From contig NC_019678.1 in the NCBI RefSeq assembly GCF_000316665.1, positions 4,898,001-4,962,000 on the forward strand: 64,000 nt of DNA, in the 5' to 3' direction. The position numbers were made by a program, and so were the translations under genes. The notes under the pieces are model-generated. The model had not been told where the DNA came from and searched no databases. It worked only from the letters and a program-made list of their open reading frames with translations. Positions 1 through 64,000 of this stretch are shown here, piece after piece; position 1 is the stretch's first letter; every line of letters starts with the position of its first letter. Source of the DNA: Rivularia sp. PCC 7116 (GTDB lineage Bacteria > Cyanobacteriota > Cyanobacteriia > Cyanobacteriales > Nostocaceae).

Positions 1-85
1 CTTCAGGTTGATTCTCTGCACAAGCTGGAAGAATCAAAGCACTTAAAGCTAAGGCTAAAGCTTTTGAACGAAATCCGTATGCCAT
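1..85 (-). CDS. N-terminus of a lipoprotein (cut by window edge)
   Basis: Only the first 28 codons are inside the window. They encode a short positively charged start, a hydrophobic stretch rich in Ala and Leu, and a lipobox L-P-A-C with the lipidated Cys at residue 22. This predicts an exported lipoprotein anchored in a membrane. The ATG is preceded by a purine-rich GGGAG. The mature domain lies outside the window, so its function cannot be told; periplasmic solute-binding proteins are a common class with this start. Confidence 0.7.
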   Translation of the reverse strand, partial: MAYGFRSKALALALSALILPACAENQPE

Positions 86-550
86 GAAAAATCACTCCCT
101 AATTTAGTATCTATTTAATAATTGCAGTTAGCAATGTTGCTAAAGTGCATTGCCTGAAATGTGAAGTCGCAACATTTTTTTCAATTTATTTCTATCCTCC
201 TCACACTGCTTATCTTCGGCTTTATTAACGAATGGCAGCTATATATAAAACGTTTTTCTATATTAGATAGGCGACATTTCACAACATTTCAGACATTTAG
301 CTCTGTCAAGAATAAAACATAAAAACTCGATTGACTTCTATCTTAAGAAAGAGGGAAAAAATGAATCAAAAATAAATATTTTAAAAGTCAGTTTATTTTT
401 GATTTTTAAGTCTTGTAAATATTCAAAAAGTCATATTGCTGAAAAATGCAATAGTTATTCTCATAAAAATTACAGTGATGCATATTTGTCAATACCTTAA
501 AGAAATAATTTAAAATATATCTTTAGATAGGTTAGAAAAACATATATTTA
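86..550. other. Intergenic region, AT-rich
   Basis: This stretch lies between the leftward lipoprotein gene and the 3' end of the leftward hybrid kinase. It should carry the lipoprotein promoter, but I see no clear operator, no terminator and no credible small gene. Confidence 0.5.
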
Positions 551-3500
551 CTATGACTTATTCTTAACCCTTGCCAAAGCATTTAATAGTTCGCTCGCAC
601 TAAAAGGCTTCGATAGAAAAGCTTGAAAAATATTACCATTGGCTTCCGCTAAAGTTTCATTAGAAAGCAATCCGCTCATTGCAATAATTTTGACCTGCGG
701 ATTAATTTGCTGTAACGTGCGGATGGCTGTTTCGCCGTCCATTAAGGGCATCATTATATCGATTAAAACGATATTAATTTCTTTTTTTCGCTGCACATAA
801 ATTGCAAGAGCTTCAATCCCATCTTTGGCGGTAATTACGCGGAAATTATAGGTTTCAAGGGTTGTTTTAATAATTTCACAAATTCCTGCTTCATCATCTA
901 CAACTAAAATTAATTCATTATTCCCACTAGGAAACTGTTTATTTTCTGGTATTACTGAAGCCTTGTCCTCTATACTTGGTAGATAAACTTTAAACTGAGT
1001 GTACGAGTCTATTTTGCTCGATACTTCAATAAAACCACCGTGGTTTTTAACAATACCTAAAACCGTCGATAAACCTAATCCCGTACCTTCTCCTACCTGT
1101 TTGGTAGTAAAAAATGGGTCAAAAATTCTATCTATTATTTGTGGAGAAATACCAATTCCAGTGTCAGCAATAGTAACCAAGACATAAGAGCCAACTTGTG
1201 CCTCGATATTCATTTTGGCATAACTTTCATCAATAAATTTATTTTCTGCTTCAATGCTTAAAGTTCCTCCCTCGGGCATGGAATCTCGGGCATTTACGAC
1301 TAAATTCATAAATACCTGATGCAGTTGGGTTGCGTCTGCCGAAACTGTCCATAAATCTCTCGGTAAATTCCTTTCGATGGTGATGCTTTTAGGAAATGTG
1401 CCCTTAGCAAACTGCTCGATATCTTTTAGTAAATGCTTAACTTGCAATACCGTGCGCTTACCTTCGTTACCGCGAGCAAAAGACAAAACCTGTTTGACTA
1501 AATTAGCCCCTCGCTTGGTATTAGCTTCTAACATTTGCAGCATTTCTTTAGAAGTGTCGTCAACATGCCCGAGTTTTAGCGGTAATAATTGAGCGATCGC
1601 TAAAATTGGTGTGAGCATATTATTCAAATCGTGAGCAATACCGCTTGCTAAGGTACCGAGGCTTTCCAAGCGTTGAGCGCGGAGAAACTGGCTTTCAAGT
1701 AGTTTTTTCTCGGTGATATCGGTGTCTACAGTCAAAATTGATTTTGGGTTTCCGGCTTCGTCGCTTACCAAAGTCCAGCGGCTAGCAACCGTAATTTCTC
1801 TACCCTGCTTGGTAATTTTATGTAATTCACCTTGCCACGAACCGCTGCGTCCAACTTCCTGCAAAGCTTCGGTTAACTCTTGAGTTACTTCCTTGTATAA
1901 AAGCTCATCGGCTTTTTTCCCCACAGCTTCATCTGCCGTCCAACCATACATCCGCTCGGCACTTTGGTTGCAGTATAAAATTTCTCCTGCTACACTTCTT
2001 AATAAAATTGCGTCTGTAGCAACATCAAGCAATACCGCCTGCTGAGCTATTTTTTCTTCTGCCTGTTTGCGCTCGGTTATATCTATGCAAGAACCAATAT
2101 AGCCGACAAAATTTTCATCTGCATCAAATCTAGGAGTACCTTTATCCAAAACCCAGCGATATTCGCCATGCTTATTTTGCAGACGATACTCCATGGAAAA
2201 TGCTTGACGAGCATCAAAAGAATTAACATAAATTTCTATGCAGCGCTGTCTATCATCTGGATGAACCCCTTGTGTCCAACCATTACCGAGTTCATGTTCT
2301 AAAGTTTTTCCAGTAAATTCCAGCCACTTAGCATTAAAGTAGTGGTAAAGTTTATCACAGCCAGACATCCAAATCATTACAGGGGCTGTATCTGCCATTA
2401 TACGGAATCTTTCTTCGCTTTCTCGTAAAGCCGCTTCTGCTTGTTTGTATTCAGTAACATCTTTAGAAATACCGTAAAAACGAACAATATTTCCTTTCTC
2501 ATCTTTTTCTACTTTTCCACAAGAAAATGCATAACCGATGGAGCCATCCGAACATATAAATCGGAATTCGGTTTCATAAGGAATACCTTTTTCAATCGCA
2601 TTTAAAGTTAACTTATTTATTCTTTCTCTATCCGCAGGATGAATAAATTGACTAATAGTTGCGACATTAGGTTTAGAATTACCTTTGTTGCGATTGGTAA
2701 ATCTATATAACTCTCTAGACCACCATGATTCATTTTTAGCTAAATCCCAAGACCAACTGCCAATTTTAGCTATTCTCTCGGCTTCTTGCAGCAAATCTTC
2801 AGTTTGACGTAACTTTTCTTCAGCTTGTTTGCGTTTAGTAATATCTCTAATTACAGCTAACAAACCAATTTGCTCGCCGCGATGATTTTTTAAAAGACTA
2901 ACTGATAATTCGACGTAAATTTCTTCTCCATTTTTCTTAACGTGAATATTTTCTCCTTGCCACCAAGCACTTCTAGATAAACTTTCTTTCGCAAATTGCC
3001 TATCTTCTTCCTTCAGCCAGCGATATTGATAAACATCTTTTAAACTACGTCCGATAAAATCCGCAGCTTTGATATTATATTGCTGCTCGGCTCTTTGATT
3101 TAAATAGATAATTTTATGCTCCTTATCGACAGCAATAACCGCATCGCTGACGTGAGCTAAAATATTTGCATCAAATTTAATTTGGGCTTCTGCAGCCCGA
3201 ATATGATTAATGTCTGGCTTGCCATTAGCATCCGCATGTTTTATTGTGTGGATAATTCGCTCGTGTTCATCCACAAAGAATTGTAATAAGTTTTTCTCTT
3301 CAATAATTCCCAGCAAATTATCTTCCTCATCCACAATTGGTAAGTGAGAAATTTCATGCTCGCGGATTATTTTTAATGCTGTCAATATATTTTGATTTGC
3401 AGTTTTTTTTAAGCTGATTACTTGCCTTATCATTACCTGAGATACCGGCATAGTCGATAAATCTTTTCCAGAAACAGCAATTCTGAGAGCCACTTCTTGA

Positions 3501-3691
3501 GTGAATATTCCCACTAAGCGGCATTCATCAATCACTAATATGCAACTGGGCTTTTCTTCATCTCCATAACTTATATTCAGCATTAAAGTAATTGCATCGT
3601 TTACCAAAGTATCGGGTGCAACTTTTAGATAATAAGTCTCAATAACCCGATTTAGCGACAGTAAATCATTCAAACTGGTAATAGATGACAT
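551..3691 (-). CDS. CBS-PAS hybrid sensor histidine kinase with receiver
   Basis: The 1046-aa protein is a soluble hybrid kinase. In order it has a CBS pair (about 10-145), four PAS/PAC modules (about 170-285, 300-415, 425-545, 550-665), a HisKA dimerisation domain with the phospho-acceptor His in G-I-A-H-D-L-N-N (His687), an HATPase domain (about 785-905; D-T-G-I-G and G-x-G-L-G-L motifs) and a C-terminal receiver (about 925-1043) with D-D, D-I-M-M-P and S-K-P-F. No membrane segment is visible, so the signal is cytoplasmic; the CBS pair suggests adenine-nucleotide sensing and the PAS domains redox, light or a ligand. A UspA gene lies just upstream on the same strand. The output partner is not identifiable here; the OmpR-type regulator at 5374 is nearby but on the other strand. 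Confidence 0.93.
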   Translation of the reverse strand: MSSITSLNDLLSLNRVIETYYLKVAPDTLVNDAITLMLNISYGDEEKPSCILVIDECRLVGIFTQEVALRIAVSGKDLSTMPVSQVMIRQVISLKKTANQNILTALKIIREHEISHLPIVDEEDNLLGIIEEKNLLQFFVDEHERIIHTIKHADANGKPDINHIRAAEAQIKFDANILAHVSDAVIAVDKEHKIIYLNQRAEQQYNIKAADFIGRSLKDVYQYRWLKEEDRQFAKESLSRSAWWQGENIHVKKNGEEIYVELSVSLLKNHRGEQIGLLAVIRDITKRKQAEEKLRQTEDLLQEAERIAKIGSWSWDLAKNESWWSRELYRFTNRNKGNSKPNVATISQFIHPADRERINKLTLNAIEKGIPYETEFRFICSDGSIGYAFSCGKVEKDEKGNIVRFYGISKDVTEYKQAEAALRESEERFRIMADTAPVMIWMSGCDKLYHYFNAKWLEFTGKTLEHELGNGWTQGVHPDDRQRCIEIYVNSFDARQAFSMEYRLQNKHGEYRWVLDKGTPRFDADENFVGYIGSCIDITERKQAEEKIAQQAVLLDVATDAILLRSVAGEILYCNQSAERMYGWTADEAVGKKADELLYKEVTQELTEALQEVGRSGSWQGELHKITKQGREITVASRWTLVSDEAGNPKSILTVDTDITEKKLLESQFLRAQRLESLGTLASGIAHDLNNMLTPILAIAQLLPLKLGHVDDTSKEMLQMLEANTKRGANLVKQVLSFARGNEGKRTVLQVKHLLKDIEQFAKGTFPKSITIERNLPRDLWTVSADATQLHQVFMNLVVNARDSMPEGGTLSIEAENKFIDESYAKMNIEAQVGSYVLVTIADTGIGISPQIIDRIFDPFFTTKQVGEGTGLGLSTVLGIVKNHGGFIEVSSKIDSYTQFKVYLPSIEDKASVIPENKQFPSGNNELILVVDDEAGICEIIKTTLETYNFRVITAKDGIEALAIYVQRKKEINIVLIDIMMPLMDGETAIRTLQQINPQVKIIAMSGLLSNETLAEANGNIFQAFLSKPFSASELLNALARVKNKS

Positions 3692-3729
3692 AATTACAAT
3701 GCCTTGTAAAAAAAAATCAGGCAGTCAGA

Positions 3730-3757
3730 CTATATATACTGTACGTACTGTATATAT
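3730..3757. promoter_or_regulatory. Near-perfect dyad upstream of the hybrid kinase
   Basis: Two half sites, TATACTGTAC and GTACTGTATA, sit head to head 40-65 bp upstream of the kinase start codon at 3691. They are reverse complements except for one position per half. The placement suits an operator or promoter element, but the protein that would bind is unknown and the AT-rich context lowers confidence. Confidence 0.3.
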
Positions 3758-3955
3758 TATGTTTTTAACTCAGTAGATGGCGGAAAGAACCTGTTTTACC
3801 GATTTTATCTAAACAAAAAATTATTGATTCTTTCTTTTTAAAATTAGTTATATTAATATCTTAACAATTTTTTAAGTATTTCGCACTCAACAATCAATTG
3901 TAGAGACACAATATTTAAAGTGCCTCTACACTAACTAACTTCAAATAACTTAAAC

Positions 3956-4489
3956 TCAACGCAAAACTTCAGCTTTTTCTGCTCTTTCTTCATGTATTTC
4001 CTTAAAATCGGCAATTTTCCCTTGTACTATAAATACCGAACAATGAGCATGATGAAGTACGTAATTGCTAACACTACCCATTATAAATTCGCTGATTCCC
4101 CGACGACCCCGGCGACCGATTACAATTACATCAGCCTCCCAATTTCGAGCAATATCGCAAATCATTCGAGATGGTTCGCCAATGTTCTGAGAAAATTCTG
4201 CTTTTACTCCTAATTCAGTTGCTTGCTTGCACATAAAATGCAGCCAATTTAATCTATCTTTTTTGAGATTCTCCCAGTCATTTGCATATTTACTATTATT
4301 TATTTGTAATTCTGGATAAAGAATAGTTGGTTGCAGAAACAAAGGGTCAATATATTGCTCGTCGAGGGGAGATAAAACATGTAAAACCATTAATTTAGCA
4401 TCTGTTGCTTTCGCTAAATATACAGCTTCATCAAACACATGCTGACTCATAGATAAGCTATCAATGGCTACAATAATTTTTTTCAGCAT
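3956..4489 (-). CDS. Universal stress protein, UspA family
   Basis: This is a 177-aa single-domain Usp. The N-terminus forms the first beta strand (K-K-I-I-V-A-I-D) and the C-terminal half has the ATP-binding signature G-x2-G-x9-G-S (Gly125, Gly128, Gly138-Ser139), so it belongs to the nucleotide-binding class. It is about 30 residues longer than a minimal Usp, with an insertion around residues 45-75 and a charged tail. It precedes the CBS/PAS kinase on the same strand; both may respond to energy state, which is an inference. Confidence 0.9.
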   Translation of the reverse strand: MLKKIIVAIDSLSMSQHVFDEAVYLAKATDAKLMVLHVLSPLDEQYIDPLFLQPTILYPELQINNSKYANDWENLKKDRLNWLHFMCKQATELGVKAEFSQNIGEPSRMICDIARNWEADVIVIGRRGRRGISEFIMGSVSNYVLHHAHCSVFIVQGKIADFKEIHEERAEKAEVLR

Positions 4490-4732
4490 ATGGATTAATC
4501 TCCACTTAAGTGCTAATAGATCCTTTATAGTCGAAGAATATGAGGATTTTGTGAGGATCGAGTTTTAATTAATCGCACTCAGGATAGAAAACATCGATTG
4601 TATTTTGCTCACAAGTTCCTCAAACTTGTTTTATATACTTGTAAAATCAATGTTTCAGGGATTCCCATGCCAAAACATTGTTCGCACCTTCGAGATAATC
4701 GCAAATAATTAATAGAGGTTTAAAAAGCAATT

Positions 4733-4972
4733 ATGAATTACTGTCCTTGCTGTAAAGATACGCTTTTATCTCACATTAGCCATAATCATGTTTACTGGTT
4801 TTGTCCGAGTTGCTGGCAAGAAATGCCTGTATCCGCTTTGCCCAATTCTCATAGTTTAACAGCATCAATATCGGAAAAACTATCCATAAATCTTCAAAAA
4901 ATAGAAAATCCGAGCTTAAATATCAGTCAATCTTCTACTAATGATTCCGAACTCGCTACCTCATCAGTTTAA
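4733..4972 (+). CDS. Small zinc-ribbon-like protein
   Basis: The 79-aa protein starts with C-P-C-C (residues 4-7) and has a second C-P-S-C-W knuckle near residues 28-32, separated by His residues, which would suit one zinc site. The C-terminal half is Ser-rich and looks disordered. I do not recognise a named family. It stands alone on the plus strand, upstream of the response regulator and followed by a strong hairpin terminator. Confidence 0.6.
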   Translation: MNYCPCCKDTLLSHISHNHVYWFCPSCWQEMPVSALPNSHSLTASISEKLSINLQKIENPSLNISQSSTNDSELATSSV

Positions 4973-5373
4973 TAATTTAATGAAGCAGGTAGTACTATCA
5001 AATAATCTTTTTCAATTTCATTTTCACCAACCACTCTCTTCAACTGCAAGCTACTTAGTACAGACTTGTGGTGAGATTTTCTTAAATTTCCCCTTATAAG
5101 GGGGACTTTGACTTAAGTCCCCTTTTTTTAGGTAGTTAAGAAACATAAAACGCCGTGAAACGTCAAAGGTATTAAATAAATAAATATATCAGTTAAATGC
5201 GTCGCAGCTTATTTTCGAGATACGAAAGAGTAGATTATTTGAATTTTAATAAATATAAAGAATAGTTGAGAACCATTAAGTAAAGCAAAGCGCTATCAGC
5301 TAAATATTTTAATATTAAAATTAATTAAATCTCATTATCTTAATCCTTTTCCGCTTTGCTAAAAGCTATAGGG
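4973..5373. other. Intergenic region with a terminator
   Basis: Apart from the terminator at 5101-5129 I see nothing but AT-rich leader sequence ahead of the response regulator gene. Confidence 0.5.
5101..5129 (+). terminator. Intrinsic terminator
   Basis: A perfect 8-bp stem (GGGGACTT / AAGTCCCC, 5101-5108 with 5115-5122) and 6-nt loop are followed by seven T residues. It lies about 130 bp after the small zinc-ribbon gene and separates it from the regulator at 5374. Confidence 0.75.
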
Positions 5374-6063
5374 ATGAAAATATTGATAGTAGAAGATGAC
5401 CAATATGTTGCAAAAGTAGTGAGCCTAATTTTGGCTCATCAAAATTATGTGACTGAAATTGCTTACGATGGAGAAGAAGCTTGGGAATTTATCAAAATTT
5501 TTGATTACGATTTAATTCTCTTAGATATTACTTTACCTAAGCTCGATGGTATTAGTCTGTGCAAACAGATACGCTCCAACGGTTTGCAAATACCAATCAT
5601 GTTGTTAACAGCGCGCAATTGTCCCCATGAAAAGGCTGTAGCTTTGGATGCTGGGGCAGATGATTACATGGTAAAACCTTTTGATGAAGAAGAATTAACT
5701 GCCCGTATCCGCGCTCTTTTACGTAGGGGTAAAATAAAATCTTTACCTATTCTAAAATATGGTTTTTTACAGCTTGACCCCAGACGCTATGAAGTAACTT
5801 ATAAAAAACAACTAATTTCTTTAACTCCCAAAGAATACGCCCTATTAGAGTTATTTTTAAGAAATACTCACCGTATATTCAGTTGCAGAATGATTTTAGA
5901 ACATCTTTGGTCTTATGAAGACACTCCTACCGAAGAAGCTGTAAGAACTCATATTAAAGGATTGCGAATGAAGTTAAGAAATGCGGGTGTCCCTCGCAAC
6001 ACAATTGAAACAGTTTATGGTATCGGCTATCGCTTGAATCCAATTGTTAAATCTACTGGTTGA
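5374..6063 (+). CDS. OmpR-type two-component response regulator
   Basis: This is a 229-aa receiver plus winged-helix DNA-binding protein. The receiver has the acidic pair E-D-D (residues 7-9), phospho-acceptor Asp51 in L-L-D-I-T-L-P, a Thr in L-L-T-A and Lys in V-K-P-F. The C-terminal domain has the trans-reg-C pattern (L-T-P-K-E-Y-A-L-L, later V-R-T-H-I-K-G-L-R and G-I-G-Y-R-L). I start at the ATG at 5374, which gives the usual M-K-I-L-I-V-E-D-D opening; an in-frame TTG at 5356 would only add six residues. No partner kinase is adjacent on this strand. Confidence 0.93.
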   Translation: MKILIVEDDQYVAKVVSLILAHQNYVTEIAYDGEEAWEFIKIFDYDLILLDITLPKLDGISLCKQIRSNGLQIPIMLLTARNCPHEKAVALDAGADDYMVKPFDEEELTARIRALLRRGKIKSLPILKYGFLQLDPRRYEVTYKKQLISLTPKEYALLELFLRNTHRIFSCRMILEHLWSYEDTPTEEAVRTHIKGLRMKLRNAGVPRNTIETVYGIGYRLNPIVKSTG

Positions 6064-6087
6064 AATATTTTTATGTACATTTTTTAC

Positions 6088-6136
6088 CTCACCCCGCCCT
6101 CCAGGCACCCCTCTCCTTATAAAGGAGAGGGAAAAA
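6088..6136. repeat. Dispersed hairpin repeat (CCTCACCCCGCCC family)
   Basis: This segment reads CCTCACCCCGCCC, then a CCCTCTCC / GGAGAGGG hairpin around TTATAAA. An inverted copy with the same order lies at 14578-14634 and a decayed piece near 23028. It lies between converging genes, so one copy may double as a terminator. Confidence 0.6.
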
Positions 6137-6168
6137 AGGTCTGGTTAACAATTAACAGTTAACTAAAC

Positions 6169-6693
6169 CTATCTTCCTAGATAACGGCTAGCCATTCCCA
6201 TAGCGTCGGAAATATCAACATCACCATCACCGTCAGCATCGAGGAAGCTATTAAGAACCGAATTTCCACTAGACTGACGATTTTGAGAATTAGTACCCGA
6301 CTGTAAAAATTGCAGTACCAAAGGAACCAACATTGGCAGCATTTGTTGAGCCTTAGTCATATCTAAGCCAGTACGTTGAGCAATTTCCTGCACTACCTGT
6401 TGCTGCATAGCTCCAGAGAAAAGTGTATTAACAGCTTGAGAATTGGGGGAAGTACCGCTAAATTGGTCTACTATAGATTGAGCTTGCTGTTCGCCTTCGT
6501 TAACTCGCTTTTGTTGCAAAGAAGAACGAACAAAGTTACCTACAACACTCATAGCAGATTGCATTGTCGAAGAGTTAGTCCCGGCATTACCACTCAACTG
6601 CTGTACGGTATTAAGGATACCGCCAATATCATCCATACTGCCTAATGTCTCGGGATTGTTAACTGCATTCAGAACTTGATCGAATAATCCCAT
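6169..6693 (-). CDS. DUF937-like protein with C-terminal calcium-type loop
   Basis: The 174-aa protein is Gln/Ser/Asn-rich and helical (M-G-L-F-D-Q-V-L-N-A-V at the start), of the DUF937 type, with a conserved helical segment around residues 85-130. Its C-terminus carries the acidic loop D-A-D-G-D-G-D-V-D-I-S-D (about 151-162), with Asp at the EF-hand/dockerin ligand positions. There is no signal peptide. The biochemical role of DUF937 is not known; calcium binding is an inference from the loop. It converges with the response regulator gene. Confidence 0.7.
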   Translation of the reverse strand: MGLFDQVLNAVNNPETLGSMDDIGGILNTVQQLSGNAGTNSSTMQSAMSVVGNFVRSSLQQKRVNEGEQQAQSIVDQFSGTSPNSQAVNTLFSGAMQQQVVQEIAQRTGLDMTKAQQMLPMLVPLVLQFLQSGTNSQNRQSSGNSVLNSFLDADGDGDVDISDAMGMASRYLGR

Positions 6694-6880
6694 AACCTGA
6701 TATCTCCTTATTTATATTTCCTGTTGAAAAATTGTTACACGTTCAACAAGTGCCTTCACGTTTATATTAGAAAAAAATCATGTAAATAGGGAATTGAGCA
6801 TCGGGCATAGAGGCGAAGCGAATAGTTAAAATTTAGGAGTGAATAGCAAGTAACAAGTAAATTATTCTTCTACCAATTTG

Positions 6881-6922
6881 CAATTCCCCATGCCCAATTC
6901 CCCATGCCTAATGCCCAATGCG
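6881..6922. repeat. STRR heptanucleotide array reaching a start codon
   Basis: Degenerate 7-mers of the CCCCATG / CCCAATT / CCCAATG type repeat about six times. Short tandemly repeated repetitive (STRR) heptamers are characteristic of heterocystous cyanobacteria. The last unit contains the ATG (6918) used as start of the GTPase gene. Confidence 0.8.
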
Positions 6923-8468
6923 CCAACTACCTGTATCACGCTTAGTTACGTTAATTGTCGGCTTAATTGTCATCCTAGGGCTGAGTCTCTGGTTGATAGA
7001 TTCGCTGTCTCGGCTTTATTGGCAGTTATCTTATTCCCCATTTCTGGGTAATTTACTGCTGTTTTTGCTGGTGATTTTAGTTGCAGCATTAATTGCAGCT
7101 TTTGTTTATTATGCTCTGAAAATTCAATCTGGGGAACAGCGTAGCCGCAGCCGCAAACGTCCTAATATTAAACTTCCTGAAAAGAAAACCGAAACGGCTT
7201 CTACAACTTTGGAAGCTGTACGCAAACAGGTTTCGCAAATTCAAGATGAAGTTTCCCGCCAAGCTTTGCTGAGTAAATCCCGCGAAATCGAAGCTAATTT
7301 ATCGCGCGGTGAAATTCAAGTGGTGGTGTTTGGTACGGGAAGTGCAGGTAAAACTTCTTTGGTGAATGCGGTGATGGGAAGAATGGTAGGTAAGGTGAAT
7401 GCACCGATGGGCACTACAACCGTTGGGGAAACTTACTGTCTGCGGCTTAAGGGGATGGAGCGCAGAATTTTAATTACCGATACACCGGGCATTTTGGAAG
7501 CGGGGGTTGCCGGTACGGAAAGGGAACAGTTCGCAAGGGAATTAGCTACATCTGCCGATTTATTATTATTTGTTGTAGATAACGATTTGCGACGTTCGGA
7601 ATACGAACCTTTGAAAGCATTAGCGGAAATTGGTAAACGTTCTTTACTAGTACTCAATAAAACCGATTTGTATGCAGAAGAAGACACCCAAGTAATTTTA
7701 GCTAAACTGCGCGAGCGAGTGCGGGGCTTTATTCCCACCAGCGATGTGGTTGCGATCGCGGCTAATCCGCAGGAGGTAGAGCTAGAAAATGGCGATGTAT
7801 TTCGTTCAGAACCAGAAATCGTACCTTTATTACGCAGAATGGCAGCAATTTTACGGGCAGAAGGAGAAGATTTAGTCGCTGACAATATTTTGCTGCAATC
7901 GATAAGATTGGGAGAAGAAGCCAGAAAACTGATTGATTCTCAACGTCGTCGGCAAGCGAATAAAATTGTAGATAGATTTCAGTGGATTGGGGCGGGAGTA
8001 GTTTCGGTAACACCATTACCGGTAGTAGATTTGCTCGCAACTGCTGCGGTAAACGCGCAAATGGTAGTAGAAATTGGCAGAGTTTACGGTTGCGAATTGA
8101 ATATGGAAAGGGGAAGGGAATTAGCGCTTTCTCTCGCGAAAACTTTAGCTAGCTTGGGAATAGTTAAAGGTGCTTTGCAGTTAGTTACTACAGCGCTACA
8201 GTTAAACATTGCAACTTTAGTACTTGGTAAAGCAATTCAAGGAGTAACGGCAGCTTATTTAACCAGAATTGCCGGTAAAAGCTTTATCGAATATTTCCGT
8301 CACGATCAAGATTGGGGTGATGGAGGAATGACAGAAGTTGTACAAAGACAGTTTCAGTTAAATCGTCGCGATGAATTTGTGAAAGCCTTTATTTCTGAAG
8401 CGATTGCGAAAGTTGTTAAACCGTTGACGGATAGGAAGGAAGTTGTAGAAGAAGAGATTGGGGAATAG
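6918..8468 (+). CDS. Membrane-anchored GTPase (Era/YcjF-like, DUF697 C-terminus)
   Basis: The 516-aa protein has two N-terminal membrane segments (about 8-29 and 43-66), a linker, then a small G domain: P-loop G-T-G-S-A-G-K-T-S (139-147), D-T-P-G (188-191) and N-K-T-D (247-250). The C-terminal part (about 345-500) is hydrophobic and resembles DUF697, which is usually membrane associated. It is probably a dynamin/Era-like GTPase acting at the membrane; the cellular process is unknown. The ATG lies inside an STRR array and no Shine-Dalgarno is visible, so the start is uncertain, but the first membrane segment follows at once. Confidence 0.88.
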   Translation: MRQLPVSRLVTLIVGLIVILGLSLWLIDSLSRLYWQLSYSPFLGNLLLFLLVILVAALIAAFVYYALKIQSGEQRSRSRKRPNIKLPEKKTETASTTLEAVRKQVSQIQDEVSRQALLSKSREIEANLSRGEIQVVVFGTGSAGKTSLVNAVMGRMVGKVNAPMGTTTVGETYCLRLKGMERRILITDTPGILEAGVAGTEREQFARELATSADLLLFVVDNDLRRSEYEPLKALAEIGKRSLLVLNKTDLYAEEDTQVILAKLRERVRGFIPTSDVVAIAANPQEVELENGDVFRSEPEIVPLLRRMAAILRAEGEDLVADNILLQSIRLGEEARKLIDSQRRRQANKIVDRFQWIGAGVVSVTPLPVVDLLATAAVNAQMVVEIGRVYGCELNMERGRELALSLAKTLASLGIVKGALQLVTTALQLNIATLVLGKAIQGVTAAYLTRIAGKSFIEYFRHDQDWGDGGMTEVVQRQFQLNRRDEFVKAFISEAIAKVVKPLTDRKEVVEEEIGE

Positions 8469-8549
8469 GTAATAGGTAATTGGTAATTGGTCATTTTTAA
8501 CTAACTCCTAACTCCTAACTCCTAACTCCTAACTACTAACTACTAACCT
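8465..8549. repeat. STRR array between converging genes
   Basis: AATTGGT-type units are followed by at least four tandem CTAACTC heptamers and CTAACTA units. The array runs into the last codons of the leftward DUF2887 gene and supplies its stop codon (8536). Confidence 0.75.
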
Positions 8550-9154
8550 CTTCCAACCAAGTTTGTAAATCAACCATGCTGTTAAAATCAAGCAACGCTT
8601 CCCCAAGGTTTTCTAATTGTTCTAGGGAAAGACTTTCAACACGTTGACGTATTTCTTGGGGTAATTCTCCGACTCGTCGATTTAGTAAACGAAGAATCAG
8701 CGACTGTGCTTCTTCCTCCTTAATGTCTTGGTAAAGTCTAGTTTCTTTGAGAGTAATTCCTAACATTTTTTCTACCTCGTTTCGGCTAAGTTGTTCAAAT
8801 TTGTAAGCTATTATTGTCGTAATTAAATCTATTATTACCTGACTTCTAGTTTCTGGCTGTTCGTTGGAAGAGCGTAAGATTAAATACCTAGCTTCTTCGG
8901 GTGCTTGTTCTTCATTAACGGTAGTTAGAACCATCAACGCTACCCAAACTGGTAATTCGCGAATATCTCCGAGTTCATCTAAATAAACTCTATGTACTTG
9001 AGGGCTGTTGAGTTGTCCGCGATGGGGGAAAATATCGCTTTGCTCGGTATTACGGGATGGGTAAATTATCACAACTTGCCAGTCGTTGAATCTGTTGCGA
9101 TTACGATAGAAGTATAGGGAAGATTCTGCAAATACTCTTTCGTAAAGTCTTTCA

Positions 9155-11421
9155 GGTAGAGTCGAGGGAGAGTATTACCTCTCGCCCCTCTCTTTTAAAT
9201 CTGGACGTGCCCGTTTCCGAGCATCCAGCTTCCGATATTTTTAGGGTTAAAGTTCTATCTGAGTTCCTTTCCCTTTTGCTTCATGTGGATGTAATCATGA
9301 CAACTTTCGTGTACCACTGTTAGGTTATAGTCCTTCCAGTTAGAATGATTGCCGTCACAGTGATGTAGATTAACCTTTTCTTCCGAGGTTAATTTGTGAC
9401 CACAGTATCCACAGGTATGGTTTTGCTTCTTTAATAATCTTGAGGTTATGCCGTCATATAGCTTACTGTTGCGTTTGCTCCAATAGACTAAATCTCCGTC
9501 AAAAGGTGATTTATTTCCTTTAACTTTGATGTGGCGGTTTTCGGAGTAACAAACTGTTGGGAAGGCTTTATCTAGCAGTTTTTTACTAGATAGGCGGTCT
9601 TGTTTAGTTTCTTGGTTAAATACCTTGTAGGCTCTGTGTTGTATGTGATAGAGGTTGAATCTAGCACTGTCCATTTTACAGAACTTATGGTATTGTCTCC
9701 ATCCTCGGACTATTGGAGCTAATTTCTTAGCTTTTTCTGATGCACCATAATTCGAGTTGTTAGCAATTTTCTTGACTTTCTTGCGGAATGCTTTAAAGTT
9801 TTCCTCTGAGGGAGAGCTTCTAAACTTTCCGTTTTGCTGTACTTTGAAGTGCCAGCCCAAGAAATCAAATCCGAAAGTCGAAGCGGTTAGCTTTGTCTTT
9901 TTCTCACTTACCTTTAGTCCTCTTTTTGCTAGGAATTGGCTAATATTATCGAGTATTTCTTTTTCATCGTCTTCTGGTCGTAGGAAAAATACCATATCAT
10001 CGGCATATCGAACGCAGGCAGTATTAATGTCCTTTTCAGGGGTAGTTGCTTTTATTTTGCGTCCTTTATTTGTGTGATATTTGTGTAGTTCTTCTATTCC
10101 GTTGAGGGCGATGTTAGCTAGTAGTGGACTCACCACCCCACCTTGACAAGTACCTTGTTCTGGGAAATCGGGATTTATTCCAACTTTAAGGCATCGGAAT
10201 ATACCTAATTTTAGCCGATTAGGGGCAATAAGGTTAGATATGATGGAGGAATGGTTAATCCGGTCAAAGCACTTTTCTATATCTAACTCAAGGATTCTCT
10301 TGTTGATGCCATTGGAACTTGATTTGAGGTTTTGAAAAACCTGCTTTTGAGCATCATGGGCAGAGCGCCCAGTTCTGAATCCGTAGCTGTGTTTGTGAAA
10401 AGTTGCTTCATGTGCTGGTTCTAATGCGTACTTAGCTAGGCATTGCCAGCATCTGTCCGCAAGAGTTGGAATTTTAAGCAATCGTGTAGTTGTCCCATCT
10501 TTTTTAGGGATTGGAATTGCTCGTAACTTTTGGTGTTTCCACTTGCTACTTTTTGCTTTTAGCAGCTCTTCGAGTGCAAAGCGTTCCTCAAAAGTAAGGG
10601 ACTTTTTGCCATCAATACCTGCTGTCTTCTTACCAGCGTTTAACTGTGTTACTTGACGAATTGCCAGAAACCTAGCCGCACGAGATTTCAGGATAAGCTT
10701 CTGTAATTGACGGGCTTTGCGCTTGTCGCCAACTCGAACAGCTTTGAACACTCTTCTTTGTAAGCGGAAAACATTCGCTCGAAATTTCTTCCAGGGTAGT
10801 GATTTCCAAGATTCACTGGCGGTTTTGCCGTGCCTAATCATGCTTTACTCCAAATTGCGTTTTCTAAATACCTCAGAGCAGTTACGCTCTGTCCTACCCG
10901 GTGTAAAGGGGTTCCGTATCTCGTCTTACCTACTAGGGTTTCGACCTTTCCCCAGACCTTTACACCGTTTTTACTCGTTCCGTTGTTTCGATTGTTTTGA
11001 TGGTTTAGGGCAGTCCACTTTGCCTATCCTCTTCTCAGAGATTACAGCTATTAAAAGAAGAATGCTGTGAGAATATAGAAGATGAAGTCTACATTTGTGA
11101 TTCAGGTTGTAGCTTGATTCCTAAGACACTTTTCTAGGACTTGTTTACCCAATGTCATCTTCCCATTAACGCCAGTGTTGATACCTGCTTGTTTTACAAC
11201 TGATTGCGTCCTGTTCCCAGCTTCAGCCTCCATAATTCCGAGTATGGTCACTGTGGGCAGGTAGGGGGTCACTTGTCTCCTCAAGGGTAGGACTTGCCTT
11301 TCTATGCTACTTGGCTCACCTACATCGAAAGAACAGTTATATATTTTGAGAGTCAATTTCAAAATATACCTTAGCCATACATCCCTAGTTTCTAGGGGTT
11401 CCTGCTAAGAACGAGCCGCAC
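9155..11421 (-). mobile_element. Complete group II intron with RT-HNH maturase
   Basis: The RNA strand starts at 11421 with GTGCGGCTCG, a group II 5' end. Domain V is clear at 9231-9198: AGC near the base, a GAAA tetraloop and the CG bulge. A domain VI stem (about 9194-9160) with a candidate bulged A near 9162 follows. The host gene rejoins in frame only if the last intron base is 9155, which makes the end ...CTACC, one base longer than the usual AY end. A candidate EBS1 (11059-11053) can pair, with one G-U, to the exon bases AAAAGGA just upstream of the 5' splice site. The intron encodes its own RT and HNH protein, so it looks intact. Confidence 0.88.
9255..10841 (-). CDS. Group II intron reverse transcriptase/maturase with HNH endonuclease
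   Basis: The 528-aa intron-encoded protein has an N-terminal extension (RT-0), the reverse transcriptase fingers and palm (about 60-350) with catalytic Y-A-D-D at 279-282, a maturase domain X (about 380-445) and a C-terminal HNH nuclease (about 480-520) with two C-x2-C-type knuckles (C-G-Y-C-G, H-E-S-C-H) and H-H-C-D-G-N-H. All key residues are present, so it should be able to splice, nick and retrohome. The start has a GGAG six bases upstream of the ATG. The ORF lies in the domain IV position of the intron. Confidence 0.93.
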   Translation of the reverse strand: MIRHGKTASESWKSLPWKKFRANVFRLQRRVFKAVRVGDKRKARQLQKLILKSRAARFLAIRQVTQLNAGKKTAGIDGKKSLTFEERFALEELLKAKSSKWKHQKLRAIPIPKKDGTTTRLLKIPTLADRCWQCLAKYALEPAHEATFHKHSYGFRTGRSAHDAQKQVFQNLKSSSNGINKRILELDIEKCFDRINHSSIISNLIAPNRLKLGIFRCLKVGINPDFPEQGTCQGGVVSPLLANIALNGIEELHKYHTNKGRKIKATTPEKDINTACVRYADDMVFFLRPEDDEKEILDNISQFLAKRGLKVSEKKTKLTASTFGFDFLGWHFKVQQNGKFRSSPSEENFKAFRKKVKKIANNSNYGASEKAKKLAPIVRGWRQYHKFCKMDSARFNLYHIQHRAYKVFNQETKQDRLSSKKLLDKAFPTVCYSENRHIKVKGNKSPFDGDLVYWSKRNSKLYDGITSRLLKKQNHTCGYCGHKLTSEEKVNLHHCDGNHSNWKDYNLTVVHESCHDYIHMKQKGKELR

Positions 11422-11535
11422 TCCTTTTGGAATTGTACCTCACAGAAATATACAGCACCAGGATTTTGATTTTCTGGCGGGAGAAATACCCCGTCAATTT
11501 CAAATTTTGGTTCTTTGACAGCTACCGAATCAAAT

Positions 11536-11710
11536 GGGAGCATCCCGATGCCGGAACAAACATTTTACCCGACACCCTGCAAGGGTGCGGCTACATAAAC
11601 GAAGCCCGACGACCTGGGCTACTAAGATTCTTAGCCCAGGTCGTCGGGCTTGGTAGTATTAGCCCCAGGCTTTTAGTCTGCGGGCTTTTTGCCGCCATTG
11701 GGATGCTCCC
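11536..11710. mobile_element. MITE with 11-bp inverted ends and 8-bp target duplication
   Basis: This 175-bp element has perfect terminal inverted repeats GGGAGCATCCC / GGGATGCTCCC and is flanked by direct repeats AATCAAAT (11528-11535 and 11711-11718). Inside is a perfect 19-bp hairpin (11603-11621 with 11632-11650, 10-nt loop). It has no coding capacity and must have been moved in trans. It sits inside the DUF2887 gene, and removing it with one target copy (183 bp) restores the reading frame. Confidence 0.9.
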
Positions 11711-11816
11711 AATCAAATTTGTATTCGGATGCATTGTCTGGTGGATTTGTCAACAATTCAAATAGTAAACTTGGGTATTGTTGAAACAATTTGTAAAATA
11801 TAGAATCTCGGCGCAT

Positions 11817-12086
11817 GAGATGGTTTTATGAGCTTTTAAAATTACTAATAACATTTTTTATTCGCGATAATAAAATAATAAGGTACGTAAAGCTGAAGCT
11901 ATAACGTACCGTTTTAAAATGATGAATTGTAATTAATTTTATTGATTCATAATTTATTTAACAAGTTCTTGCAATTACTCGATTAGGACGTAATCCAAAC
12001 CAAGAAAATGCTTCTTTAAAATACAAAGCGCTTTTCTTGACAACATTTTTCCAAAGGGGAATAGGGGATTGGAAGGAATAATTTAC
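11817..12086. other. Gap with a possible gene relic
   Basis: On the minus strand, directly after the Uma2 stop and in the same frame, about 40 sense codons (12086-11970) follow before the next stop, with several aromatic residues (L-W-K-N-V-V-K-K-S, later F-S-W-F-G-L-R-P-N-R). This could be the 3' end of a lost gene. I do not recognise it. Confidence 0.25.
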
Positions 12087-12792
12087 TCAACTTTCGATAT
12101 AAGCAGATTGAAAAATTTCTTTAGCAGTTAATTTTAAATCTGGGAATGATTTTAATTGAACTATCTCATCATCTTTATATAAGCTACTTTTGTACTCACC
12201 TTCCTCTAATTGGCACACAGTAATAGTAGGTTGTTTAGGATTACCAATAAATTTTCTACCACCTAGCCCTAAGTAATCAATAATCAAATATTCTGGTATG
12301 CCTATAGTTTCGTATTCATCAAATTTTAAAGCATAATCATCACTCCAGTTAGTAAGGCAGCGCGTTGCGGGGGTTCCCCCCGCAACGCGCTGCCTTACTT
12401 ACAACTTCTACAACTAACGGTATTGATTCACTTTGAGAAACAGTAGATTCTTGCTCGTACAACGGCTCATTTTTTAAATTTTGCTTATTTAGTAGCAACA
12501 CATCGGGTAAGTAAGCAGATTCTTTACCATCAGGTTTTACCAGTACTTTAGAAGCAATAAAATAAGGTAATTTTAAACGAACATACTCAACTAAGATTTT
12601 TTCAGTCAAAAATCCCACAACATTTTCATGTTTACCAATTGGTTGAGCCACTTCAATAATTACCCCATTGTGCAGTTCATATAATTTATTCTCTGGCTTC
12701 CATTCGATAAACTCTTTAAATGTTATTGTTTTATTTAATGTTTGAGTAATGAGATGGTAAGGTGCATTATAGATTAAGCGATTACGCAGCAT
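12087..12792 (-). pseudogene. Uma2-type endonuclease-like gene, frameshifted by a palindrome
   Basis: The 5' part (12792-12397) encodes a normal Uma2 start (T-F-K-E-F-I-E-W, Y-E-L-H-N-G-V-I-I-E-V, Y-L-P-D-V-L-L-L, P-L-V-V-E-V-V-S). It is interrupted at 12396-12354 by 43 nt of palindrome that shifts the frame and brings a stop at 12349. Deleting exactly those 43 nt fuses V-E-V-V-S to T-N-W-S-D-D-Y-A-L-K-F and on to I-I-D-Y-L-G-L-G-G, a textbook Uma2 sequence of 220 aa. Uma2 proteins are PD-(D/E)XK-fold proteins abundant in cyanobacteria, with no settled role. As it stands the gene is broken. Confidence 0.88.
12351..12399. repeat. 49-nt perfect palindrome inserted in a gene
   Basis: Two 23-nt arms (12351-12373 and 12377-12399) are exact reverse complements around a 3-nt loop. 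The GC-rich core (GGCAGCGCGTTGCGGGGG) contrasts with the AT-rich host. The inferred inserted unit is 12354-12396 (43 nt). It resembles a REP/MITE-type mobile hairpin. Confidence 0.85.
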
Positions 12793-12959
12793 CGCTAAGA
12801 TTATAGAAGAACTTAGAACTACAGTTACTGTTCCAAATCACAGATAATTCGTCAAGCGAGTTTAAGCATAGATGAATTAATGAATCTGTTATAAATGCAA
12901 GCGATTAAACCGTTACTCTTTTAATAAATAATAAGGTTATACATTTCTTTATAAAAATG

Positions 12960-13024
12960 CGCTGAATTTAGCCCACGTAGGTGGGCTTCGTAAACTTAGC
13001 TCCAGCCTTCTAGGCTGAGAGCGA
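12960..13024. repeat. Paired small hairpins upstream of the aldo/keto reductase
   Basis: AGCCCAC GTAG GTGGGCT and CAGCCT TCT AGGCTG form two short stems in the 297-bp gap before the reductase gene. The AGCCC...GGGCT style recurs inside the MITE at 11603-11650, so these are probably dispersed repeats. Confidence 0.5.
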
Positions 13025-13089
13025 TGAAGCACAGTCTTATACAGAATTAGTATTAGTACATCTACAATAAACTTCTACAACCAACAAAG

Positions 13090-14070
13090 ATGCAAACTAA
13101 CCAAAAACTCTCTTTACCAACAATGGGTTGCGGAACTTGGGCATGGGGTAACAAGGTGCTTTGGGGATACAATCAAGGCATGGATAACGATCTACAAGAA
13201 GTATTTAATATTTGTGTCAGCAACGGTGTAACTTTATTTGATACTGGTGATTCCTACGGTACGGGAAAGCTAAACGGACAGAGTGAGAAGCTTTTGGGGC
13301 GTTTTACGAAAGAGTATGACGGTGTAAATAAAGACGATATCTGCATTGCTACTAAATTAGCTGCTTATCCTTGGAGGTTAATTAGAGGTGCTATGGTATC
13401 TGCTGGTAAAGCTTCTGCGAAACGTTTGGGGAAAAATGTTGATTTAGTACAGATGCATTGGTCAACTGCGAATTATTTTCCCTGGCAGGAATGGGCTTTG
13501 TTGGATGGGTTGGGAGATTTGTACGAGCAAGGTTTGGTTAAGGGTGTGGGTTTATCAAATTATGGCTCTAAAAGATTGCAAAAGGTACACAAAAGGTTTG
13601 CGGAAAGAGGAATCCCGATTAAGACTTTGCAGGTACAGTATTCTTTGCTGTCAACTTATCCAGTTACGGAGTTGGGGGTTAAGGAAGTTTGCGACGAGTT
13701 GGGAATTAAGTTAATTGCCTACAGCCCTTTGTGTTTGGGAATTTTAACGGGGAAATATACAGATAAAAGTAAATATCCTCAAGGTATTAGAAATTTTCTT
13801 TTTAAACAATTAATTCCCGGTGCAAAATCTTTATTAGAATGTTTGCGAGCAGTTGCGGAATCTAGAAATAAAACTATGGCTCAGGTGGCAATTAACTGGT
13901 GTATTTGTAAAGGTACGATTCCTATTCCTGGAGCTAAAAATGCCGAGCAAGCAAGGCAGAATATTGGTGCTTTGGGTTGGGAATTGGATGCTGGAGAAAT
14001 TGCAGAGTTGGATAAAGCAGCGGCAAGTACTGATAAGAAGATGGTGCAGAATATTTTTCAGACAAAGTAA
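13090..14070 (+). CDS. Aldo/keto reductase
   Basis: This 326-aa protein is a complete AKR (TIM barrel, NADPH-dependent carbonyl reduction). The catalytic tetrad is visible as Asp51 (or Asp54), Tyr56 in D-S-Y-G, Lys89 in A-T-K-L and His123 in Q-M-H-W. The C-terminal cofactor region has I-P-I-P-G-A-K-N-A-E-Q-A-R-Q-N. The substrate cannot be read from the sequence. It is a single gene followed by a hairpin at 14081. Confidence 0.92.
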   Translation: MQTNQKLSLPTMGCGTWAWGNKVLWGYNQGMDNDLQEVFNICVSNGVTLFDTGDSYGTGKLNGQSEKLLGRFTKEYDGVNKDDICIATKLAAYPWRLIRGAMVSAGKASAKRLGKNVDLVQMHWSTANYFPWQEWALLDGLGDLYEQGLVKGVGLSNYGSKRLQKVHKRFAERGIPIKTLQVQYSLLSTYPVTELGVKEVCDELGIKLIAYSPLCLGILTGKYTDKSKYPQGIRNFLFKQLIPGAKSLLECLRAVAESRNKTMAQVAINWCICKGTIPIPGAKNAEQARQNIGALGWELDAGEIAELDKAAASTDKKMVQNIFQTK

Positions 14071-14080
14071 TTGCTATAGA

Positions 14081-14114
14081 TTTGGAGACGTAGCATTGTT
14101 ACGTCTCTACATTG
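14081..14114. repeat. GAGACGTA...TACGTCTC hairpin
   Basis: GGAGACGTA and TACGTCTC-type arms form a stem just after the reductase stop codon. Similar hairpins follow UbiD (27600-27627) and MsrB (40376-40401), so this is a dispersed family that may serve as a 3' end stem-loop. Confidence 0.6.
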
Positions 14115-14186
14115 AGTGCGTGCAAATTAAAATTTTTACAAGTAAGTTAGAATCAATCAAATTTATGAACTAAGAGGGGTTAGGTT

Positions 14187-14561
14187 ATGGGAATTTTCAG
14201 CGGCATGATGGGTAATGCTTCTGAGGTTAATCCGGAGAAGTTGGAAAGGGAACTTGCTTCTTTGATGATTGAAGGGGAAAGTATGCACAAAGCTTTCAAA
14301 TTAATTAGAGATTTGGTTGTTTTTACAAATAAAAGAATTATTTTAATTGATAAGCAAGGAATGACGGGTAAGAAGACTGAGTTTTTATCGATTCCCTATA
14401 AGTCTATTAAGTATTTTAGCAAGGAAAGTGCCGGTACTTTAGATTTAGATGCTGAAATTAAGGTTTGGATTTCTGGAGATGATTTACCAAAGGAATTTCA
14501 GTTTAAAAGAGATAATGCTGTAGATGAGGTTTATCAGCTTTTGAGTTACTATACTTTGTAA
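14187..14561 (+). CDS. Bacterial PH-domain protein
   Basis: The 124-aa protein matches the bacterial PH-like domain (bPH_1): beta strands with D-L-V-V-F-T-N-K-R-I-I-L-I-D-K-Q-G and F-L-S-I-P-Y-K-S-I-K-Y-F, then a C-terminal helix. There is no membrane segment or signal peptide. The function of these small proteins is unclear. A GAGGGG Shine-Dalgarno lies about 9 bases upstream of the ATG. Confidence 0.82.
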   Translation: MGIFSGMMGNASEVNPEKLERELASLMIEGESMHKAFKLIRDLVVFTNKRIILIDKQGMTGKKTEFLSIPYKSIKYFSKESAGTLDLDAEIKVWISGDDLPKEFQFKRDNAVDEVYQLLSYYTL

Positions 14562-14577
14562 ATTAGGTAATTGGTAA

Positions 14578-14634
14578 TTCCCCCTCTGCCTTTATAAGGA
14601 GAGGGGTGCCCAAAGGGCGGGGTGAGGTGAGATG
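14578..14634. repeat. Inverted copy of the CCTCACCCCGCCC repeat
   Basis: It reads as the reverse complement of the element at 6088-6136 (GGGCGGGGTGAGG at the right, a CCTCT...GAGGGG hairpin at the left). Confidence 0.6.
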
Positions 14635-14733
14635 TTGCTGAGATGTTGGTTAAATAGTGCGTTACAGCATAATTTAAATAGTAATTTAAAATAAAATCTA
14701 TTTGTGCTGTAACAACCCTACAATTTTCTAGTT

Positions 14734-15258
14734 ATGAGTAGCAAAGAACCGGAATTGGTATTTATTGATAATTTTATAGAAAATAGTAGTGCATTATTTG
14801 TTTCACTTTGGGATAATATCGTTTGGGATGAAAGAATAAAAGCTAGGAAAACGGCAAGCTTTGGCGTTGCTTATGATTATTCTAATATCACTTATCCTCA
14901 AGTTGAAATGCTTCCCGATTTGATACCTATTTGTCACAAAATAGCCGCGAATGTTGGCTTTTTACCTAATAATTGTCTTTTAAATTATTATCCCGATGGT
15001 AATTCTACTATGGGTTATCATTCGGATTCTGCGAAGGAGTTAAAATTAGGCACTGGTGTTGTAATTATTTCTCTTGGTTGTGAAAGATATATTTATTTTA
15101 GAAGTAAAGCTGATAAGGAAATTAAGTTTCAATATCTGCTTTGCCCTGGCAAACTTTTGTATATGGATAAAGCTGTTCAAGATAATTGGATGCACGCTAT
15201 CCCAAAACAAAATGGTGCTGGTGAAAGAATTAGTTTAAGTTTTAGATGTATTGTTTGA
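14734..15258 (+). CDS. AlkB-like 2-oxoglutarate/Fe(II) dioxygenase
   Basis: The 174-aa protein has the AlkB core. Iron ligands are His96 and Asp98 (Y-H-S-D) and His154 (W-M-H-A); 2-oxoglutarate-binding Arg residues lie at R165 and R171 (G-E-R-I-S-L-S-F-R). N-Y-Y-P-D-G upstream is the typical substrate-side motif. This family oxidatively removes alkyl groups from DNA or RNA bases. It sits 21 bp upstream of a nuclease-like gene on the same strand. Confidence 0.9.
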   Translation: MSSKEPELVFIDNFIENSSALFVSLWDNIVWDERIKARKTASFGVAYDYSNITYPQVEMLPDLIPICHKIAANVGFLPNNCLLNYYPDGNSTMGYHSDSAKELKLGTGVVIISLGCERYIYFRSKADKEIKFQYLLCPGKLLYMDKAVQDNWMHAIPKQNGAGERISLSFRCIV

Positions 15259-15279
15259 GATTATAGGGATTAGGAAATA

Positions 15280-15900
15280 ATGAGTCGTCAACCGTTACTT
15301 GATTCCAATCGTTATTATACTTTTAGTAATTACTTTGAATTGGGATTCCCTCCAGATGATTTAGCCGCTGAATTTGGTTACTCTTTTGAAAGAAAGTTTA
15401 TCGATTTACCGCAATATTCAGAAGATTTAGACCGAATATCGGATTTAAAGTTACGTATTGAAGAAATTTTACCTTATGTAGATTTAGAAAATGAAGCTAC
15501 TCGTAGAGAAATATTGATTGCACCGATTGTTACAGATTTAATTCATTATTCACGCGCACAATTACGAATAGAATATCCTATTAAGGTTAGCAATCTACTA
15601 CAGGGAAAGTTAGATTATTTATTACGTTCGAGAACTAATATAATCGTTATTGAAGCTAAACAAGCAGATATTAATAGAGGTTTTACGCAATTAGCAACAG
15701 AAATGATAGCATTAGATAAATGGATTGATTCCCAACAATCTGAAATATTAGGTGCTGTAACCACAGGTAATATTTGGCAATTTGGGGTATTATATCGTCA
15801 GCAAAAACATATTCAGGAAGGAATTAATCTTTACCGGGTTACTGAAGAATTGGAAACGATTATCAGAATTTTATTAAAAGCGTTAGGAGTTAGGAGTTAG
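15280..15900 (+). CDS. PD-(D/E)XK protein, type I restriction R-subunit N-terminus-like
   Basis: This 206-aa protein resembles the small cyanobacterial proteins related to the N-terminus of type I restriction HsdR. Visible nuclease motifs are G-K-L-D-Y-L-L (Asp) followed by I-I-V-I-E-A-K-Q-A-D (E-A-K). No helicase domain follows, so it is not a full R subunit. It is probably co-transcribed with the AlkB-like gene. Its last codons (A-L-G-V-R-S-stop) lie in a GTTAGGA STRR array. Confidence 0.72.
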   Translation: MSRQPLLDSNRYYTFSNYFELGFPPDDLAAEFGYSFERKFIDLPQYSEDLDRISDLKLRIEEILPYVDLENEATRREILIAPIVTDLIHYSRAQLRIEYPIKVSNLLQGKLDYLLRSRTNIIVIEAKQADINRGFTQLATEMIALDKWIDSQQSEILGAVTTGNIWQFGVLYRQQKHIQEGINLYRVTEELETIIRILLKALGVRS

Positions 15901-15950
15901 GAGTGGGAAATTCTACCCAATGCCCAATGCCCAATGCCCTATTCCCCATT
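15882..15950. repeat. STRR array shared by two converging gene ends
   Basis: Tandem GTTAGGA units give way to CCCAATG units. The left part encodes the end and stop of the nuclease-like gene; the right part touches the stop of the glycosyltransferase gene. Confidence 0.75.
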
Positions 15951-18440
15951 CATTAATTCATTCACAAGCTGCCACACTTGAATTAATTTACCTTGTTGTA
16001 ATGCAGCTACTGCTGATAGTGCTTTAATTTCTTTAACATCTGACAATTCTTCTAATGCTGGCTGTAGTGATTTTTCGGCTGCTGCTCCTTGGAAGTCGTA
16101 AAGCTGCACAAATGCTAAATATGCCCATGCATACGGGTTATTTTTATCTAGTTGCGTTACTCTCTGCAAAGAGGCGATCGCTGCTTGTGGTTTTCGCTGC
16201 AATATGTCTGTCAATGCAACACTGTAAGCGTATTTCAAGTTTTGTTCTTGCTGTAAACGATATTCTAAGGCTTTACGTGTTTGTACTAAATAATCTTGAT
16301 TGGGGTCGTATTGATTTATGCGTCCGATTTCGTAAAAGACTTTATTTAATGCTTTGATTCCTTGGGGTAATGTCGCTGCTAGGCTACGCAATTGTGTAGA
16401 TAAATCTAATTCTGGTGCTGGAATGGATGTTGCTTGAGAATCGATTTGTAGAATTGTTTGGGGAGAGTTAAGAGGATAAGTTTGTCCGGTTAATTTATTT
16501 AGATAAGTTGCTTCTAAAGTATAGTTACCGTTTTTAATCTCGGCAGGTGGTAGCATTGCTATTCTTTCAGTAACTTGGAATCTACCTACTGGTTTGATAC
16601 CATAAGGATACAGCTTTCCTAAAGCAATTGCATGGTCATGAATCCATTTTGAGTTATCGGCATTTTTCCAAGTTAACAGCATCAAACCATTTTGCAATTG
16701 CTCCCAATTACCTTCCCAAATATAAGTTACGGGCACTGGTTTTCCTGGTGGTGCTATCTGGGGTACTTCAACCTTTTCTAAAACAATATTATTATTACTT
16801 CTCCCCTCTCTCCCACCTCTCTTCTCTACAACAACAGGTGGATTTTTCTGATGATAAAGTTTGAGAATACTGTCATCGGGTAAATTCCAAGATTTATTTA
16901 GCTCAAAATCACCATTCTGTTCTACAATTTTGGTAATTTTATTTTGCGATTTAGGTACGGAACCCTGTTTTTTAGATTTAGTTAAAAACCAAGAAATAGA
17001 ACCTGCATCTTGCTTTACAAAGCTTTTTTTAGTTCCTACCTGTCTTCCATATACTTGAAAATTTTGTAATGCACCGTAATAATTTAAATTGTGCTGGTTG
17101 ATTTGCGGGGTTGAAGGCAATACTCCTACATTTGAATACAAATATGGTTCGGTTTGAATAATTTGTTTAATAACTTGGGTATGAGGAAATTTTTCTCCGA
17201 CGTAAGGATAATGTTGAACTTTATTACTGAGAGCTTGGGTTAACCAATATCCAGGAATTCCGCCGATGGGAAATAAATTAAACAACATTAAGAGTATTGC
17301 TAAACCGAAAGTACCCCAGCGGATACGCTTTCCTAAAGTTCCTTGAAAACGAGTTAAACCATAAGCCAAAAATACTGATAAAACTGGTAAATACGGCAAT
17401 ACATAGCGAAAATCTTTATTCGGATTTAAGCAGGATAAAATATAAGCACCAATTAAAAAGATTGCCAGCCATTGCAAAGCAGTTGATAATTCTAATCCTT
17501 CTCTTCTCCTCTGTTTTTTAGCTTTTCCCCAATAAAGTAGTAATGCCAAAATAGGGACTAATAATAAAGGTAGAGAAACTTGTGATGGTAGTTGATGCCA
17601 ATAAAAAATCCAAGCTTGAATCGTATTTAAAGGTGCTTCACCTTCAGCAATTGCCGAATCAACCGTGGCTCGTTTACCAGAAGTTAAAATTAGCAGCCAA
17701 TTAGTACGATACCACCAGCCGAATATAAATGTAGACAAACCAAAGGCAGCGATTAATTGCAATAATCTTCCCCATAATCCTTTAAGTATCGATGTAACTA
17801 CCACCCAAATTATCGGCGTAATCAGAAAAAATAGTGCCGTTTGCTTCACCATCAACGCCAATCCGAAAGATAAGCCGAAGAATATTGCGTAAAGAAGAGG
17901 AGGGGGGGAAGTATTTGTACGATTATTTTTTTGTTTTCTAAAAGTTGTGTTTTTGTATCCGGCAAAAAACCAAAGTGTGAGACAGAAGAAGCTTAAAGTA
18001 ACTATTGCTGCGAGGGGATAGTCTAAGAGAAATTCTAAACGATATCTATACAATCCCGGCATTACTTGACACAAAGCGGCTGCCCATAAACCTACGGTGT
18101 CGCCAAAAAGTATTTTACCCAAGCCATATACAGAAAAGATTAAAACAGCGCTGAAACCAAGCATTATCAAAGTTGCTTCATCGTAACCCTTACCGTAAAC
18201 AGATTGAATAAAAGCCGTAATAATATAAGTAAATGGCGGTATTTTTGAAGACAATAACCATAAGTTTTGCCACCATTCCCCATTTAAGAAATCTGGATTT
18301 TGTAGAGCCTGCAAATAATTCAAACTCCCAGTTAAATAATCGGCTTGATCCCATGAAGGAATAGATTTATCAAAGAAAAACCATACGCGATCGCATATTA
18401 CACCGAGGAGCCAGATTGTAGTCAGAATCAACAGTTTCAT
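15939..18440 (-). CDS. Membrane glycosyltransferase (PMT/ArnT type) with TPR-like C-terminus
   Basis: The 833-aa protein starts with a membrane helix and an acidic site S-W-D-Q-A-D-Y in the first loop, typical of GT-C transferases that use a lipid-linked sugar. About ten to twelve membrane segments follow to about residue 410. Then come a soluble region of about 280 residues and a helical TPR-like C-terminal part (about 700-833). It is likely a dolichyl/undecaprenyl-phosphate-sugar transferase acting outside the plasma membrane. Acceptor and sugar are unknown. STRR arrays flank both ends. Confidence 0.82.
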   Translation of the reverse strand: MKLLILTTIWLLGVICDRVWFFFDKSIPSWDQADYLTGSLNYLQALQNPDFLNGEWWQNLWLLSSKIPPFTYIITAFIQSVYGKGYDEATLIMLGFSAVLIFSVYGLGKILFGDTVGLWAAALCQVMPGLYRYRLEFLLDYPLAAIVTLSFFCLTLWFFAGYKNTTFRKQKNNRTNTSPPPLLYAIFFGLSFGLALMVKQTALFFLITPIIWVVVTSILKGLWGRLLQLIAAFGLSTFIFGWWYRTNWLLILTSGKRATVDSAIAEGEAPLNTIQAWIFYWHQLPSQVSLPLLLVPILALLLYWGKAKKQRRREGLELSTALQWLAIFLIGAYILSCLNPNKDFRYVLPYLPVLSVFLAYGLTRFQGTLGKRIRWGTFGLAILLMLFNLFPIGGIPGYWLTQALSNKVQHYPYVGEKFPHTQVIKQIIQTEPYLYSNVGVLPSTPQINQHNLNYYGALQNFQVYGRQVGTKKSFVKQDAGSISWFLTKSKKQGSVPKSQNKITKIVEQNGDFELNKSWNLPDDSILKLYHQKNPPVVVEKRGGREGRSNNNIVLEKVEVPQIAPPGKPVPVTYIWEGNWEQLQNGLMLLTWKNADNSKWIHDHAIALGKLYPYGIKPVGRFQVTERIAMLPPAEIKNGNYTLEATYLNKLTGQTYPLNSPQTILQIDSQATSIPAPELDLSTQLRSLAATLPQGIKALNKVFYEIGRINQYDPNQDYLVQTRKALEYRLQQEQNLKYAYSVALTDILQRKPQAAIASLQRVTQLDKNNPYAWAYLAFVQLYDFQGAAAEKSLQPALEELSDVKEIKALSAVAALQQGKLIQVWQLVNELMNGE

Positions 18441-18446
18441 AATTAT

Positions 18447-18545
18447 TGGGCATGGGGCATTGGGCTTTGGGCGTTGGGCATTGCAGAGGGAGGAGAATGA
18501 TTAAACCACTAACTACTAACCACTAACCACTAACTCTCAACTACT
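18447..18545. repeat. STRR array
   Basis: TTGGGCA-type units are followed by ACTAACC/ACTAACT units between the glycosyltransferase start and the acetyltransferase stop. Confidence 0.7.
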
Positions 18546-18974
18546 AACGATTTTTACCATTTTTACATGAGGAATTCCGGCTTCTAGAAAAGCTTCACCA
18601 ACTTGCTCGAAACCCAATTGTTGATGCAATCCTTTGATATATTCCTGAGCATTAATGTAAACTTCGGCTATATTTTCACTGGCTATCACTTCCAAAGCTT
18701 TTTGCATTAACCTTTTACCGATACCATTTCCTCTGGCATAAGATAAAACCGCTAATCTTTCAATTTTTGCCGTTTTCCTATCTAAATATCGAATTCTGGC
18801 AGTACCCACCACAGCATTATCTAAATAAGCAATCAACTGCGGACAAAATTTATCTTTACCATCTATATCTAATTGTGCTTGTACATTTTGTTCGTCTTGA
18901 AATACTCTTCTTCTAATTATCTCAATTACTGGATACTGTTCCCATTCAACAACTTTTACAGTTATTTCAGTCAT
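18537..18974 (-). CDS. GNAT family N-acetyltransferase
   Basis: The 145-aa single GNAT domain has the acetyl-CoA pyrophosphate loop A-R-G-N-G-I-G-K-R-L after the strand A-K-I-E-R-L-A-V-L, and a C-terminal G-F-E-Q-V-G-E-A-F motif with F-L-E-A-G-I-P-H. The overall pattern resembles the ElaA/YjcF-like group. The acceptor is unknown. Confidence 0.88.
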   Translation of the reverse strand: MTEITVKVVEWEQYPVIEIIRRRVFQDEQNVQAQLDIDGKDKFCPQLIAYLDNAVVGTARIRYLDRKTAKIERLAVLSYARGNGIGKRLMQKALEVIASENIAEVYINAQEYIKGLHQQLGFEQVGEAFLEAGIPHVKMVKIVSS

Positions 18975-19085
18975 TCGGTTTCTTTTAAATCTAGCTTGTT
19001 TCTTATATTATGTTCGGTAGTAGCGCACTCGTTTCATGTCTTTGCAAAAATTACAAACCTGTTGATTTATGAGGTACCCGCAGCC

Positions 19086-19661
19086 ATGACTGCTATCACC
19101 ATCAATTTTAACAACGTCATGAAGCTTAATGACGACCAATTTTATCAACTATGCCGGGATAATCCCGATATTAAATTAGAACGCAATCAATGGGGAGAAT
19201 TAATTGTAATGCCACCAACCGGAGGAGAAACCGGCAACCGTAATTCAGAAATCAATGCAGAATTTGTAATTTGGAACCGCAAAACTCAACTCGGTAAAGT
19301 ATTTGATTCTTCTACCTGCTTCAAACTTCCTAACGGTTGCGATCGCTCTCCGGATGTATCTTGGATACAGTTAGAAAGGTGGAATTCACTTAGCGCACAG
19401 CAGCGAGAAAAGTTTCCTCCGATTGCTCCAGATTTCGTATTAGAGTTAATGTCTCCATCCGACGGTTTAAGCGATATTCAGAAAAAAATGCAAGAGTATA
19501 TGGCTGCGGGTGTCAAATTAGGCTGGCTGCTTAAACGAAGTCGTCAGGTAGAAATTTATCGTCAAGGGCAAGCAGTAGAAGTATTAAACTCTCCTCCAAG
19601 TTTATCGGGAGAAGAGGTATTACCGGGATTTATTTTAGATTTATCAGTTGTGTGGGATTAG
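19086..19661 (+). CDS. Uma2 family protein
   Basis: The 191-aa protein is a full Uma2 domain: M-P-P-T-G-G-E-T-G, R-S-P-D-V-S-W-I (metal-binding Asp), P-D-F-V-L-E-L-M-S-P-S-D and Y-M-A-A-G-V-K-L-G-W-L-L. The frame is open to 18873, but the first credible start is the ATG at 19086, where homology begins. A GAGGTACC-like sequence precedes it. Unlike the copy at 12.1-12.8 kb, this one is intact. Confidence 0.88.
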   Translation: MTAITINFNNVMKLNDDQFYQLCRDNPDIKLERNQWGELIVMPPTGGETGNRNSEINAEFVIWNRKTQLGKVFDSSTCFKLPNGCDRSPDVSWIQLERWNSLSAQQREKFPPIAPDFVLELMSPSDGLSDIQKKMQEYMAAGVKLGWLLKRSRQVEIYRQGQAVEVLNSPPSLSGEEVLPGFILDLSVVWD

Positions 19662-19724
19662 TTTTCTGGGAATAATAAACCCTTCTAGTACCCAGAGGGC
19701 GCTGAGGAAAAGGGGGAGAGGGGA

Positions 19725-19836
19725 AGAAAGTTAGGAGTTAGGAGTTAAGAGTTAGGAATTATATTTTCCCTATCCCTATTACCTATTACCTATTACCTAT
19801 TACCAATCCCCCATGCCCCACGCCCAATTATTTAAT
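19725..19836. repeat. STRR arrays (GTTAGGA and CTATTAC units)
   Basis: GTTAGGA units, then at least four CTATTAC-type units and CCCATGC-type units, fill the gap up to the stop codon of putA. Confidence 0.75.
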
Positions 19837-22835
19837 TAATCCGCTCCTTCAATCGGCGCAAAACCTTGACGCTGAATGTTTTCAGTTATAGTACGGGGTT
19901 CTAAAAATTGTAGAAGATAATCGGGACCTCCTGCTTTTGAACCGACTCCGGAAAGTTTGAAGCCACCGAAGGGTTGCCGGGAAACGATTGCGCCGGTGAT
20001 GGTGCGATTTATGTATAAATTCCCTACTTCAAATTCTTCTTGGGCTTGTTGGATATGGGAAGGTGTGCGGGAATAAAGTCCCCCAGTTAAAGCGTAGTTG
20101 GTACCGTTGGCTACTTGTAAGGCTTCTTGGAAATTTTTAACTTTAATTACTGCAACTACAGGACCAAAAATTTCTTCTTGAGCTATTATCCCATCTGCCG
20201 GTACGTTTCCAAATATTACTGGACCAACAAAATAACCGTTTTCTGGTGCAGACATTTCCAGCGCAATTTCGGCTTCTGCTTTACCTTTTTGGATATACTC
20301 GCGGATTCTAGATTGAGACTTATCGTCAATTACTGGTCCTACTTGAGTACCCGGTAATTCTGCTTCTCCAATATTAAGGGATTTTGTTGCTTCTACGAAA
20401 CGTTGAATAAAAGTATCGTAAACGGTTTCTACAACTATTACCCTAGAGCAAGCAGAACATTTTTGTCCGCTGTAACCGAATGCCGAACTAACTACACCGA
20501 CAACTGCTTGGTCTAAATCTGCACTTTCATCAATAATTATCCCGTTTTTGCCTCCCATTTCGGCAATCACTCGCTTCATATGCTTTTGACCGGGTTTTAA
20601 CACGGCTGCATCTGCGTATATTTTGCAGCCTACTTCTTGCGATCCAGTAAAAGCGATAACGTGAGTATCGATGTGATTTACTAAATAAGAGCCGACAACA
20701 GAGCCTTTTCCGGGGACATATTGAAACACGCCTTGAGGAATTCCCGCATCAACTAAAACTTCTTTTATCTTGGCTGCAATTACCGCCGAAGTTTCCGCTG
20801 GTTTGAGCAAAGTACAGTTACCAGTTACCAAAGCTGCAACCGTCATACCCGTTGCGATCGCAAAGGGGAAATTCCAGGGAGAAATCACTACGGTAATTCC
20901 TCGGGGCTGGTAAATATAACGATTATTTTCTCCAGCTACGTCATAATTGAAACCTTTATCTAAACGTTCCATTTCCGCAGCATAATAGCGACAAAAATCA
21001 ATCGCTTCGCTGACTTCTGCATCTGCTTCCCGCACTGGTTTACCAACTTCTAAAACAATCCAAGCCGATAATTCAGCCCGACGCTCTTCCATTAAATCTC
21101 CAGCTTTGCGAATAATATCGGTGCGCTGCTTTGCAGATGTTTTACGCCAAGTCTTAAACGCCGCTTTCGCCGCTTGCATCGCAGTTTCAGCTTGCTCGAC
21201 ATTAATTAAACCAACTTTGCCTACCACCTGAGAATAATTAGAAGGATTAACCGAATCAACTTTTTGCTCAGTTTCTACGTGTTCCCCATTAATTAAAGGT
21301 AAATAAGTTTTCCCAAGCTCTTTCTTAACGCTTTCAAAAGCAGCTTGAGATTTCTTTCTTAATTCTTCCATCGCATAATCACTATCGGCAGCAGGATTGA
21401 AAGAAGTAACCGCAGAAGCTTCTGAAGAATTATCTTTTGCCTCTTCCCTCTCTACCCCCTCTCCAATAACCGGGGGTGCAATCAACTCTTCCACGGGATG
21501 ATTTTCCATATCCTGGCGAATAAAAGAGGAATTAGCTGTATTTTCCAGCAAACGACGAATTAAATAAGCCATTCCCGGCAATAATTCACCATAAGGGCAA
21601 TAAACCCGCACGCGATAACCCTGCTCTACTAAAGACTTAGCAATTTTATCCCCCATACCGTAAAGCACCTGCATCTCAAAGTTGCGCTGGGGAATATTTA
21701 AACTTTGAGCAATGGCTATAGCTTTAGCTTGGGAGCGAACATTATGACTTCCTATGGCAGCATATATATATTGATGATTTTCTAATAATAATTGAGTAAT
21801 ATTCTCAAAATTAATATCGGTGGCAGCTTTATCGTTGTAAACTGGCTGTTTCCAGTGTTTTTGCTCTGCTGTAATGGTTTCTTGATCCCAGTAAGCTCCT
21901 TTTACCAAGCGAATTGTAATTGGATTATCGCGCTGTTTTGCCCATTCAATCAAGCTCTTGGCATCTTCCTCACTATCTCTGAGATAAGCTTGAATTGTCA
22001 TCCCGATATCGGTGCGCTGTTTAAACTCTTCTTCCATTAACAGCTTTTTCAAAATCCCGAAAGTTAAATCTTTGTAGATATATTGCTCCATATCAAAGTG
22101 GATGGCAACACCCAATTCTTTCGCACGACGCAGCAAACTGCGGATATGGGAAACGACTTTCTCTTCACTACCTTTATCATCTAAAGGGTCAAACTGCGAA
22201 TAAAAAGCTGTCAACTTTACCGAAACCTGTACCTTCGGCAATTCTTCCCCGTCAGCTTCGTCAATTAACGCCACATTCTTCCACTTTTTGGAAGCCTCCG
22301 CTAATTGCGCCATCAAATCCATATATCTTTGTAAATAAGACTCGGCTTCGACTTCCGTTATCACCGCTTCACCCAATAAATCTACGGTGAAAGCCATCTT
22401 TTCTTTACGCAGTCTTTCAATACTTTTTAGTGCTTGCTTGATATTCTCTCCAGCAATATACCGATGAGCTAAAGTTTCTACACTTTTAGAAACTGTTGTC
22501 GCGGCAACCTTCCCCGGCACAGAATCGGGATTTGCAAAGTTGAGCATTCCCTTCAACGCTGAAGGTAATTCCACCGAATCATCACCAAGATATTCCTGTA
22601 AATGTGCGGCAATCTCCGGGTTACTTCTCAAAGCCGGAAGGGTATCGATAAATCTAAATAACTGCACCCGCAAACCAGGATTGCTCATCGCCCATGCTAA
22701 TAATTTATCATCGGGACGCATTTGATCGCGCAAAGCCGAAAATAAAGAACGATTTTCCCCAGTTGCGCTTAATAACTGCTTGGCGATTTCCTGAGTTTTC
22801 GCTTCGTAGATGTCTTTCTCAACCTGTAATACCAC
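19836..22835 (-). CDS. putA: Bifunctional proline dehydrogenase / P5C dehydrogenase
   Basis: The roughly 1000-aa protein oxidises proline to glutamate. The N-terminal half (to about 480) is the FAD-dependent proline dehydrogenase barrel (I-R-L-V-K-G-A-Y-W-D, V-R-V-Y-C-P-Y-G-E, Y-L-I-R-R-L-L-E-N). The C-terminal half (about 505-990) is an aldehyde dehydrogenase with P-W-N-F-P, E-M-G-G-K-N, catalytic Cys in G-Q-K-C-S-A-C-S-R and E-E-I-F-G-P-V. There is no DNA-binding domain. The frame opens with GTG at 22844, but a GGAG one base upstream is too close; the GTG at 22835 has spacing ten and is preferred. Confidence 0.95.
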   Translation of the reverse strand: MVLQVEKDIYEAKTQEIAKQLLSATGENRSLFSALRDQMRPDDKLLAWAMSNPGLRVQLFRFIDTLPALRSNPEIAAHLQEYLGDDSVELPSALKGMLNFANPDSVPGKVAATTVSKSVETLAHRYIAGENIKQALKSIERLRKEKMAFTVDLLGEAVITEVEAESYLQRYMDLMAQLAEASKKWKNVALIDEADGEELPKVQVSVKLTAFYSQFDPLDDKGSEEKVVSHIRSLLRRAKELGVAIHFDMEQYIYKDLTFGILKKLLMEEEFKQRTDIGMTIQAYLRDSEEDAKSLIEWAKQRDNPITIRLVKGAYWDQETITAEQKHWKQPVYNDKAATDINFENITQLLLENHQYIYAAIGSHNVRSQAKAIAIAQSLNIPQRNFEMQVLYGMGDKIAKSLVEQGYRVRVYCPYGELLPGMAYLIRRLLENTANSSFIRQDMENHPVEELIAPPVIGEGVEREEAKDNSSEASAVTSFNPAADSDYAMEELRKKSQAAFESVKKELGKTYLPLINGEHVETEQKVDSVNPSNYSQVVGKVGLINVEQAETAMQAAKAAFKTWRKTSAKQRTDIIRKAGDLMEERRAELSAWIVLEVGKPVREADAEVSEAIDFCRYYAAEMERLDKGFNYDVAGENNRYIYQPRGITVVISPWNFPFAIATGMTVAALVTGNCTLLKPAETSAVIAAKIKEVLVDAGIPQGVFQYVPGKGSVVGSYLVNHIDTHVIAFTGSQEVGCKIYADAAVLKPGQKHMKRVIAEMGGKNGIIIDESADLDQAVVGVVSSAFGYSGQKCSACSRVIVVETVYDTFIQRFVEATKSLNIGEAELPGTQVGPVIDDKSQSRIREYIQKGKAEAEIALEMSAPENGYFVGPVIFGNVPADGIIAQEEIFGPVVAVIKVKNFQEALQVANGTNYALTGGLYSRTPSHIQQAQEEFEVGNLYINRTITGAIVSRQPFGGFKLSGVGSKAGGPDYLLQFLEPRTITENIQRQGFAPIEGAD

Positions 22836-23400
22836 TGATAGCACGCTCCATGTAGAATGTCAGGCTTTCGTAATAAAGCCTCTATATTCTATTTTGGCTT
22901 TTTAATTTTGCTACCACCACATCCATAAGTAAAAATTAAAGAATCGAAATCTAATCGAAATTTAAATGTCATCAAAACACAGATATATGGCGCTTTTCAT
23001 TTGAGTGCAATACAGCTTGAGAAACCTCACCCCATTATTAAGTAGAGGGGTGTATTCTATTCAACTGAAAACTGCTATATAAAATAATATTTTGAATATT
23101 TTTATCTTGTTGTCAGATAGATTAACAAAATTCTTCAATCAATAATTAAATATTATACTTGGATTACAAAATACAATAATCAATCTTGATATAAACAACT
23201 TAATTAAAATAATATTTAATCAATCAATATCTATTGAGAATAAATTGCAATTTTTCTAAGTATATATTCAACATATAAAACTTTTTAATATAGATATTTT
23301 TTGGCATTTGATGTTGGTAAATGCAGTGCAGTTTGCTTTCTTTAATCGAGTAGCTTCAATTAAGATAGCAAAGCTGTATATATAGGTTTCGTCATCTACC
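22836..23400. other. Divergent intergenic region, 565 bp
   Basis: It lies between divergent putA and the kinase gene and should hold both promoters. It is very AT-rich. A remnant of the CCTCACCCC repeat lies at about 23028-23053. No gene is seen. Confidence 0.5.
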
Positions 23401-25416
23401 ATGAGTAATATTATCCTAGAGCGTTACCGAATAATTGAGCTACTTAGTGGTACTCCAGGAGGTAGAAGTTATTTAAGTGAAGATACAAGTCAATCAAATT
23501 TTCATCAATATGTAGTAAAGCAGTTTCTCCCATCCAGTAAAGATTCTACTCTGTTAAAAATATCTCATGATGTCTTAGAAACAGAGACAAAACCTCTAGA
23601 GTATTTAGCAAAAAAGGATGATAGGATTCTTCATTTAAGCAATTTTTTTATCAAGGATAAAAACTTTTATTTAGTTAGAGAATATATTCTCGGTCAATCT
23701 TTAAGAAAAGAAATAATTACCGGGCAAAAATTAAGCTCTGAAAAAGTATTAGAAATATTATTAGAAGTTTTGGAAATATTAGTAATTATACATTATCGCG
23801 GCATAATTCATCGCAATATAAAACCAGCAAATATTATTCGTAGAGAGTCAGACAATAAGCTAATTTTAACTGATTTTGGTGCGCCGCAAGAAGCAGTATC
23901 TAACTTAGTGGCTTCATCAGAATATATGCCCATAGAGCAAATTTATCGAAATCCTCAATTGAACAGCGATATTTATGCTTTGGGTATAATTGCTATTGAG
24001 GCATTAACAGGTTTATCGGCAAGCGAAATTACTAACCGAAAAAATCAGAAAAACTCTGATGCCCAAAAAATAGTTTGGTATCCTCGCAGCCACAAAGTAA
24101 AAGCTAAACTTGCCAAAATCATCGACAAGATGGTGGATTTAAATTATCAAAACCGCTATCAATCAGCGAAAGAAGTATTAAACGATTTACAAACAATTAA
24201 TCAACCCCAACCAAATTTAGTATTACAACCATTAAAAACACAATTCTCAAAAAATCCTAAATTATTCTTATTTCTAGGTAGTTTTATCACAGTCAGTGCG
24301 GTAGGTTGGTTTTTCTTTGCATCCAAAGACTTAAATTATGCGAGGAAACTGTACTATCAAGGAATCGCCAACTACGAAAAAGCAGACTACAAACAAGCAG
24401 TAAAACTGTTTTCTCAAGCCATTAAAATAAATCCCCAATATTCCTCAGCTTACAACTTTCGTGGAGACGCTTATTATCGTTTGGGAAACTACGAAAAATC
24501 GCAGCAAGATTCTAGTGCAGCAATTCGTAACAATCCTCAAGATGCAAATGCTTATTATGATAGAGCATTTAGTCTTTATTTAGTTGGAGAATTTAACGGA
24601 GCAATAATAGATTACAATCAAGCAATTAAACTCAATCCCGAATATGCCGACGCTTATTATGGTAGAGGATTAGCCCGTCACGAAATCAAAGAAAATCGTA
24701 AGGCGATCGCCGATTTAAATCAAGCAATTGCTATCAAGCCAAAATTTACGAAAGCCTACTTTCAAAGAGGAATTGTACATCGAGAAATAGGAGACAAACT
24801 AGAAGCAATCAAAGACTTTAGTAAAGCAATAGAAATTAATCCTAAATATGCCTCTGCATATTACGAACGCGGTAAAACTCGCTACGCACTCAACGAAAAA
24901 GCAGCCGCTAAAAAAGATTTTACTAAAGTAATTGAATTAGATTCTAGATTCGTTGATGCCTATATTGCCCGTGCAGATGTTCACACAGATTTAGGATATC
25001 CCAAACAAGCTTATGACGATTACGAAAAAGCCATCGAAATGAATCCCGAAGACGCAAAAGCTTACGTTCATCGTGGTAAATATCGCTTTCAAATGAAAGA
25101 CATTGAAGGAGCAATTGAAAATTACAATCAAGCAATAAAACTCAATTCTACTCAGTCAACAGCATATAACAATCGCGGTAATGCTTACTTAGAATTAGGA
25201 AAATGGAATAAAGCATTAGCAGATTATTCCAAAGCAATTGAACTCAATCCCGAATACGCTTCAGCCTATTACAATCGCGGTTTACTACGTACAGATTTAG
25301 CTAAAGTACCGGGTGCAATTGAAGATTATCAAGCAGCAGCAGATATTTTTCTTAAAAGAGGCGAAAAGAATAATTATCAAGATGCAATGTCGAGAATTAA
25401 GGAACTTACTCCGTAA
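23401..25416 (+). CDS. Ser/Thr kinase-like protein with TPR repeats; catalytic Asp replaced
   Basis: The 671-aa protein has a kinase domain (about 8-265), one membrane helix (about 288-307) and some ten TPR repeats (about 312-660). The ATP-anchoring Lys is present (Y-V-V-K, Lys40) and D-F-G is intact (158-160), but the catalytic loop reads H-R-N-I-K-P-A-N, with Asn139 where active kinases have Asp. The codon is AAT. The glycine-rich loop is also weak (S-G-T-P-G-G-R). It may be a pseudokinase that binds ATP and scaffolds partners through its exported TPR region. The N-terminus is cytoplasmic. Confidence 0.85.
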   Translation: MSNIILERYRIIELLSGTPGGRSYLSEDTSQSNFHQYVVKQFLPSSKDSTLLKISHDVLETETKPLEYLAKKDDRILHLSNFFIKDKNFYLVREYILGQSLRKEIITGQKLSSEKVLEILLEVLEILVIIHYRGIIHRNIKPANIIRRESDNKLILTDFGAPQEAVSNLVASSEYMPIEQIYRNPQLNSDIYALGIIAIEALTGLSASEITNRKNQKNSDAQKIVWYPRSHKVKAKLAKIIDKMVDLNYQNRYQSAKEVLNDLQTINQPQPNLVLQPLKTQFSKNPKLFLFLGSFITVSAVGWFFFASKDLNYARKLYYQGIANYEKADYKQAVKLFSQAIKINPQYSSAYNFRGDAYYRLGNYEKSQQDSSAAIRNNPQDANAYYDRAFSLYLVGEFNGAIIDYNQAIKLNPEYADAYYGRGLARHEIKENRKAIADLNQAIAIKPKFTKAYFQRGIVHREIGDKLEAIKDFSKAIEINPKYASAYYERGKTRYALNEKAAAKKDFTKVIELDSRFVDAYIARADVHTDLGYPKQAYDDYEKAIEMNPEDAKAYVHRGKYRFQMKDIEGAIENYNQAIKLNSTQSTAYNNRGNAYLELGKWNKALADYSKAIELNPEYASAYYNRGLLRTDLAKVPGAIEDYQAAADIFLKRGEKNNYQDAMSRIKELTP

Positions 25417-25461
25417 GTTGGGAATGGGAATTGGTAATGGGTAATGGGTAATTGGTAATTA
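25416..25461. repeat. STRR array
   Basis: GGTAATG/GGTAATT units lie between the kinase stop and the four-helix-bundle gene stop. Confidence 0.7.
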
Positions 25462-25463
25462 AA

Positions 25464-25856
25464 CTATTTGTTATTACCTATGGAATTCAGGTAAGCATTC
25501 AGCTTGGGTGATAGTTCATCGATTATTGGTTTAAGTTTTAGTGATTGTTCTTTAGTTAACATTTTTCTTGTATAAGCTAATCTTAAAAAACAAATAGTTT
25601 CGTATAAGGAGCCTCTAGAGATTCTAATAAAGCGACGATTATCTTGGTCATTAAAACAACCTCTTCCTTCTGCAATATTTGCACAAACGCTATCAGCCGA
25701 ACGAACTATTTGTTTACCAACTGTATCTTTTTCAAATTGCTTCCACTCTTGAACAATATTCCAAATTTTATTAGCTAATTTCTCAGCTAACTGATAGACT
25801 TGTAAATTCTCAAAATCAGGTTTTGTCAAACTTATTTCTTGATATGGCAACAACAT
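25464..25856 (-). CDS. Four-helix bundle protein (23S rRNA IVS type)
   Basis: The 130-aa protein matches the four-helix bundle family first seen in 23S rRNA intervening sequences: D-F-E-N-L-Q-V-Y-Q-L-A, then Q-I-V-R-S-A-D-S-V-C-A-N-I-A-E-G-R-G and R-F-I-R-I-S-R-G-S-L-Y-E-T. Function unknown; genomic copies outside rRNA are common in cyanobacteria. The frame opens at a GTG (25877), but the ATG at 25856 gives the family-like N-terminus. Confidence 0.85.
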   Translation of the reverse strand: MLLPYQEISLTKPDFENLQVYQLAEKLANKIWNIVQEWKQFEKDTVGKQIVRSADSVCANIAEGRGCFNDQDNRRFIRISRGSLYETICFLRLAYTRKMLTKEQSLKLKPIIDELSPKLNAYLNSIGNNK

Positions 25857-25913
25857 CTCTATAATTCCCAAAATCAATCACAAAATAACCTTCTTACAAA
25901 TAATTCCTATATA

Positions 25914-26020
25914 CCATCACCAATTACCAATTACCCATTACCAATTACCCATTACCCATTACCAATTACCCATTACCAATTACCCATTACCCATTACCAA
26001 TTACCCAATCCCCAATTCCC
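25914..26020. repeat. Long STRR array of ATTACCN heptamers
   Basis: Around fifteen tandem heptamers alternate between CAATTAC and CCATTAC, ending in CCCAATC. This is the longest array in the window and lies upstream of ubiD. There are no spacers, so it is not a CRISPR. Confidence 0.85.
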
Positions 26021-26077
26021 CACTTTTGCCTGATAATATAAATAACGCTTCAAATAACTTTACGATTTATATATACA

Positions 26078-27586
26078 ATGGCGAGAGATTTACGGGGATT
26101 TATCAAAATTTTGGAAGAAAGGGGACAATTAAAGCGAATTACCGCTAAAGTTGACCCTGAGTTGGAAATTGCGGAGATTTCTAACCGGATGCTGCAAAAA
26201 GGTGGCCCCGGTTTGATTTTTGAAAATGTTAAAGGTGCTGATTTTCCGGTTGCGGTGAACTTAATGGGAACCGTGGAAAGGATTTGCTGGGCTATGAATA
26301 TGGAACATCCCCAAGAATTGGAAACTTTGGGGAAAAAGTTAGCAATGTTACAGCAGCCAAAGCCACCAAAAAAGATTTCTCAAGCAGTTGATTTTGGTAA
26401 GGTTTTGTTTGATGTTGTTAAAGCGAAGCCGGGAAGAGATTTTTTCCCTGCTTGCCAACAAGTTGTGGTGCAGGGTGATAATTTAGATTTAAATAAATTA
26501 CCTTTAATTCGCCCTTATTCCGGCGACGCAGGCAAAATTATTACTTTAGGTTTGGTAATTACCAAAGATTGCGAAACCGGCACGCCAAACGTCGGCGTGT
26601 ATCGCTTGCAACTACAATCTAAAAATACCATGACCGTACACTGGCTCTCGGTGCGCGGTGGAGCCAGACATTTACGCAAAGCTGCGGAGAATGGTAAGAA
26701 ACTCGAAGTAGCGATTGCTTTAGGTGTCGATCCGTTAATTATTATGGCGGCAGCTACGCCGATTCCCGTTGATTTATCCGAATGGTTGTTTGCGGGTTTA
26801 TACGGTGGTTCGGGTGTTAGTTTAGCCAAGTGTAAAACAGTTGATTTAGAAGTACCCGCAGACTCCGAATTTGTTTTAGAAGGAACAATTACCCCTGGGG
26901 AAGTATTGCCAGATGGGCCATTTGGAGACCACATGGGCTATTACGGCGGCGTTGAAGATTCGCCATTAGTTCGCTTTCAATGCATGACACACCGAAAAGA
27001 GCCGGTGTATTTAACCACGTTCAGCGGTCGTCCACCAAAAGAAGAAGCCATGATGGCGATCGCTCTCAACCGAATTTACACCCCAATTCTGCGACAGCAG
27101 GTTTCGGAAATCGTTGACTTCTTCCTACCAATGGAAGCCTTGAGTTACAAAGCGGCGATAATATCTATAGATAAAGCATACCCCGGACAAGCACGACGGG
27201 CAGCTTTAGCATTTTGGAGCGCTTTGCCGCAGTTTACCTACACCAAATTCGTGATTGTAGTAGATAAAGATATAAACATTCGCGACCCCCGTCAAGTTGT
27301 ATGGGCAATAAGCTCCAAAGTAGATCCCACCCGAGACGTGTTTATATTGCCCAATACACCCTTCGACACCTTAGACTTTGCCAGCGAAAAACTAGGCTTA
27401 GGTGGAAGAATGGGAATTGATGCAACGACTAAAATTCCTCCAGAAACCGAACACGAATGGGGTGCGCCGTTAGAATCCGATGACGAAGTAGCAGCGATGG
27501 TTGAAAGAAGATGGGCAGAATACGGTTTGGATGATTTGAAATTGGGAGAAGTTGACGTTAACCTGTTTGGTTACGATATGAAATAG
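26078..27586 (+). CDS. ubiD: UbiD family prenylated-FMN decarboxylase
   Basis: The 502-aa protein is full-length UbiD: M-A-R-D-L-R-G-F-I at the start, N-V-G-V-Y-R-L-Q and the active-site region E-G-T-I-T-P-G-E, then G-P-F-G-D-H-M-G-Y-Y. These enzymes use prenylated FMN to decarboxylate aromatic or unsaturated acids. In cyanobacteria the UbiD homologue is linked to plastoquinone synthesis (decarboxylation of the prenylated 4-hydroxybenzoate), which is the likely role. It stands alone here. Confidence 0.93.
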   Translation: MARDLRGFIKILEERGQLKRITAKVDPELEIAEISNRMLQKGGPGLIFENVKGADFPVAVNLMGTVERICWAMNMEHPQELETLGKKLAMLQQPKPPKKISQAVDFGKVLFDVVKAKPGRDFFPACQQVVVQGDNLDLNKLPLIRPYSGDAGKIITLGLVITKDCETGTPNVGVYRLQLQSKNTMTVHWLSVRGGARHLRKAAENGKKLEVAIALGVDPLIIMAAATPIPVDLSEWLFAGLYGGSGVSLAKCKTVDLEVPADSEFVLEGTITPGEVLPDGPFGDHMGYYGGVEDSPLVRFQCMTHRKEPVYLTTFSGRPPKEEAMMAIALNRIYTPILRQQVSEIVDFFLPMEALSYKAAIISIDKAYPGQARRAALAFWSALPQFTYTKFVIVVDKDINIRDPRQVVWAISSKVDPTRDVFILPNTPFDTLDFASEKLGLGGRMGIDATTKIPPETEHEWGAPLESDDEVAAMVERRWAEYGLDDLKLGEVDVNLFGYDMK

Positions 27587-27599
27587 AACTAGTTATTAA

Positions 27600-27627
27600 T
27601 GTAGAGACGTAGCACTGCTACGTCTTT
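27600..27627. repeat. GTAGAGACGTA...TACGTCT hairpin
   Basis: This stem-loop lies 15 bp after the ubiD stop. It belongs to the same family as the hairpins at 14081 and 40376. Confidence 0.6.
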
Positions 27628-27682
27628 GGAGGATTTTGTTTATTAACTATTTTTTAGAACAATATTTCAAAGAGGTAGAGAA

Positions 27683-28468
27683 ATGTCTAATCCATTTCCC
27701 GGAATGAATCCTTATTTAGAAAGTCCTGAATTTTGGTCTGGTATTCATGGACGTATAATTGTATTTTTAGCAGATGTTTTATCACCTCAACTACGTCCTA
27801 AATACTTTGTAGCAGTTGAAGAACGAATTTATGAAACTACTCCTGATGATAGAGTTTTAGTTGGTATTCCTGATGTCGTAGTGCGAAGCTCGCAAACAGC
27901 AACGAGTTCGCAAACCGAAAATATTGCGATCGCAACTTCTTCGACTCAGCCATCCTCAGTAACACTTCCAATTCCTCAAACAGTTAAAGAAAGATATTTA
28001 GAAGTACGAAAAGTCGAAACAAAAGAAGTTGTGGCAGTAATTGAAGTTCTTTCTCCTAAAAATAAACGCACTGGAGAAGGAAGAAATGCATACGAAACAA
28101 AAAGAAATCGAATATTAACAATTTCAACGCATTTGATTGAAATTGACTTGTTACGTGCAGGTGAAGCGATGCCAATGTTGAATCATGATATTCAAAGTGA
28201 CTATCGCATATTAGTTAGTCGCAGCAATAAACGTCCCAAAGCTGATTTATATGCATTTAATTTAAAAGACAATATTCCCACATTCCCTTTACCTTTGCGC
28301 GAAGAAGATAAAGAGCCTCTCGTAGATTTACAAGAGTTAATTAACGGTATTTATGAAAGAGCAAGTTACGATTTAGTTATAGATTATAGTCAAGAACCCG
28401 TACCTGCATTGAGGGAAGAAGATAATATATGGGTAGATGAACTTTTAAAAGAACAAAAATTAAGATAA
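27683..28468 (+). CDS. DUF4058 family protein, copy 1
   Basis: The 261-aa protein opens with N-P-F-P-G-M-N-P-Y-L-E-S-P and continues with L-R-P-K-Y-F-V-A-V-E-E-R-I-Y, V-G-I-P-D-V-V and V-A-V-I-E-V-L-S-P-K-N-K, the DUF4058 pattern with acidic and Lys residues arranged as in PD-(D/E)XK nucleases. It is followed three bases later by a paralogue. Function unknown; the family is highly expanded in cyanobacteria. A GAGGTAGAG ribosome site precedes the ATG. Confidence 0.88.
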   Translation: MSNPFPGMNPYLESPEFWSGIHGRIIVFLADVLSPQLRPKYFVAVEERIYETTPDDRVLVGIPDVVVRSSQTATSSQTENIAIATSSTQPSSVTLPIPQTVKERYLEVRKVETKEVVAVIEVLSPKNKRTGEGRNAYETKRNRILTISTHLIEIDLLRAGEAMPMLNHDIQSDYRILVSRSNKRPKADLYAFNLKDNIPTFPLPLREEDKEPLVDLQELINGIYERASYDLVIDYSQEPVPALREEDNIWVDELLKEQKLR

Positions 28469-28471
28469 ATT

Positions 28472-29257
28472 ATGCCTTCTCCATTTACCGGAATGAATCC
28501 ATATTTAGAACATCCCGAACTATTTCCAGGATTACATCACTGGTTAATTATAGAAATTGCCAGATTCTTATCTCCTCAATTACGTCCTAAATACCGGGTT
28601 GCAGTTGAAGTCAGAACTTATGAAACTTCAGATGAGGATTCATTACAGGTAGGTATTCCTGATGTCACTATAATAAGTCGGCAAACTGCGAATGATTCTA
28701 CAACAACTAATGTAGCAGTAGCAGAACCAACTGTAGAACCTGTAAAAGTTAGAATTCCCGTTCCTTTAACAATTAAAGAAGGTTATTTGGAAGTTCGAGA
28801 AGTAGGTACAGAAGCATTAATAACTACAATAGAAATTCTTTCACCTAGCAACAAACGTCCTGGCAAAGGAAGACAAAAATACTTGAAAAAACGAGAAACT
28901 ATTTTAGAAACTCGTACTAATTTAGTAGAAATTGACTTATTACGAAAAGGTCAACCAATGCCGATAGTTGAGAATAAGATTCAGAGTCACTATCGGATTT
29001 TAGTTTATCGCGGCGATACCCGTCCAATAGCCGATTTATATGCTTTTAATTTACAAAATGTAATTCCTTCTTTCTCTTTACCCTTGCGTAGTGATGATAG
29101 GGAACCAGTTATTAATTTACAGGAATTATTGAATGAAATTTATGATATTTCTGGATATGATTTAGTAGTTGATTATAATCAAGAAGCTGTCCCCACTTTA
29201 AGTGAAAAAGATAAAAATTGGGTTGATGAGATTTTGAAACAACAAAAATTAAGATAA
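28472..29257 (+). CDS. DUF4058 family protein, copy 2
   Basis: It is exactly the same length (261 aa) as copy 1 and co-linear with it (P-F-T-G-M-N-P-Y-L-E-H-P, L-R-P-K-Y-R-V-A-V-E, T-I-E-I-L-S-P-S-N-K-R; both end in K-L-R-stop). The two are clearly a tandem duplication with considerable divergence, and they share one transcript to judge by the 3-bp spacing and the terminator that follows. Confidence 0.88.
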   Translation: MPSPFTGMNPYLEHPELFPGLHHWLIIEIARFLSPQLRPKYRVAVEVRTYETSDEDSLQVGIPDVTIISRQTANDSTTTNVAVAEPTVEPVKVRIPVPLTIKEGYLEVREVGTEALITTIEILSPSNKRPGKGRQKYLKKRETILETRTNLVEIDLLRKGQPMPIVENKIQSHYRILVYRGDTRPIADLYAFNLQNVIPSFSLPLRSDDREPVINLQELLNEIYDISGYDLVVDYNQEAVPTLSEKDKNWVDEILKQQKLR

Positions 29258-29298
29258 ATCAACAATAATTAATATCACGTTTATATTCATATTGATAG

Positions 29299-29332
29299 AA
29301 AGCGCTCAGGTAAACAACCTCAGCGCTTTTTT
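29299..29332 (+). terminator. Intrinsic terminator after the DUF4058 pair
   Basis: A stem AGCGCTCAGG / CCTCAGCGCT with one C-C mismatch and a 7-nt loop is followed by six T residues. Confidence 0.75.
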
Positions 29333-29384
29333 GTGTCTAAAACTACGTATAAAAACAGACATTTAATACTTTTATGACATCGTT

Positions 29385-29771
29385 ATGCCCAGAGTTCTGA
29401 GCATAATGATGACATTAAATAACGATAAATATATCGCAATTCTTGAGCAAATTCGCTGGGATGGAAAGCCAAAGTGTCCTTACTGCGAGTCAACCAACGC
29501 AACAGCGTACAAAAGTGAAGAAAGGTATCATTGCAATTCGTGTTATGTATCATTTAGCGTGACTGTTGGTACAATATTTCACAAAACTCATGTGAGTTTA
29601 GATAAATGGTTTTTAGCGATTCGTCTTGTGATGAATTCTTCCGGAGGTATCAGCGTGCGTCAATTGGCTAAGGAGATTGGGGTTAATAAGAATACTGCGG
29701 CTTCTATGGTGAGGAAGATTAAGGAGGAGGAGTCTGAAGTTTTGGAACGGTTTATGGGGGTTAAACTTTAA
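29385..29771 (+). CDS. Transposase zinc-ribbon/HTH fragment (IS1595-like N-terminus)
   Basis: The 128-aa product has a zinc ribbon (C-P-Y-C, later C-N-S-C) and a helix-turn-helix (I-S-V-R-Q-L-A-K-E-I-G-V-N-K-N-T-A). These match the N-terminal half of IS1595-type transposases. The DDE catalytic domain is absent downstream and I see no terminal inverted repeats. It is either a relic or one of the stand-alone short forms seen in cyanobacteria. ATGs at 29406 and 29409 are alternative starts. Confidence 0.7.
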   Translation: MPRVLSIMMTLNNDKYIAILEQIRWDGKPKCPYCESTNATAYKSEERYHCNSCYVSFSVTVGTIFHKTHVSLDKWFLAIRLVMNSSGGISVRQLAKEIGVNKNTAASMVRKIKEEESEVLERFMGVKL

Positions 29772-29854
29772 TTTTTTTAGCTCTCCCCACAGAGGGGAGA
29801 GAATTTTATCCATTTTTAATTCATGTATTTACTGTAAAATTGATTTGCTAAAAA

Positions 29855-30745
29855 ATGACATCATTACTTATGAATAAGCTAAATAAGTTATTATTTATAT
29901 CACAATCTTTACTTCCTATTATATGTATAATTAACTGTTTTTTAATAGGGAATAAGCCTGCTAATGCACATCTAAAAGAATATTCAAAGAAAGAATCAAC
30001 GAGTATTAATTTTGTATCGCAGAATAACACTCTCTCCTCCAAAAATAACTCAAGCAGTAATGATATAATCGGGAAAATAATTGTTTCCCTACTTACAGGT
30101 GGTGTTATTGGACAAATTCAGCAGCAAAGGATTGAACAAAAGAAAGATGTTATTCAGCAACTAGAAAAAGACCTAGAAGATAAAGCGAATAAAATAGAGA
30201 ACTTTTTCAAAGAAAAATATAATAGTGAGGAATATCCTAAACAGCATATGATAGACTTTTTCGCTCTAATCAATGAAGATTATGGCTTGAACAAAATTGA
30301 TATTCAAGGAGTTATGGCAGAAGATGTAAAAGAAAATAAACTTGAAGAATACAACGAAAATTTTAAATATTCTATCAAAGCAATAAATGGTTTATTATAT
30401 TCAGATGAAAGTGACAAAAAGCTATTAAAAGGTTTAGTCAATAGTGTAATTTCTCAAACTGTGACATATGACAATAAAGAAGATTTTAAAAATAAATGTA
30501 GAGAGTTATATAGTTATTTAAGAGGTTGGCTAATATGTAGTATGAGATACAATACTGAGAAACTTCCTATCGAATCTATTCAGTATAATGCTTTGAGTAA
30601 AGATGAAAAAATTAAAGCTCTAGAGTATACAAAAAAAATAGTTTTGAATGATGAAAAAATTAAAGAAAAAATTCCCAATCACTTATCTAGAAAATTAATT
30701 TGTGAATATATTGATATTCTTTTAGAAAAAATTTTATCACAGTAA
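29855..30745 (+). CDS. Unknown exported protein
   Basis: The 296-aa protein is not recognised. It begins with a hydrophobic signal-like segment (about 10-35) ending in A-N-A-H. A short Gly-rich turn (G-G-V-I-G-Q-I-Q-Q-Q) and a strongly charged coiled coil (about 85-120) follow, then a helical Lys/Glu-rich region to the end. Base composition is even more AT-rich than in its neighbours. It stands alone between a transposase relic and a gene-poor stretch, which would fit recent arrival. ATG at 29870 is an alternative start. Confidence 0.6.
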   Translation: MTSLLMNKLNKLLFISQSLLPIICIINCFLIGNKPANAHLKEYSKKESTSINFVSQNNTLSSKNNSSSNDIIGKIIVSLLTGGVIGQIQQQRIEQKKDVIQQLEKDLEDKANKIENFFKEKYNSEEYPKQHMIDFFALINEDYGLNKIDIQGVMAEDVKENKLEEYNENFKYSIKAINGLLYSDESDKKLLKGLVNSVISQTVTYDNKEDFKNKCRELYSYLRGWLICSMRYNTEKLPIESIQYNALSKDEKIKALEYTKKIVLNDEKIKEKIPNHLSRKLICEYIDILLEKILSQ

Positions 30746-30959
30746 TATAATATTTTTATGCGATTAGTTAAAATAATTCACTTATTCGCTACATATATTT
30801 CTTCTATCAATCTATGATAATATAGTAAATTAACCTTAATGTTTAGCCACAAAATAGCTATTGCTATTATCTACTTTGATATAATAAATACAACAGATTA
30901 TTTGATGATTTTATAGTAAAACTATTCTCTTATATCGATTAGATATTTTTTATTATTAT

Positions 30960-31157
30960 CTATTTATCTATTTCTGCAAGACTATAGTTAAAATCATCTT
31001 CATGAAGAATTTCTTGAAGTGTTTTTCTATAAACTATTTGAGCATCTTTTGTAGAAAGTCTATTTATTTCTGCATCAATTCCTAAAGTAGTTGTGTTATA
31101 TCCTAGTCTTCGTAATATATTCCTAACAATTATTAGCCATTGCTTTTTCGTATACAT
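30960..31157 (-). CDS. Small hypothetical protein
   Basis: The 65-aa ORF encodes a basic, helical peptide with no recognised domain (Y-T-K-K-Q-W-L-I-I-V-R-N-I-L-R-R-L-G-Y at the start, acidic end). No clear ribosome site is seen. It could be real, but support is weak. Confidence 0.3.
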   Translation of the reverse strand: MYTKKQWLIIVRNILRRLGYNTTTLGIDAEINRLSTKDAQIVYRKTLQEILHEDDFNYSLAEIDK

Positions 31158-31719
31158 ATAAGAATCGGTTGATATATTTTATAGAACTCTAAAAAATAAT
31201 ATTTTCTTTTTTTTGAAAATTCACTACCGCAAACTAGGACACTCCCAAAATCCCCAATCCTACTAGCGAGTTCAGCTATGCTGCCTCTATCGCACTCCCC
31301 CCACTTCCCCAAAACCCTGCCATAATCAAACACACATCTACCAACGTACAAACAAATGTCTGCTGACTGAAATTAAGACAATAAATGTCATTAAAGAAAT
31401 ACGAGCAATTTATCTTTAATCCTTTTATGGATTTGAGATAAAACATCACCTGAATAAACTTAAAATTCTTTATCCCTGCTCTACTTCCAAGAAGGGTATT
31501 TTAATTGTTGCAATATCTTTCAAATGCTGCTCAATCTCATCAAATTAATCTATAATTTTTACTCAAAAAAATTTTATCAACTCTTTACTGCTCTAAAATC
31601 AAATTTATCCTTCTAGACTGATAAATAAAACACCTTTCCTACCCCATTAGAGAGATAACTTTCTGTTATAAATTTCATAAATTAACTTAAAGGAATCTGC
31701 AATCGGAGAAAATATCATA
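31158..31719. other. Gene-poor stretch, 562 bp
   Basis: It is AT-rich, with only short unconvincing reading frames on either strand. It ends with a GGAG eleven bases upstream of the DUF2993 start codon. I see no repeats of the families found elsewhere. Confidence 0.5.
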
Positions 31720-32460
31720 ATGCCCGAAACTAAAGGATTAGGGGAAGAAGCGCTTAATAAAGCTGCCGAAGTTGGCATCACAAGTCAGTTAGATGAAGTT
31801 GAAGATTTAGACGTTGATATCGAAACCGATCCTTTAAAAGCGGTTCAAGGAGAGGTCGAATCAGTTGATATTGATGGCGACGGCTTGGTAATGAATAAAG
31901 ACCTCCGCATGGAGGAATTAGATATGCATATTGAGGATGTTTCTATCAATCCCATGAAGACAGCTTTCGGAGAAATTGAACTTACCAAACCAGCTAAAGG
32001 TAGTACGCGAGTTGTTTTACTCGAAGAAGATATCAATCGCGCTTTCTATTCTGAGTACGTACAGCAGCAGTTAATGAGCCAGAAAATTAATATTAACGGA
32101 CAAACAACAAGTATTGTTCCTCGAAAAGTTGATTTTCGTTTACCAGGGAAAGGCAAAGTAGAGTTAGATGCTAGTTTAATATTAAAAGAATCAGGAGAAA
32201 CACATCAAATTGCATTTTCCGCAGTACCGCAAGTAAGTAGTGATGGTAAAACTGTAACTTTGGAAAATGTTGATTATGGCGATAAAAAAGAAACTTCCCC
32301 CGAATTAACACAAGCATTAGTAAATCAAACCAGCGAATTATTAAATTTAAGCAACTTTGATTTAGAAGGAATGGATTTAATAGTCAAAAGTTTAGAAGTA
32401 GAAGCTGGAAAATTAATTATGTCAGCTGAAGCTTACGTTGAAAAAATCCCTACAGAGTAA
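31720..32460 (+). CDS. DUF2993 (LmeA-like) protein
   Basis: The 246-aa protein matches the DUF2993 pattern common in cyanobacteria: a long amphipathic beta-rich barrel-like region with V-L-L-E-E-D-I-N-R-A-F and repeated L-x-V-x-L stretches. The family includes mycobacterial LmeA, which binds phospholipids. There is no signal peptide at this start. The gene is 74 bp upstream of a DUF2231 membrane protein and they share a terminator. Confidence 0.78.
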   Translation: MPETKGLGEEALNKAAEVGITSQLDEVEDLDVDIETDPLKAVQGEVESVDIDGDGLVMNKDLRMEELDMHIEDVSINPMKTAFGEIELTKPAKGSTRVVLLEEDINRAFYSEYVQQQLMSQKININGQTTSIVPRKVDFRLPGKGKVELDASLILKESGETHQIAFSAVPQVSSDGKTVTLENVDYGDKKETSPELTQALVNQTSELLNLSNFDLEGMDLIVKSLEVEAGKLIMSAEAYVEKIPTE

Positions 32461-32534
32461 TCAATTAACAGCGAACAGTGAACAGTGAACAATAACCAAA
32501 TTTTGTTTTAACCTTTAACCTTTAACCTTTTATT

Positions 32535-33077
32535 ATGAATACTCAAGGTAGAAGAACATCTCCTTATCCTAATATTCCCAAAGTTCTAGAAACAGATGAT
32601 AGAGAATTTCGGGATGCTGGTGTTCCCAGTACTGTAGCTGTTCTAGGACATCCAATTCACCCAATCCTCGTACAATTCCCAATTGCTTTTTTAGTCGGTG
32701 CTTTTTTATCAGATGCTGTCTTCTGGTTTACTAATGATATCTTTTGGGCAAGAGCATCTTTTTATTTAATAGCTGCTGGTTTTGTTGCTGGAATTGTTGC
32801 TGCTATAACTGGAATGCTTGATTTTTTCCGAATCGAAAGAACCCGCATACGTACCGCTGGTTGGGCGCATATGGTGTTTAATATTTCGGCTTTATTATTA
32901 ACTCTAATCAATTTGATACTGCGATGGGGTTCGCCCGCAGCACCAGTATTACCTTGGGGTTTGGCAATTTCGACTGTTGTAGCTACACTTCTCGGTGTTT
33001 CTGGTTGGTATGGTGGTGAATTAGTTTATCGTCATAAAATTTCTGTCATCGGTAACGGTAATCCAGAACAACTTTAA
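32535..33077 (+). CDS. DUF2231 membrane protein
   Basis: The 180-aa protein has four predicted membrane helices and the family signature G-H-P-I-H-P-I-L-V-Q-F-P-I-A near the first one, plus a His in the third (G-W-A-H-M-V-F-N). The His residues suggest metal or haem binding, but the function is unknown. It is followed by a terminator at 33127. Confidence 0.85.
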   Translation: MNTQGRRTSPYPNIPKVLETDDREFRDAGVPSTVAVLGHPIHPILVQFPIAFLVGAFLSDAVFWFTNDIFWARASFYLIAAGFVAGIVAAITGMLDFFRIERTRIRTAGWAHMVFNISALLLTLINLILRWGSPAAPVLPWGLAISTVVATLLGVSGWYGGELVYRHKISVIGNGNPEQL

Positions 33078-33126
33078 GTCAGTTAGCAGTTAACAGTTAT
33101 CAGTTCTCAATAGTCATTAATTAAAT

Positions 33127-33155
33127 GTGTGCTAGGTAATCTAGCGCACTTTTTT
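33127..33155 (+). terminator. Intrinsic terminator
   Basis: A 9-bp stem (GTGTGCTAG / CTAGCGCAC, one G-U) with a 5-nt loop is followed by six T residues, about 50 bp after the DUF2231 stop. Confidence 0.8.
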
Positions 33156-33212
33156 ATTGATTAGATTTATTGATTATATATCAGTTACATTGCTCAATAA
33201 TAATATATAAAT

Positions 33213-33253
33213 CTAGAACCCAATGCCCAATGCCCCATGCCCAATCTCCAATT
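33213..33253. repeat. STRR array
   Basis: CCCAATG/CCCCATG heptamers lie just upstream of the DUF167 gene. Confidence 0.7.
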
Positions 33254-33261
33254 TTTAATTT

Positions 33262-33486
33262 ATGCAAAAAATAGTCAAAGTAAAACCTAATTCTAAAAAA
33301 CAAGAAATCATCGAAGAAGATGACGGTAGCCTGACTATACGATTGAAATCGCCGCCTGTTGACGGTAAAGCGAATGAAGAATTAATCAAAATATTATCTA
33401 AGAAGTTCAATGTACCCAAATCTTATATTCGTATTAAGTCGGGTGCTTCGTCGCGTCAAAAGCTGATTGAGATTGATACAGATTGA
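33262..33486 (+). CDS. DUF167/YggU family protein
   Basis: The 74-aa protein is a complete DUF167 domain: [22 protein letters not shown] and [10 protein letters not shown]. This small alpha/beta fold is widely conserved; its function is not established. Confidence 0.9.
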
Positions 33487-33599
33487 TGAAAATTATGGCA
33501 GCCAAACAGTTTTCTAAGCTGTTGCTTGCGTAAGATTATTAGCAGCGAACAGCCAATGACGTTAAAATTGCAACCAAAAGCAAGCAGGAAATATAAGTT

Positions 33600-34337
33600 G
33601 TGCGTTTGATTTCCGCTCTACTGCTATTTGGTCAAATATGGTTGCGTTTGTTGCGGGGAAAAACTTGTTACCGCAATATCTTAGAACATATGGTGAAAGT
33701 TGGACCCGGTTCGATTTCTCCCGTGCTATTGGTAAGTTTTTTTGCTGGTATGATTTTTACAATTCAAACTGCAAGAGAATTAGTCCAGTTTGGTGCTGTG
33801 AATGCAGTTGGTGGTGCTTTTGCTCTAGCTTTTTGTCGGGAATTAGCGCCAATTTTAACGGCTAGTATAATCGCTGGACAAGTGGGTTCTGCTTTTGCTG
33901 CGGAAATTGGTGCGATGATAGTTACCGAACAAGTTGATGCGCTGTATATGTTGAGAACTAATCCTATTGATTATTTAGTTCTTCCTAGAGTTGTTGCTTG
34001 TAGCTTGCTGTTACCAATATTAACTATTTTTTCTTTAGTTACCGGAATTATTGGTGGAATATTTGCCGCAGGAGAGTTTTATCAGGTAGTTCCAGAAATA
34101 TTTCTAGAATCGGTGAGAGAGTTTCTAGAAACATCAGATTTGTTTATTATCTTATTCAAAGGTTTTGTTTTCGGAGTTTTAGTTGCTTTTATCGGCTGTA
34201 GCTACGGTTTATCTACTTGTGGAGGTGCAAAGGAAGTTGGGGAATCGTCAACTAAAGCTGTTGTAAGCAGTTGGATCGGTATTTTTATTATGGATTTTTT
34301 CCTTTCTTTGCTTTTCTTTGAAACCCCTGCAATTTAA
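33600..34337 (+). CDS. MlaE-type ABC transporter permease
   Basis: The 245-aa protein is a MlaE/YrbE-family permease with five or six membrane segments and the conserved motifs V-G-P-G-S-I-S-P, R-E-L-A-P-I-L-T-A and E-I-G-A-M-I-V-T-E-Q-V-D-A-L. In cyanobacteria and chloroplasts (TGD1) these permeases move lipids with an ATPase and an MCE-domain protein; neither partner is adjacent here. It starts at a GTG. Confidence 0.92.
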   Translation: MRLISALLLFGQIWLRLLRGKTCYRNILEHMVKVGPGSISPVLLVSFFAGMIFTIQTARELVQFGAVNAVGGAFALAFCRELAPILTASIIAGQVGSAFAAEIGAMIVTEQVDALYMLRTNPIDYLVLPRVVACSLLLPILTIFSLVTGIIGGIFAAGEFYQVVPEIFLESVREFLETSDLFIILFKGFVFGVLVAFIGCSYGLSTCGGAKEVGESSTKAVVSSWIGIFIMDFFLSLLFFETPAI

Positions 34338-34703
34338 ATATTTTATATCTATTGTTAATTAATGTATCGATTACCAGCCATCAAATATTAAATATTGAAA
34401 CGATATACTCTTAAGGATATAGCAGTACATAAATATGCTTAATTTTGAGAAAAAACGCTTAAATGCAAGTAATGAATAGATTGCGAGACTTAAAGACGAA
34501 TATTTGTCAATTTTCAATTTATATATATTTTCTTTGTTCCATTTTTTCTTTATCAGCATCTTAATTACTCAATAGCTTTTACCGATTCTAACTTTGACTA
34601 TAAATAATCTATAACTTAAATTATATTTCTAATTGCATATATAGCACTTAATCATACCTATGAATTAAGTAAGCAACTGCTAATTTTTTAGGGGAATAAT
34701 TCT
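34338..34703. other. Intergenic region before the lipoxygenase
   Basis: AT-rich leader with an AGGGG ribosome site at about 34690. No credible gene. Confidence 0.5.
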
Positions 34704-36542
34704 ATGCGAACGCCCACTCCAAAACAAAGACGACAAGAATTAGTCGAGCAGTACGTTTTCTCGCGCCGTACCATGATGGCGCTGATGGCTTTAGCTTGTA
34801 CTCCTGGTTTAGAAACTTTAATAAATAACGAAACTAAACCCGAAAAACCTCAAGCACCAGATAATCCCACTATCCCAAGCCTACCTCAGAAGGATTCATC
34901 GGCAACTCAACAAGAACGCCAAATGCAGTTGCAAAAGACTCGCGAAGAATATCAACTTGGATTGCGACTGCCCAATTCACCCAGAGTAGAAACTCTACCC
35001 GAACGAGAAGCATTTTCTGAAGGATATAACAGCAATCGAGCCACTTTATCAGAAAAAATAGCAGCTAATCAACAAGCATTTCTGGATAATCCCAAACCAT
35101 TTCAAAGTTTGGATGACTACGCTGCGTTGTTTCCGGTTTTACCGCTACCCGATATTGCTCAAGACTTCCGCAAAGATGATGTTTTTGCACAACAGCGGCT
35201 TTCTGGTCCCAATCCAATGGAACTGAGGAATGTTCTCACGCTTGATTACAACCTTCGTGACAAACTTGGGATAACTGATGAGATTTTTAAAGCCGTACTG
35301 AATGCGAAAAAAGGCAGAAAGCGTATTAATAAAACTCTTGATAGCGCTATTCAAAAAGGCGGTTTATTTGTCACCGATTATGCCATACTTGATGACCTTC
35401 AACCCCAAGAAAATAAATTTCTAGCTGCTCCAATTGCGCTTTATTCAGCAGAAAGAATTCGCGGCGATTTTCAGTTAATTCCCATTGCGATTCAGTTGGG
35501 ACAGGTGCCGGGTGAAAGTTTGCTTTGTACCCCTTTAGATGGCGTAGACTGGACTTTAGCCAAGCTAATTGCCCAGATGGCTGATTTTTATGTTAATCAG
35601 CTTTACCGTCACTTGGGGCAGACTCATCTGGTAATGGAACCAATTGCATTAGCTACAGTACGTCAGCTCGCTGCTCGCCATCCGGTGAACGTACTCTTAA
35701 AACCTCATTTTGAGTTCACAATGGCAATCAATAGCCTTGCCGATGAGTTACTAATTAATCCTGGGGGAGCGGTGGATATTATCTTACCAGGTTCTTTAGA
35801 AAGCTCGCTGCAACTTGCCGAAAGAGGTGTATCTGACTATTTCAACAACTTCAGCGACTTTGCACTTCCTACCTATTTACGTCAGCGCGGTGTTGATAAT
35901 CCTTATACATTAAGAGATTTTCCCTATAGAGATGATGGGTTACTCGTCTGGAATACCTTGGAAAACTACGTAAGTAGATATATTGGGATTTATTACAAAT
36001 CCAACCGAGATATCCGCGAAGATTTCGAGTTACAAAATTGGTTGCAAACTTTACGAAAACCCGTTAATGAAGGTGGATTTGGTATAGTTTCTCTACCAGC
36101 TAGACTGACAAATCGCGACCAATTGATAGATATTTTGACACAAATGATTTTCACCGCTGGTCCGCAACATTCAGCCATCGCTTGGATTCAATATCAATAT
36201 ATGGCTTTTATTCCTAATATGCCTGGAGCGCTTTATCAGCCTATCCCCACAGCTAAAGGTCAATTCGCCGACGAAAATAGCCTTACGAGTTTCCTACCGG
36301 TCATACAACCAACTCTTGTTCAAGTTCAATTTATATCATTAGTAGGTACCAAACGCGATCCCAAGGCATTTACTGATTTTGGTACGAATAGTTTTCAAGA
36401 TCCAAGAACCATTAGAGTTCTCAGAGGTTTACAAAATCGCTTAGAAATAGTAGAGAGACGGATTAAACGACGAAATCAACGTCGTAAGGAATGCTATCCA
36501 GGTTTTCTTCCTTCTCGAATGTCCAACAGTGTTAGTGGATAG
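34704..36542 (+). CDS. Lipoxygenase with altered iron ligands
   Basis: The 612-aa protein is a bacterial-type lipoxygenase. Residues 1-70 include a twin-Arg-like S-R-R-T-M-M-A-L-M-A-L. The catalytic domain has W-T-L-A-K, iron ligands His303 and His308 (Y-R-H-L-G-Q-T-H), M-E-P-I-A-L-A-T-V-R-Q-L and His489 (G-P-Q-H-S-A). Two ligand positions differ from the norm: four residues after His489, where Asn (or His) is usual, there is Ala493; and the C-terminal residue, normally Ile in N-S-I-S-I, is Gly612 (N-S-V-S-G). The C-terminal carboxylate can still bind iron. Dioxygenation of polyunsaturated fatty acids is expected but regiospecificity is open. A strong terminator follows. Confidence 0.92.
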   Translation: MRTPTPKQRRQELVEQYVFSRRTMMALMALACTPGLETLINNETKPEKPQAPDNPTIPSLPQKDSSATQQERQMQLQKTREEYQLGLRLPNSPRVETLPEREAFSEGYNSNRATLSEKIAANQQAFLDNPKPFQSLDDYAALFPVLPLPDIAQDFRKDDVFAQQRLSGPNPMELRNVLTLDYNLRDKLGITDEIFKAVLNAKKGRKRINKTLDSAIQKGGLFVTDYAILDDLQPQENKFLAAPIALYSAERIRGDFQLIPIAIQLGQVPGESLLCTPLDGVDWTLAKLIAQMADFYVNQLYRHLGQTHLVMEPIALATVRQLAARHPVNVLLKPHFEFTMAINSLADELLINPGGAVDIILPGSLESSLQLAERGVSDYFNNFSDFALPTYLRQRGVDNPYTLRDFPYRDDGLLVWNTLENYVSRYIGIYYKSNRDIREDFELQNWLQTLRKPVNEGGFGIVSLPARLTNRDQLIDILTQMIFTAGPQHSAIAWIQYQYMAFIPNMPGALYQPIPTAKGQFADENSLTSFLPVIQPTLVQVQFISLVGTKRDPKAFTDFGTNSFQDPRTIRVLRGLQNRLEIVERRIKRRNQRRKECYPGFLPSRMSNSVSG

Positions 36543-36589
36543 GAATCGTTAAACATTAATAAAATAATAACTTGCACGATTTTTACAAC

Positions 36590-36622
36590 AGCCTTGAAAC
36601 TAATTTCAAGGCTTTGTCTTTT
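36590..36622 (+). terminator. Intrinsic terminator of the lipoxygenase gene
   Basis: A perfect 10-bp stem (AGCCTTGAAA / TTTCAAGGCT) with a 4-nt loop is followed by TTGTCTTTT. Confidence 0.8.
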
Positions 36623-36824
36623 GTATTGCTAGATATAAAATATACCAATGAAGCTTCAATTTATCGATATCAATACCTCCAGACTTGTAAATTAAGATAT
36701 CAATTCTTTTTGCTTCCTATAAATTACCTTTTTCAACAGTATTAGAAGCACGCACCACCGAAATTAATTTTTATCGTCAAGAAAGGTGGGAAAAGGGTGA
36801 GATAGGGAGAAGAATTATTAGTTA

Positions 36825-36880
36825 CTACCCACTCCTACCTGTTTCCCATACCCCATTACCAATTATCAATTACCAATTAC
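36825..36880. repeat. STRR-like array
   Basis: ATTACCA/CAATTAC-type units lie just downstream of the GST stop. The rest of the 334-bp gap holds only the lipoxygenase terminator. Confidence 0.6.
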
Positions 36881-37488
36881 CCTTCTTTAATACCAATAAA
36901 TCTCGGTTGCGCTTTAATTCTTTCGAGCCAAGCCCCGATAGCTTTAAATCTACTTAAATCAAATCCTCCTTCATCCGCAACATGGGTATAAGCAAATAAA
37001 GCAATATCAGCAACCGTATAGCGCTCTCCAACAAAGAAGTTTTTTCCGGTTAAATGATTTTCCATTACTTCAAGTGCTGCATAACCGCGTTGATGTTTTT
37101 CTTTTAATGCTTGTTTATATTCTTCTGCTTTACCTAAAATAGAAATCCAGTATCTAGATGTAGCTATAAATGGCTCATGACTATACTGTTCAAAGAATAA
37201 CCATTGCAATACTTGTGCTTTTAAATAATGGTCGTAGGGGAGAAATTCTGTCCCCTCACTCAGATACATTAATATTGCATTTGATTCTGCTAGGTACTTA
37301 CCTTCTCCAATTTCTAAAACTGGTATTTTACCGTTAAGATTTTTGTTTAAAAATTCCGAAGTCCTACTTTCTCCTTTCAATATATTGATTTCAATTCTTT
37401 CAAATGGCATACCAATTTGTTTCAATAACAAACGTATTTTATAGCCATTCCCTGAAGGTAAAAAATCATACAAACGCAGCGTTTCCAT
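36877..37488 (-). CDS. Glutathione S-transferase
   Basis: The 203-aa protein has the thioredoxin-like N-domain (L-Y-D-F-L-P-S-G-N-G-Y-K-I-R; the P-S-G-N-G-Y segment in the active-site loop) with N-G-K-I-P-V-L and E-S-N-A-I-L-M-Y-L, and a helical C-domain with Y-T-V-A-D-I-A-L-F-A-Y. It conjugates or reduces electrophiles with glutathione. With a lipoxygenase 300 bp away, scavenging of oxylipin electrophiles is possible but unproven. Confidence 0.92.
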   Translation of the reverse strand: METLRLYDFLPSGNGYKIRLLLKQIGMPFERIEINILKGESRTSEFLNKNLNGKIPVLEIGEGKYLAESNAILMYLSEGTEFLPYDHYLKAQVLQWLFFEQYSHEPFIATSRYWISILGKAEEYKQALKEKHQRGYAALEVMENHLTGKNFFVGERYTVADIALFAYTHVADEGGFDLSRFKAIGAWLERIKAQPRFIGIKEG

Positions 37489-37883
37489 ACTAAAAATATC
37501 GATTTAAGAAATGATTCTTCAATTTAAATTTAAATTACAATAAATTGTCCAAAAAACAGTAAATTAATTATAAATTTTTCATAATACACACATTTCTTTA
37601 AAACTATATTTTAAGTTTTTTAAATTGATACAATGATTTTGTTGCTACTCATATACGGATAATAATAAAAACATTAATACCAATCTTTATGAATCATATT
37701 TAACGCTATTTGTTGAAGAATACTTATGCTTTTTCAGCTATACATTAGCTATATATAGGTTAAAGGTTCTATTTATTATGAACGTGAATTCTTTTATCTA
37801 TGTAATGGTTATCTACTTTGCTACAAAAAATCATTTATCATAGGTGTTTAAATAGACCTGTAAAATCAATAGCTCGTAATCAT
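37489..37883. other. Divergent intergenic region
   Basis: AT-rich region between the divergent GST and HMCES-type genes; it should hold both promoters. Nothing else is recognised. Confidence 0.5.
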
Positions 37884-38570
37884 ATGTGCGGAAGATTTAC
37901 TTTGATAGCAGAACCGGACAGGTTAAAAGAAATGTTTGAAGTTTCGGATATTAGCAACTGTCAGTTAGAGCCACGGTATAACATAGCACCGACTCAGACT
38001 GTCGCAACGGTTTTATACGATTCCGAAAGCAAAAAACGCCAATGTCAATTGCTCCGTTGGGGATTGATTCCTTCATGGTCGAAAGATTCTAAAATCGGAT
38101 CGAGAATGATTAATGCTAGGGCAGAAACATTAGCAGAAAAACCTTCTTTCCGTTCTGCTTTTAAACGCAGACGGTGCTTGGTACTTGCGGATGGCTTTTA
38201 CGAATGGAAAAAGCTCGCAGATAAAAAGCAGCCGTACTATTTTCAGTTACAAGATAAACAGCCTTTCGCCTTCGCGGGCTTATGGGAAGAATGGCAATCT
38301 CCCGAAAACGAAAAGATAAATTCTTGCACAATAATTACTACTGATGCTAACGAGTTACTACAACCAATTCATAATAGAATGCCAGTAATTCTCCAGCAGC
38401 CAGATTATGAACAGTGGTTAGACCCGCATCTACAGAAAACTGAATTATTACAACAACTATTGCACCCTTATCTATCTGAAAAAATGACATCTTACGCAGT
38501 AAGCATAAGAGTTAATAATCCAAATCATAACAGTCTTGAGTGCATTAAGCCAGAAAGAGAGAAAAATTAA
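37884..38570 (+). CDS. HMCES/YedK (SRAP) abasic-site protein
   Basis: The 228-aa SRAP domain forms a DNA-protein crosslink with abasic sites in single-stranded DNA. It starts M-C-G-R-F, so removal of Met exposes the catalytic Cys2. N-I-A-P-T-Q, W-G-L-I-P-S-W, N-A-R-A-E-T and D-G-F-Y-E-W are all present; the His in H-N-R-M-P-V completes the site. The frame is open further upstream to 37818, but the Cys must be residue 2, which fixes the ATG at 37884. Confidence 0.95.
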   Translation: MCGRFTLIAEPDRLKEMFEVSDISNCQLEPRYNIAPTQTVATVLYDSESKKRQCQLLRWGLIPSWSKDSKIGSRMINARAETLAEKPSFRSAFKRRRCLVLADGFYEWKKLADKKQPYYFQLQDKQPFAFAGLWEEWQSPENEKINSCTIITTDANELLQPIHNRMPVILQQPDYEQWLDPHLQKTELLQQLLHPYLSEKMTSYAVSIRVNNPNHNSLECIKPEREKN

Positions 38571-38656
38571 CAGAAAATGCCAAAAATTTTGGTTAAATTA
38601 GCTATTAATAGCAACCAATAACCAGCAACCAGTTACCACTATAATTATTGTCAGAT

Positions 38657-39178
38657 ATGCCAAGAACTCAGAAGAACGATAATTTTATCGATAAGTCCTT
38701 TACGGTAATGGCAGACCTCATACTCAAGCTTCTGCCAGCTAATAAAAAAGCCAAAGAAGCGTTTGTTTATTATCGAGACGGGATGTCAGCCCAAGCAGAC
38801 GGTGAATATGCCGAAGCTTTGGAAAACTATGAGGAAGCTTTGGAACTTGAAGAAGATGTTAACGATAAAAGCTATATCCTCTATAACATGGGCTTAATTT
38901 ATGCCAGTAATGGCGACCATGACAAAGCTTTGGAACTCTATCATCAAGCATTAGAATTCAATCCCCGTTTGCCCCAAGCTTTGAATAATATTGCCGTTAT
39001 TTATCACTTCAAAGGTGAAAAAGCCAAAGAAGCTGGGGATCAAGATGGAGGAGAAGCCCTGTTTGATAGAGCTGCTGATTATTGGATTCGAGCTATCCGC
39101 ATGGCTCCAAACAACTATATTGAAGCTCAAAACTGGCTCAAAACCACAGGGCGATCGCAAATTGACGTATATTTTTAG
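38657..39178 (+). CDS. ycf3: Photosystem I assembly protein Ycf3
   Basis: The 173-aa protein is a typical Ycf3: [16 protein letters not shown], then three TPR repeats (about 35-140), ending Q-I-D-V-Y-F. It is a thylakoid chaperone for PsaA/PsaB assembly. The ATG at 38657 gives the family-standard N-terminus; a TTG nine bases upstream is not needed. The stop codon lies in a TAGTTGT STRR array. Confidence 0.96.
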
Positions 39179-39218
39179 TTGTTAGTTGTTAGTTGTTAGT
39201 GGTTAGTTATTAGTTCTT
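39175..39218. repeat. STRR array at the ycf3 stop codon
   Basis: Five TAGTTGT/TAGTGGT heptamers begin at the ycf3 TAG stop codon. Confidence 0.7.
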
Positions 39219-39401
39219 AATACGCTATGGCAACTAATTGCAAAAATTAATTAGTGTAAAATGTAAAAACGGGCAGGATGCCGGTACCACAAGATGTTTA
39301 GCTTTTTGCGGTATGGACATTTGGCTCGTTTATTTTATTTTTCTTAAATTGGATTACGATTAACTATTGACAACTTATTTGTTAATTTATAACTAAAAAA
39401 C

Positions 39402-39692
39402 ATGATTGACCGCGAACAAGTACGTAAAGTTGCTCATCTTGCGCGTTTAGAATTGACAGCGGAAGAAGAAGAAAAATTCACTACTCAATTAGGCGATATT
39501 TTAGATTATTTCGATCAATTGAGCGAATTAGACGTTACGGATGTACCACCTACAACTAGAGCTATAGATGTCAGCAATGTGACACGCGAAGACAACCTAC
39601 AGCCTTATGCTAATAGAGAAGAAATTCTCCAAAGCGCCCCCGAGCAAGAAGGTGAATATTTCAAAGTGCCGAAAATTATGAGCGGGGAATAG
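39402..39692 (+). CDS. gatC: Asp-tRNA(Asn)/Glu-tRNA(Gln) amidotransferase subunit C
   Basis: The 96-aa protein matches Gat[27 protein letters not shown] and a C-terminal F-K-V-P-K-I. It stabilises the GatAB amidotransferase that makes Gln-tRNA(Gln). GatA and GatB are not nearby, as is usual in cyanobacteria. Confidence 0.95.
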
Positions 39693-39825
39693 GTAATAGC
39701 GTATTGGACATGGGGAATTGGTAATTGGTAATTGGTAAGAACGTTAATAGAATTCCTACACAATTTCTAAGTACCTATGCCCTATGCCCCATGCCCCATG
39801 CCCCATGCCCTATCTCCTATTCCCA
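39690..39825. repeat. Two STRR arrays after gatC
   Basis: AATTGGT units (about 39713-39740) and CCCCATG/CCCTATG units (about 39778-39822) fill most of the gap before msrB. Confidence 0.75.
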
Positions 39826-39903
39826 TCGAAAGATAGTGTTATGTAACGAAATATTGCGATTAAATATAATTATTGGGTTATGTAATTCGGAATTTCAGCA
39901 ATT

Positions 39904-40317
39904 ATGACAACTTCAAATAGTGAATTCAAAGTTAAGAAATCTGAGGAAGAGTGGAAGCAAGAACTGACTCCGGAGCAGTTCCAAGTATTACGTAAACACG
40001 GTACCGAACGTGCTGGCACGAGTCCCTTAGATAAAAATTATGACAAAGGGACTTATGTATGTGCTGCTTGCGGTCAACCTCTTTTTACCTCGGAAACTAA
40101 GTTTAATAGCGGTACTGGCTGGCCAAGTTTTTATGCACCTATGGATGATGCAATTGAAACATCGGTTGATAAAAAGTTATTTATGACTAGAACCGAAGTT
40201 CATTGCAGTAACTGCGGCGGACATTTAGGTCATGTATTTGGTGATGGACCTAAGCCTACCGGACAGCGCTACTGTATGAATGGCGTTTCCCTTGAGTTTA
40301 AGCCGGAAGAAGGTTAA
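39904..40317 (+). CDS. msrB: Peptide-methionine (R)-S-oxide reductase
   Basis: The 137-aa MsrB repairs oxidised methionine. It has two zinc pairs (C-A-A-C and C-S-N-C), the family motif G-T-G-W-P-S-F and the catalytic Cys in R-Y-C-M-N. There is no signal peptide, so it is cytoplasmic. Confidence 0.95.
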
Positions 40318-40375
40318 TTCTTCTAATTTCGGTTTGGTTTCAATCCAAAATTTTAGTTAATCTCATTAAATAATG

Positions 40376-40401
40376 TAGAGACGTAAAATTTTACGTCTCT
40401 A
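40376..40401. terminator. Perfect 26-bp palindrome after msrB
   Basis: TAGAGACGTAAAA and its exact reverse complement adjoin without spacer. It belongs to the GAGACGTA hairpin family and may end the msrB transcript. Confidence 0.6.
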
Positions 40402-40447
40402 TAAATTTATGAAGGTTTTGAGATAAACTCGCTATATTCCGTATATT

Positions 40448-40500
40448 CTATGCAATTTATTTTTCTTAACCAACAGCTACAGGTGAAGAAACATCAGCAG
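40448..40500 (-). pseudogene. Relic 3' end of a second haem peroxidase gene
   Basis: These 53 bp are nearly identical to 40865-40917, the last codons and 3' flank of the peroxidase gene. In reverse complement they read A-D-V-S-S-P-V-A-V-G-stop against G-D-V-S-S-P-V-A-V-R-stop. The similarity stops where a 110-bp repeat begins (40505). It is best explained as the remnant of a tandem duplicate. Confidence 0.7.
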
Positions 40501-40504
40501 CTTT

Positions 40505-40614
40505 GTAGGTTGGGTTAAGCGAAGCGCAACCCAACATCCGTGTTGGGTTACTCTACTAGAAAGCTGAGCCGCACGCTCCGCGTGAACGCTTACATTTCAT
40601 TCAACCCAACCTAC
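40505..40614. repeat. 110-bp dispersed element, copy 1
   Basis: It starts GTAGGTTGGGTT and ends AACCCAACCTAC (inverted ends) with GAAGCGCAACC and GAGCCGCACGC inside. A second 110-bp copy lies at 58067-58176. It continues on the right to AACTAATGGGACAAA, also shared with copy 2. Confidence 0.85.
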
Positions 40615-40883
40615 GAAAAGCTTTATCAAACCAGTCAAAACTAATGGGACAAATCACTAGTAGTCCACCAAGGTAACTATGGGGGGTTAATCACGAGAAA
40701 AAATTATTCTCTACCCCCTCTTCCCCCTCTTCCCCCTCCCTATCTTTAACCGGCAAAGTTGGTTTGCTCGAGTACTACTCCTTCCCGGTAAAAGATTTCC
40801 TATAAAAAACCGCAGAGAAAAGAGTTAAAAATAGATAGGCAATCTTAGGGCGGGATAGGAGTAGTCTATGCAAGTTATTTTTC

Positions 40884-42410
40884 TTAACGAACAGCTACGG
40901 GTGAAGAAACATCACCAGTCTCAGATGTGCGATCGCCATTCAGGCGCGGCTCATCGCCTATAGGATTAATGTCTCCTACAAAGTTTAATAAATCGCTCAT
41001 GGTAAAGGTTCCAGGATTTTGAGCGGGTAGGGTTGGTCGCCAATCTGGATTACAAGCAAGGAAAGAACTGCTATCGGCTTTGAGAAGTCCGACAAATACT
41101 TCAGCTAAAATACGACTTCCTACTTGTCCCAAACGATTTCCTTGTTGCTGGACTTGGGCTTCTTTGAGGATGTAGTACCACAGTGGAGATTCTATATGAA
41201 AATTGTGTTTTTCAGCGACTAATCCGTCTATCCCAGAACAGATTTCTGCTTTATTTAGAGGCTTAAATCTCATAAAGCGAGCTACACTTTGTCCGGAAGG
41301 TAAACCGAGACTGCGACCTCTAAGTAAGTTTCTCACAGCCAGAGAGCGAGGTTCTGGAATATTAGGTATCATTTTCAGAGGTTCAACCAGGAATGGATCG
41401 AGTTTGCGGCTAAAGTTAACTGGAACGTTGAAATCTATCTCGAAGAACCTTCTCCAGTCGATAATCCAGTCGCTAGGAATGGGAACGGAATTTCCTGATT
41501 CAGCGGTGAACTGAAATAATAGCTGTAAAGTTGCCGGAGTGACTCCACCAGGACGAGGAGTAAACACGCGGTTAAAGTCATAGTCAGCACGTATCATACT
41601 ATGACCGAGACGGTAAGCTGCGACAGAAAACTCTACAGGAATAAATGGTTCTTCTCTAAATCTAAAGTACTTTCTACCCTTGTGTAATGCAATCTCTAGC
41701 TGCGATACATCAATAATTCTAGTTAGAAAATCATTTAAGACAATCCATTGATAATGCCAGATAACTAACTCTCTAGCCTGCTCAAAAACAGATTTATCGG
41801 TGGAACTTATAGGCTGAATACTACCATCTTTAATTCCCTTAACTACTTTGTTATGGAACTTGAGAAAAGCTAAGTGTGTCTGAGCAACAATCAAGTTTTC
41901 ATCGTTGCGGGGGTCGCCAATAATAGCGAGTTTACTGGAAGCGCGAGGAAGGTCATTAGGTAATTCCGTGGGAATAGAACTATCACCGCCTCCTGGTTGA
42001 CTGTTTGTCTTACCGATCAAAAATAAATCGTTCTCACGAACTTGATATAAATATCTTTGAGTTTTGGGACCACCACCATAAACGCTATCTAAATCTAATC
42101 TTGGAGTCCGAAAATTTCTGACTGCCAAGGGATCGACTAAAACTTCCTGTAAAGCAGTAGTATCAAAAGTAATATCATGGTCGATAAACTGACCCAAATA
42201 GGTATAACCTGCGGGTACATTCTTGTTATCGCCCTCGATTGAATTGGAATCTACATCATTCATTGCTTCACCCAACTCAGTCAAGCTGCCTATTGAGGGT
42301 GTAAAAGCACGCAATCTCGGAAACATCCTTCCGAATTTACCAGTTGGCGCAAATTCACCATTAGGTTGATTCTCACCAGTACGATAACTAAATCCATGAA
42401 GTCTAGACAT
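40884..42410 (-). CDS. Animal-type haem peroxidase
   Basis: The 508-aa protein is of the peroxidase-cyclooxygenase superfamily (related to bacterial peroxidases, fungal linoleate diol synthase and PGHS). The distal His is His78 in G-Q-F-I-D-H-D-I-T; D-P-R-N-D-E-N (about 166-172) holds the catalytic Arg; the proximal His is His270 in Y-R-L-G-H-S-M-I-R. There is no P450 domain, signal peptide or membrane helix. It is the most downstream gene of the minus-strand block that contains the violacein-type genes; a role in oxidative coupling there, or in oxylipin formation with the lipoxygenase, is inference only. Confidence 0.9.
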   Translation of the reverse strand: MSRLHGFSYRTGENQPNGEFAPTGKFGRMFPRLRAFTPSIGSLTELGEAMNDVDSNSIEGDNKNVPAGYTYLGQFIDHDITFDTTALQEVLVDPLAVRNFRTPRLDLDSVYGGGPKTQRYLYQVRENDLFLIGKTNSQPGGGDSSIPTELPNDLPRASSKLAIIGDPRNDENLIVAQTHLAFLKFHNKVVKGIKDGSIQPISSTDKSVFEQARELVIWHYQWIVLNDFLTRIIDVSQLEIALHKGRKYFRFREEPFIPVEFSVAAYRLGHSMIRADYDFNRVFTPRPGGVTPATLQLLFQFTAESGNSVPIPSDWIIDWRRFFEIDFNVPVNFSRKLDPFLVEPLKMIPNIPEPRSLAVRNLLRGRSLGLPSGQSVARFMRFKPLNKAEICSGIDGLVAEKHNFHIESPLWYYILKEAQVQQQGNRLGQVGSRILAEVFVGLLKADSSSFLACNPDWRPTLPAQNPGTFTMSDLLNFVGDINPIGDEPRLNGDRTSETGDVSSPVAVR

Positions 42411-42541
42411 ATCAATAACCTTTTTCGGTTTAATTTGTAATATTTAACAACTATTCAAACAACGCGAATTTCGCGCATATTTAGAGTATGTTACAAAATA
42501 CTTCATGATGCAGTACCCGTAAGGGTGAACTTTGATATGTA

Positions 42542-43276
42542 TCAATTTGAGTTGATTGTTTCCCCGACACATTCTCTATCCGCTAGGTTTTGGGCTTCTC
42601 CCACTCCAACTAAACGACCATCTTCCATATTTACAATCCGGTCTGCAATGTCGAGGATACGGTTATCGTGAGTAACTAAAAGGATAGTGCAAGCTTGCTG
42701 CTTAGCTAGTTTTTGCATGAGGTTAACTACATTCCTACCCGATTTACTATCTAAAGCAGCAGTGGGTTCGTCGGCTAAGATAATTTTGGGATGAGGAGCC
42801 AAGGCACGCGCTATAGCGACTCGCTGCTTTTGTCCTCCTGACAAATCATCTGGATAATAATTCAACCGCGATTCTAAACCTACAGCCTCTAACATTTCTT
42901 GGGAGCGAGTTTGCATTTGCGAACGGGAAAGGTTTTTATGTACTTCCAAACCCATTTTGACGTTTTGTATCGCTGTTAAACTGCCATGTAAATTATGTGC
43001 TTGAAAAATATAACCGTTACTTCGTCGCACATTAGTTAATCTTCTGGGACTAGCATTAAGTAATTCCCGTCCTAATACCTGCAAGCTACCTGATGTCGCA
43101 CTACGTAATCCACCAATTAAAGTTAGCAGTGTTGTTTTACCAGAACCAGATGGCCCAGTCATGATAATAATTTCACCTGCGTTAATTTCTAAATTGATAT
43201 CAAATAATACTTGCTTTCGTAATTGAGAACGACCAAAAAAGTGATTGAGATTTTTTATAGATACAACAGGTTCCAT
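42542..43276 (-). CDS. devA: ABC exporter ATPase, DevA type
   Basis: The 244-aa ATPase has Walker A G-P-S-G-S-G-K-T-T (about 40-48), signature L-S-G-G-Q-K-Q-R and Walker B I-I-L-A-D-E-P. It is of the MacB/DevA class. It follows a DevC-type permease and DevB-type fusion protein, completing a DevBCA exporter. The founding DevBCA of Anabaena exports heterocyst glycolipids with TolC, but such operons exist in many paralogues; this one adjoins biosynthetic genes, so it may export their product. Confidence 0.9.
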   Translation of the reverse strand: MEPVVSIKNLNHFFGRSQLRKQVLFDINLEINAGEIIIMTGPSGSGKTTLLTLIGGLRSATSGSLQVLGRELLNASPRRLTNVRRSNGYIFQAHNLHGSLTAIQNVKMGLEVHKNLSRSQMQTRSQEMLEAVGLESRLNYYPDDLSGGQKQRVAIARALAPHPKIILADEPTAALDSKSGRNVVNLMQKLAKQQACTILLVTHDNRILDIADRIVNMEDGRLVGVGEAQNLADRECVGETINSN

Positions 43277-43322
43277 AATATTTAAAATAAAATAGCTGAG
43301 TTTAATTGAAAATAATTAACCT

Positions 43323-44504
43323 TTAAAACATGTCAGCAGGGTCGGCTGATTGCAATTTAAGAGTGGCAATAACACCAGATATCATACACATGACAAAAGT
43401 TAATGTTAGGACTAACAATGCTCTGGATACAGTCATGTAAACGGGAAGCATAGTAGCCTTTCGTGTATTTTGATATAGCCACATAGGTAGTGCCATTCCC
43501 GGTATAAATCCTAGTAAAGCTAAAATTATTGCTTCTTCAATCACAATGGTAAGCAAATAGCGATTGTGATATCCCATTGCTTTGAATGTGGCGTATTCTT
43601 TAATATGAGCATTAACATCTGTGGAGAGAACTTGATAAACTATAATTACACCAACTAAAAAGCCCATTGCCGTTCCCAATCCAAAGATAAAACCGATGGG
43701 AGATTGAGTTGCCCAAAATTCATTTTCAAATTGAATAAATTCTTCATGAGTTAGAACTTTGACATCATCAAATTCTCGAAGATGATATTTGATTTCTTTT
43801 GCAACTTGAGCCGATTCGTATCCAGGTTTAACTTTAATTAAAGCAAGATTGAGAGCGCTTGCCTTTTGCTTCGGAAATAGCCGTAAAAAATTATCATCGC
43901 TAGTAATTAAGTTTCCATCTGCCCCAAAAGAACTTCCTAAATCGAATAATCCAGCAATTTTGATAGTACGTTTTTCGATTTCGGTTGTAACTACTTGATT
44001 TTGTTCTACTTGAGCAATTGCTTGTTGGTATTCTCCTCTAGTTCCACGGTCAAATAAAAATGTATCTGGTAATTTGGTTAACTGGAGTTGTTGATTAACC
44101 GCAGGTAAGTTTAAAGAAGGTTTTTGAGGATTAATTCCTATAACTTGAATCGATTTTTCTTCGCGGGTTTGGGGATTTTTCCAAAGGATAACATTAACAT
44201 ACATCCCTTGTGTAGAGCTTACACCTTCTATATCTTTAGCCTGATACATTCGTCTACGTGAAAATGTAGACATTCTCTGCATATTTTGAGCTTTAGGGCT
44301 AATTAATACAATATCGGTATTCAAAGAGCGATTCAGGCGAGTGTTGCTATTGTATAGCGCTGATTGAAAACCTAGCTGCATAAACATTAAAACATCAGCA
44401 AAGGCAATCCCCGATACTGCAATTAGTAACCGACCTTTTTCACGACTTAGTTGCAGCCATCCTAAAGGCGTTCGTCGCCCTAGCTGTTGAATGAATCCAA
44501 TCAT
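43323..44504 (-). CDS. devC: ABC exporter permease, DevC type
   Basis: The 393-aa protein has the DevC layout: one N-terminal membrane helix, a large periplasmic domain (about 45-260) and three C-terminal helices (F-G-L-G-T-A-M-G-F-L-V-G, then I-L-A-L-L-G-F-I-P-G-M-A-L-P). It overlaps the devB-type gene by 4 bp (ATGA), so the two are translationally coupled. Confidence 0.92.
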   Translation of the reverse strand: MIGFIQQLGRRTPLGWLQLSREKGRLLIAVSGIAFADVLMFMQLGFQSALYNSNTRLNRSLNTDIVLISPKAQNMQRMSTFSRRRMYQAKDIEGVSSTQGMYVNVILWKNPQTREEKSIQVIGINPQKPSLNLPAVNQQLQLTKLPDTFLFDRGTRGEYQQAIAQVEQNQVVTTEIEKRTIKIAGLFDLGSSFGADGNLITSDDNFLRLFPKQKASALNLALIKVKPGYESAQVAKEIKYHLREFDDVKVLTHEEFIQFENEFWATQSPIGFIFGLGTAMGFLVGVIIVYQVLSTDVNAHIKEYATFKAMGYHNRYLLTIVIEEAIILALLGFIPGMALPMWLYQNTRKATMLPVYMTVSRALLVLTLTFVMCMISGVIATLKLQSADPADMF

Positions 44505-45811
44505 AGTTCTATTTCCGCTTCAATTTGCAAATTGGTATATTTGGATGCTATTTCACTGGAAGCCTTATGAAGTTTTACGTACACTTCAACTACTTTGGCA
44601 TCAATATTTTCGCTAGGATCTGTATTGACTACATCTTGCCGACGAACCTTTGAACTAATCCGAGCTACCTCGCCATATAGTTCATTTGGTAAAGAATTAC
44701 TGGTAACTTTCGCCTTTTGTCCCAAGCTTACTTTGCTAATATCGGTTTGATAAACTTCTGCAACTGCATACATCTGACTGGTTTGCCCAATCTCTACAAT
44801 GCCATTATTAGAAACTACTTCTCCTGGGCGCGTGTATATTTCCAATACCTCACCATCTTGAGGCGATCGCACGTAAGCTTGTTTAAGTTTTTCTTTCGCT
44901 TGATTAACTGTAGCCATGCCATCTCTAACTTCTGCTTGTGCTGCTTGCACGTCTACAGGACGTATTTCGGATATTTTGTCTAAGGTGGCTTTGGCTTCGC
45001 TAATTTGATTTCTCCCCGTTGCTTGAGTTCGATATAAAACTGTTTGTGCTTCGCTGATTTCTTTTTTCCCTGTTGCGTTAATGCGACGTAAAACAGCTTT
45101 GCCCTCGTTTTTTTTCTTCTGAGCGGTTTCCATTGCCAAACGCTTACTATCAAAGTTTGAACGGGAAATGGCACCGTTATTATATAGATGCTGATAGCGC
45201 CGATATTCAGCTTCGGCATTTCTTACTTCTGCTTCAATGCTTTCGATTGTTGCTTGTTGGGCAGCTTTATCACCTTCTAGTTGGGCTTTAAGTCGAGTCA
45301 CAACATCTTTTTGCGCGGCTATATCACCCTCTAACTGCGCTTGCAGGCGGGCAATTACTGCTTTTTGGGCTGAAATTTCGCCGCTTTTGGCTCCTGTCTT
45401 GACTTTGGCTAAATTAGCACCAGCAATTCTTACTTGTTCTTCTGCTTTGACAATATCTGCTTGCAGTCTACTTTGACTATCGAGAATAGCTATTATTTGT
45501 CCTGCTTTAATTTTGTCTCCTTCTTTAACCAATAATTTTTGAAGTCGATTTTCTTGACTAGATGTTGGTGCTGAGATTTTGACTATGTCTCCCTTTGGCT
45601 CAAGTCTGCCTAAAGCTGTTACGGTTTTAATTTGAGGTATCACAACTTCGGGTTTCGCAACCGTATTTGATTGTTGGTTTTCAGACTTCTTAGTAGCGAA
45701 AGTTCTTATCCCACCTAAAATAAGTATTGCAGCAGTTGTCAGCATAATACCTTGTCGAAAACTTGGTTTCCAAGATATTGAATTATTAGTAGTGGCTGTA
45801 TCTGATTTCAT
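44501..45811 (-). CDS. devB: Membrane fusion protein, DevB/HlyD type
   Basis: The 436-aa adaptor has one N-terminal membrane helix (about 20-40), a biotinyl-lipoyl-like half motif (V-K-E-G-D-K-I-K-A-G-Q), a long Ala/Lys/Glu-rich coiled-coil hairpin (about 115-300) with a tandem repeat of A-Q-K-A/V-V-x-R-L-x-A-Q-L-E-G, and a C-terminal barrel. It would link the inner-membrane ABC pump to a TolC-type channel. It is the first gene of the exporter operon. Confidence 0.92.
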   Translation of the reverse strand: MKSDTATTNNSISWKPSFRQGIMLTTAAILILGGIRTFATKKSENQQSNTVAKPEVVIPQIKTVTALGRLEPKGDIVKISAPTSSQENRLQKLLVKEGDKIKAGQIIAILDSQSRLQADIVKAEEQVRIAGANLAKVKTGAKSGEISAQKAVIARLQAQLEGDIAAQKDVVTRLKAQLEGDKAAQQATIESIEAEVRNAEAEYRRYQHLYNNGAISRSNFDSKRLAMETAQKKKNEGKAVLRRINATGKKEISEAQTVLYRTQATGRNQISEAKATLDKISEIRPVDVQAAQAEVRDGMATVNQAKEKLKQAYVRSPQDGEVLEIYTRPGEVVSNNGIVEIGQTSQMYAVAEVYQTDISKVSLGQKAKVTSNSLPNELYGEVARISSKVRRQDVVNTDPSENIDAKVVEVYVKLHKASSEIASKYTNLQIEAEIEL

Positions 45812-45959
45812 AATGTACTTGATTCAATACCCCTTAAACGTCATGTAAATATCTATCTCGTCTACATTCTTTTAATAGGGAGGAAATTAGGATAATATTC
45901 TCTCTTAATAGCTATAACGAACTATTTATTATCCAAACTATTCCCTACTATTCCCTATT

Positions 45960-47195
45960 TCACCGATAATTTTCGTTGCTCCAGCCTTTGTTGCGTCTGG
46001 GAGTGAGTAGAAAATTAAGCAGAGTTAATGTAGCTAGAGAAATAGCAGCAGTTACCCAAAACACTCCTTCCATACCCCATAAGCCGAAGGAGATGCCAGC
46101 GATTAACGGACCGAGTGCTTGCCCGATTGATTGTACGGTAGCATTAACCGCCATAAATCCGGCTCTAGCATTTTCTGCGGCTAGTTCTGCTAATAATGCT
46201 TGACTAGAAGGCATTACCAAACCTTGGGCTGCACCAAATAAAGCACTGGGCACGATTAACAACCAAGCATTGTTTATTGCAGGAGTAATCAACACAGCAA
46301 CAGCAACAATAATGAAAGCGATTTTAATCAAATTTATTTCCGATGTTCTTCGGGCTAATCTTCCTAACTGCGAAGCAACTATCGCTAAAGATATTGACAT
46401 AGTGGTTAAAATTAAGCCATTAAGCAATCCAGAAGTCCCAAATTTAACTCCTGCGAGGATAGGGACGTAAGTCATAAAGGCTCCAGATTGAATTGCAAAT
46501 ATCGAACCTATTGCCAAAAGTAGTCCCAGCACGGAAGTATTGTTAACGCTGCGCCAGGTATTTCCTAAATAATTCTTGAGATTGCTGGGTTGGCTAATAC
46601 TGGTTTTTGTGGGAAGTTTAAGTACCATTAAAACTAACATCACCAAAGGAAAGGCGATAACTGCGAGCAAAAATGGGTATCGCCAGCTAAAACCTGCTAA
46701 TGCCCCACCAATCAACGGATAAATAGCCGTACTAATGCCTACTATACTGACATTCACAGACATTGCCGTGGTTAAAGCTTTGCCTCGATACATCATGCTA
46801 ATCATGGTCAAAGCTATAACATTTAAGCTAGTAACACCCAAACCTTGAAGAAATCGCCACCCCAGGAGAGTTTGAAAATCCTGGGCAAAGGAAATACAAC
46901 CTCCAGCAATTGCAAATAGTAATAAAGACGGTACTAAAACTTTTCTTATTCCTACGCGATCGGCTAGTACACCTAAAATAGGGGTAGCAATGCTCATGGG
47001 TAGAAAAAACACGGTCATTACTAATTGAATTTCGTTGAGAGAGACATCAAAAACTTTAGCTAAATCTGGCAGTATAGGTGCAATCGTGGGAGCGCCCATA
47101 ATCGAAATTAAGGTAACACCAATGATGATATAAAGATTGCGGTCTCGAAGAGGATTTTTGGTAGTTGTCAAATCGGGCTGCATAGTTGGTTGCAT
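45960..47195 (-). CDS. MFS drug/metabolite transporter
   Basis: The 411-aa protein has twelve predicted membrane helices and the loop 2-3 motif G-V-L-A-D-R-V-G-I-R-K of the major facilitator superfamily. It resembles multidrug-type proton antiporters. Placed between the exporter operon and the VioD-VioE gene, it may export or protect against the cluster product. Confidence 0.9.
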   Translation of the reverse strand: MQPTMQPDLTTTKNPLRDRNLYIIIGVTLISIMGAPTIAPILPDLAKVFDVSLNEIQLVMTVFFLPMSIATPILGVLADRVGIRKVLVPSLLLFAIAGGCISFAQDFQTLLGWRFLQGLGVTSLNVIALTMISMMYRGKALTTAMSVNVSIVGISTAIYPLIGGALAGFSWRYPFLLAVIAFPLVMLVLMVLKLPTKTSISQPSNLKNYLGNTWRSVNNTSVLGLLLAIGSIFAIQSGAFMTYVPILAGVKFGTSGLLNGLILTTMSISLAIVASQLGRLARRTSEINLIKIAFIIVAVAVLITPAINNAWLLIVPSALFGAAQGLVMPSSQALLAELAAENARAGFMAVNATVQSIGQALGPLIAGISFGLWGMEGVFWVTAAISLATLTLLNFLLTPRRNKGWSNENYR

Positions 47196-47372
47196 AGTTA
47201 ATTAATGGATGTGTAGTGTTACCTGAGATTGAAGAGAACTTGGGGCAGAAAAATTGACAGATTGTTGGTATTAATGCTCTTTTTCTTACCCCTGCTCTTA
47301 GTATTTCTGTGTACTTTAGCGAAGTGTTGATAGTCCCAAAATGCTTGAGGATGAAAACAAAAGAACAATTAA

Positions 47373-49088
47373 TTAGGACTGTTGGTTGTTATGGTAATCA
47401 AAAATATTACCCGAAATGACTTCTGTATTTAAGTTAGGAAAATCCCTTACCGAGGCATGTTTATTCGGGTCTCCCGTAACCATACGTATCAAATGATTCG
47501 TGCCCTGCTTGAAATAATAAGTCGATACAGCTTTTCCAGGTCTTTTAAACTTCCAGGCATCTGTTTTGATTCCTAATATTGTATGGCTGCCTGCATAAGT
47601 CGCATTATGGCGAATCAATATATCTTGCGTTAGCAACAATTCATGGCAGGAATCGACATCATCTTCTAAGTTAACTGCTTTGTAAGCTGTTTGCTCGTTT
47701 TCTTTTCTGGCGTAAGCTACTTTACTCATGCGTGTTTCTCCCTTACCTGGGGTAAATATCTGAGACATCCACAATCTATGTCCAGTTTCCTTTTCACTCC
47801 AAGGATTAAATAAACCATCTATACGACCAAGATTGTTACTGTAGTCAAACCAGCAATATCCCGAAGTTATTTGGTCTTCATCCAACATTGGCTGCCAATA
47901 GGAAACATAGCTAGTACTCCATTGTTTTGGAAGTAGAGGTGGTGTTTGGGGTTCTGTTTTCACCGAGGTTCGTTCGAGTGCTTGGCTCAAATTTTTACCA
48001 AGGGCTGCTGGTAAAGAAGGTAAGGTTGCGCGACGTGCATCAAAACTTGCCGTAAGTTCGGTTTTACTAAGGTTTATATAGCTATCGATATTCTCAAACC
48101 ATAGGCGGCTGGCATCGGCATGATTGCGGAATAAATTCATCAATGGCATGACTTTTTGGTCAAATGATTCTAAAGCAGATGAAACATCGCTATGTTCATG
48201 CAAGGCTTTGACTAACATCTGTGCCCCTACAACTGCCATAGTTGTTCCTTGCCCGATAGAAAAATGCCCCGATTGAAGCGCATCACCTAACAATACCAAG
48301 TTTTGGTCGTAGGATTTACTATGACTCATAGTCATGAAATTCCGCCATTTCAAGCCATTTTGTCCTTGTAAAGCATGACCATCCAATTCATCTTTAAATA
48401 CCGTACCGATAAAAGCAGCAGCATCTGCATCTGAAAGCTTATCAAGTCCAGCATTTAAATAAGTTTCTTCGCTGCACTCTACCACAAAGGTGCTCATATC
48501 GTTGGAATACTTATATGCGTGGGCGATGAAAACACCTTTAGGATCGACTTTGAAGATCAAGTTTAAAAAATCGAAGGTTTTGCTGGTGCCATACCAGATA
48601 TATTTATTTTTGCCATACTGTATTTCCGGTTTCAGTGCTTCTCTGAAATAATTAGATTTATGGCTAATTCCATTTGATAGCACCACTAAATCATATTTAT
48701 CTCTATTCAGATCGGACTCAGACATTGCAGGAGATGAATAGTCAATAGCAATACCAACTTGCTTGCAGTGTTCTTGTAAAGAACGCACTAAAGCCTGACG
48801 CTCAACAGCACACAGCGTTAGCCCCGTACTCATCATATTGCTCTGGTTACGATGAACTAACTTAAACTCTTCTAAGTATTGGGCACTGAGTTGGTCAAAA
48901 TCATTTAAATACGATAAGGGATTAGCTGGGTGATGAGGTGCGCGACCGGGTAATACCACACCCCATCCTACCACTTCCTGGGGTTTGTTTTTTTCAATTA
49001 TCTTGATATCCCAGTTTGGTTTGAGTTTTTTCATCTGATAAGCAAAAATTAATCCTGCGGGGCCTGCTCCTACAATTAAGATTTTCAT
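47373..49088 (-). CDS. vioD-vioE: VioD-VioE fusion: flavin hydroxylase joined to violacein rearranging enzyme
   Basis: The 571-aa protein joins two violacein-pathway enzymes that are separate in Chromobacterium. Residues 1-373 read as full-length VioD (V-G-A-G-P-A-G-L FAD site; G-W-G-V-V-L-P-G-R; N-K-Y-I-W-Y-G-T-S; G-D-A-L-Q-S-G-H-F-S-I-G), the FAD hydroxylase that puts OH on C5 of one indole. Residues about 381-565 read as VioE (P-P-L-L-P-K-Q-W; Y-V-S-Y-W; S-G-Y-C-W-F-D-Y; R-I-D-G-L-F-N-P-W-S-E; R-M-V-T-G-D; R-D-F-P-N), the cofactor-free enzyme that rearranges the indole-pyruvate imine dimer to prodeoxyviolacein. VioE residues I recall as important (Tyr17, Ser19, Phe50, Asn51) map to Tyr394, Ser396, Phe427, Asn428; Glu66 maps to Gln443. 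AGGAGA precedes the ATG. Identity is from remembered family sequences, not an alignment run. Confidence 0.9.
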   Translation of the reverse strand: MKILIVGAGPAGLIFAYQMKKLKPNWDIKIIEKNKPQEVVGWGVVLPGRAPHHPANPLSYLNDFDQLSAQYLEEFKLVHRNQSNMMSTGLTLCAVERQALVRSLQEHCKQVGIAIDYSSPAMSESDLNRDKYDLVVLSNGISHKSNYFREALKPEIQYGKNKYIWYGTSKTFDFLNLIFKVDPKGVFIAHAYKYSNDMSTFVVECSEETYLNAGLDKLSDADAAAFIGTVFKDELDGHALQGQNGLKWRNFMTMSHSKSYDQNLVLLGDALQSGHFSIGQGTTMAVVGAQMLVKALHEHSDVSSALESFDQKVMPLMNLFRNHADASRLWFENIDSYINLSKTELTASFDARRATLPSLPAALGKNLSQALERTSVKTEPQTPPLLPKQWSTSYVSYWQPMLDEDQITSGYCWFDYSNNLGRIDGLFNPWSEKETGHRLWMSQIFTPGKGETRMSKVAYARKENEQTAYKAVNLEDDVDSCHELLLTQDILIRHNATYAGSHTILGIKTDAWKFKRPGKAVSTYYFKQGTNHLIRMVTGDPNKHASVRDFPNLNTEVISGNIFDYHNNQQS

Positions 49089-49222
49089 TTGTTGACTCTC
49101 CTGAATTTGTTTAATTTGTAATAAAGCTGTTGTTTTTTTGGGCTTTTAGCACAATTTGCGATTAGTACCTACGCGAACTATGCTGGGTTCTTCAGAGCGC
49201 ATATTTTGGCTCAACATAACGA

Positions 49223-50512
49223 CTAATTCATTCGACCTAATTTGTACCAAACATTTTGCTGGCTTTGCAGATTCTGTAAATGGCTGTAAGGCATTGAGGT
49301 AAAGTAGAGTTTTTCAGCCATATCGGGGGGGTAAACTGTAGGAAATTTCTTGTGCATAAAATTTGTGTATTTAATACGCATGGGCAATATAGGGCTGGAA
49401 GAACTTAATACCTGATAATTAGCACGTGCCATATCTTGCATAGCGTCAGCTTCTATTTTTCTCAACTGGGTAAATTCAGGTAGGGTTTTTTCAAAATCGT
49501 CATGATTTTTTTCTAATAGCTGAGAAAATATTTGGGCATCTTCAAGTGCCATATTCATTCCCTGTCCCAAAAATGGCGCGGTTGCATGGGCAGAGTCGCC
49601 GAGTAGTAATGCATTTTTTTTGTAATGGAACGTACTCGATCTAGCATTAATTAAATCGTTACTGGGTTTTTCGAGAAACTGTTTTACCATTTCATTACGG
49701 GTATCTGCTGGCATCTCGGGGAGATAGCGCGTAAAAAATTGCAAAACTTCTTCCTTCTTTTGCATGTTCAAACTAATTGCTCCCTTATAAGGCAAGCAGA
49801 TGCAAAAACTGATGCTACCATCTGGAATGATTGCCGCACGGCCGCCAAACAAGCCTTTTGAATCCATGCCAAAGAAATATAATAATTCCTTGCGAAAGTT
49901 TAGCTTCGCGGCATCGGGTATTACTAAAGTTTTGTAACCATGTCTAAAAAATGACTGATGAAATTCAAAGCAACGGATAGCGTTTTGCATAGCCTGACGA
50001 ACTTTTGAACGAGCACCGTCTGTAGCAATTATTAAGTCGCCAGATATATAATGAAAATCATCGTTTTTATCTTGGGTAGTTATATATTTTTGTTCGAGAT
50101 TAACATCAATACATTTATGCCCAAAATGATATTTAACACCATTGATTATGCCGTGTTTATTCAGTAACTTCTGAAATGCGGATCTATCTAAAGAAAGCGG
50201 CAATAAATTTTCAACTGGAACTAATTTTCTAACTTTAAATTTACCTCCGACAAAAAAAGACATGCCAGATATCGGCTCACCGCACAAATCTAATTCTTCT
50301 TTGGGAATACCTGCACCGAGAACTGCTTTAATTCCTCTTGCTGTCATGCTGACACCAATTCCTCGGGAACTCGATCTATCTACATATGAAGAGATATTTT
50401 CTTGCGGATCTGAACGTTTTTCTACTACGTGGACGGAATGCCCTCTACGGGCTAAATAAATAGCGGCAAGTCCGCCTGCGAGTCCTCCACCAACAATAAT
50501 TATTTTACTCAT
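49223..50512 (-). CDS. vioC: VioC-like FAD monooxygenase
   Basis: The 429-aa protein has the same length as Chromobacterium VioC and matches it along its whole length: G-G-G-L-A-G-G (FAD), S-R-G-I-G-V-S-M-T-A-R-G-I-K, F-F-R-H-G-Y-K-T-L-V, F-F-G-M-D-S, K-P-S-N-D-L-I-N-A-R-S-S-T-F-H-Y, G-D-S-A-H-A-T-A-P-F-L-G-Q-G-M-N-M and P-P-D-M-A-E-K-L-Y-F-T-S. VioC hydroxylates C2 of an indole in the last violacein step and belongs to the kynurenine-3-monooxygenase group. GAGGG precedes the ATG. It is 134 bp upstream of the VioD-VioE gene and likely co-transcribed. Family call is firm; the substrate here is uncertain. Confidence 0.92.
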   Translation of the reverse strand: MSKIIIVGGGLAGGLAAIYLARRGHSVHVVEKRSDPQENISSYVDRSSSRGIGVSMTARGIKAVLGAGIPKEELDLCGEPISGMSFFVGGKFKVRKLVPVENLLPLSLDRSAFQKLLNKHGIINGVKYHFGHKCIDVNLEQKYITTQDKNDDFHYISGDLIIATDGARSKVRQAMQNAIRCFEFHQSFFRHGYKTLVIPDAAKLNFRKELLYFFGMDSKGLFGGRAAIIPDGSISFCICLPYKGAISLNMQKKEEVLQFFTRYLPEMPADTRNEMVKQFLEKPSNDLINARSSTFHYKKNALLLGDSAHATAPFLGQGMNMALEDAQIFSQLLEKNHDDFEKTLPEFTQLRKIEADAMQDMARANYQVLSSSSPILPMRIKYTNFMHKKFPTVYPPDMAEKLYFTSMPYSHLQNLQSQQNVWYKLGRMN

Positions 50513-50698
50513 GAATTCCCTCAGTTATTTCAGTTATTAGTTATCAGTTGTTCACCCGTTCGTTAGTAAACTGCCTCTAAAATGCTTTGATGCCTAACTC
50601 TTCGTCCCATTAATTTTGATAGATTTAAATTTAGTTTGTAGTTGCGCGGTCTTCGCCCAATCGCAACTACGAAATCCGCAAAATTAATGTGGTTTAGT

Positions 50699-50843
50699 AC
50701 TAGTTTGTCCCATTATTTATGAGGGGTAAAGCATTGTTTGTACCTAAAGGTTGAAACCCTAAATATTTGGCGCTATGAGCGGAGCTTTCTCGCAGAGTAA
50801 GCGCAACTACGAACCCCTCATAATTAATGAAGTAGACTACTCG
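50699..50843. repeat. Inverted-repeat element with TTTGTCCCATTA end
   Basis: The left end (GTACTAGTTTGTCCCATTA, then TATGAGGGG) and right end (CCCCTCATAA, TTAATG, GTAGACTAC) are inverted copies. The TTTGTCCCATTA end recurs at 40636-40655, 50607-50620 and at both ends of 58011-58221. It forms most of the 333-bp gap between vioC and the next gene. Confidence 0.65.
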
Positions 50844-50845
50844 GT

Positions 50846-51076
50846 TTAACCTTTCAAAGCACTGTAAGCGATATTCAACTGCGGTCCAGTTTGCGCTCCC
50901 ACAACACCATCAACATTTAAATTATGCTGTTGTTGAAACTTCTTTAAAGCTGCTTCTGTATTTTCTTCAAACTTGCCGTTAATCTGTACTTCGTATCCCA
51001 TCGCAGATAGGTATTGTTGTAAGCGTTCTACTTCAGAACCTTGGCTACCTAAACGTAAAATTGGAGGCTGATTCAT
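50846..51076 (-). CDS. Small peptidoglycan-binding-domain protein
   Basis: The 76-aa protein is little more than one PG_binding_1 domain (L-R-L-G-S-Q-G-S-E-V-E-R-L-Q-Q-Y-L, then N-G-K-F-E-E-N-T-E-A-A-L-K-K-F-Q, D-G-V-V-G-A-Q-T). It has no signal peptide. The ATG at 51076 follows AGGAG by ten bases; a longer in-frame start at 51130 would overlap the gene upstream. It sits inside the biosynthetic block, where such a domain is unexpected. Confidence 0.82.
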   Translation of the reverse strand: MNQPPILRLGSQGSEVERLQQYLSAMGYEVQINGKFEENTEAALKKFQQQHNLNVDGVVGAQTGPQLNIAYSALKG

Positions 51077-51098
51077 TGTTTTATTTCTCCTGAATAAT

Positions 51099-51299
51099 TT
51101 AATTACAGTATTTACTTTTGAATTTCGCAATTACGAGCTTGGTGTCTTCAAGTGCCTGGGTATATTCTGCTTGCTTTTCGACTTGAAGTTTATTTCCTAC
51201 TTTCTCAAGAAGCTTGTTCATTAACACTTCTAAATCTTCTTGGATTTGGGTCATATTTTCACATACATTTTGATTGACACAGTTGTTAGTGATGTTCAT
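51099..51299 (-). CDS. Small Cys-containing coiled-coil protein
   Basis: The 66-aa product has no recognised family. It begins with an Asn/Cys-rich segment (Cys7, Cys13), continues as a charged amphipathic helix and ends K-Y-C-N. A strong GAGGAAA ribosome site seven bases upstream of the ATG and the 22-bp spacing to the next gene support a real, co-transcribed gene. A carrier, chaperone or peptide role in the cluster can only be guessed. Confidence 0.6.
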   Translation of the reverse strand: MNITNNCVNQNVCENMTQIQEDLEVLMNKLLEKVGNKLQVEKQAEYTQALEDTKLVIAKFKSKYCN

Positions 51300-51457
51300 T
51301 TGTTTTCCTCGTGCATAGCTTTATTCTTGGAATGTATAAATAAAGCAGTTGATATTAAGATGAATCGAAGTAACCAGTCAAAATAGCTATAAACATAACC
51401 TCCTTTTCTAGTACAATAAATTCTTGAATAGTGGCTCAATAAATTAGATATTTGATT

Positions 51458-52693
51458 CTAATATTTCTCGAATAAAATACCTTCCACACCAATTCCGGGA
51501 GCAAACGAGAATGAAAGCCCAGTCAGTTTTTCTGGGATAGTTTTCCCATCCTGAAAAGATTCTGATTCTAAACGAAGCATTACTCGCTCAATAACAAATA
51601 AAATCGCACAGCTAAGCATATTGCCGTATTGACGTAATATTTCCCAGCTATCTGCTACTTGTTCGTCAGTGAGTCCTAAAGAACTTTGTGCTTTCTCGAT
51701 AATGCGAGTCCCGCCGGGATGAACAGCCCATAAATCAATTTGCTCTTTTGTAAGTTGGCAATCTGCCAGAAAATTATTGATAATTGGGTTTAAGCCATTT
51801 TCAATGTAGCTAGGTAAATCGCGCGATAGCTTACAGGTAATACCACTGTCATTAATTCCCAAACGAATCCCATCTTCAGTATCGTCAACTAAATAACTGA
51901 AGTTATCTTTAATGACAATTTTATTTCTACCAAACAACATATTTTCTTCTCTACCACCAAGCACTACTGCTGCACATCCATCTCCAAAAATGCTGTGAAT
52001 AATGGTGTCATTTATGTTGTCTTCAAATACGGCATTAACTGAACTCAACTCCAAGCAAACTACCAAAGCTCTTTGATTGGGATTAGCTTTTATATAGTCG
52101 CAGGCAATTCGTAAACCATTCATTGCTGCTGCACATCCCATAAAATGCACCGGTATACGAGCAATATTTCGTTTCAATCCTAAACTTTTGATTAGTTTTG
52201 TATCAATTCCTGGGGCAACAAATCCCGTACTGGTTACAAAAACAATTAGTCCAATACTCTCTTCAATATTATCGGAGTATAAAGAACCGTCATCTCTCGT
52301 GCTGGCTTCAGCAGATTTTAAGGCTTGTTTAGCGACTTTTTCTGCTAAAGGAAATGCATACTCTTCAAACATCTCCATTCGCTGTTGAATTGTACCTTGT
52401 TTACGGCTAAATTCATAGCTTTCTTCGGATAATAAATTTACTGCTAAACGTCTTTCTTCGATACGAGTGTTTTGATAAATTTTGGCGATACGGTGACGAT
52501 TGCGATCTAAATTTTTGAGATTAGCTACAAATTCTGCTGCATCTTTTTGAGAAATAATGTTGTCGGGGGTACCGGTGGCGATGCCTTCAATTGTTGGTAA
52601 TACCTGTTTGCTTGAGATGTTTGAAATATTATGATTGGAAAGCCTTGCTATCAATCCCTTTTGCTGTTTGACTCGGATAGTAGTGTTAGTCAT
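51458..52693 (-). CDS. Type III polyketide synthase
   Basis: The 411-aa protein is a chalcone-synthase-fold type III PKS. The catalytic triad is visible: Cys187 in H-F-M-G-C-A-A-A-M-N-G-L-R, His325 in V-H-P-G-G-T-R and Asn358 in Y-G-N-M-L-S. G-I-G-V-E-G near the C-terminus is also typical. The bacterial enzymes load acyl-CoA or acyl-ACP starters and extend with malonyl-CoA to give pyrones, resorcinols or similar rings. Neighbours suggest it makes an aromatic or pyrone moiety for the cluster product. No clear ribosome site is seen. Confidence 0.93.
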   Translation of the reverse strand: MTNTTIRVKQQKGLIARLSNHNISNISSKQVLPTIEGIATGTPDNIISQKDAAEFVANLKNLDRNRHRIAKIYQNTRIEERRLAVNLLSEESYEFSRKQGTIQQRMEMFEEYAFPLAEKVAKQALKSAEASTRDDGSLYSDNIEESIGLIVFVTSTGFVAPGIDTKLIKSLGLKRNIARIPVHFMGCAAAMNGLRIACDYIKANPNQRALVVCLELSSVNAVFEDNINDTIIHSIFGDGCAAVVLGGREENMLFGRNKIVIKDNFSYLVDDTEDGIRLGINDSGITCKLSRDLPSYIENGLNPIINNFLADCQLTKEQIDLWAVHPGGTRIIEKAQSSLGLTDEQVADSWEILRQYGNMLSCAILFVIERVMLRLESESFQDGKTIPEKLTGLSFSFAPGIGVEGILFEKY

Positions 52694-52848
52694 AGTTTTA
52701 GTCCAAATTAGTGAAGTTCGTGAAATCTTTGTCTGAGTTGAAGAGATAGCAGCTAATAGTTTCAGAAACCGAAGGTATGTAGAGTGTTTTGAGAATGATG
52801 GAGGAAAAGCTAATAGTTAAAATTTATTAGCTTTTGCTACAATTAACT

Positions 52849-54381
52849 TTAACCAATGCCGCTAAAGCCAGTAAAGCCAACAACAATATAATCGATACTT
52901 GTTTTTAAGGCTTGAGGATGAAAATGTTCTTGGAATATTCCAAATTTATTGTCTTTTGCCATTTGAGAGCGAGTTGTTAAACATTGATGAATTAAAGTGG
53001 GTAAGCGGTCTGTGAAAAAGTTTTTTGGCTGTAACCATTCAACGTTAAATTTCGCCGCTTCTTCTCGAACAATATCTTCGCTAATGATGTTGGCAAAACC
53101 ACTTTTTTGTTGGGGTAATACGTGGTGAACGCGATGAGGGCTTAAACCTGCTGATAGAAAACAGTCAACATATTTATTACCAATCATGCTTAAGTCACAA
53201 GAGTTTTCAATTTGAAGTACAGCCCAATCTTGTTCCTGCCAATTTGTTTCTTTATCGATTTTTTCTTCGTCAAAATCGTGACTGCCAAGAATTAAGAAAG
53301 TAGCTAGCCAAAGGGTAACTAAAAATTGTCCAAGCCAAGCGAGAAAATCACCGTTAATAGTAAAGACAATTAATTCACCTAATAGCAGAAGATGTACTCC
53401 AAATGCCCCAATGAAGTTTTCTACCGGAAAGCCCAGAGGAAATATGTCAGTTTGTTTACCTTGATTGTTTAGTTCTTTGATTCTTCCTTGGATAGATAGG
53501 ATTGCTACAATTGTTATCTGGGCAAACATGCCGGAGATAACGTGAGCCGCTGTGTGCAAAGTATGCAGGGGAATTCGATAGTAACGGGGTAGTTCCAAGA
53601 AGAACGATACGGTGCCATTTTTCTTAACATCCACTTTGCTTTCAATGAAAGGGTGATGCATTAAGTTATGTCCGTCAATTTGTACTATCGCCAAAGGCAC
53701 ATAGTTAATATCGAATAGATTGGCAAATATTTTGTTTAGTCCTATTTGGGGGCGATGCAGTAGGTAATGTCCCGTACCTGAAAGTGCAATTTTTATGATT
53801 GCCATTAAAGGTATAAAAACGTAAGCTGGCATATATTGGTTAAAATCTAAGCGCAGCCAGTCCACGAGGATATATGCAATCACTAGGAGAGCGCTGACGA
53901 CATTAAACAATAAGTCCATTTGAGCCACCTTTTTCTGCATTTCTGGCTCGTTTAATCTGGAATTGATGCGATTGAGTAGCTGGTTTTCTTTTTTAATGTT
54001 GTATTTTGGCGTGTCTCTCCAGCTATCAAAATCCTGATGAAACAGAAACTCAGGTGCCCAACAAGTAGGGTGAATATCTTCTGTTGTTGCAAATCGCCCC
54101 AAAGAATATTTTTCTAAAACTTTTTTCACTTTATCGGGGTTACGATGAAAAAAATTAACGAAAGTGGTAATATCTCTGTTTTTGGTGCGGCGAATAAAAA
54201 ATTCTCCTCCTGGATGCTTGCCAATAAATTCTGTCAAATCATAAGCTTCACCATCATAAATCCAGACATTTGGTAATGATGTAGTTTCTGACGCTGGTTC
54301 GCGAACTTCTAGAACTGAATTGTTGAGATGGTTAATATTTGCAGTTGTTTGGTTTTGTTCAATGGTAGTATGGTTATTCAT
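52849..54381 (-). CDS. Cytochrome b5-fused fatty-acid desaturase-like protein
   Basis: The 510-aa protein starts with a cytochrome b5 domain (about 37-98; haem ligands His56 in H-P-G-G and His79) and continues as a membrane di-iron desaturase/hydroxylase with four or more membrane helices. Histidine boxes are H-Y-L-L-H (205-209), H-N-L-M-H-H (238-243) and H-R-V-H-H (416-420). The first H of the last box replaces the Q of front-end desaturases. It probably desaturates or hydroxylates a lipid-like chain, perhaps the starter or product of the adjacent type III PKS. Confidence 0.87.
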   Translation of the reverse strand: MNNHTTIEQNQTTANINHLNNSVLEVREPASETTSLPNVWIYDGEAYDLTEFIGKHPGGEFFIRRTKNRDITTFVNFFHRNPDKVKKVLEKYSLGRFATTEDIHPTCWAPEFLFHQDFDSWRDTPKYNIKKENQLLNRINSRLNEPEMQKKVAQMDLLFNVVSALLVIAYILVDWLRLDFNQYMPAYVFIPLMAIIKIALSGTGHYLLHRPQIGLNKIFANLFDINYVPLAIVQIDGHNLMHHPFIESKVDVKKNGTVSFFLELPRYYRIPLHTLHTAAHVISGMFAQITIVAILSIQGRIKELNNQGKQTDIFPLGFPVENFIGAFGVHLLLLGELIVFTINGDFLAWLGQFLVTLWLATFLILGSHDFDEEKIDKETNWQEQDWAVLQIENSCDLSMIGNKYVDCFLSAGLSPHRVHHVLPQQKSGFANIISEDIVREEAAKFNVEWLQPKNFFTDRLPTLIHQCLTTRSQMAKDNKFGIFQEHFHPQALKTSIDYIVVGFTGFSGIG

Positions 54382-54748
54382 TTGGTTCGTGTAAAAGAAT
54401 ATCAGGCTTGTAAGATTTGAAAGAAGCGGTAATTAATCCAATTAATGTTATTAATGACTTCGCCTTATAATTATTAATTGGTAGCAATGATTTGATTTTA
54501 TTCATCTTGCATACATCAAACTTTTTGCACCATTCTTAATCAGCTAAAAGAAACCGGGTTTCTTGTTGTGAAAACATTACTATGTAGTTATGAAATCAAA
54601 AATAAACCCGGTTTCTAGCACTGCTGCAAGATATGAGATACATTAAGCTTTTTGCTCGGCTTCTTTAAATTCAATTGGTAACAGTGATTTGATTTTATTC
54701 ACTGTTGAAAATTATCTTGGACTTTGTGAATTTTGCTAATTCTCTGCT
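54382..54748. other. Intergenic region with an inverted repeat
   Basis: A MITE-like hairpin lies at 54549-54616. The motif GGTARCARTGATTTGATTTTATTCA occurs twice (about 54481-54506 and 54677-54702) as a direct repeat around it. No gene is seen. Confidence 0.5.
54549..54616. repeat. Inverted repeat AGAAACCGGGTTT ... AAACCCGGTTTCT
   Basis: Perfect 13-bp inverted ends surround about 42 bp without coding capacity. The CCGGGTTTCT end is a common cyanobacterial dispersed motif. Confidence 0.65.
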
Positions 54749-56281
54749 TCAATTAGAAATTGGCACAGAAGCTGAGGTTTTAACCTTGCCTAGGGACATA
54801 GAAGTAAACTTCATTGTCGAATCGACAGAAGGCTTGTAGCTCGCAATATCATGTACGGCTTGCAGTGCTGATTCGATGGAGCCTTCCATCCATGCAGGTA
54901 GCCTAGAACAGTGTTCTCCCGCAAAAAACAGCGTATTTTGAGACCTTGCCATATCTTGATACTGATGACGTTCATATGACATATCATGATTCCAAGGAAC
55001 GGAACATCCCCCAGCGCTCCATTTGTAAGTGCTCCAAGCAATAGTCGCTGTATCAGAAAGCATACCGGGTGTTTGAATCTCAGGATGAATTTTACTCAGA
55101 GCGTTTTTTACATAGTGACTGCGATCCTGCTCTGACATTTTTCCCAGATATGTAGCATCATCGCCAATAGTGTAGCTAGCTAATAATACGCTTCCTTGGG
55201 AAGAATTATTGCTAACAGAAGGATAGTAAACTTGGCGAATCCCTTCATCGCTGAAAGAGGCACCCCCAAAGATTCCATGCTTTTGCCAGAAAGGGCGAGC
55301 GCAATGAAATAAAACTTTTGTTGCTGGCCAGTAAACCGCATTATTGATTGCAGCTATTTTTTTATCGTCAAAGCCGCTTAGCTCTATCTTCCGCAGCACT
55401 GAAAACGGGATAGTGCATAACACATAGTCGCAGTGCCTCGTATATAGTCGCCCTTCTTCCAACCAAGAAACCTCAACGCCATTTTCAAGTACTCTCAAAG
55501 CGACTATTTCTTGATTGCATCTAATGGGAGCATTGATTGCTTCAGCTAGATTGGTAGTTAATTGATCCATCCCTCCCTGTAGTTGCATTAGATTAGGACT
55601 TGTCTCAACTAAAATATCGTTGAGAAACAAATCCAGTGCTTTACTGCATTTTTCTCTAACATCTGGATGGGTTTTAATAAACCTATGGATATCAATAGCT
55701 TTACCTTGCAGATTAAGAAAAGGCTGCAAATCTAACGTCTCTAGCCTATCCATTAAATGCGTTAAGTCATGTTCGAGACATTCCCGTAACTCTCCAGAGC
55801 CGATGGCATTGACTATAGTCTTGAGCCAAGCTGCAAATAGCTTAGTCTTTTCGCTGTAGCGTTTGTCTAAGAATAGACCTTGATAGAGCTTCTGTAATGC
55901 CCTATCTGCCACGTCCCGAATGCGACATAGTTTACCCTGAATATTTAGCAGAGCATTGTTTTCCTCGAACATAGTCACAAACTTGCATAACTTATCGCTT
56001 AATCCCATCTCGTTTATGTAATGCAAAACGCATTCATGATCTGAAGGAATTCGCATTGCTCCTAACTCTCCGTAAGGCGCTGAAGAATCATTGCCGAATC
56101 TATGCGTCCAGACTCTACCGCCAATACGCGGACTGCCCTCCATAATATCGACTTGATGACCCATACGTTCGAGTTCATAAGCAGCTACCAAACCAGCAAT
56201 ACCTGCACCTAGAACGGTAATGCGTTTGCTTTGTTGGTAATTATCGAACTTGAACTCATGCAGCATTGTTTTGACATCCAT
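54749..56281 (-). CDS. Flavin amine oxidase / L-amino-acid oxidase
   Basis: The 510-aa protein is a GR2-family flavin amine oxidase: V-L-G-A-G-I-A-G-L (FAD) with an acidic strand end, G-G-R-V-W-T, G-E-L-G-A-M-R-I-P as in L-amino-acid oxidases and tryptophan 2-monooxygenases, and C-terminal F-F-A-G-E-H-C-S-R with W-M-E-G-S-I-E-S-A. It likely converts an amino acid, perhaps tryptophan, to its imine. In violacein synthesis VioA does this; VioA is about 420 aa and differs in motif detail, so this looks like a functional substitute rather than VioA. The ATG at 56281 has an AAAGG nine bases upstream. It is the first gene of the minus-strand block. Confidence 0.87.
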   Translation of the reverse strand: MDVKTMLHEFKFDNYQQSKRITVLGAGIAGLVAAYELERMGHQVDIMEGSPRIGGRVWTHRFGNDSSAPYGELGAMRIPSDHECVLHYINEMGLSDKLCKFVTMFEENNALLNIQGKLCRIRDVADRALQKLYQGLFLDKRYSEKTKLFAAWLKTIVNAIGSGELRECLEHDLTHLMDRLETLDLQPFLNLQGKAIDIHRFIKTHPDVREKCSKALDLFLNDILVETSPNLMQLQGGMDQLTTNLAEAINAPIRCNQEIVALRVLENGVEVSWLEEGRLYTRHCDYVLCTIPFSVLRKIELSGFDDKKIAAINNAVYWPATKVLFHCARPFWQKHGIFGGASFSDEGIRQVYYPSVSNNSSQGSVLLASYTIGDDATYLGKMSEQDRSHYVKNALSKIHPEIQTPGMLSDTATIAWSTYKWSAGGCSVPWNHDMSYERHQYQDMARSQNTLFFAGEHCSRLPAWMEGSIESALQAVHDIASYKPSVDSTMKFTSMSLGKVKTSASVPISN

Positions 56282-56360
56282 TTTCAAAAACCTTTCTTCG
56301 TGGTGACAGTTGTTCTCTCAAATTTTGAATCAAATACGGATGTTGCAAGGAAATATATCA

Positions 56361-56482
56361 GGACTTACGCAATTGTCAAAAAGCTTAGGTGGTGCGTGAC
56401 AATATAAACCTTATTACTATGTTGCTCGTCAGTAAAAGTGTCACAGCACCCTACAAGAAAAATATGCCAGTTGCGTAAGTCT
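56361..56482. mobile_element. MITE-like element, GGACTTACGCAA ends
   Basis: 122 bp with terminal AGGACTTACGCAA and inverted TTGCGTAAGTC. A stretch TAGGACTTATGCAAC near 57877 and another near 57955 look like partial relatives. Confidence 0.7.
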
Positions 56483-56690
56483 TATATATGAATAACAAGA
56501 AACTTCCCGTATATAAGGATATTTCCCTTATCTATTCATCAGTTTTGCAGCACAGAAAATGCTGACTGAGTTCTTTCCTGCGAAAATGTATTTGACTCAA
56601 ATGTAATTCTCTATATGCTCTTTATGTCCATGCAGACATCTACAAGGCATAACTTCTGTGAATGTTTAGTTCAAAGAATCTTTAATTTTT

Positions 56691-56815
56691 GGCTTTGCTG
56701 ATTAAAAGTATGCCGAAGCAACCCCCAGATAAATCATTTTAAGTCCCCAGAATTGGGGTATTTAGGGGGCTAGTAAATGCTAGAAAACAAATTCATATTT
56801 CAATTGAGCAACGCC
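56691..56815. mobile_element. MITE-like element, GGCGTTGCTGA family, copy 1
   Basis: 125 bp starting GGCTTTGCTGATTAAAAG and ending with the inverted GAGCAACGCC. Its sequence runs in the opposite orientation to the element at 57595-57862: blocks such as GGGGGCTAGTAAATGC and AAGTATGCCG are shared as reverse complements. Confidence 0.75.
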
Positions 56816-57167
56816 AAATTTTTTTGCAGATGTTAAGGTACTGGTTCTAAATTTAGAATCAGATATTGCAGTCATGATGTTTTCCTTCAAAGAATTTAGT
56901 TAGGTCCATTATTCGATAGTTAGCCGAATCAAACATTGAAATATTGATGCGGAATTTACTACCGATATTTACTAACTTGCTGTGGCTTATATAGTTAGTA
57001 AAATAAAATAATGGTTTTGACCTTTATTTATTGTTAGTCAGCATTTTGAGATTATCATTGCTTCCTAAATACATACTTGGTTCGTTGTTTGTAAATTATT
57101 CAGTTTTACCTGTGTGATGATGATTTTTTTGCTACTTATGCTTGTCCTATTACTTGTAAAATAGACA

Positions 57168-57321
57168 TATAGGAATCCTAATTGATTTTTGAAATATACG
57201 TAGGGTGTGTTGTCGCGAAGCGCAACGCACCATGATGTAAGGGTTTCGGTACGTTAGACTAGCGTCGTAACACACCCTACAAATACCTAGATTTTTTCAA
57301 TATTCAAAACGGATTCCTATA
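57168..57321. mobile_element. MITE-like element, TATAGGAATCC ends
   Basis: 154 bp with perfect 11-bp inverted ends (TATAGGAATCC / GGATTCCTATA) and a second inverted pair inside (GTAGGGTGTGTTG / AACACACCCTAC). No coding capacity. Confidence 0.8.
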
Positions 57322-57594
57322 GCAATCATTTTACCCGTTTAATTTTAGCAAAACTAATCCTCCTAAATTATGCTATTTCCTTATTTTTAGTTGTCTTAGT
57401 CAGCGTTTAAGATTTTTACCGCTTTCTAAATACATATAGGTTGTCATTAGCTATAATTTATGCGCTTTGATTCCCAATCTCTTAATTGGTAGTAGTGATA
57501 TATTTTTATTCAGTCGATTTAATCGCGTAAAAAGGAAATGCCTAAAAATAAGGCTCTTTAACACTTAAAATGCTCAAAATAAATTTAAAAAAGT

Positions 57595-57862
57595 GGCGTT
57601 GCTGAATTAAAATATGAATTTTTTTATAGCATTTACTAGCCCCCTAAGTAGATAAGTACGATAAAACCTAACTATGTCATTACGAGCGTAACGGAGTGAA
57701 GCGAAGTAATCGCAATAGTTTCAGCTGTTTTACATTTCGTTACATAGATAGATTTATTTGTGCCTACCTACTTAAATCCCCCAATTCTGGGGGACTTGAA
57801 ATGATTTATCTCCCTCAGAATTGGGGGTTGGGGGGCTGCGGCATACTTTTAATCAGCAACGC
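57595..57862. mobile_element. MITE-like element, GGCGTTGCTGA family, copy 2, with nested insertion
   Basis: 268 bp starting GGCGTTGCTGAATTAAAA and ending TTTTAATCAGCAACGCC. Compared with copy 1 it carries an extra block at about 57646-57773 that itself has inverted ends (AAGTAG...TAAGTACGATAAA and TTTATTTGTGCCTACCTACTT). So one mobile repeat has landed in another. Confidence 0.75.
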
Positions 57863-58010
57863 CAAAAAAGTAAATAGGACTTATGCAACAATAAGGCAAT
57901 GAGTGTACGGCACAAACCAGAATCTTGTGACTCGTTAAAGCCTTGGTAAAAAAATTAGGACTTACGTAAAAGGGACGAAATTACGTCATTATTCACTGCG
58001 CGAAGTAATC

Positions 58011-58221
58011 CTAGTGGTCTGTCCCATTAATCTTGATGACTTATTCCTTAGTTAAAATACCTTTTCGTAGGTTGGGTTAAGTGAAGCGCAACCTAACTCG
58101 GGTGTCGGCTTACTCTACGAGAAAGCTGAGCCGCACGCTTCGCGTGAACGCTTACACGACCTTCAACCCAACCTACAAATAAATTCTTGGACTCCTCAGA
58201 ACTAATGGGACAAACCAGTAG
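58011..58221. mobile_element. MITE-like element, GTCCCATTA ends, enclosing the 110-bp repeat copy 2
   Basis: 211 bp with 20-bp imperfect inverted ends (17 of 20 match) around the second copy of the 110-bp GTAGGTTGGGTT element (58067-58176). Copy 1 at 40505-40614 has the same right flank. Confidence 0.75.
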
Positions 58222-58505
58222 TATTGCATTTCATTAATTCTGAAGGGTGGATGAGAATAATTTTTTATGTTTGTTCATATTCAGCGACTTCTGATGAATC
58301 AATTATTTTCCCTTCTGTGTAATAAGTTCTGCCTTTTTACGACTCGGCTAACTAGCATACTAAGTGCGGAATGACTAAAAAGATTCAAAAAGATTCAAAT
58401 TAATACATACATACAAATACTGAGTTTAGGAATAAAAATTTGGATAAAGACTTAGAATATAGTTTATGCTTCCCCCACTGGATAAATGTAAACTATTAGT
58501 TGCTT

Positions 58506-59705
58506 ATGCGCCCCCGTCAAGACATTATAGAAATGTTCTCAACCTTTGCTCAAGTAGAAAAAGATACATTTAGCAAATGGTGTGTTGATAAGAAACTGCA
58601 TCGTAGTATGCAGAATTGCTTCAGGTCTTTACCAGAGGAGTCAAAAAAAGAGAATTTTTGGGCATTATATTGGCACAAACATTGGTCTTCGCAATCAACA
58701 TCCAAAAGCCTTGCTAATATGCACCTTTTAGCATATTTACAAGAGCCATGCTATATGGTTTCGAGAAAAACTGCTGCTTCTTTAAACAATAGCCAATATA
58801 GTATTGCAGATTATTTTCAAATGGCTAATGCAGAAGTTGAAACAGTTTTAAAATACTTTAATTCAAAAAAGTCTTCTAGCTTGAAAGCTTATGCCATGAT
58901 GGCAATTAAAAGCCAGCTTAGAGACATTTTACGACAACGTAAGGAGGCGTATAGCTGCACTAATTGGGCATTATTACGCAAAGTCAGTAAAAAGCTGTTC
59001 TTAGAAGCTCTTGAAAATGCTGGATTATCTAGTCTTCAAATTTCCCAATATCGCTTAGCTTGGACTGGTTTCAAAGAACTGTACGTGCAAAACCACCCAG
59101 GCAGTACAAAATCTTTACCCCAACCAACCTCGCAGTTATGGGAGGCGATCGCTAATTTCTACAACAAATATAAACATCAGTTAACTCAAGCTAGCTCCTC
59201 TTGCAGGGCACAAACAGTTGAAGAGTGGTTAAATCAATCAGCGATCTACGTGCGCGCTTACTTGTTTCCATCTGTCAAGTCGCTAAATACTTTCAGAGCA
59301 AACTCGGATTCCGATCAATCATTAGATTTAGCAGACCCTTCCTCCGACTCAACAATAGCTGATATGATAGCCACGGAGGATTTACAGGAACAAAAACAAC
59401 AAATTTCTCAAATTTTTGGTGTCTTATCCCAAGCTTTGGAATCTTTAGATGCTAAATCGAAACAAGTACTCCAGCTTTACTACCAGCAGGGAATGACTCA
59501 GCAGCAAATCATGCAGCAGTTAGACATGAGCCAGCCGACAGTATCCCGCAAACTCGTTAAAAGTAGAGAGTCTTTGATGGCAGCATTAATCAAATGGAGT
59601 GTTGATTTGAATATTTCTGTCAATGCTAACCAAATAAAAGATATGAGCATTGCTCTGGAAGAATGGTTAAGAAATCAGTTTGGAGATTTCAACATGAATC
59701 CGTAA
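58506..59705 (+). CDS. Sigma-70-like RNA polymerase factor (divergent)
   Basis: The 399-aa protein belongs to the cyanobacterial sigma-70-like proteins found upstream of DUF1822 genes. The C-terminal region 4 is clear (about 305-370): L-D-A-K-S-K-Q-V-L-Q-L-Y-Y-Q-Q-G-M-T-Q-Q-Q-I, then an HTH L-D-M-S-Q-P-T-V-S-R-K-L. The N-terminal half is only distantly region-2-like (residues about 85-150, A-Y-A-M-M-A-I-K-S-Q-L-R-D-I-L-R). An ATG at 58506 is preferred to the TTG at 58500. It is 19 bp from the DUF1822 gene, so they are co-transcribed. Confidence 0.8.
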   Translation: MRPRQDIIEMFSTFAQVEKDTFSKWCVDKKLHRSMQNCFRSLPEESKKENFWALYWHKHWSSQSTSKSLANMHLLAYLQEPCYMVSRKTAASLNNSQYSIADYFQMANAEVETVLKYFNSKKSSSLKAYAMMAIKSQLRDILRQRKEAYSCTNWALLRKVSKKLFLEALENAGLSSLQISQYRLAWTGFKELYVQNHPGSTKSLPQPTSQLWEAIANFYNKYKHQLTQASSSCRAQTVEEWLNQSAIYVRAYLFPSVKSLNTFRANSDSDQSLDLADPSSDSTIADMIATEDLQEQKQQISQIFGVLSQALESLDAKSKQVLQLYYQQGMTQQQIMQQLDMSQPTVSRKLVKSRESLMAALIKWSVDLNISVNANQIKDMSIALEEWLRNQFGDFNMNP

Positions 59706-59724
59706 TTTAAAAAAGGTGGCAACA

Positions 59725-60894
59725 ATGACTTGTGCGTTTGCAGATCCAAAAGAGTGGTTGTTAGAAATAACACCAACGATTCAATCCAATTTATGGGAGC
59801 AGAGCCAGGGTTATACAACCCCTAGCAGTCGTTGGCTGGCTTATATAAATCAAATTTGCCTGCATGGGTTTCTCAGTTGGGTGCAAACTGAATATGCGCT
59901 GCAAGCAAATGTTTGGAACAGTTTTTCTAACGTTCCTGCTTTTTGGGAATTTGTCAACGGTACAGCAGTTTTATTAAATCAAAGGCGAATTGTTTTAATT
60001 CCGGGCGAATCAATTGATGATAGCGAGTTGGAAGTACCTCAAGAATGGGTAGATATTCCTAGCTTTGCCGCAGATTTTTACTTGGCTGTACAAGTCACGC
60101 CAGATGGTGAATGGGTAAGATTTTGGGGCTATACAACCCATCAAGAGCTAAAAACATTAGCTGAGTACGATCCTGTGGATAGGACTTATTGTATGGATGC
60201 GCGGCATTTAACAAAAGACCTAAATGCTTTTTGGATGGCTTACCAATTTTGTGAAATAGAAGATATTAAAGCTGCTATACCGAAGTTACCAGAATTATCG
60301 ACTGCTCAAGCCGAAAATATGCTGCAACGTTTAAGCAATTCCTCTGTTGTCTGTCCTAGACTTGAAGTACCATTTACAAACTGGGGAGCGCTATTAGAGA
60401 AAGAACAGTGGCGGCAAGGCTTGTATCAACAGCGACGAGGGCAGCAAAACCAATCATCCCCAGGGGTAAATCTCAGCGCTTGGCTGCAAGGCATTTACGA
60501 TAGTTCTTGGCAAGCAATAGATACAATTTTTAACTTAAATAATACTAATTTAGCTTTTAATTTAAGAAGTACTACTAGTGTCAAACGAGCGAAGACAATT
60601 CATTTAGGAAAGGAAGCAGAGTCTGTAAAAGTGATTCTGCTGGTGGAATTGATACCGGAAGCTGACGGGCAAATTAGTATTCGCGTACAGCTCCATCCTA
60701 TCGACGATCAATATTTACCTTATAAGATAAAATTAGCCTTGCTTACAGAATCAGCAGAAACTATTCTGGAAGTACAAGCCAGACTTGAAGATAACTATAT
60801 ACAGCTTAAGCTTTTTAAAGGTGAAGAGGGAGAAATTTTTAATATTCAAGTAAGTCTTGACGATTATCAATTAACAGAAAATTTTACCATTTAA
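59725..60894 (+). CDS. DUF1822 family protein
   Basis: The 389-aa protein fits DUF1822, a cyanobacterial family nearly always next to sigma-like and CHAT/CHASE2 genes. Visible conserved features are W-L-A-Y-I-N near the N-terminus, R-R-I-V-L-I-P, the L-S-x-W-L-Q-G motif and a beta-rich C-terminal domain (L-V-E-L-I-P-E-A-D-G-Q-I-S-I-R-V-Q-L-H-P). No signal peptide or membrane segment. The ATG at 59725 follows AAAAGGTGG; the in-frame GTG at 59716 lies within that site. Function unknown. Confidence 0.83.
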   Translation: MTCAFADPKEWLLEITPTIQSNLWEQSQGYTTPSSRWLAYINQICLHGFLSWVQTEYALQANVWNSFSNVPAFWEFVNGTAVLLNQRRIVLIPGESIDDSELEVPQEWVDIPSFAADFYLAVQVTPDGEWVRFWGYTTHQELKTLAEYDPVDRTYCMDARHLTKDLNAFWMAYQFCEIEDIKAAIPKLPELSTAQAENMLQRLSNSSVVCPRLEVPFTNWGALLEKEQWRQGLYQQRRGQQNQSSPGVNLSAWLQGIYDSSWQAIDTIFNLNNTNLAFNLRSTTSVKRAKTIHLGKEAESVKVILLVELIPEADGQISIRVQLHPIDDQYLPYKIKLALLTESAETILEVQARLEDNYIQLKLFKGEEGEIFNIQVSLDDYQLTENFTI

Positions 60895-61289
60895 TAATAT
60901 TATACACTTAATAATTATTTGTAATTATTTACCTAACAATTTACCTCGCAATTTTAATTTGGATAAAATAGTTGCTAGCAATCATCAGTTAGCGATTACT
61001 AATTACAAGCGAAGGAAAGAGTTAGGAGGAAAAAGGGAAAGTTACTAAAAACTTTAGTTCTGAGCTTAGAACTCAGTAAAAAAACACCAATCCGTCCGAG
61101 ACACGCTGCGCTAACAGTAAAAAAACAACAATCCGTCGGAGACGCGCAGCGCGATCGATATTGATGTCCTTATTTGATTAGAGACATTTTTAAGCGTGAG
61201 TTTGTCTTTAACATAGTCGTCTTTTTTTCTTTTTCGACGAACAATTCATATCTATTTCAATTCTCATTAATCAAAAAAACTATTACTAA
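60895..61289. other. Intergenic region with a 41-bp direct repeat
   Basis: Two direct repeats (61074-61113 and 61115-61153) share CAGTAAAAAAACA, CAATCCGTC and GAGAC and differ at a few positions. The rest is AT-rich. Both lie upstream of the CHAT-CHASE2 gene. Confidence 0.6.
61074..61153. repeat. Tandem 41-bp direct repeat
   Basis: Two adjacent units of about 40 bp start CAGTAAAAAAACA and end in a CGC-rich segment. They may be a regulatory or transposon-derived duplication. Confidence 0.6.
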
Positions 61290-63662
61290 ATGAGTAAGCT
61301 AGTCATTTTCACTTTATTAGGAGGAGATTTACACCAAGGTATTCCTGTTGTCACGGCTCAACTTTGGCATAATAATCAATCTTTCAAAATTACGGGAAGC
61401 TTGCCAGCAGCACCAGAGTTGAGTCAGCTATACAAGCAATGGCAACTACTTTACGAAGCCGTACATCAGCGTTTTGGTAGCAATCAGCGTATAAAGATAG
61501 ACCATCAAAGCGTCACTCATGTCTCCGTGAATGACTTTAATGAAATTTGTCTACAGCTACAAAAAAATATTAATGCTTGGTTGAAATTTGAGTCATTTCA
61601 AAATATTGAACGGCAACTGCGGACTCTGCTCAATCAAGATGATGAAATCAGAATTATCTTTGAAACAAATATAGTTGCATTACATCGCTTACCTTGGCAT
61701 TTATGGAACTTTTTCAGTGATTATCCTAAAGCAGAATTAGGTTTGAGCAATCATGAATATGGATCTCCTCGGGTATTGCAAAAATCTCCCGGCGGTAAGA
61801 TTAAAATTTTGGCAGTCTTAGGTAATGGAATTGGTATTGATATCGATCGAGATGCTGCTTTGCTGCAAAACTTAGAAGATGCTCAAACCATATTTTTATT
61901 ACAGCCAACAAGGAAACAACTTGATGAGCAATTGTGGAATTACGATTGGGATATTCTATTTTTTGCAGGACATAGCGCTAGTCTTGCAGATGGAGAAATA
62001 GGAACCATTTACATTAACGATACAGACAGCTTGACAATTTCTCAGTTAAGAAATGCACTGAAAACATCAATATTACGCGGTTTAAATATCGCAATTTTTA
62101 ATTCCTGCGACGGAATTGGTTTGGCACGAAATTTAGCCGATTTGAACATTCCCCAAATGATTGTGATGCGAACGGGAGTACCAGATTTCGTCGCACAAGA
62201 ATTCTTAAAAAACTTTCTTATTGCTTTTGCCGGTGCTAAACCATTTTACTTAGCGGTGCGAGAAGCACGAGAAAGACTTCAGGGATTGGAAAATGATTTT
62301 CCCTGTGCTAGTTGGTTGCCAGTTATCTACCAAAATCCGACAACTGTTCCTACTTCCTGGGGAGAATTGCGGGATCGACTTAGCGAACACAGCAAAACAA
62401 AATCTGTAGCTCGGGTTTCGGGAAAAAGTAAAATCTCACTCTTAAAGTCTAAGCTGCTGACTATTCTAGCTAGTAGTTTTATTGTGGCTCTTTCAACCAT
62501 AGGTTTAAGATACTTAGGAGTCTTTGAAAAAATTGAACTGCAAACTCTCGATCAAATGCAGCAGCTTAAACCTAAAGAAGACTTAGATCCTAGGGTAATA
62601 GTAGTTGAAGTGACTGAGAAGGATATTCAAGCTCGACAACAAACAACTTTAGGACAAAAATCAATTTCGGATAGCACCCTTGCAAAATTACTTAATAAAA
62701 TCCAAAAGTTTCAACCGCGAGTCATTGGCTTGGACATTTATAGAGACTTTGCAGATCCCGTATCAGATTCAAATCCAATACAACTTGCCACTGAACTGAA
62801 TCAAGAAAATGTTGTTGCTGTTTGTAAAGGTAGAGATCGAAAATACGATCCTCAAGGTGTAAAACCTCCCGAACAAGTACCTGTAGAGCGTCAGGGTTTT
62901 ACTGACGCAGTTCAAGATCCAGATGGTATCGTTCGCCGCCAAATTTTAATGATGGCGCAACAATCTTCTTCCCCTTGTACAACAGAATATTCGCTCTCGT
63001 TAAAATTGGCTACTGGTTTTTTATCTTACGACAAGATTTTAATTCATACTTATGATAATTATATAAAATTTGGTTCTACAGTATTTAAACGTTTAAAACC
63101 CGGTCGTAGTGGTGCTTATCAAAAAGGAACCGATACAGGCGGAATTCAAATAGTTGTCAACTACCGTAATGCTGATTTTCGCAGAGTTTCCCTTGAAGAT
63201 GTGCTGAATAATAAAGTTGAACTCAATCAGCTTAAAGATAAGGTCGTTTTGATTGGAGTTACAGCTAATACTATCAGCGATACTTGGTCAACTCCCTACA
63301 GTTCTGCACGGCAACCTTACCAAGAAATACCAGGCATATTTATACAAGCGCAAATGGTTAGCCAAATTCTGAGTGCAGTTTTAAATAATCGCCCTATTAT
63401 TTGGGTTTTGCCTTTTTGGAGCGATATTCTCTGGATATGCGGATGGTGTGTAGCGGCAAGTATTCTTGTTTGGCGCGTTTCTTCGCTCTCCGATAAAGGA
63501 TGCGCCATATTTATGACAGTTATTATATTGTATGGAGTTTGTGCGATCGCTCTGTTAAATCAAGGACTATGGCTACCATTTATTCCCTCAGCTTTTGGTG
63601 TTGTTGTAGGTGGCGTTGCAGTATTGTTCATCCAAAACCGCAAGCAATTTTCGACTCCTTAA
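61290..63662 (+). CDS. CHAT-CHASE2 membrane protein
   Basis: The 790-aa protein has an N-terminal region (1-110), a CHAT caspase-like domain (about 120-350) with the catalytic pair His228 (F-F-A-G-H-S) and Cys273 (F-N-S-C-D-G), one membrane helix (about 388-407), an extracytoplasmic CHASE2 sensor (about 412-690) and three C-terminal membrane helices (about 702-782). So a putative cytoplasmic protease is wired to an outside sensor. It is downstream of the sigma-like and DUF1822 genes. The protease substrate and the signal are unknown; the sigma-like factor or DUF1822 protein are tempting candidates. Confidence 0.9.
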   Translation: MSKLVIFTLLGGDLHQGIPVVTAQLWHNNQSFKITGSLPAAPELSQLYKQWQLLYEAVHQRFGSNQRIKIDHQSVTHVSVNDFNEICLQLQKNINAWLKFESFQNIERQLRTLLNQDDEIRIIFETNIVALHRLPWHLWNFFSDYPKAELGLSNHEYGSPRVLQKSPGGKIKILAVLGNGIGIDIDRDAALLQNLEDAQTIFLLQPTRKQLDEQLWNYDWDILFFAGHSASLADGEIGTIYINDTDSLTISQLRNALKTSILRGLNIAIFNSCDGIGLARNLADLNIPQMIVMRTGVPDFVAQEFLKNFLIAFAGAKPFYLAVREARERLQGLENDFPCASWLPVIYQNPTTVPTSWGELRDRLSEHSKTKSVARVSGKSKISLLKSKLLTILASSFIVALSTIGLRYLGVFEKIELQTLDQMQQLKPKEDLDPRVIVVEVTEKDIQARQQTTLGQKSISDSTLAKLLNKIQKFQPRVIGLDIYRDFADPVSDSNPIQLATELNQENVVAVCKGRDRKYDPQGVKPPEQVPVERQGFTDAVQDPDGIVRRQILMMAQQSSSPCTTEYSLSLKLATGFLSYDKILIHTYDNYIKFGSTVFKRLKPGRSGAYQKGTDTGGIQIVVNYRNADFRRVSLEDVLNNKVELNQLKDKVVLIGVTANTISDTWSTPYSSARQPYQEIPGIFIQAQMVSQILSAVLNNRPIIWVLPFWSDILWICGWCVAASILVWRVSSLSDKGCAIFMTVIILYGVCAIALLNQGLWLPFIPSAFGVVVGGVAVLFIQNRKQFSTP

Positions 63663-63883
63663 CAATCCTTAACAAAATAAAAATTTATGTATAAATTATG
63701 TTGCCTTTTTTCTCGTTTAAATTGGCTAAGTGCATAATTTAATTATGCTGACACCTATAAAAACATAGAAAAGTTAGTTAACTCTTGATTGCTTAACTTC
63801 TTTTCAGCAAACAGATACTATGTATGGACAAAATAGCTTTTGTTAATACCTAAGTCCGATTGAAATCAAGTAGGTTAAAGAAT

Positions 63884-64000
63884 ATGCGACTACCTCTGGC
63901 TCAGACAGCAAAATCAATCATAACAGTCTCTTTGATTTTAAGCGCGATTTCTCAGTATGCGCCAAAAGTAGTAGCTCAAACTACAAAGCCAACAATTACC
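63884..64000 (+). CDS. N-terminus of an exported protein (cut by window edge)
   Basis: The first 39 codons give a signal peptide (M-R-L-P-L-A-Q-T-A-K-S, then a hydrophobic stretch, with likely cleavage at V-V-A before Q-T-T). The mature part is outside. In this gene neighbourhood of other cyanobacteria a DUF928 protein is common, but nothing visible proves it. Confidence 0.6.
   Translation, partial: MRLPLAQTAKSIITVSLILSAISQYAPKVVAQTTKPTIT

Follow-up and report, generated by a model that had tools for sequence, protein, structure and literature searches.

Violacein-Type Tailoring Genes Clustered in the Cyanobacterium Rivularia sp. PCC 7116

Genes of the Cluster

We analysed a stretch of 64,000 nucleotides of Rivularia sp. 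PCC 7116 DNA, hereafter called the window, in which the cluster genes described here all lie on the minus strand. The gene at 47373..49088 (−) encodes a VioD–VioE fusion of 571 aa, read in one frame with a short linker and no internal stop; in Calothrix sp. NIES-4105, in Pleurocapsa (locus L013), and in two other genomes, G474 and G548, each of the two proteins has its own gene. The VioD domain (residues 1–373, 47970..49088 (−)) passes the NCBIfam VioD model NF053547 (635.2 bits over 1–372 of 372, cut-off 620), and the VioE domain (residues 383–563, 47400..47942 (−)) passes both TIGR03650 (269.6 bits, cut-off 177.05) and PF18234 (337 bits over the same residues, cut-off 25). The best PDB matches of the fusion are C. 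violaceum VioD (3c4a, E 1.5e-146) and VioE (2zf3, E 4.8e-56); an AlphaFold2 model of it, computed with 10 rows, has a mean pLDDT of 45.9 and was set aside. The full-length VioD+VioE match proposed in the earlier note is thus borne out, including the assignment of the C-terminal ~190 residues to the VioE family. The VioD tree that it suggested agrees: cyanobacterial and C. violaceum VioD are split, with support 100/100, from five salicylyl-CoA-hydroxylase-like outgroup proteins, which are 31–36% identical to the window VioD, against 57% for C. violaceum VioD.

The VioC-type FAD monooxygenase (429 aa) is encoded at 49223..50512 (−), just where it had been placed from the letters alone, and matches the NCBIfam VioC model NF053548 end to end (758.2 bits over 1–429 of 429), 2 bits under the cut-off of 760; the VioC proteins of G548 and G474 pass it at 768 bits. 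In the ten genomes searched, scores on this model drop from 735–768 bits to 209, with nothing between, and the window VioC shares 76–82% identity with its counterparts in three other cyanobacteria. Its nearest PDB structures are kynurenine 3-monooxygenases, and no VioC was found among the PDB matches. Ribosome-site-like sequences precede both VioDE and VioC. With VioD and VioE above their curated cut-offs and VioC, assessed by profile, just short of its own, the initial claim of violacein-type tailoring enzymes in a cyanobacterium holds.

One residue of the VioE domain deserves attention. The codon CAG at 47760..47762 (−) specifies Gln443, aligned with VioE Glu66; among 11 aligned VioEs, the window alone has Gln at this position, whereas C. 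violaceum VioE and nine other cyanobacterial VioEs have Glu. This substitution counts against the explanation that we favour below. PMC10452622 reports Tyr17, Ser19, Phe50, Asn51, Glu66, and Arg172 as important for VioE, citing Hirano 2008 for Glu66; the other five of these six residues are kept in the window. The same paper describes Janthinobacterium isolates with vioA–E whose VioE likewise lacks Glu66, yet its discussion calls the critical residues present.

Downstream of the fusion lie genes for an MFS transporter, a probable exporter (45960..47195 (−), PF07690), an HlyD-type membrane fusion protein (44501..45811 (−), PF16576/PF13437), an FtsX-type ABC permease (43323..44504 (−), PF02687), and an ABC transporter ATPase (42542..43276 (−), PF00005); by name, we take the last three to be DevB, DevC, and DevA, respectively. 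NIES-4105, G548, and G474 have MFS proteins 69–76% identical to that of the window in their vio loci; HlyD homologues occur in the loci of NIES-4105, G474, G548 (shortened), and Pleurocapsa; permease and ATPase homologues occur in those of NIES-4105 and Pleurocapsa, with remnants in G548. On the other side of VioC are genes for a type III polyketide synthase (PKS)-like enzyme (51458..52693 (−), PF00195/PF02797), possibly an extra tailoring enzyme, and a cytochrome b5-domain protein, desaturase-like by eye (52849..54381 (−), PF00173). Across 217 genomes, the PKS nearest to ours (78–79% identity) belongs to the G474 vio cluster, where it adjoins a b5-domain protein 73% identical to that of the window; the seven other PKS matches at E <= 1e-80 are 61–66% identical. 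Neither the PKS nor the b5 protein has a place in the known violacein pathway, which also counts against our favoured explanation. We rejected the peroxidase gene at 40884–42410 as a cluster member because a 94% identical copy is conserved at the same place in the relative G541, which has no VioE. Promoter and terminator scans gave nothing above shuffled sequences, and no tRNA was found in 38000–64000 of the window.

Starter Enzymes

An L-amino-acid oxidase gene (54749..56287 (−), PF01593) is our proposed stand-in for VioA. In a sampled tree, its product groups with three oxidases adjoining VioE in other genomes (support 90/94), so that all four members of the group are VioE-linked. Against a VioA cut-off of 600, it scores 57 bits, and it belongs to another lineage than VioA. 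A search for VioA elsewhere in the same genome gave at best 35 bits per stretch, and we discarded this signal as uninformative since similar weak matches occur in 8 of 14 control genomes. The oxidase’s failure on the VioA model is another point against our favoured explanation.

The only VioB-like gene found in the genome lies 1.1 Mb from the cluster; its VioB-model score of 877 bits is well under the cut-off of 1250. It adjoins the gene of a RebC-like monooxygenase, which matches 2r0c at 579 bits, with a glutathione S-transferase gene nearby, and these neighbours recur in other Nostocaceae loci read; RebC-like genes are typical of indolocarbazole pathways. No P450 or oxidase was found among the ORFs tested around it, model scans covering all but three of this locus (L010). 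The nearest kin of the VioB-like protein in our tree comes from G537, a genome without VioE. The sub-threshold score, the distance from the cluster, the RebC-like neighbour, and this kinship all count against the explanation favoured below.

Counting as VioB-like any gene whose C-terminal half reaches at least 380 bits (some copies being split or interrupted), we found such genes in 41 of 217 Nostocaceae genomes and in all nine that bear VioE (p 1.4e-7, with relatedness ignored). VioB was nonetheless rejected as a marker of violacein: 32 of the 41 genomes lack VioE, and one of these, G526, carries a VioB-like gene at 1026 bits, above that of the window genome.

Occurrence among Cyanobacteria and Transfer

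Of the 217 genomes, all from the same family, those nine carry VioE, and four of the nine also have VioC plus VioD. In these four, namely the genome of the window, NIES-4105, G548, and G474, the three vio genes stand together with MFS and HlyD genes. Genes for DAHP synthase and anthranilate synthase, labels tested with models in NIES-4105 only, are present in the loci of G548, NIES-4105, G463, and G506, pointing to tryptophan as the precursor. The VioE genes of G463 and G506 have genes for a methyltransferase, a P450, and a glycosyltransferase around them, which suggests that the products of VioE may well differ. In the Pleurocapsa assembly, VioD and VioE are present, but neither VioB nor VioC was found above 120 bits; this counts against our preferred explanation, although the genome is a fragmented MAG, its contig begins inside VioD, and the controls were silent too.

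The cluster lies within a 37.7-kb inserted segment, at whose left edge the ABC ATPase gene has its 3′ end and which is absent from G541. In all cyanobacterial pairs with values for both, the vio genes show less synonymous divergence than recA, and their dN/dS is 0.09–0.29 in window pairs and at most 0.36 across all pairs computed. Because of the missing segment and the low synonymous divergence, the spread of the vio genes among cyanobacteria looks fairly young. The AT content had been described as like that of the neighbours, and the figures agree: GC is 40.2% for VioDE and 38.6% for VioC versus 37.0% for window positions 1–40000 (codon use was compared as GC3 only). From this similarity the earlier note had concluded that any transfer was not recent or had been ameliorated; the similar composition stands, but may be due to donors of similar GC, the spread within cyanobacteria looking fairly young. 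A plasmid search with VioD–VioE gave no match of at least 60% identity (the 20 listed of 179 records are all below 36%), and neither VioC nor VioD was found in viral contigs.

A Violacein-Type Pathway and Its Alternatives

We consider it reasonably probable that the cluster is a violacein-type tailoring set whose pathway is completed by the cell’s own bis-indole (indolocarbazole-like) enzymes. The vio enzymes probably draw on the starter enzymes of the organism’s own related indole pathway, and the product would be a violacein-type bis-indole. In favour of this speak the VioC, VioD, and VioE profile scores, the VioD tree, the five VioE residues kept, the co-occurrence of VioE with VioB-like genes, the clustering with MFS and HlyD genes, the tryptophan-supply genes in related loci, the VioE-linked oxidase group, and the low dN/dS. 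Following the violacein steps in the review PMC9705886, the cluster oxidase, judging from family and clustering, would convert L-tryptophan to indole-3-pyruvate imine, and the VioB/RebD-type enzyme, recognised by homology, may join two imines in trans. The VioE domain, given its family, would then move one of the indoles, so that prodeoxyviolaceinic acid forms ahead of ring closure of the dimer to chromopyrrolic acid; the fused VioD domain would 5-hydroxylate this product, the fusion perhaps handing on a labile compound; VioC would oxygenate the other indole, and spontaneous oxidation would yield violacein or deoxyviolacein. The conserved neighbourhood suggests export by the MFS and HlyD/ABC gene products.

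A more speculative version, which we put forward tentatively, is modular grafting: a mobile VioC–VioD–VioE set with its exporter would tap the imine dimer made by an oxidase and a RebD of indolocarbazole type already resident in the cell, one coupling enzyme feeding two pathways, while the VioD–VioE fusion would capture a labile intermediate and the type III PKS would add a moiety. We know of no violacein that carries a polyketide-derived moiety.

It seems unlikely that the product is instead a different, further modified bis-indole, with a VioCDE core decorated by the PKS and the b5-domain enzyme and violacein at most an intermediate. The side-by-side PKS and b5 genes within the vio clusters of the window and G474, the 79% identity of these two PKSs, and the modifying enzymes around VioE in G463 and G506 speak for it; however, the stretches read in NIES-4105 (G434) and G548 show neither a PKS nor a b5 gene, a PKS match at E <= 1e-80 is missing from both genomes as a whole, and the two genes may form an independent module. 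That the pathway is present but idle, VioE being impaired by Gln66 and a dedicated VioA or VioB being absent, we regard as quite improbable: the reported importance of Glu66 and the uniqueness of the window residue would fit, but the frames are intact, ribosome-site-like sequences are in place, dN/dS is low in the window pairs, and the Janthinobacterium isolates lack Glu66 as well. General flavin hydroxylases of kynurenine or salicylyl-CoA type merely resembling VioC and VioD, as the structures nearest to VioC might suggest, are hardly credible given the VioD identities and tree, the empty gap in VioC scores, and the VioE domain fused to VioD. To our knowledge, VioE has no role outside violacein-type chemistry.

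If the cluster is the violacein-type tailoring set that we favour, the genome may offer a case of two bis-indole pathways sharing one coupling enzyme. The earlier note places violacein in proteobacteria; the presence of VioC, VioD, and VioE, conserved and grouped together, in a number of photosynthetic bacteria extends these genes to another phylum, and VioE is combined here with oxidases and VioB-type enzymes that come from other lineages. Among the papers listed by our searches of an open-access library, none dealt with cyanobacterial violacein genes, and “cyanobacter” is absent from the main text of PMC9705886 as accessible. The same review reports that artificial scaffolding of VioC, VioD, and VioE raises titres; VioD–VioE is a natural fusion.

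Comparison with Known Systems

Like the vioABCDE operon of Chromobacterium violaceum, the window has full-length VioC, VioD, and VioE homologues, with VioE residues Tyr17, Ser19, Phe50, Asn51, and Arg172 kept, and its genome holds an amino-acid oxidase and a VioB-like enzyme. It differs in its phylum, in the fusion of VioD with VioE, in having Gln for Glu66, in the added MFS, HlyD/ABC transporter, type III PKS, and b5 genes, in the lack of a VioA by model, and in a distant VioB-like gene scoring under the equivalog cut-off.

With indolocarbazole pathways (RebO–RebD–RebC–RebP of the rebeccamycin/staurosporine type; cyanobacterial tjipanazole), the genome shares the pairing of its VioB-like gene with a RebC-like monooxygenase gene. 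Unlike in these pathways, the trio of oxidase, RebD-type enzyme, and P450 does not stand together at that gene, whose partners among the ORFs tested are of RebC and glutathione S-transferase type. As far as we know, VioC, VioD, and VioE are not part of indolocarbazole pathways.

The Calothrix sp. NIES-4105 cluster (L014) differs from that of the window in that its VioE is a separate gene of divergent type, VioB is present as two overlapping genes, DAHP and anthranilate synthase genes are adjacent, and the stretch read has no PKS; as in the window, however, its VioC, VioD, VioE, oxidase, MFS, and HlyD/ABC genes lie in one run.

Identity of the two genes

The earlier note had assigned two adjacent minus-strand ORFs to VioC and to VioD plus VioE of the violacein pathway; both lie exactly where it placed them, at 49223–50512 (−) and 47373–49088 (−), and both assignments proved right. 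The VioC ORF (429 residues) matches the NCBIfam VioC model end to end with 758.2 bits for a cut-off of 760; its nearest solved structures are kynurenine 3-monooxygenases, with nothing closer. The second ORF, VioDE, is a single open frame of 571 residues, of which residues 2–373 score 635.2 bits on the VioD model (cut-off 620). The VioE-family match sought in its C-terminal 190 or so residues was found at residues 383–563 (TIGR03650, 269.6 bits, cut-off 177.05; PF18234, 337 bits), and its best matches among solved structures are VioD (3c4a) and VioE (2zf3) of Chromobacterium violaceum.

A tree also sets VioD apart from other flavin hydroxylases. Built from 12 VioD-like proteins, it separates five cyanobacterial and two PDB VioDs from five outgroups (by annotation two salicylyl-CoA 5-hydroxylases, two FAD-dependent monooxygenases, and one unannotated protein) with support of 100/100; identity is 56–58% between cyanobacterial and PDB VioDs and 28–37% between VioDs and outgroups. 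Support for a single group of cyanobacterial VioDs is weaker (94/93). VioDE belongs to the VioD and VioE families.

Genomic setting

The window spans positions 4898001–4962000 of a chromosome of 8.70 Mb, in a genome of three contigs with a completeness of 100. DNA similarity to G541, a genome of the same genus, stops at position 42561 and restarts at 80217 (window numbering continued), so that about 37.7 kb, from 42562 to 64000 and on to about 80216 (stretches L012 and L130), is missing from G541, which has about 0.4 kb instead. Clear orthologues on its flanks (left, 36877–40884; right, 80310–83937) share 82–99% protein identity, and in G537, of the same genus, the two MsrB genes flanking the segment are also close together. 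At its left end the segment carries the vio genes; its other contents are a sigma-factor-like gene, DUF1822, CHASE2/CHAT, DUF928, and CHAT-TPR genes, two TPS-domain proteins, an RTX protein, and an ORF of 1284 aa. No tRNA was found in its in-window part, and our search of family genomes found VioE in none of the other seven genomes of the genus. An extended sigma-70-like promoter (11 of 12 positions) lies at 56352–56379 (−), a short way upstream of position 56287, where the oxidase gene of the cluster begins; such sites are no more numerous in the region than expected by chance.

Distribution and cluster arrangements

Of 217 family genomes, 9 were found to contain VioE; among 386 drawn from the phylum, the present genome was the only one. 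A scan of genome contigs, covering close relatives only, added a Pleurocapsa MAG and again gave Calothrix sp. NIES-4105, already among the nine. Four arrangements can be distinguished. In the first, that of the window, an L-amino-acid oxidase (54749–56287 (−)) is followed by a cytochrome b5-domain protein, a type III polyketide synthase-like protein (PKS), VioC, VioDE, MFS, HlyD, ABC permease, and ATPase genes, with VioB elsewhere. In the second (G548 and G474), oxidase, VioB, VioC, VioD, VioE, MFS, and HlyD genes stand together, accompanied in G548 by trpA, trpB, trpC, and homologues of the NIES-4105 anthranilate synthase and DAHP synthase, and in G474 by trpD and by the PKS and b5 genes also present in the window. 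The export genes of the G548 cluster look eroded (L027:2660–3732), since HlyD is shortened to 236 aa, and a single frame of 121 aa is all that is left of the ABC permease and ATPase.

The third arrangement (G411, G412, and G432) combines oxidase and VioE; VioB lies close to them in G432 but at another place in G411 and G412. In these three genomes no score on the VioC model exceeds 183 bits, and a VioD search gave no hit at E ≤ 1e-20. The fourth, in G463 (L031:4067–17697) and G506 (L033:4508–17871), combines a divergent VioE (37% and 36% identity to that of C. violaceum, respectively) with an oxidase, VioB as two overlapping genes, methyltransferases, a P450, a glycosyltransferase, an acyl-CoA-dehydrogenase-like protein, and DAHP and anthranilate synthase homologues; neither genome has a VioD or a VioC-model match above 34 bits. 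These two clusters perhaps make an undescribed glycosylated, methylated bis-indole. NIES-4105 joins a front of this fourth type to VioC, VioD, MFS, and HlyD/ABC genes. The N- and C-terminal parts of VioB are separate proteins in overlapping frames at L014:1266–4656 (NIES-4105), L031:11364–14730, and L033:11538–14838; as this is seen in three genomes, a real gene split is more likely than a sequencing slip. On the Pleurocapsa contig VioD and VioE are two genes rather than a fusion, and HlyD/ABC genes accompany them; no VioB, and no VioC match above 120 bits, was found in the assembly.

Supply of VioA and VioB

The cluster oxidase scores 57 bits on the VioA model (cut-off 600), a model that finds matches in 8 of 14 control genomes. 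A tree limited to oxidases from VioE and VioB loci, plus one more copy from this genome, places it together with those adjacent to VioE in G432, G411, and G412 (support 90/94). The sole PF12902 match in the genome is a VioB-like, or RebD-like, protein of 1134 aa (C1:6072341–6075745), whose score on the VioB model is 877 bits against a cut-off of 1250. Its neighbour is a RebC-like monooxygenase, which matches RebC (2r0c) with 579 bits, and a glutathione S-transferase (GST) is nearby (L010:6668–13246); no oxidase or P450 was found among the ORFs tested around the pair. The same pair occurs in G537, which lacks VioE and whose protein is the sister of this one in the VioB tree.

Among 20 other VioB loci, 13 have a full-length homologue of the RebC-like gene and 14 a separate oxidase (in one locus split into two pieces, in another truncated where the contig stops); both loci tested with Pfam proved to have P450 and GST genes. 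An oxidase adjoins the VioB-like gene in three actinobacterial plasmid loci (664–763 bits on the VioB model), as does an FAD monooxygenase in two of them. Judging by such neighbours and by the plasmid loci, VioB in these cyanobacteria is often an indolocarbazole-type enzyme. VioE-adjacent VioB copies fall in three places of the VioB tree. All nine VioE genomes have a VioB-like gene, as against 41 of 217 overall (49 counting weak matches; p = 1.4e-7, relatedness ignored), which agrees with a supply in trans. Although 41 family genomes have VioB-like loci (L087, L089–L091, and others), a 2021 paper reports tjipanazole and ambigol clusters from Symphyonema alone (PMC8065813).

History and signs of function

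Synonymous divergence is lower for the vio genes than for recA, our single control gene, for which values from about 1.5 upwards approach saturation, in all pairs where both were computed: 0.29 (VioD) and 0.24 (VioE) vs. 2.60 between Pleurocapsa and G474, 0.24 (VioD) to 0.36 (VioE) vs. 1.02 between G474 and G548, and 0.68–0.84 vs. 1.49 between the window and G474. This is as expected if the vio genes moved between cyanobacteria.

The dN/dS ratio of VioC, VioD, VioE, and the oxidase is 0.09–0.29 in pairs involving the window and at most 0.36 over all computed pairs, and ribosome-site-like sequences precede both VioDE and VioC. The window VioE has Gln in place of Glu66 (codon CAG, 47760–47762), unique among 11 aligned VioEs. 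This is a caution against activity, not a proof, because one paper, which takes from Hirano 2008 a list of six residues important in VioE, reports Janthinobacterium isolates with vioA–E that keep all six except Glu66, and its discussion holds the critical residues of VioE to be present (PMC10452622).

Proposed pathway

In the published scheme VioB dimerises the tryptophan imine, VioE yields prodeoxyviolaceinic acid from a dimer that otherwise ends as chromopyrrolic acid, and VioD and VioC carry out the hydroxylations (PMC9705886); another paper describes the same kind of imine dimer in indolocarbazole pathways (PMC10851217). In the simplest model, the VioDE fusion would be fed by the oxidase of the cluster together with the VioB-like enzyme that the genome encodes elsewhere; substrate, product, and the sharing of VioB are inferred. 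Among the titles and abstracts listed in searches of an open-access library with few subscription journals, none deals with violacein genes of cyanobacteria. On the evidence so far the cluster amounts to a variant violacein system rather than a new kind of chemistry, and we found no report of such a system from its phylum.
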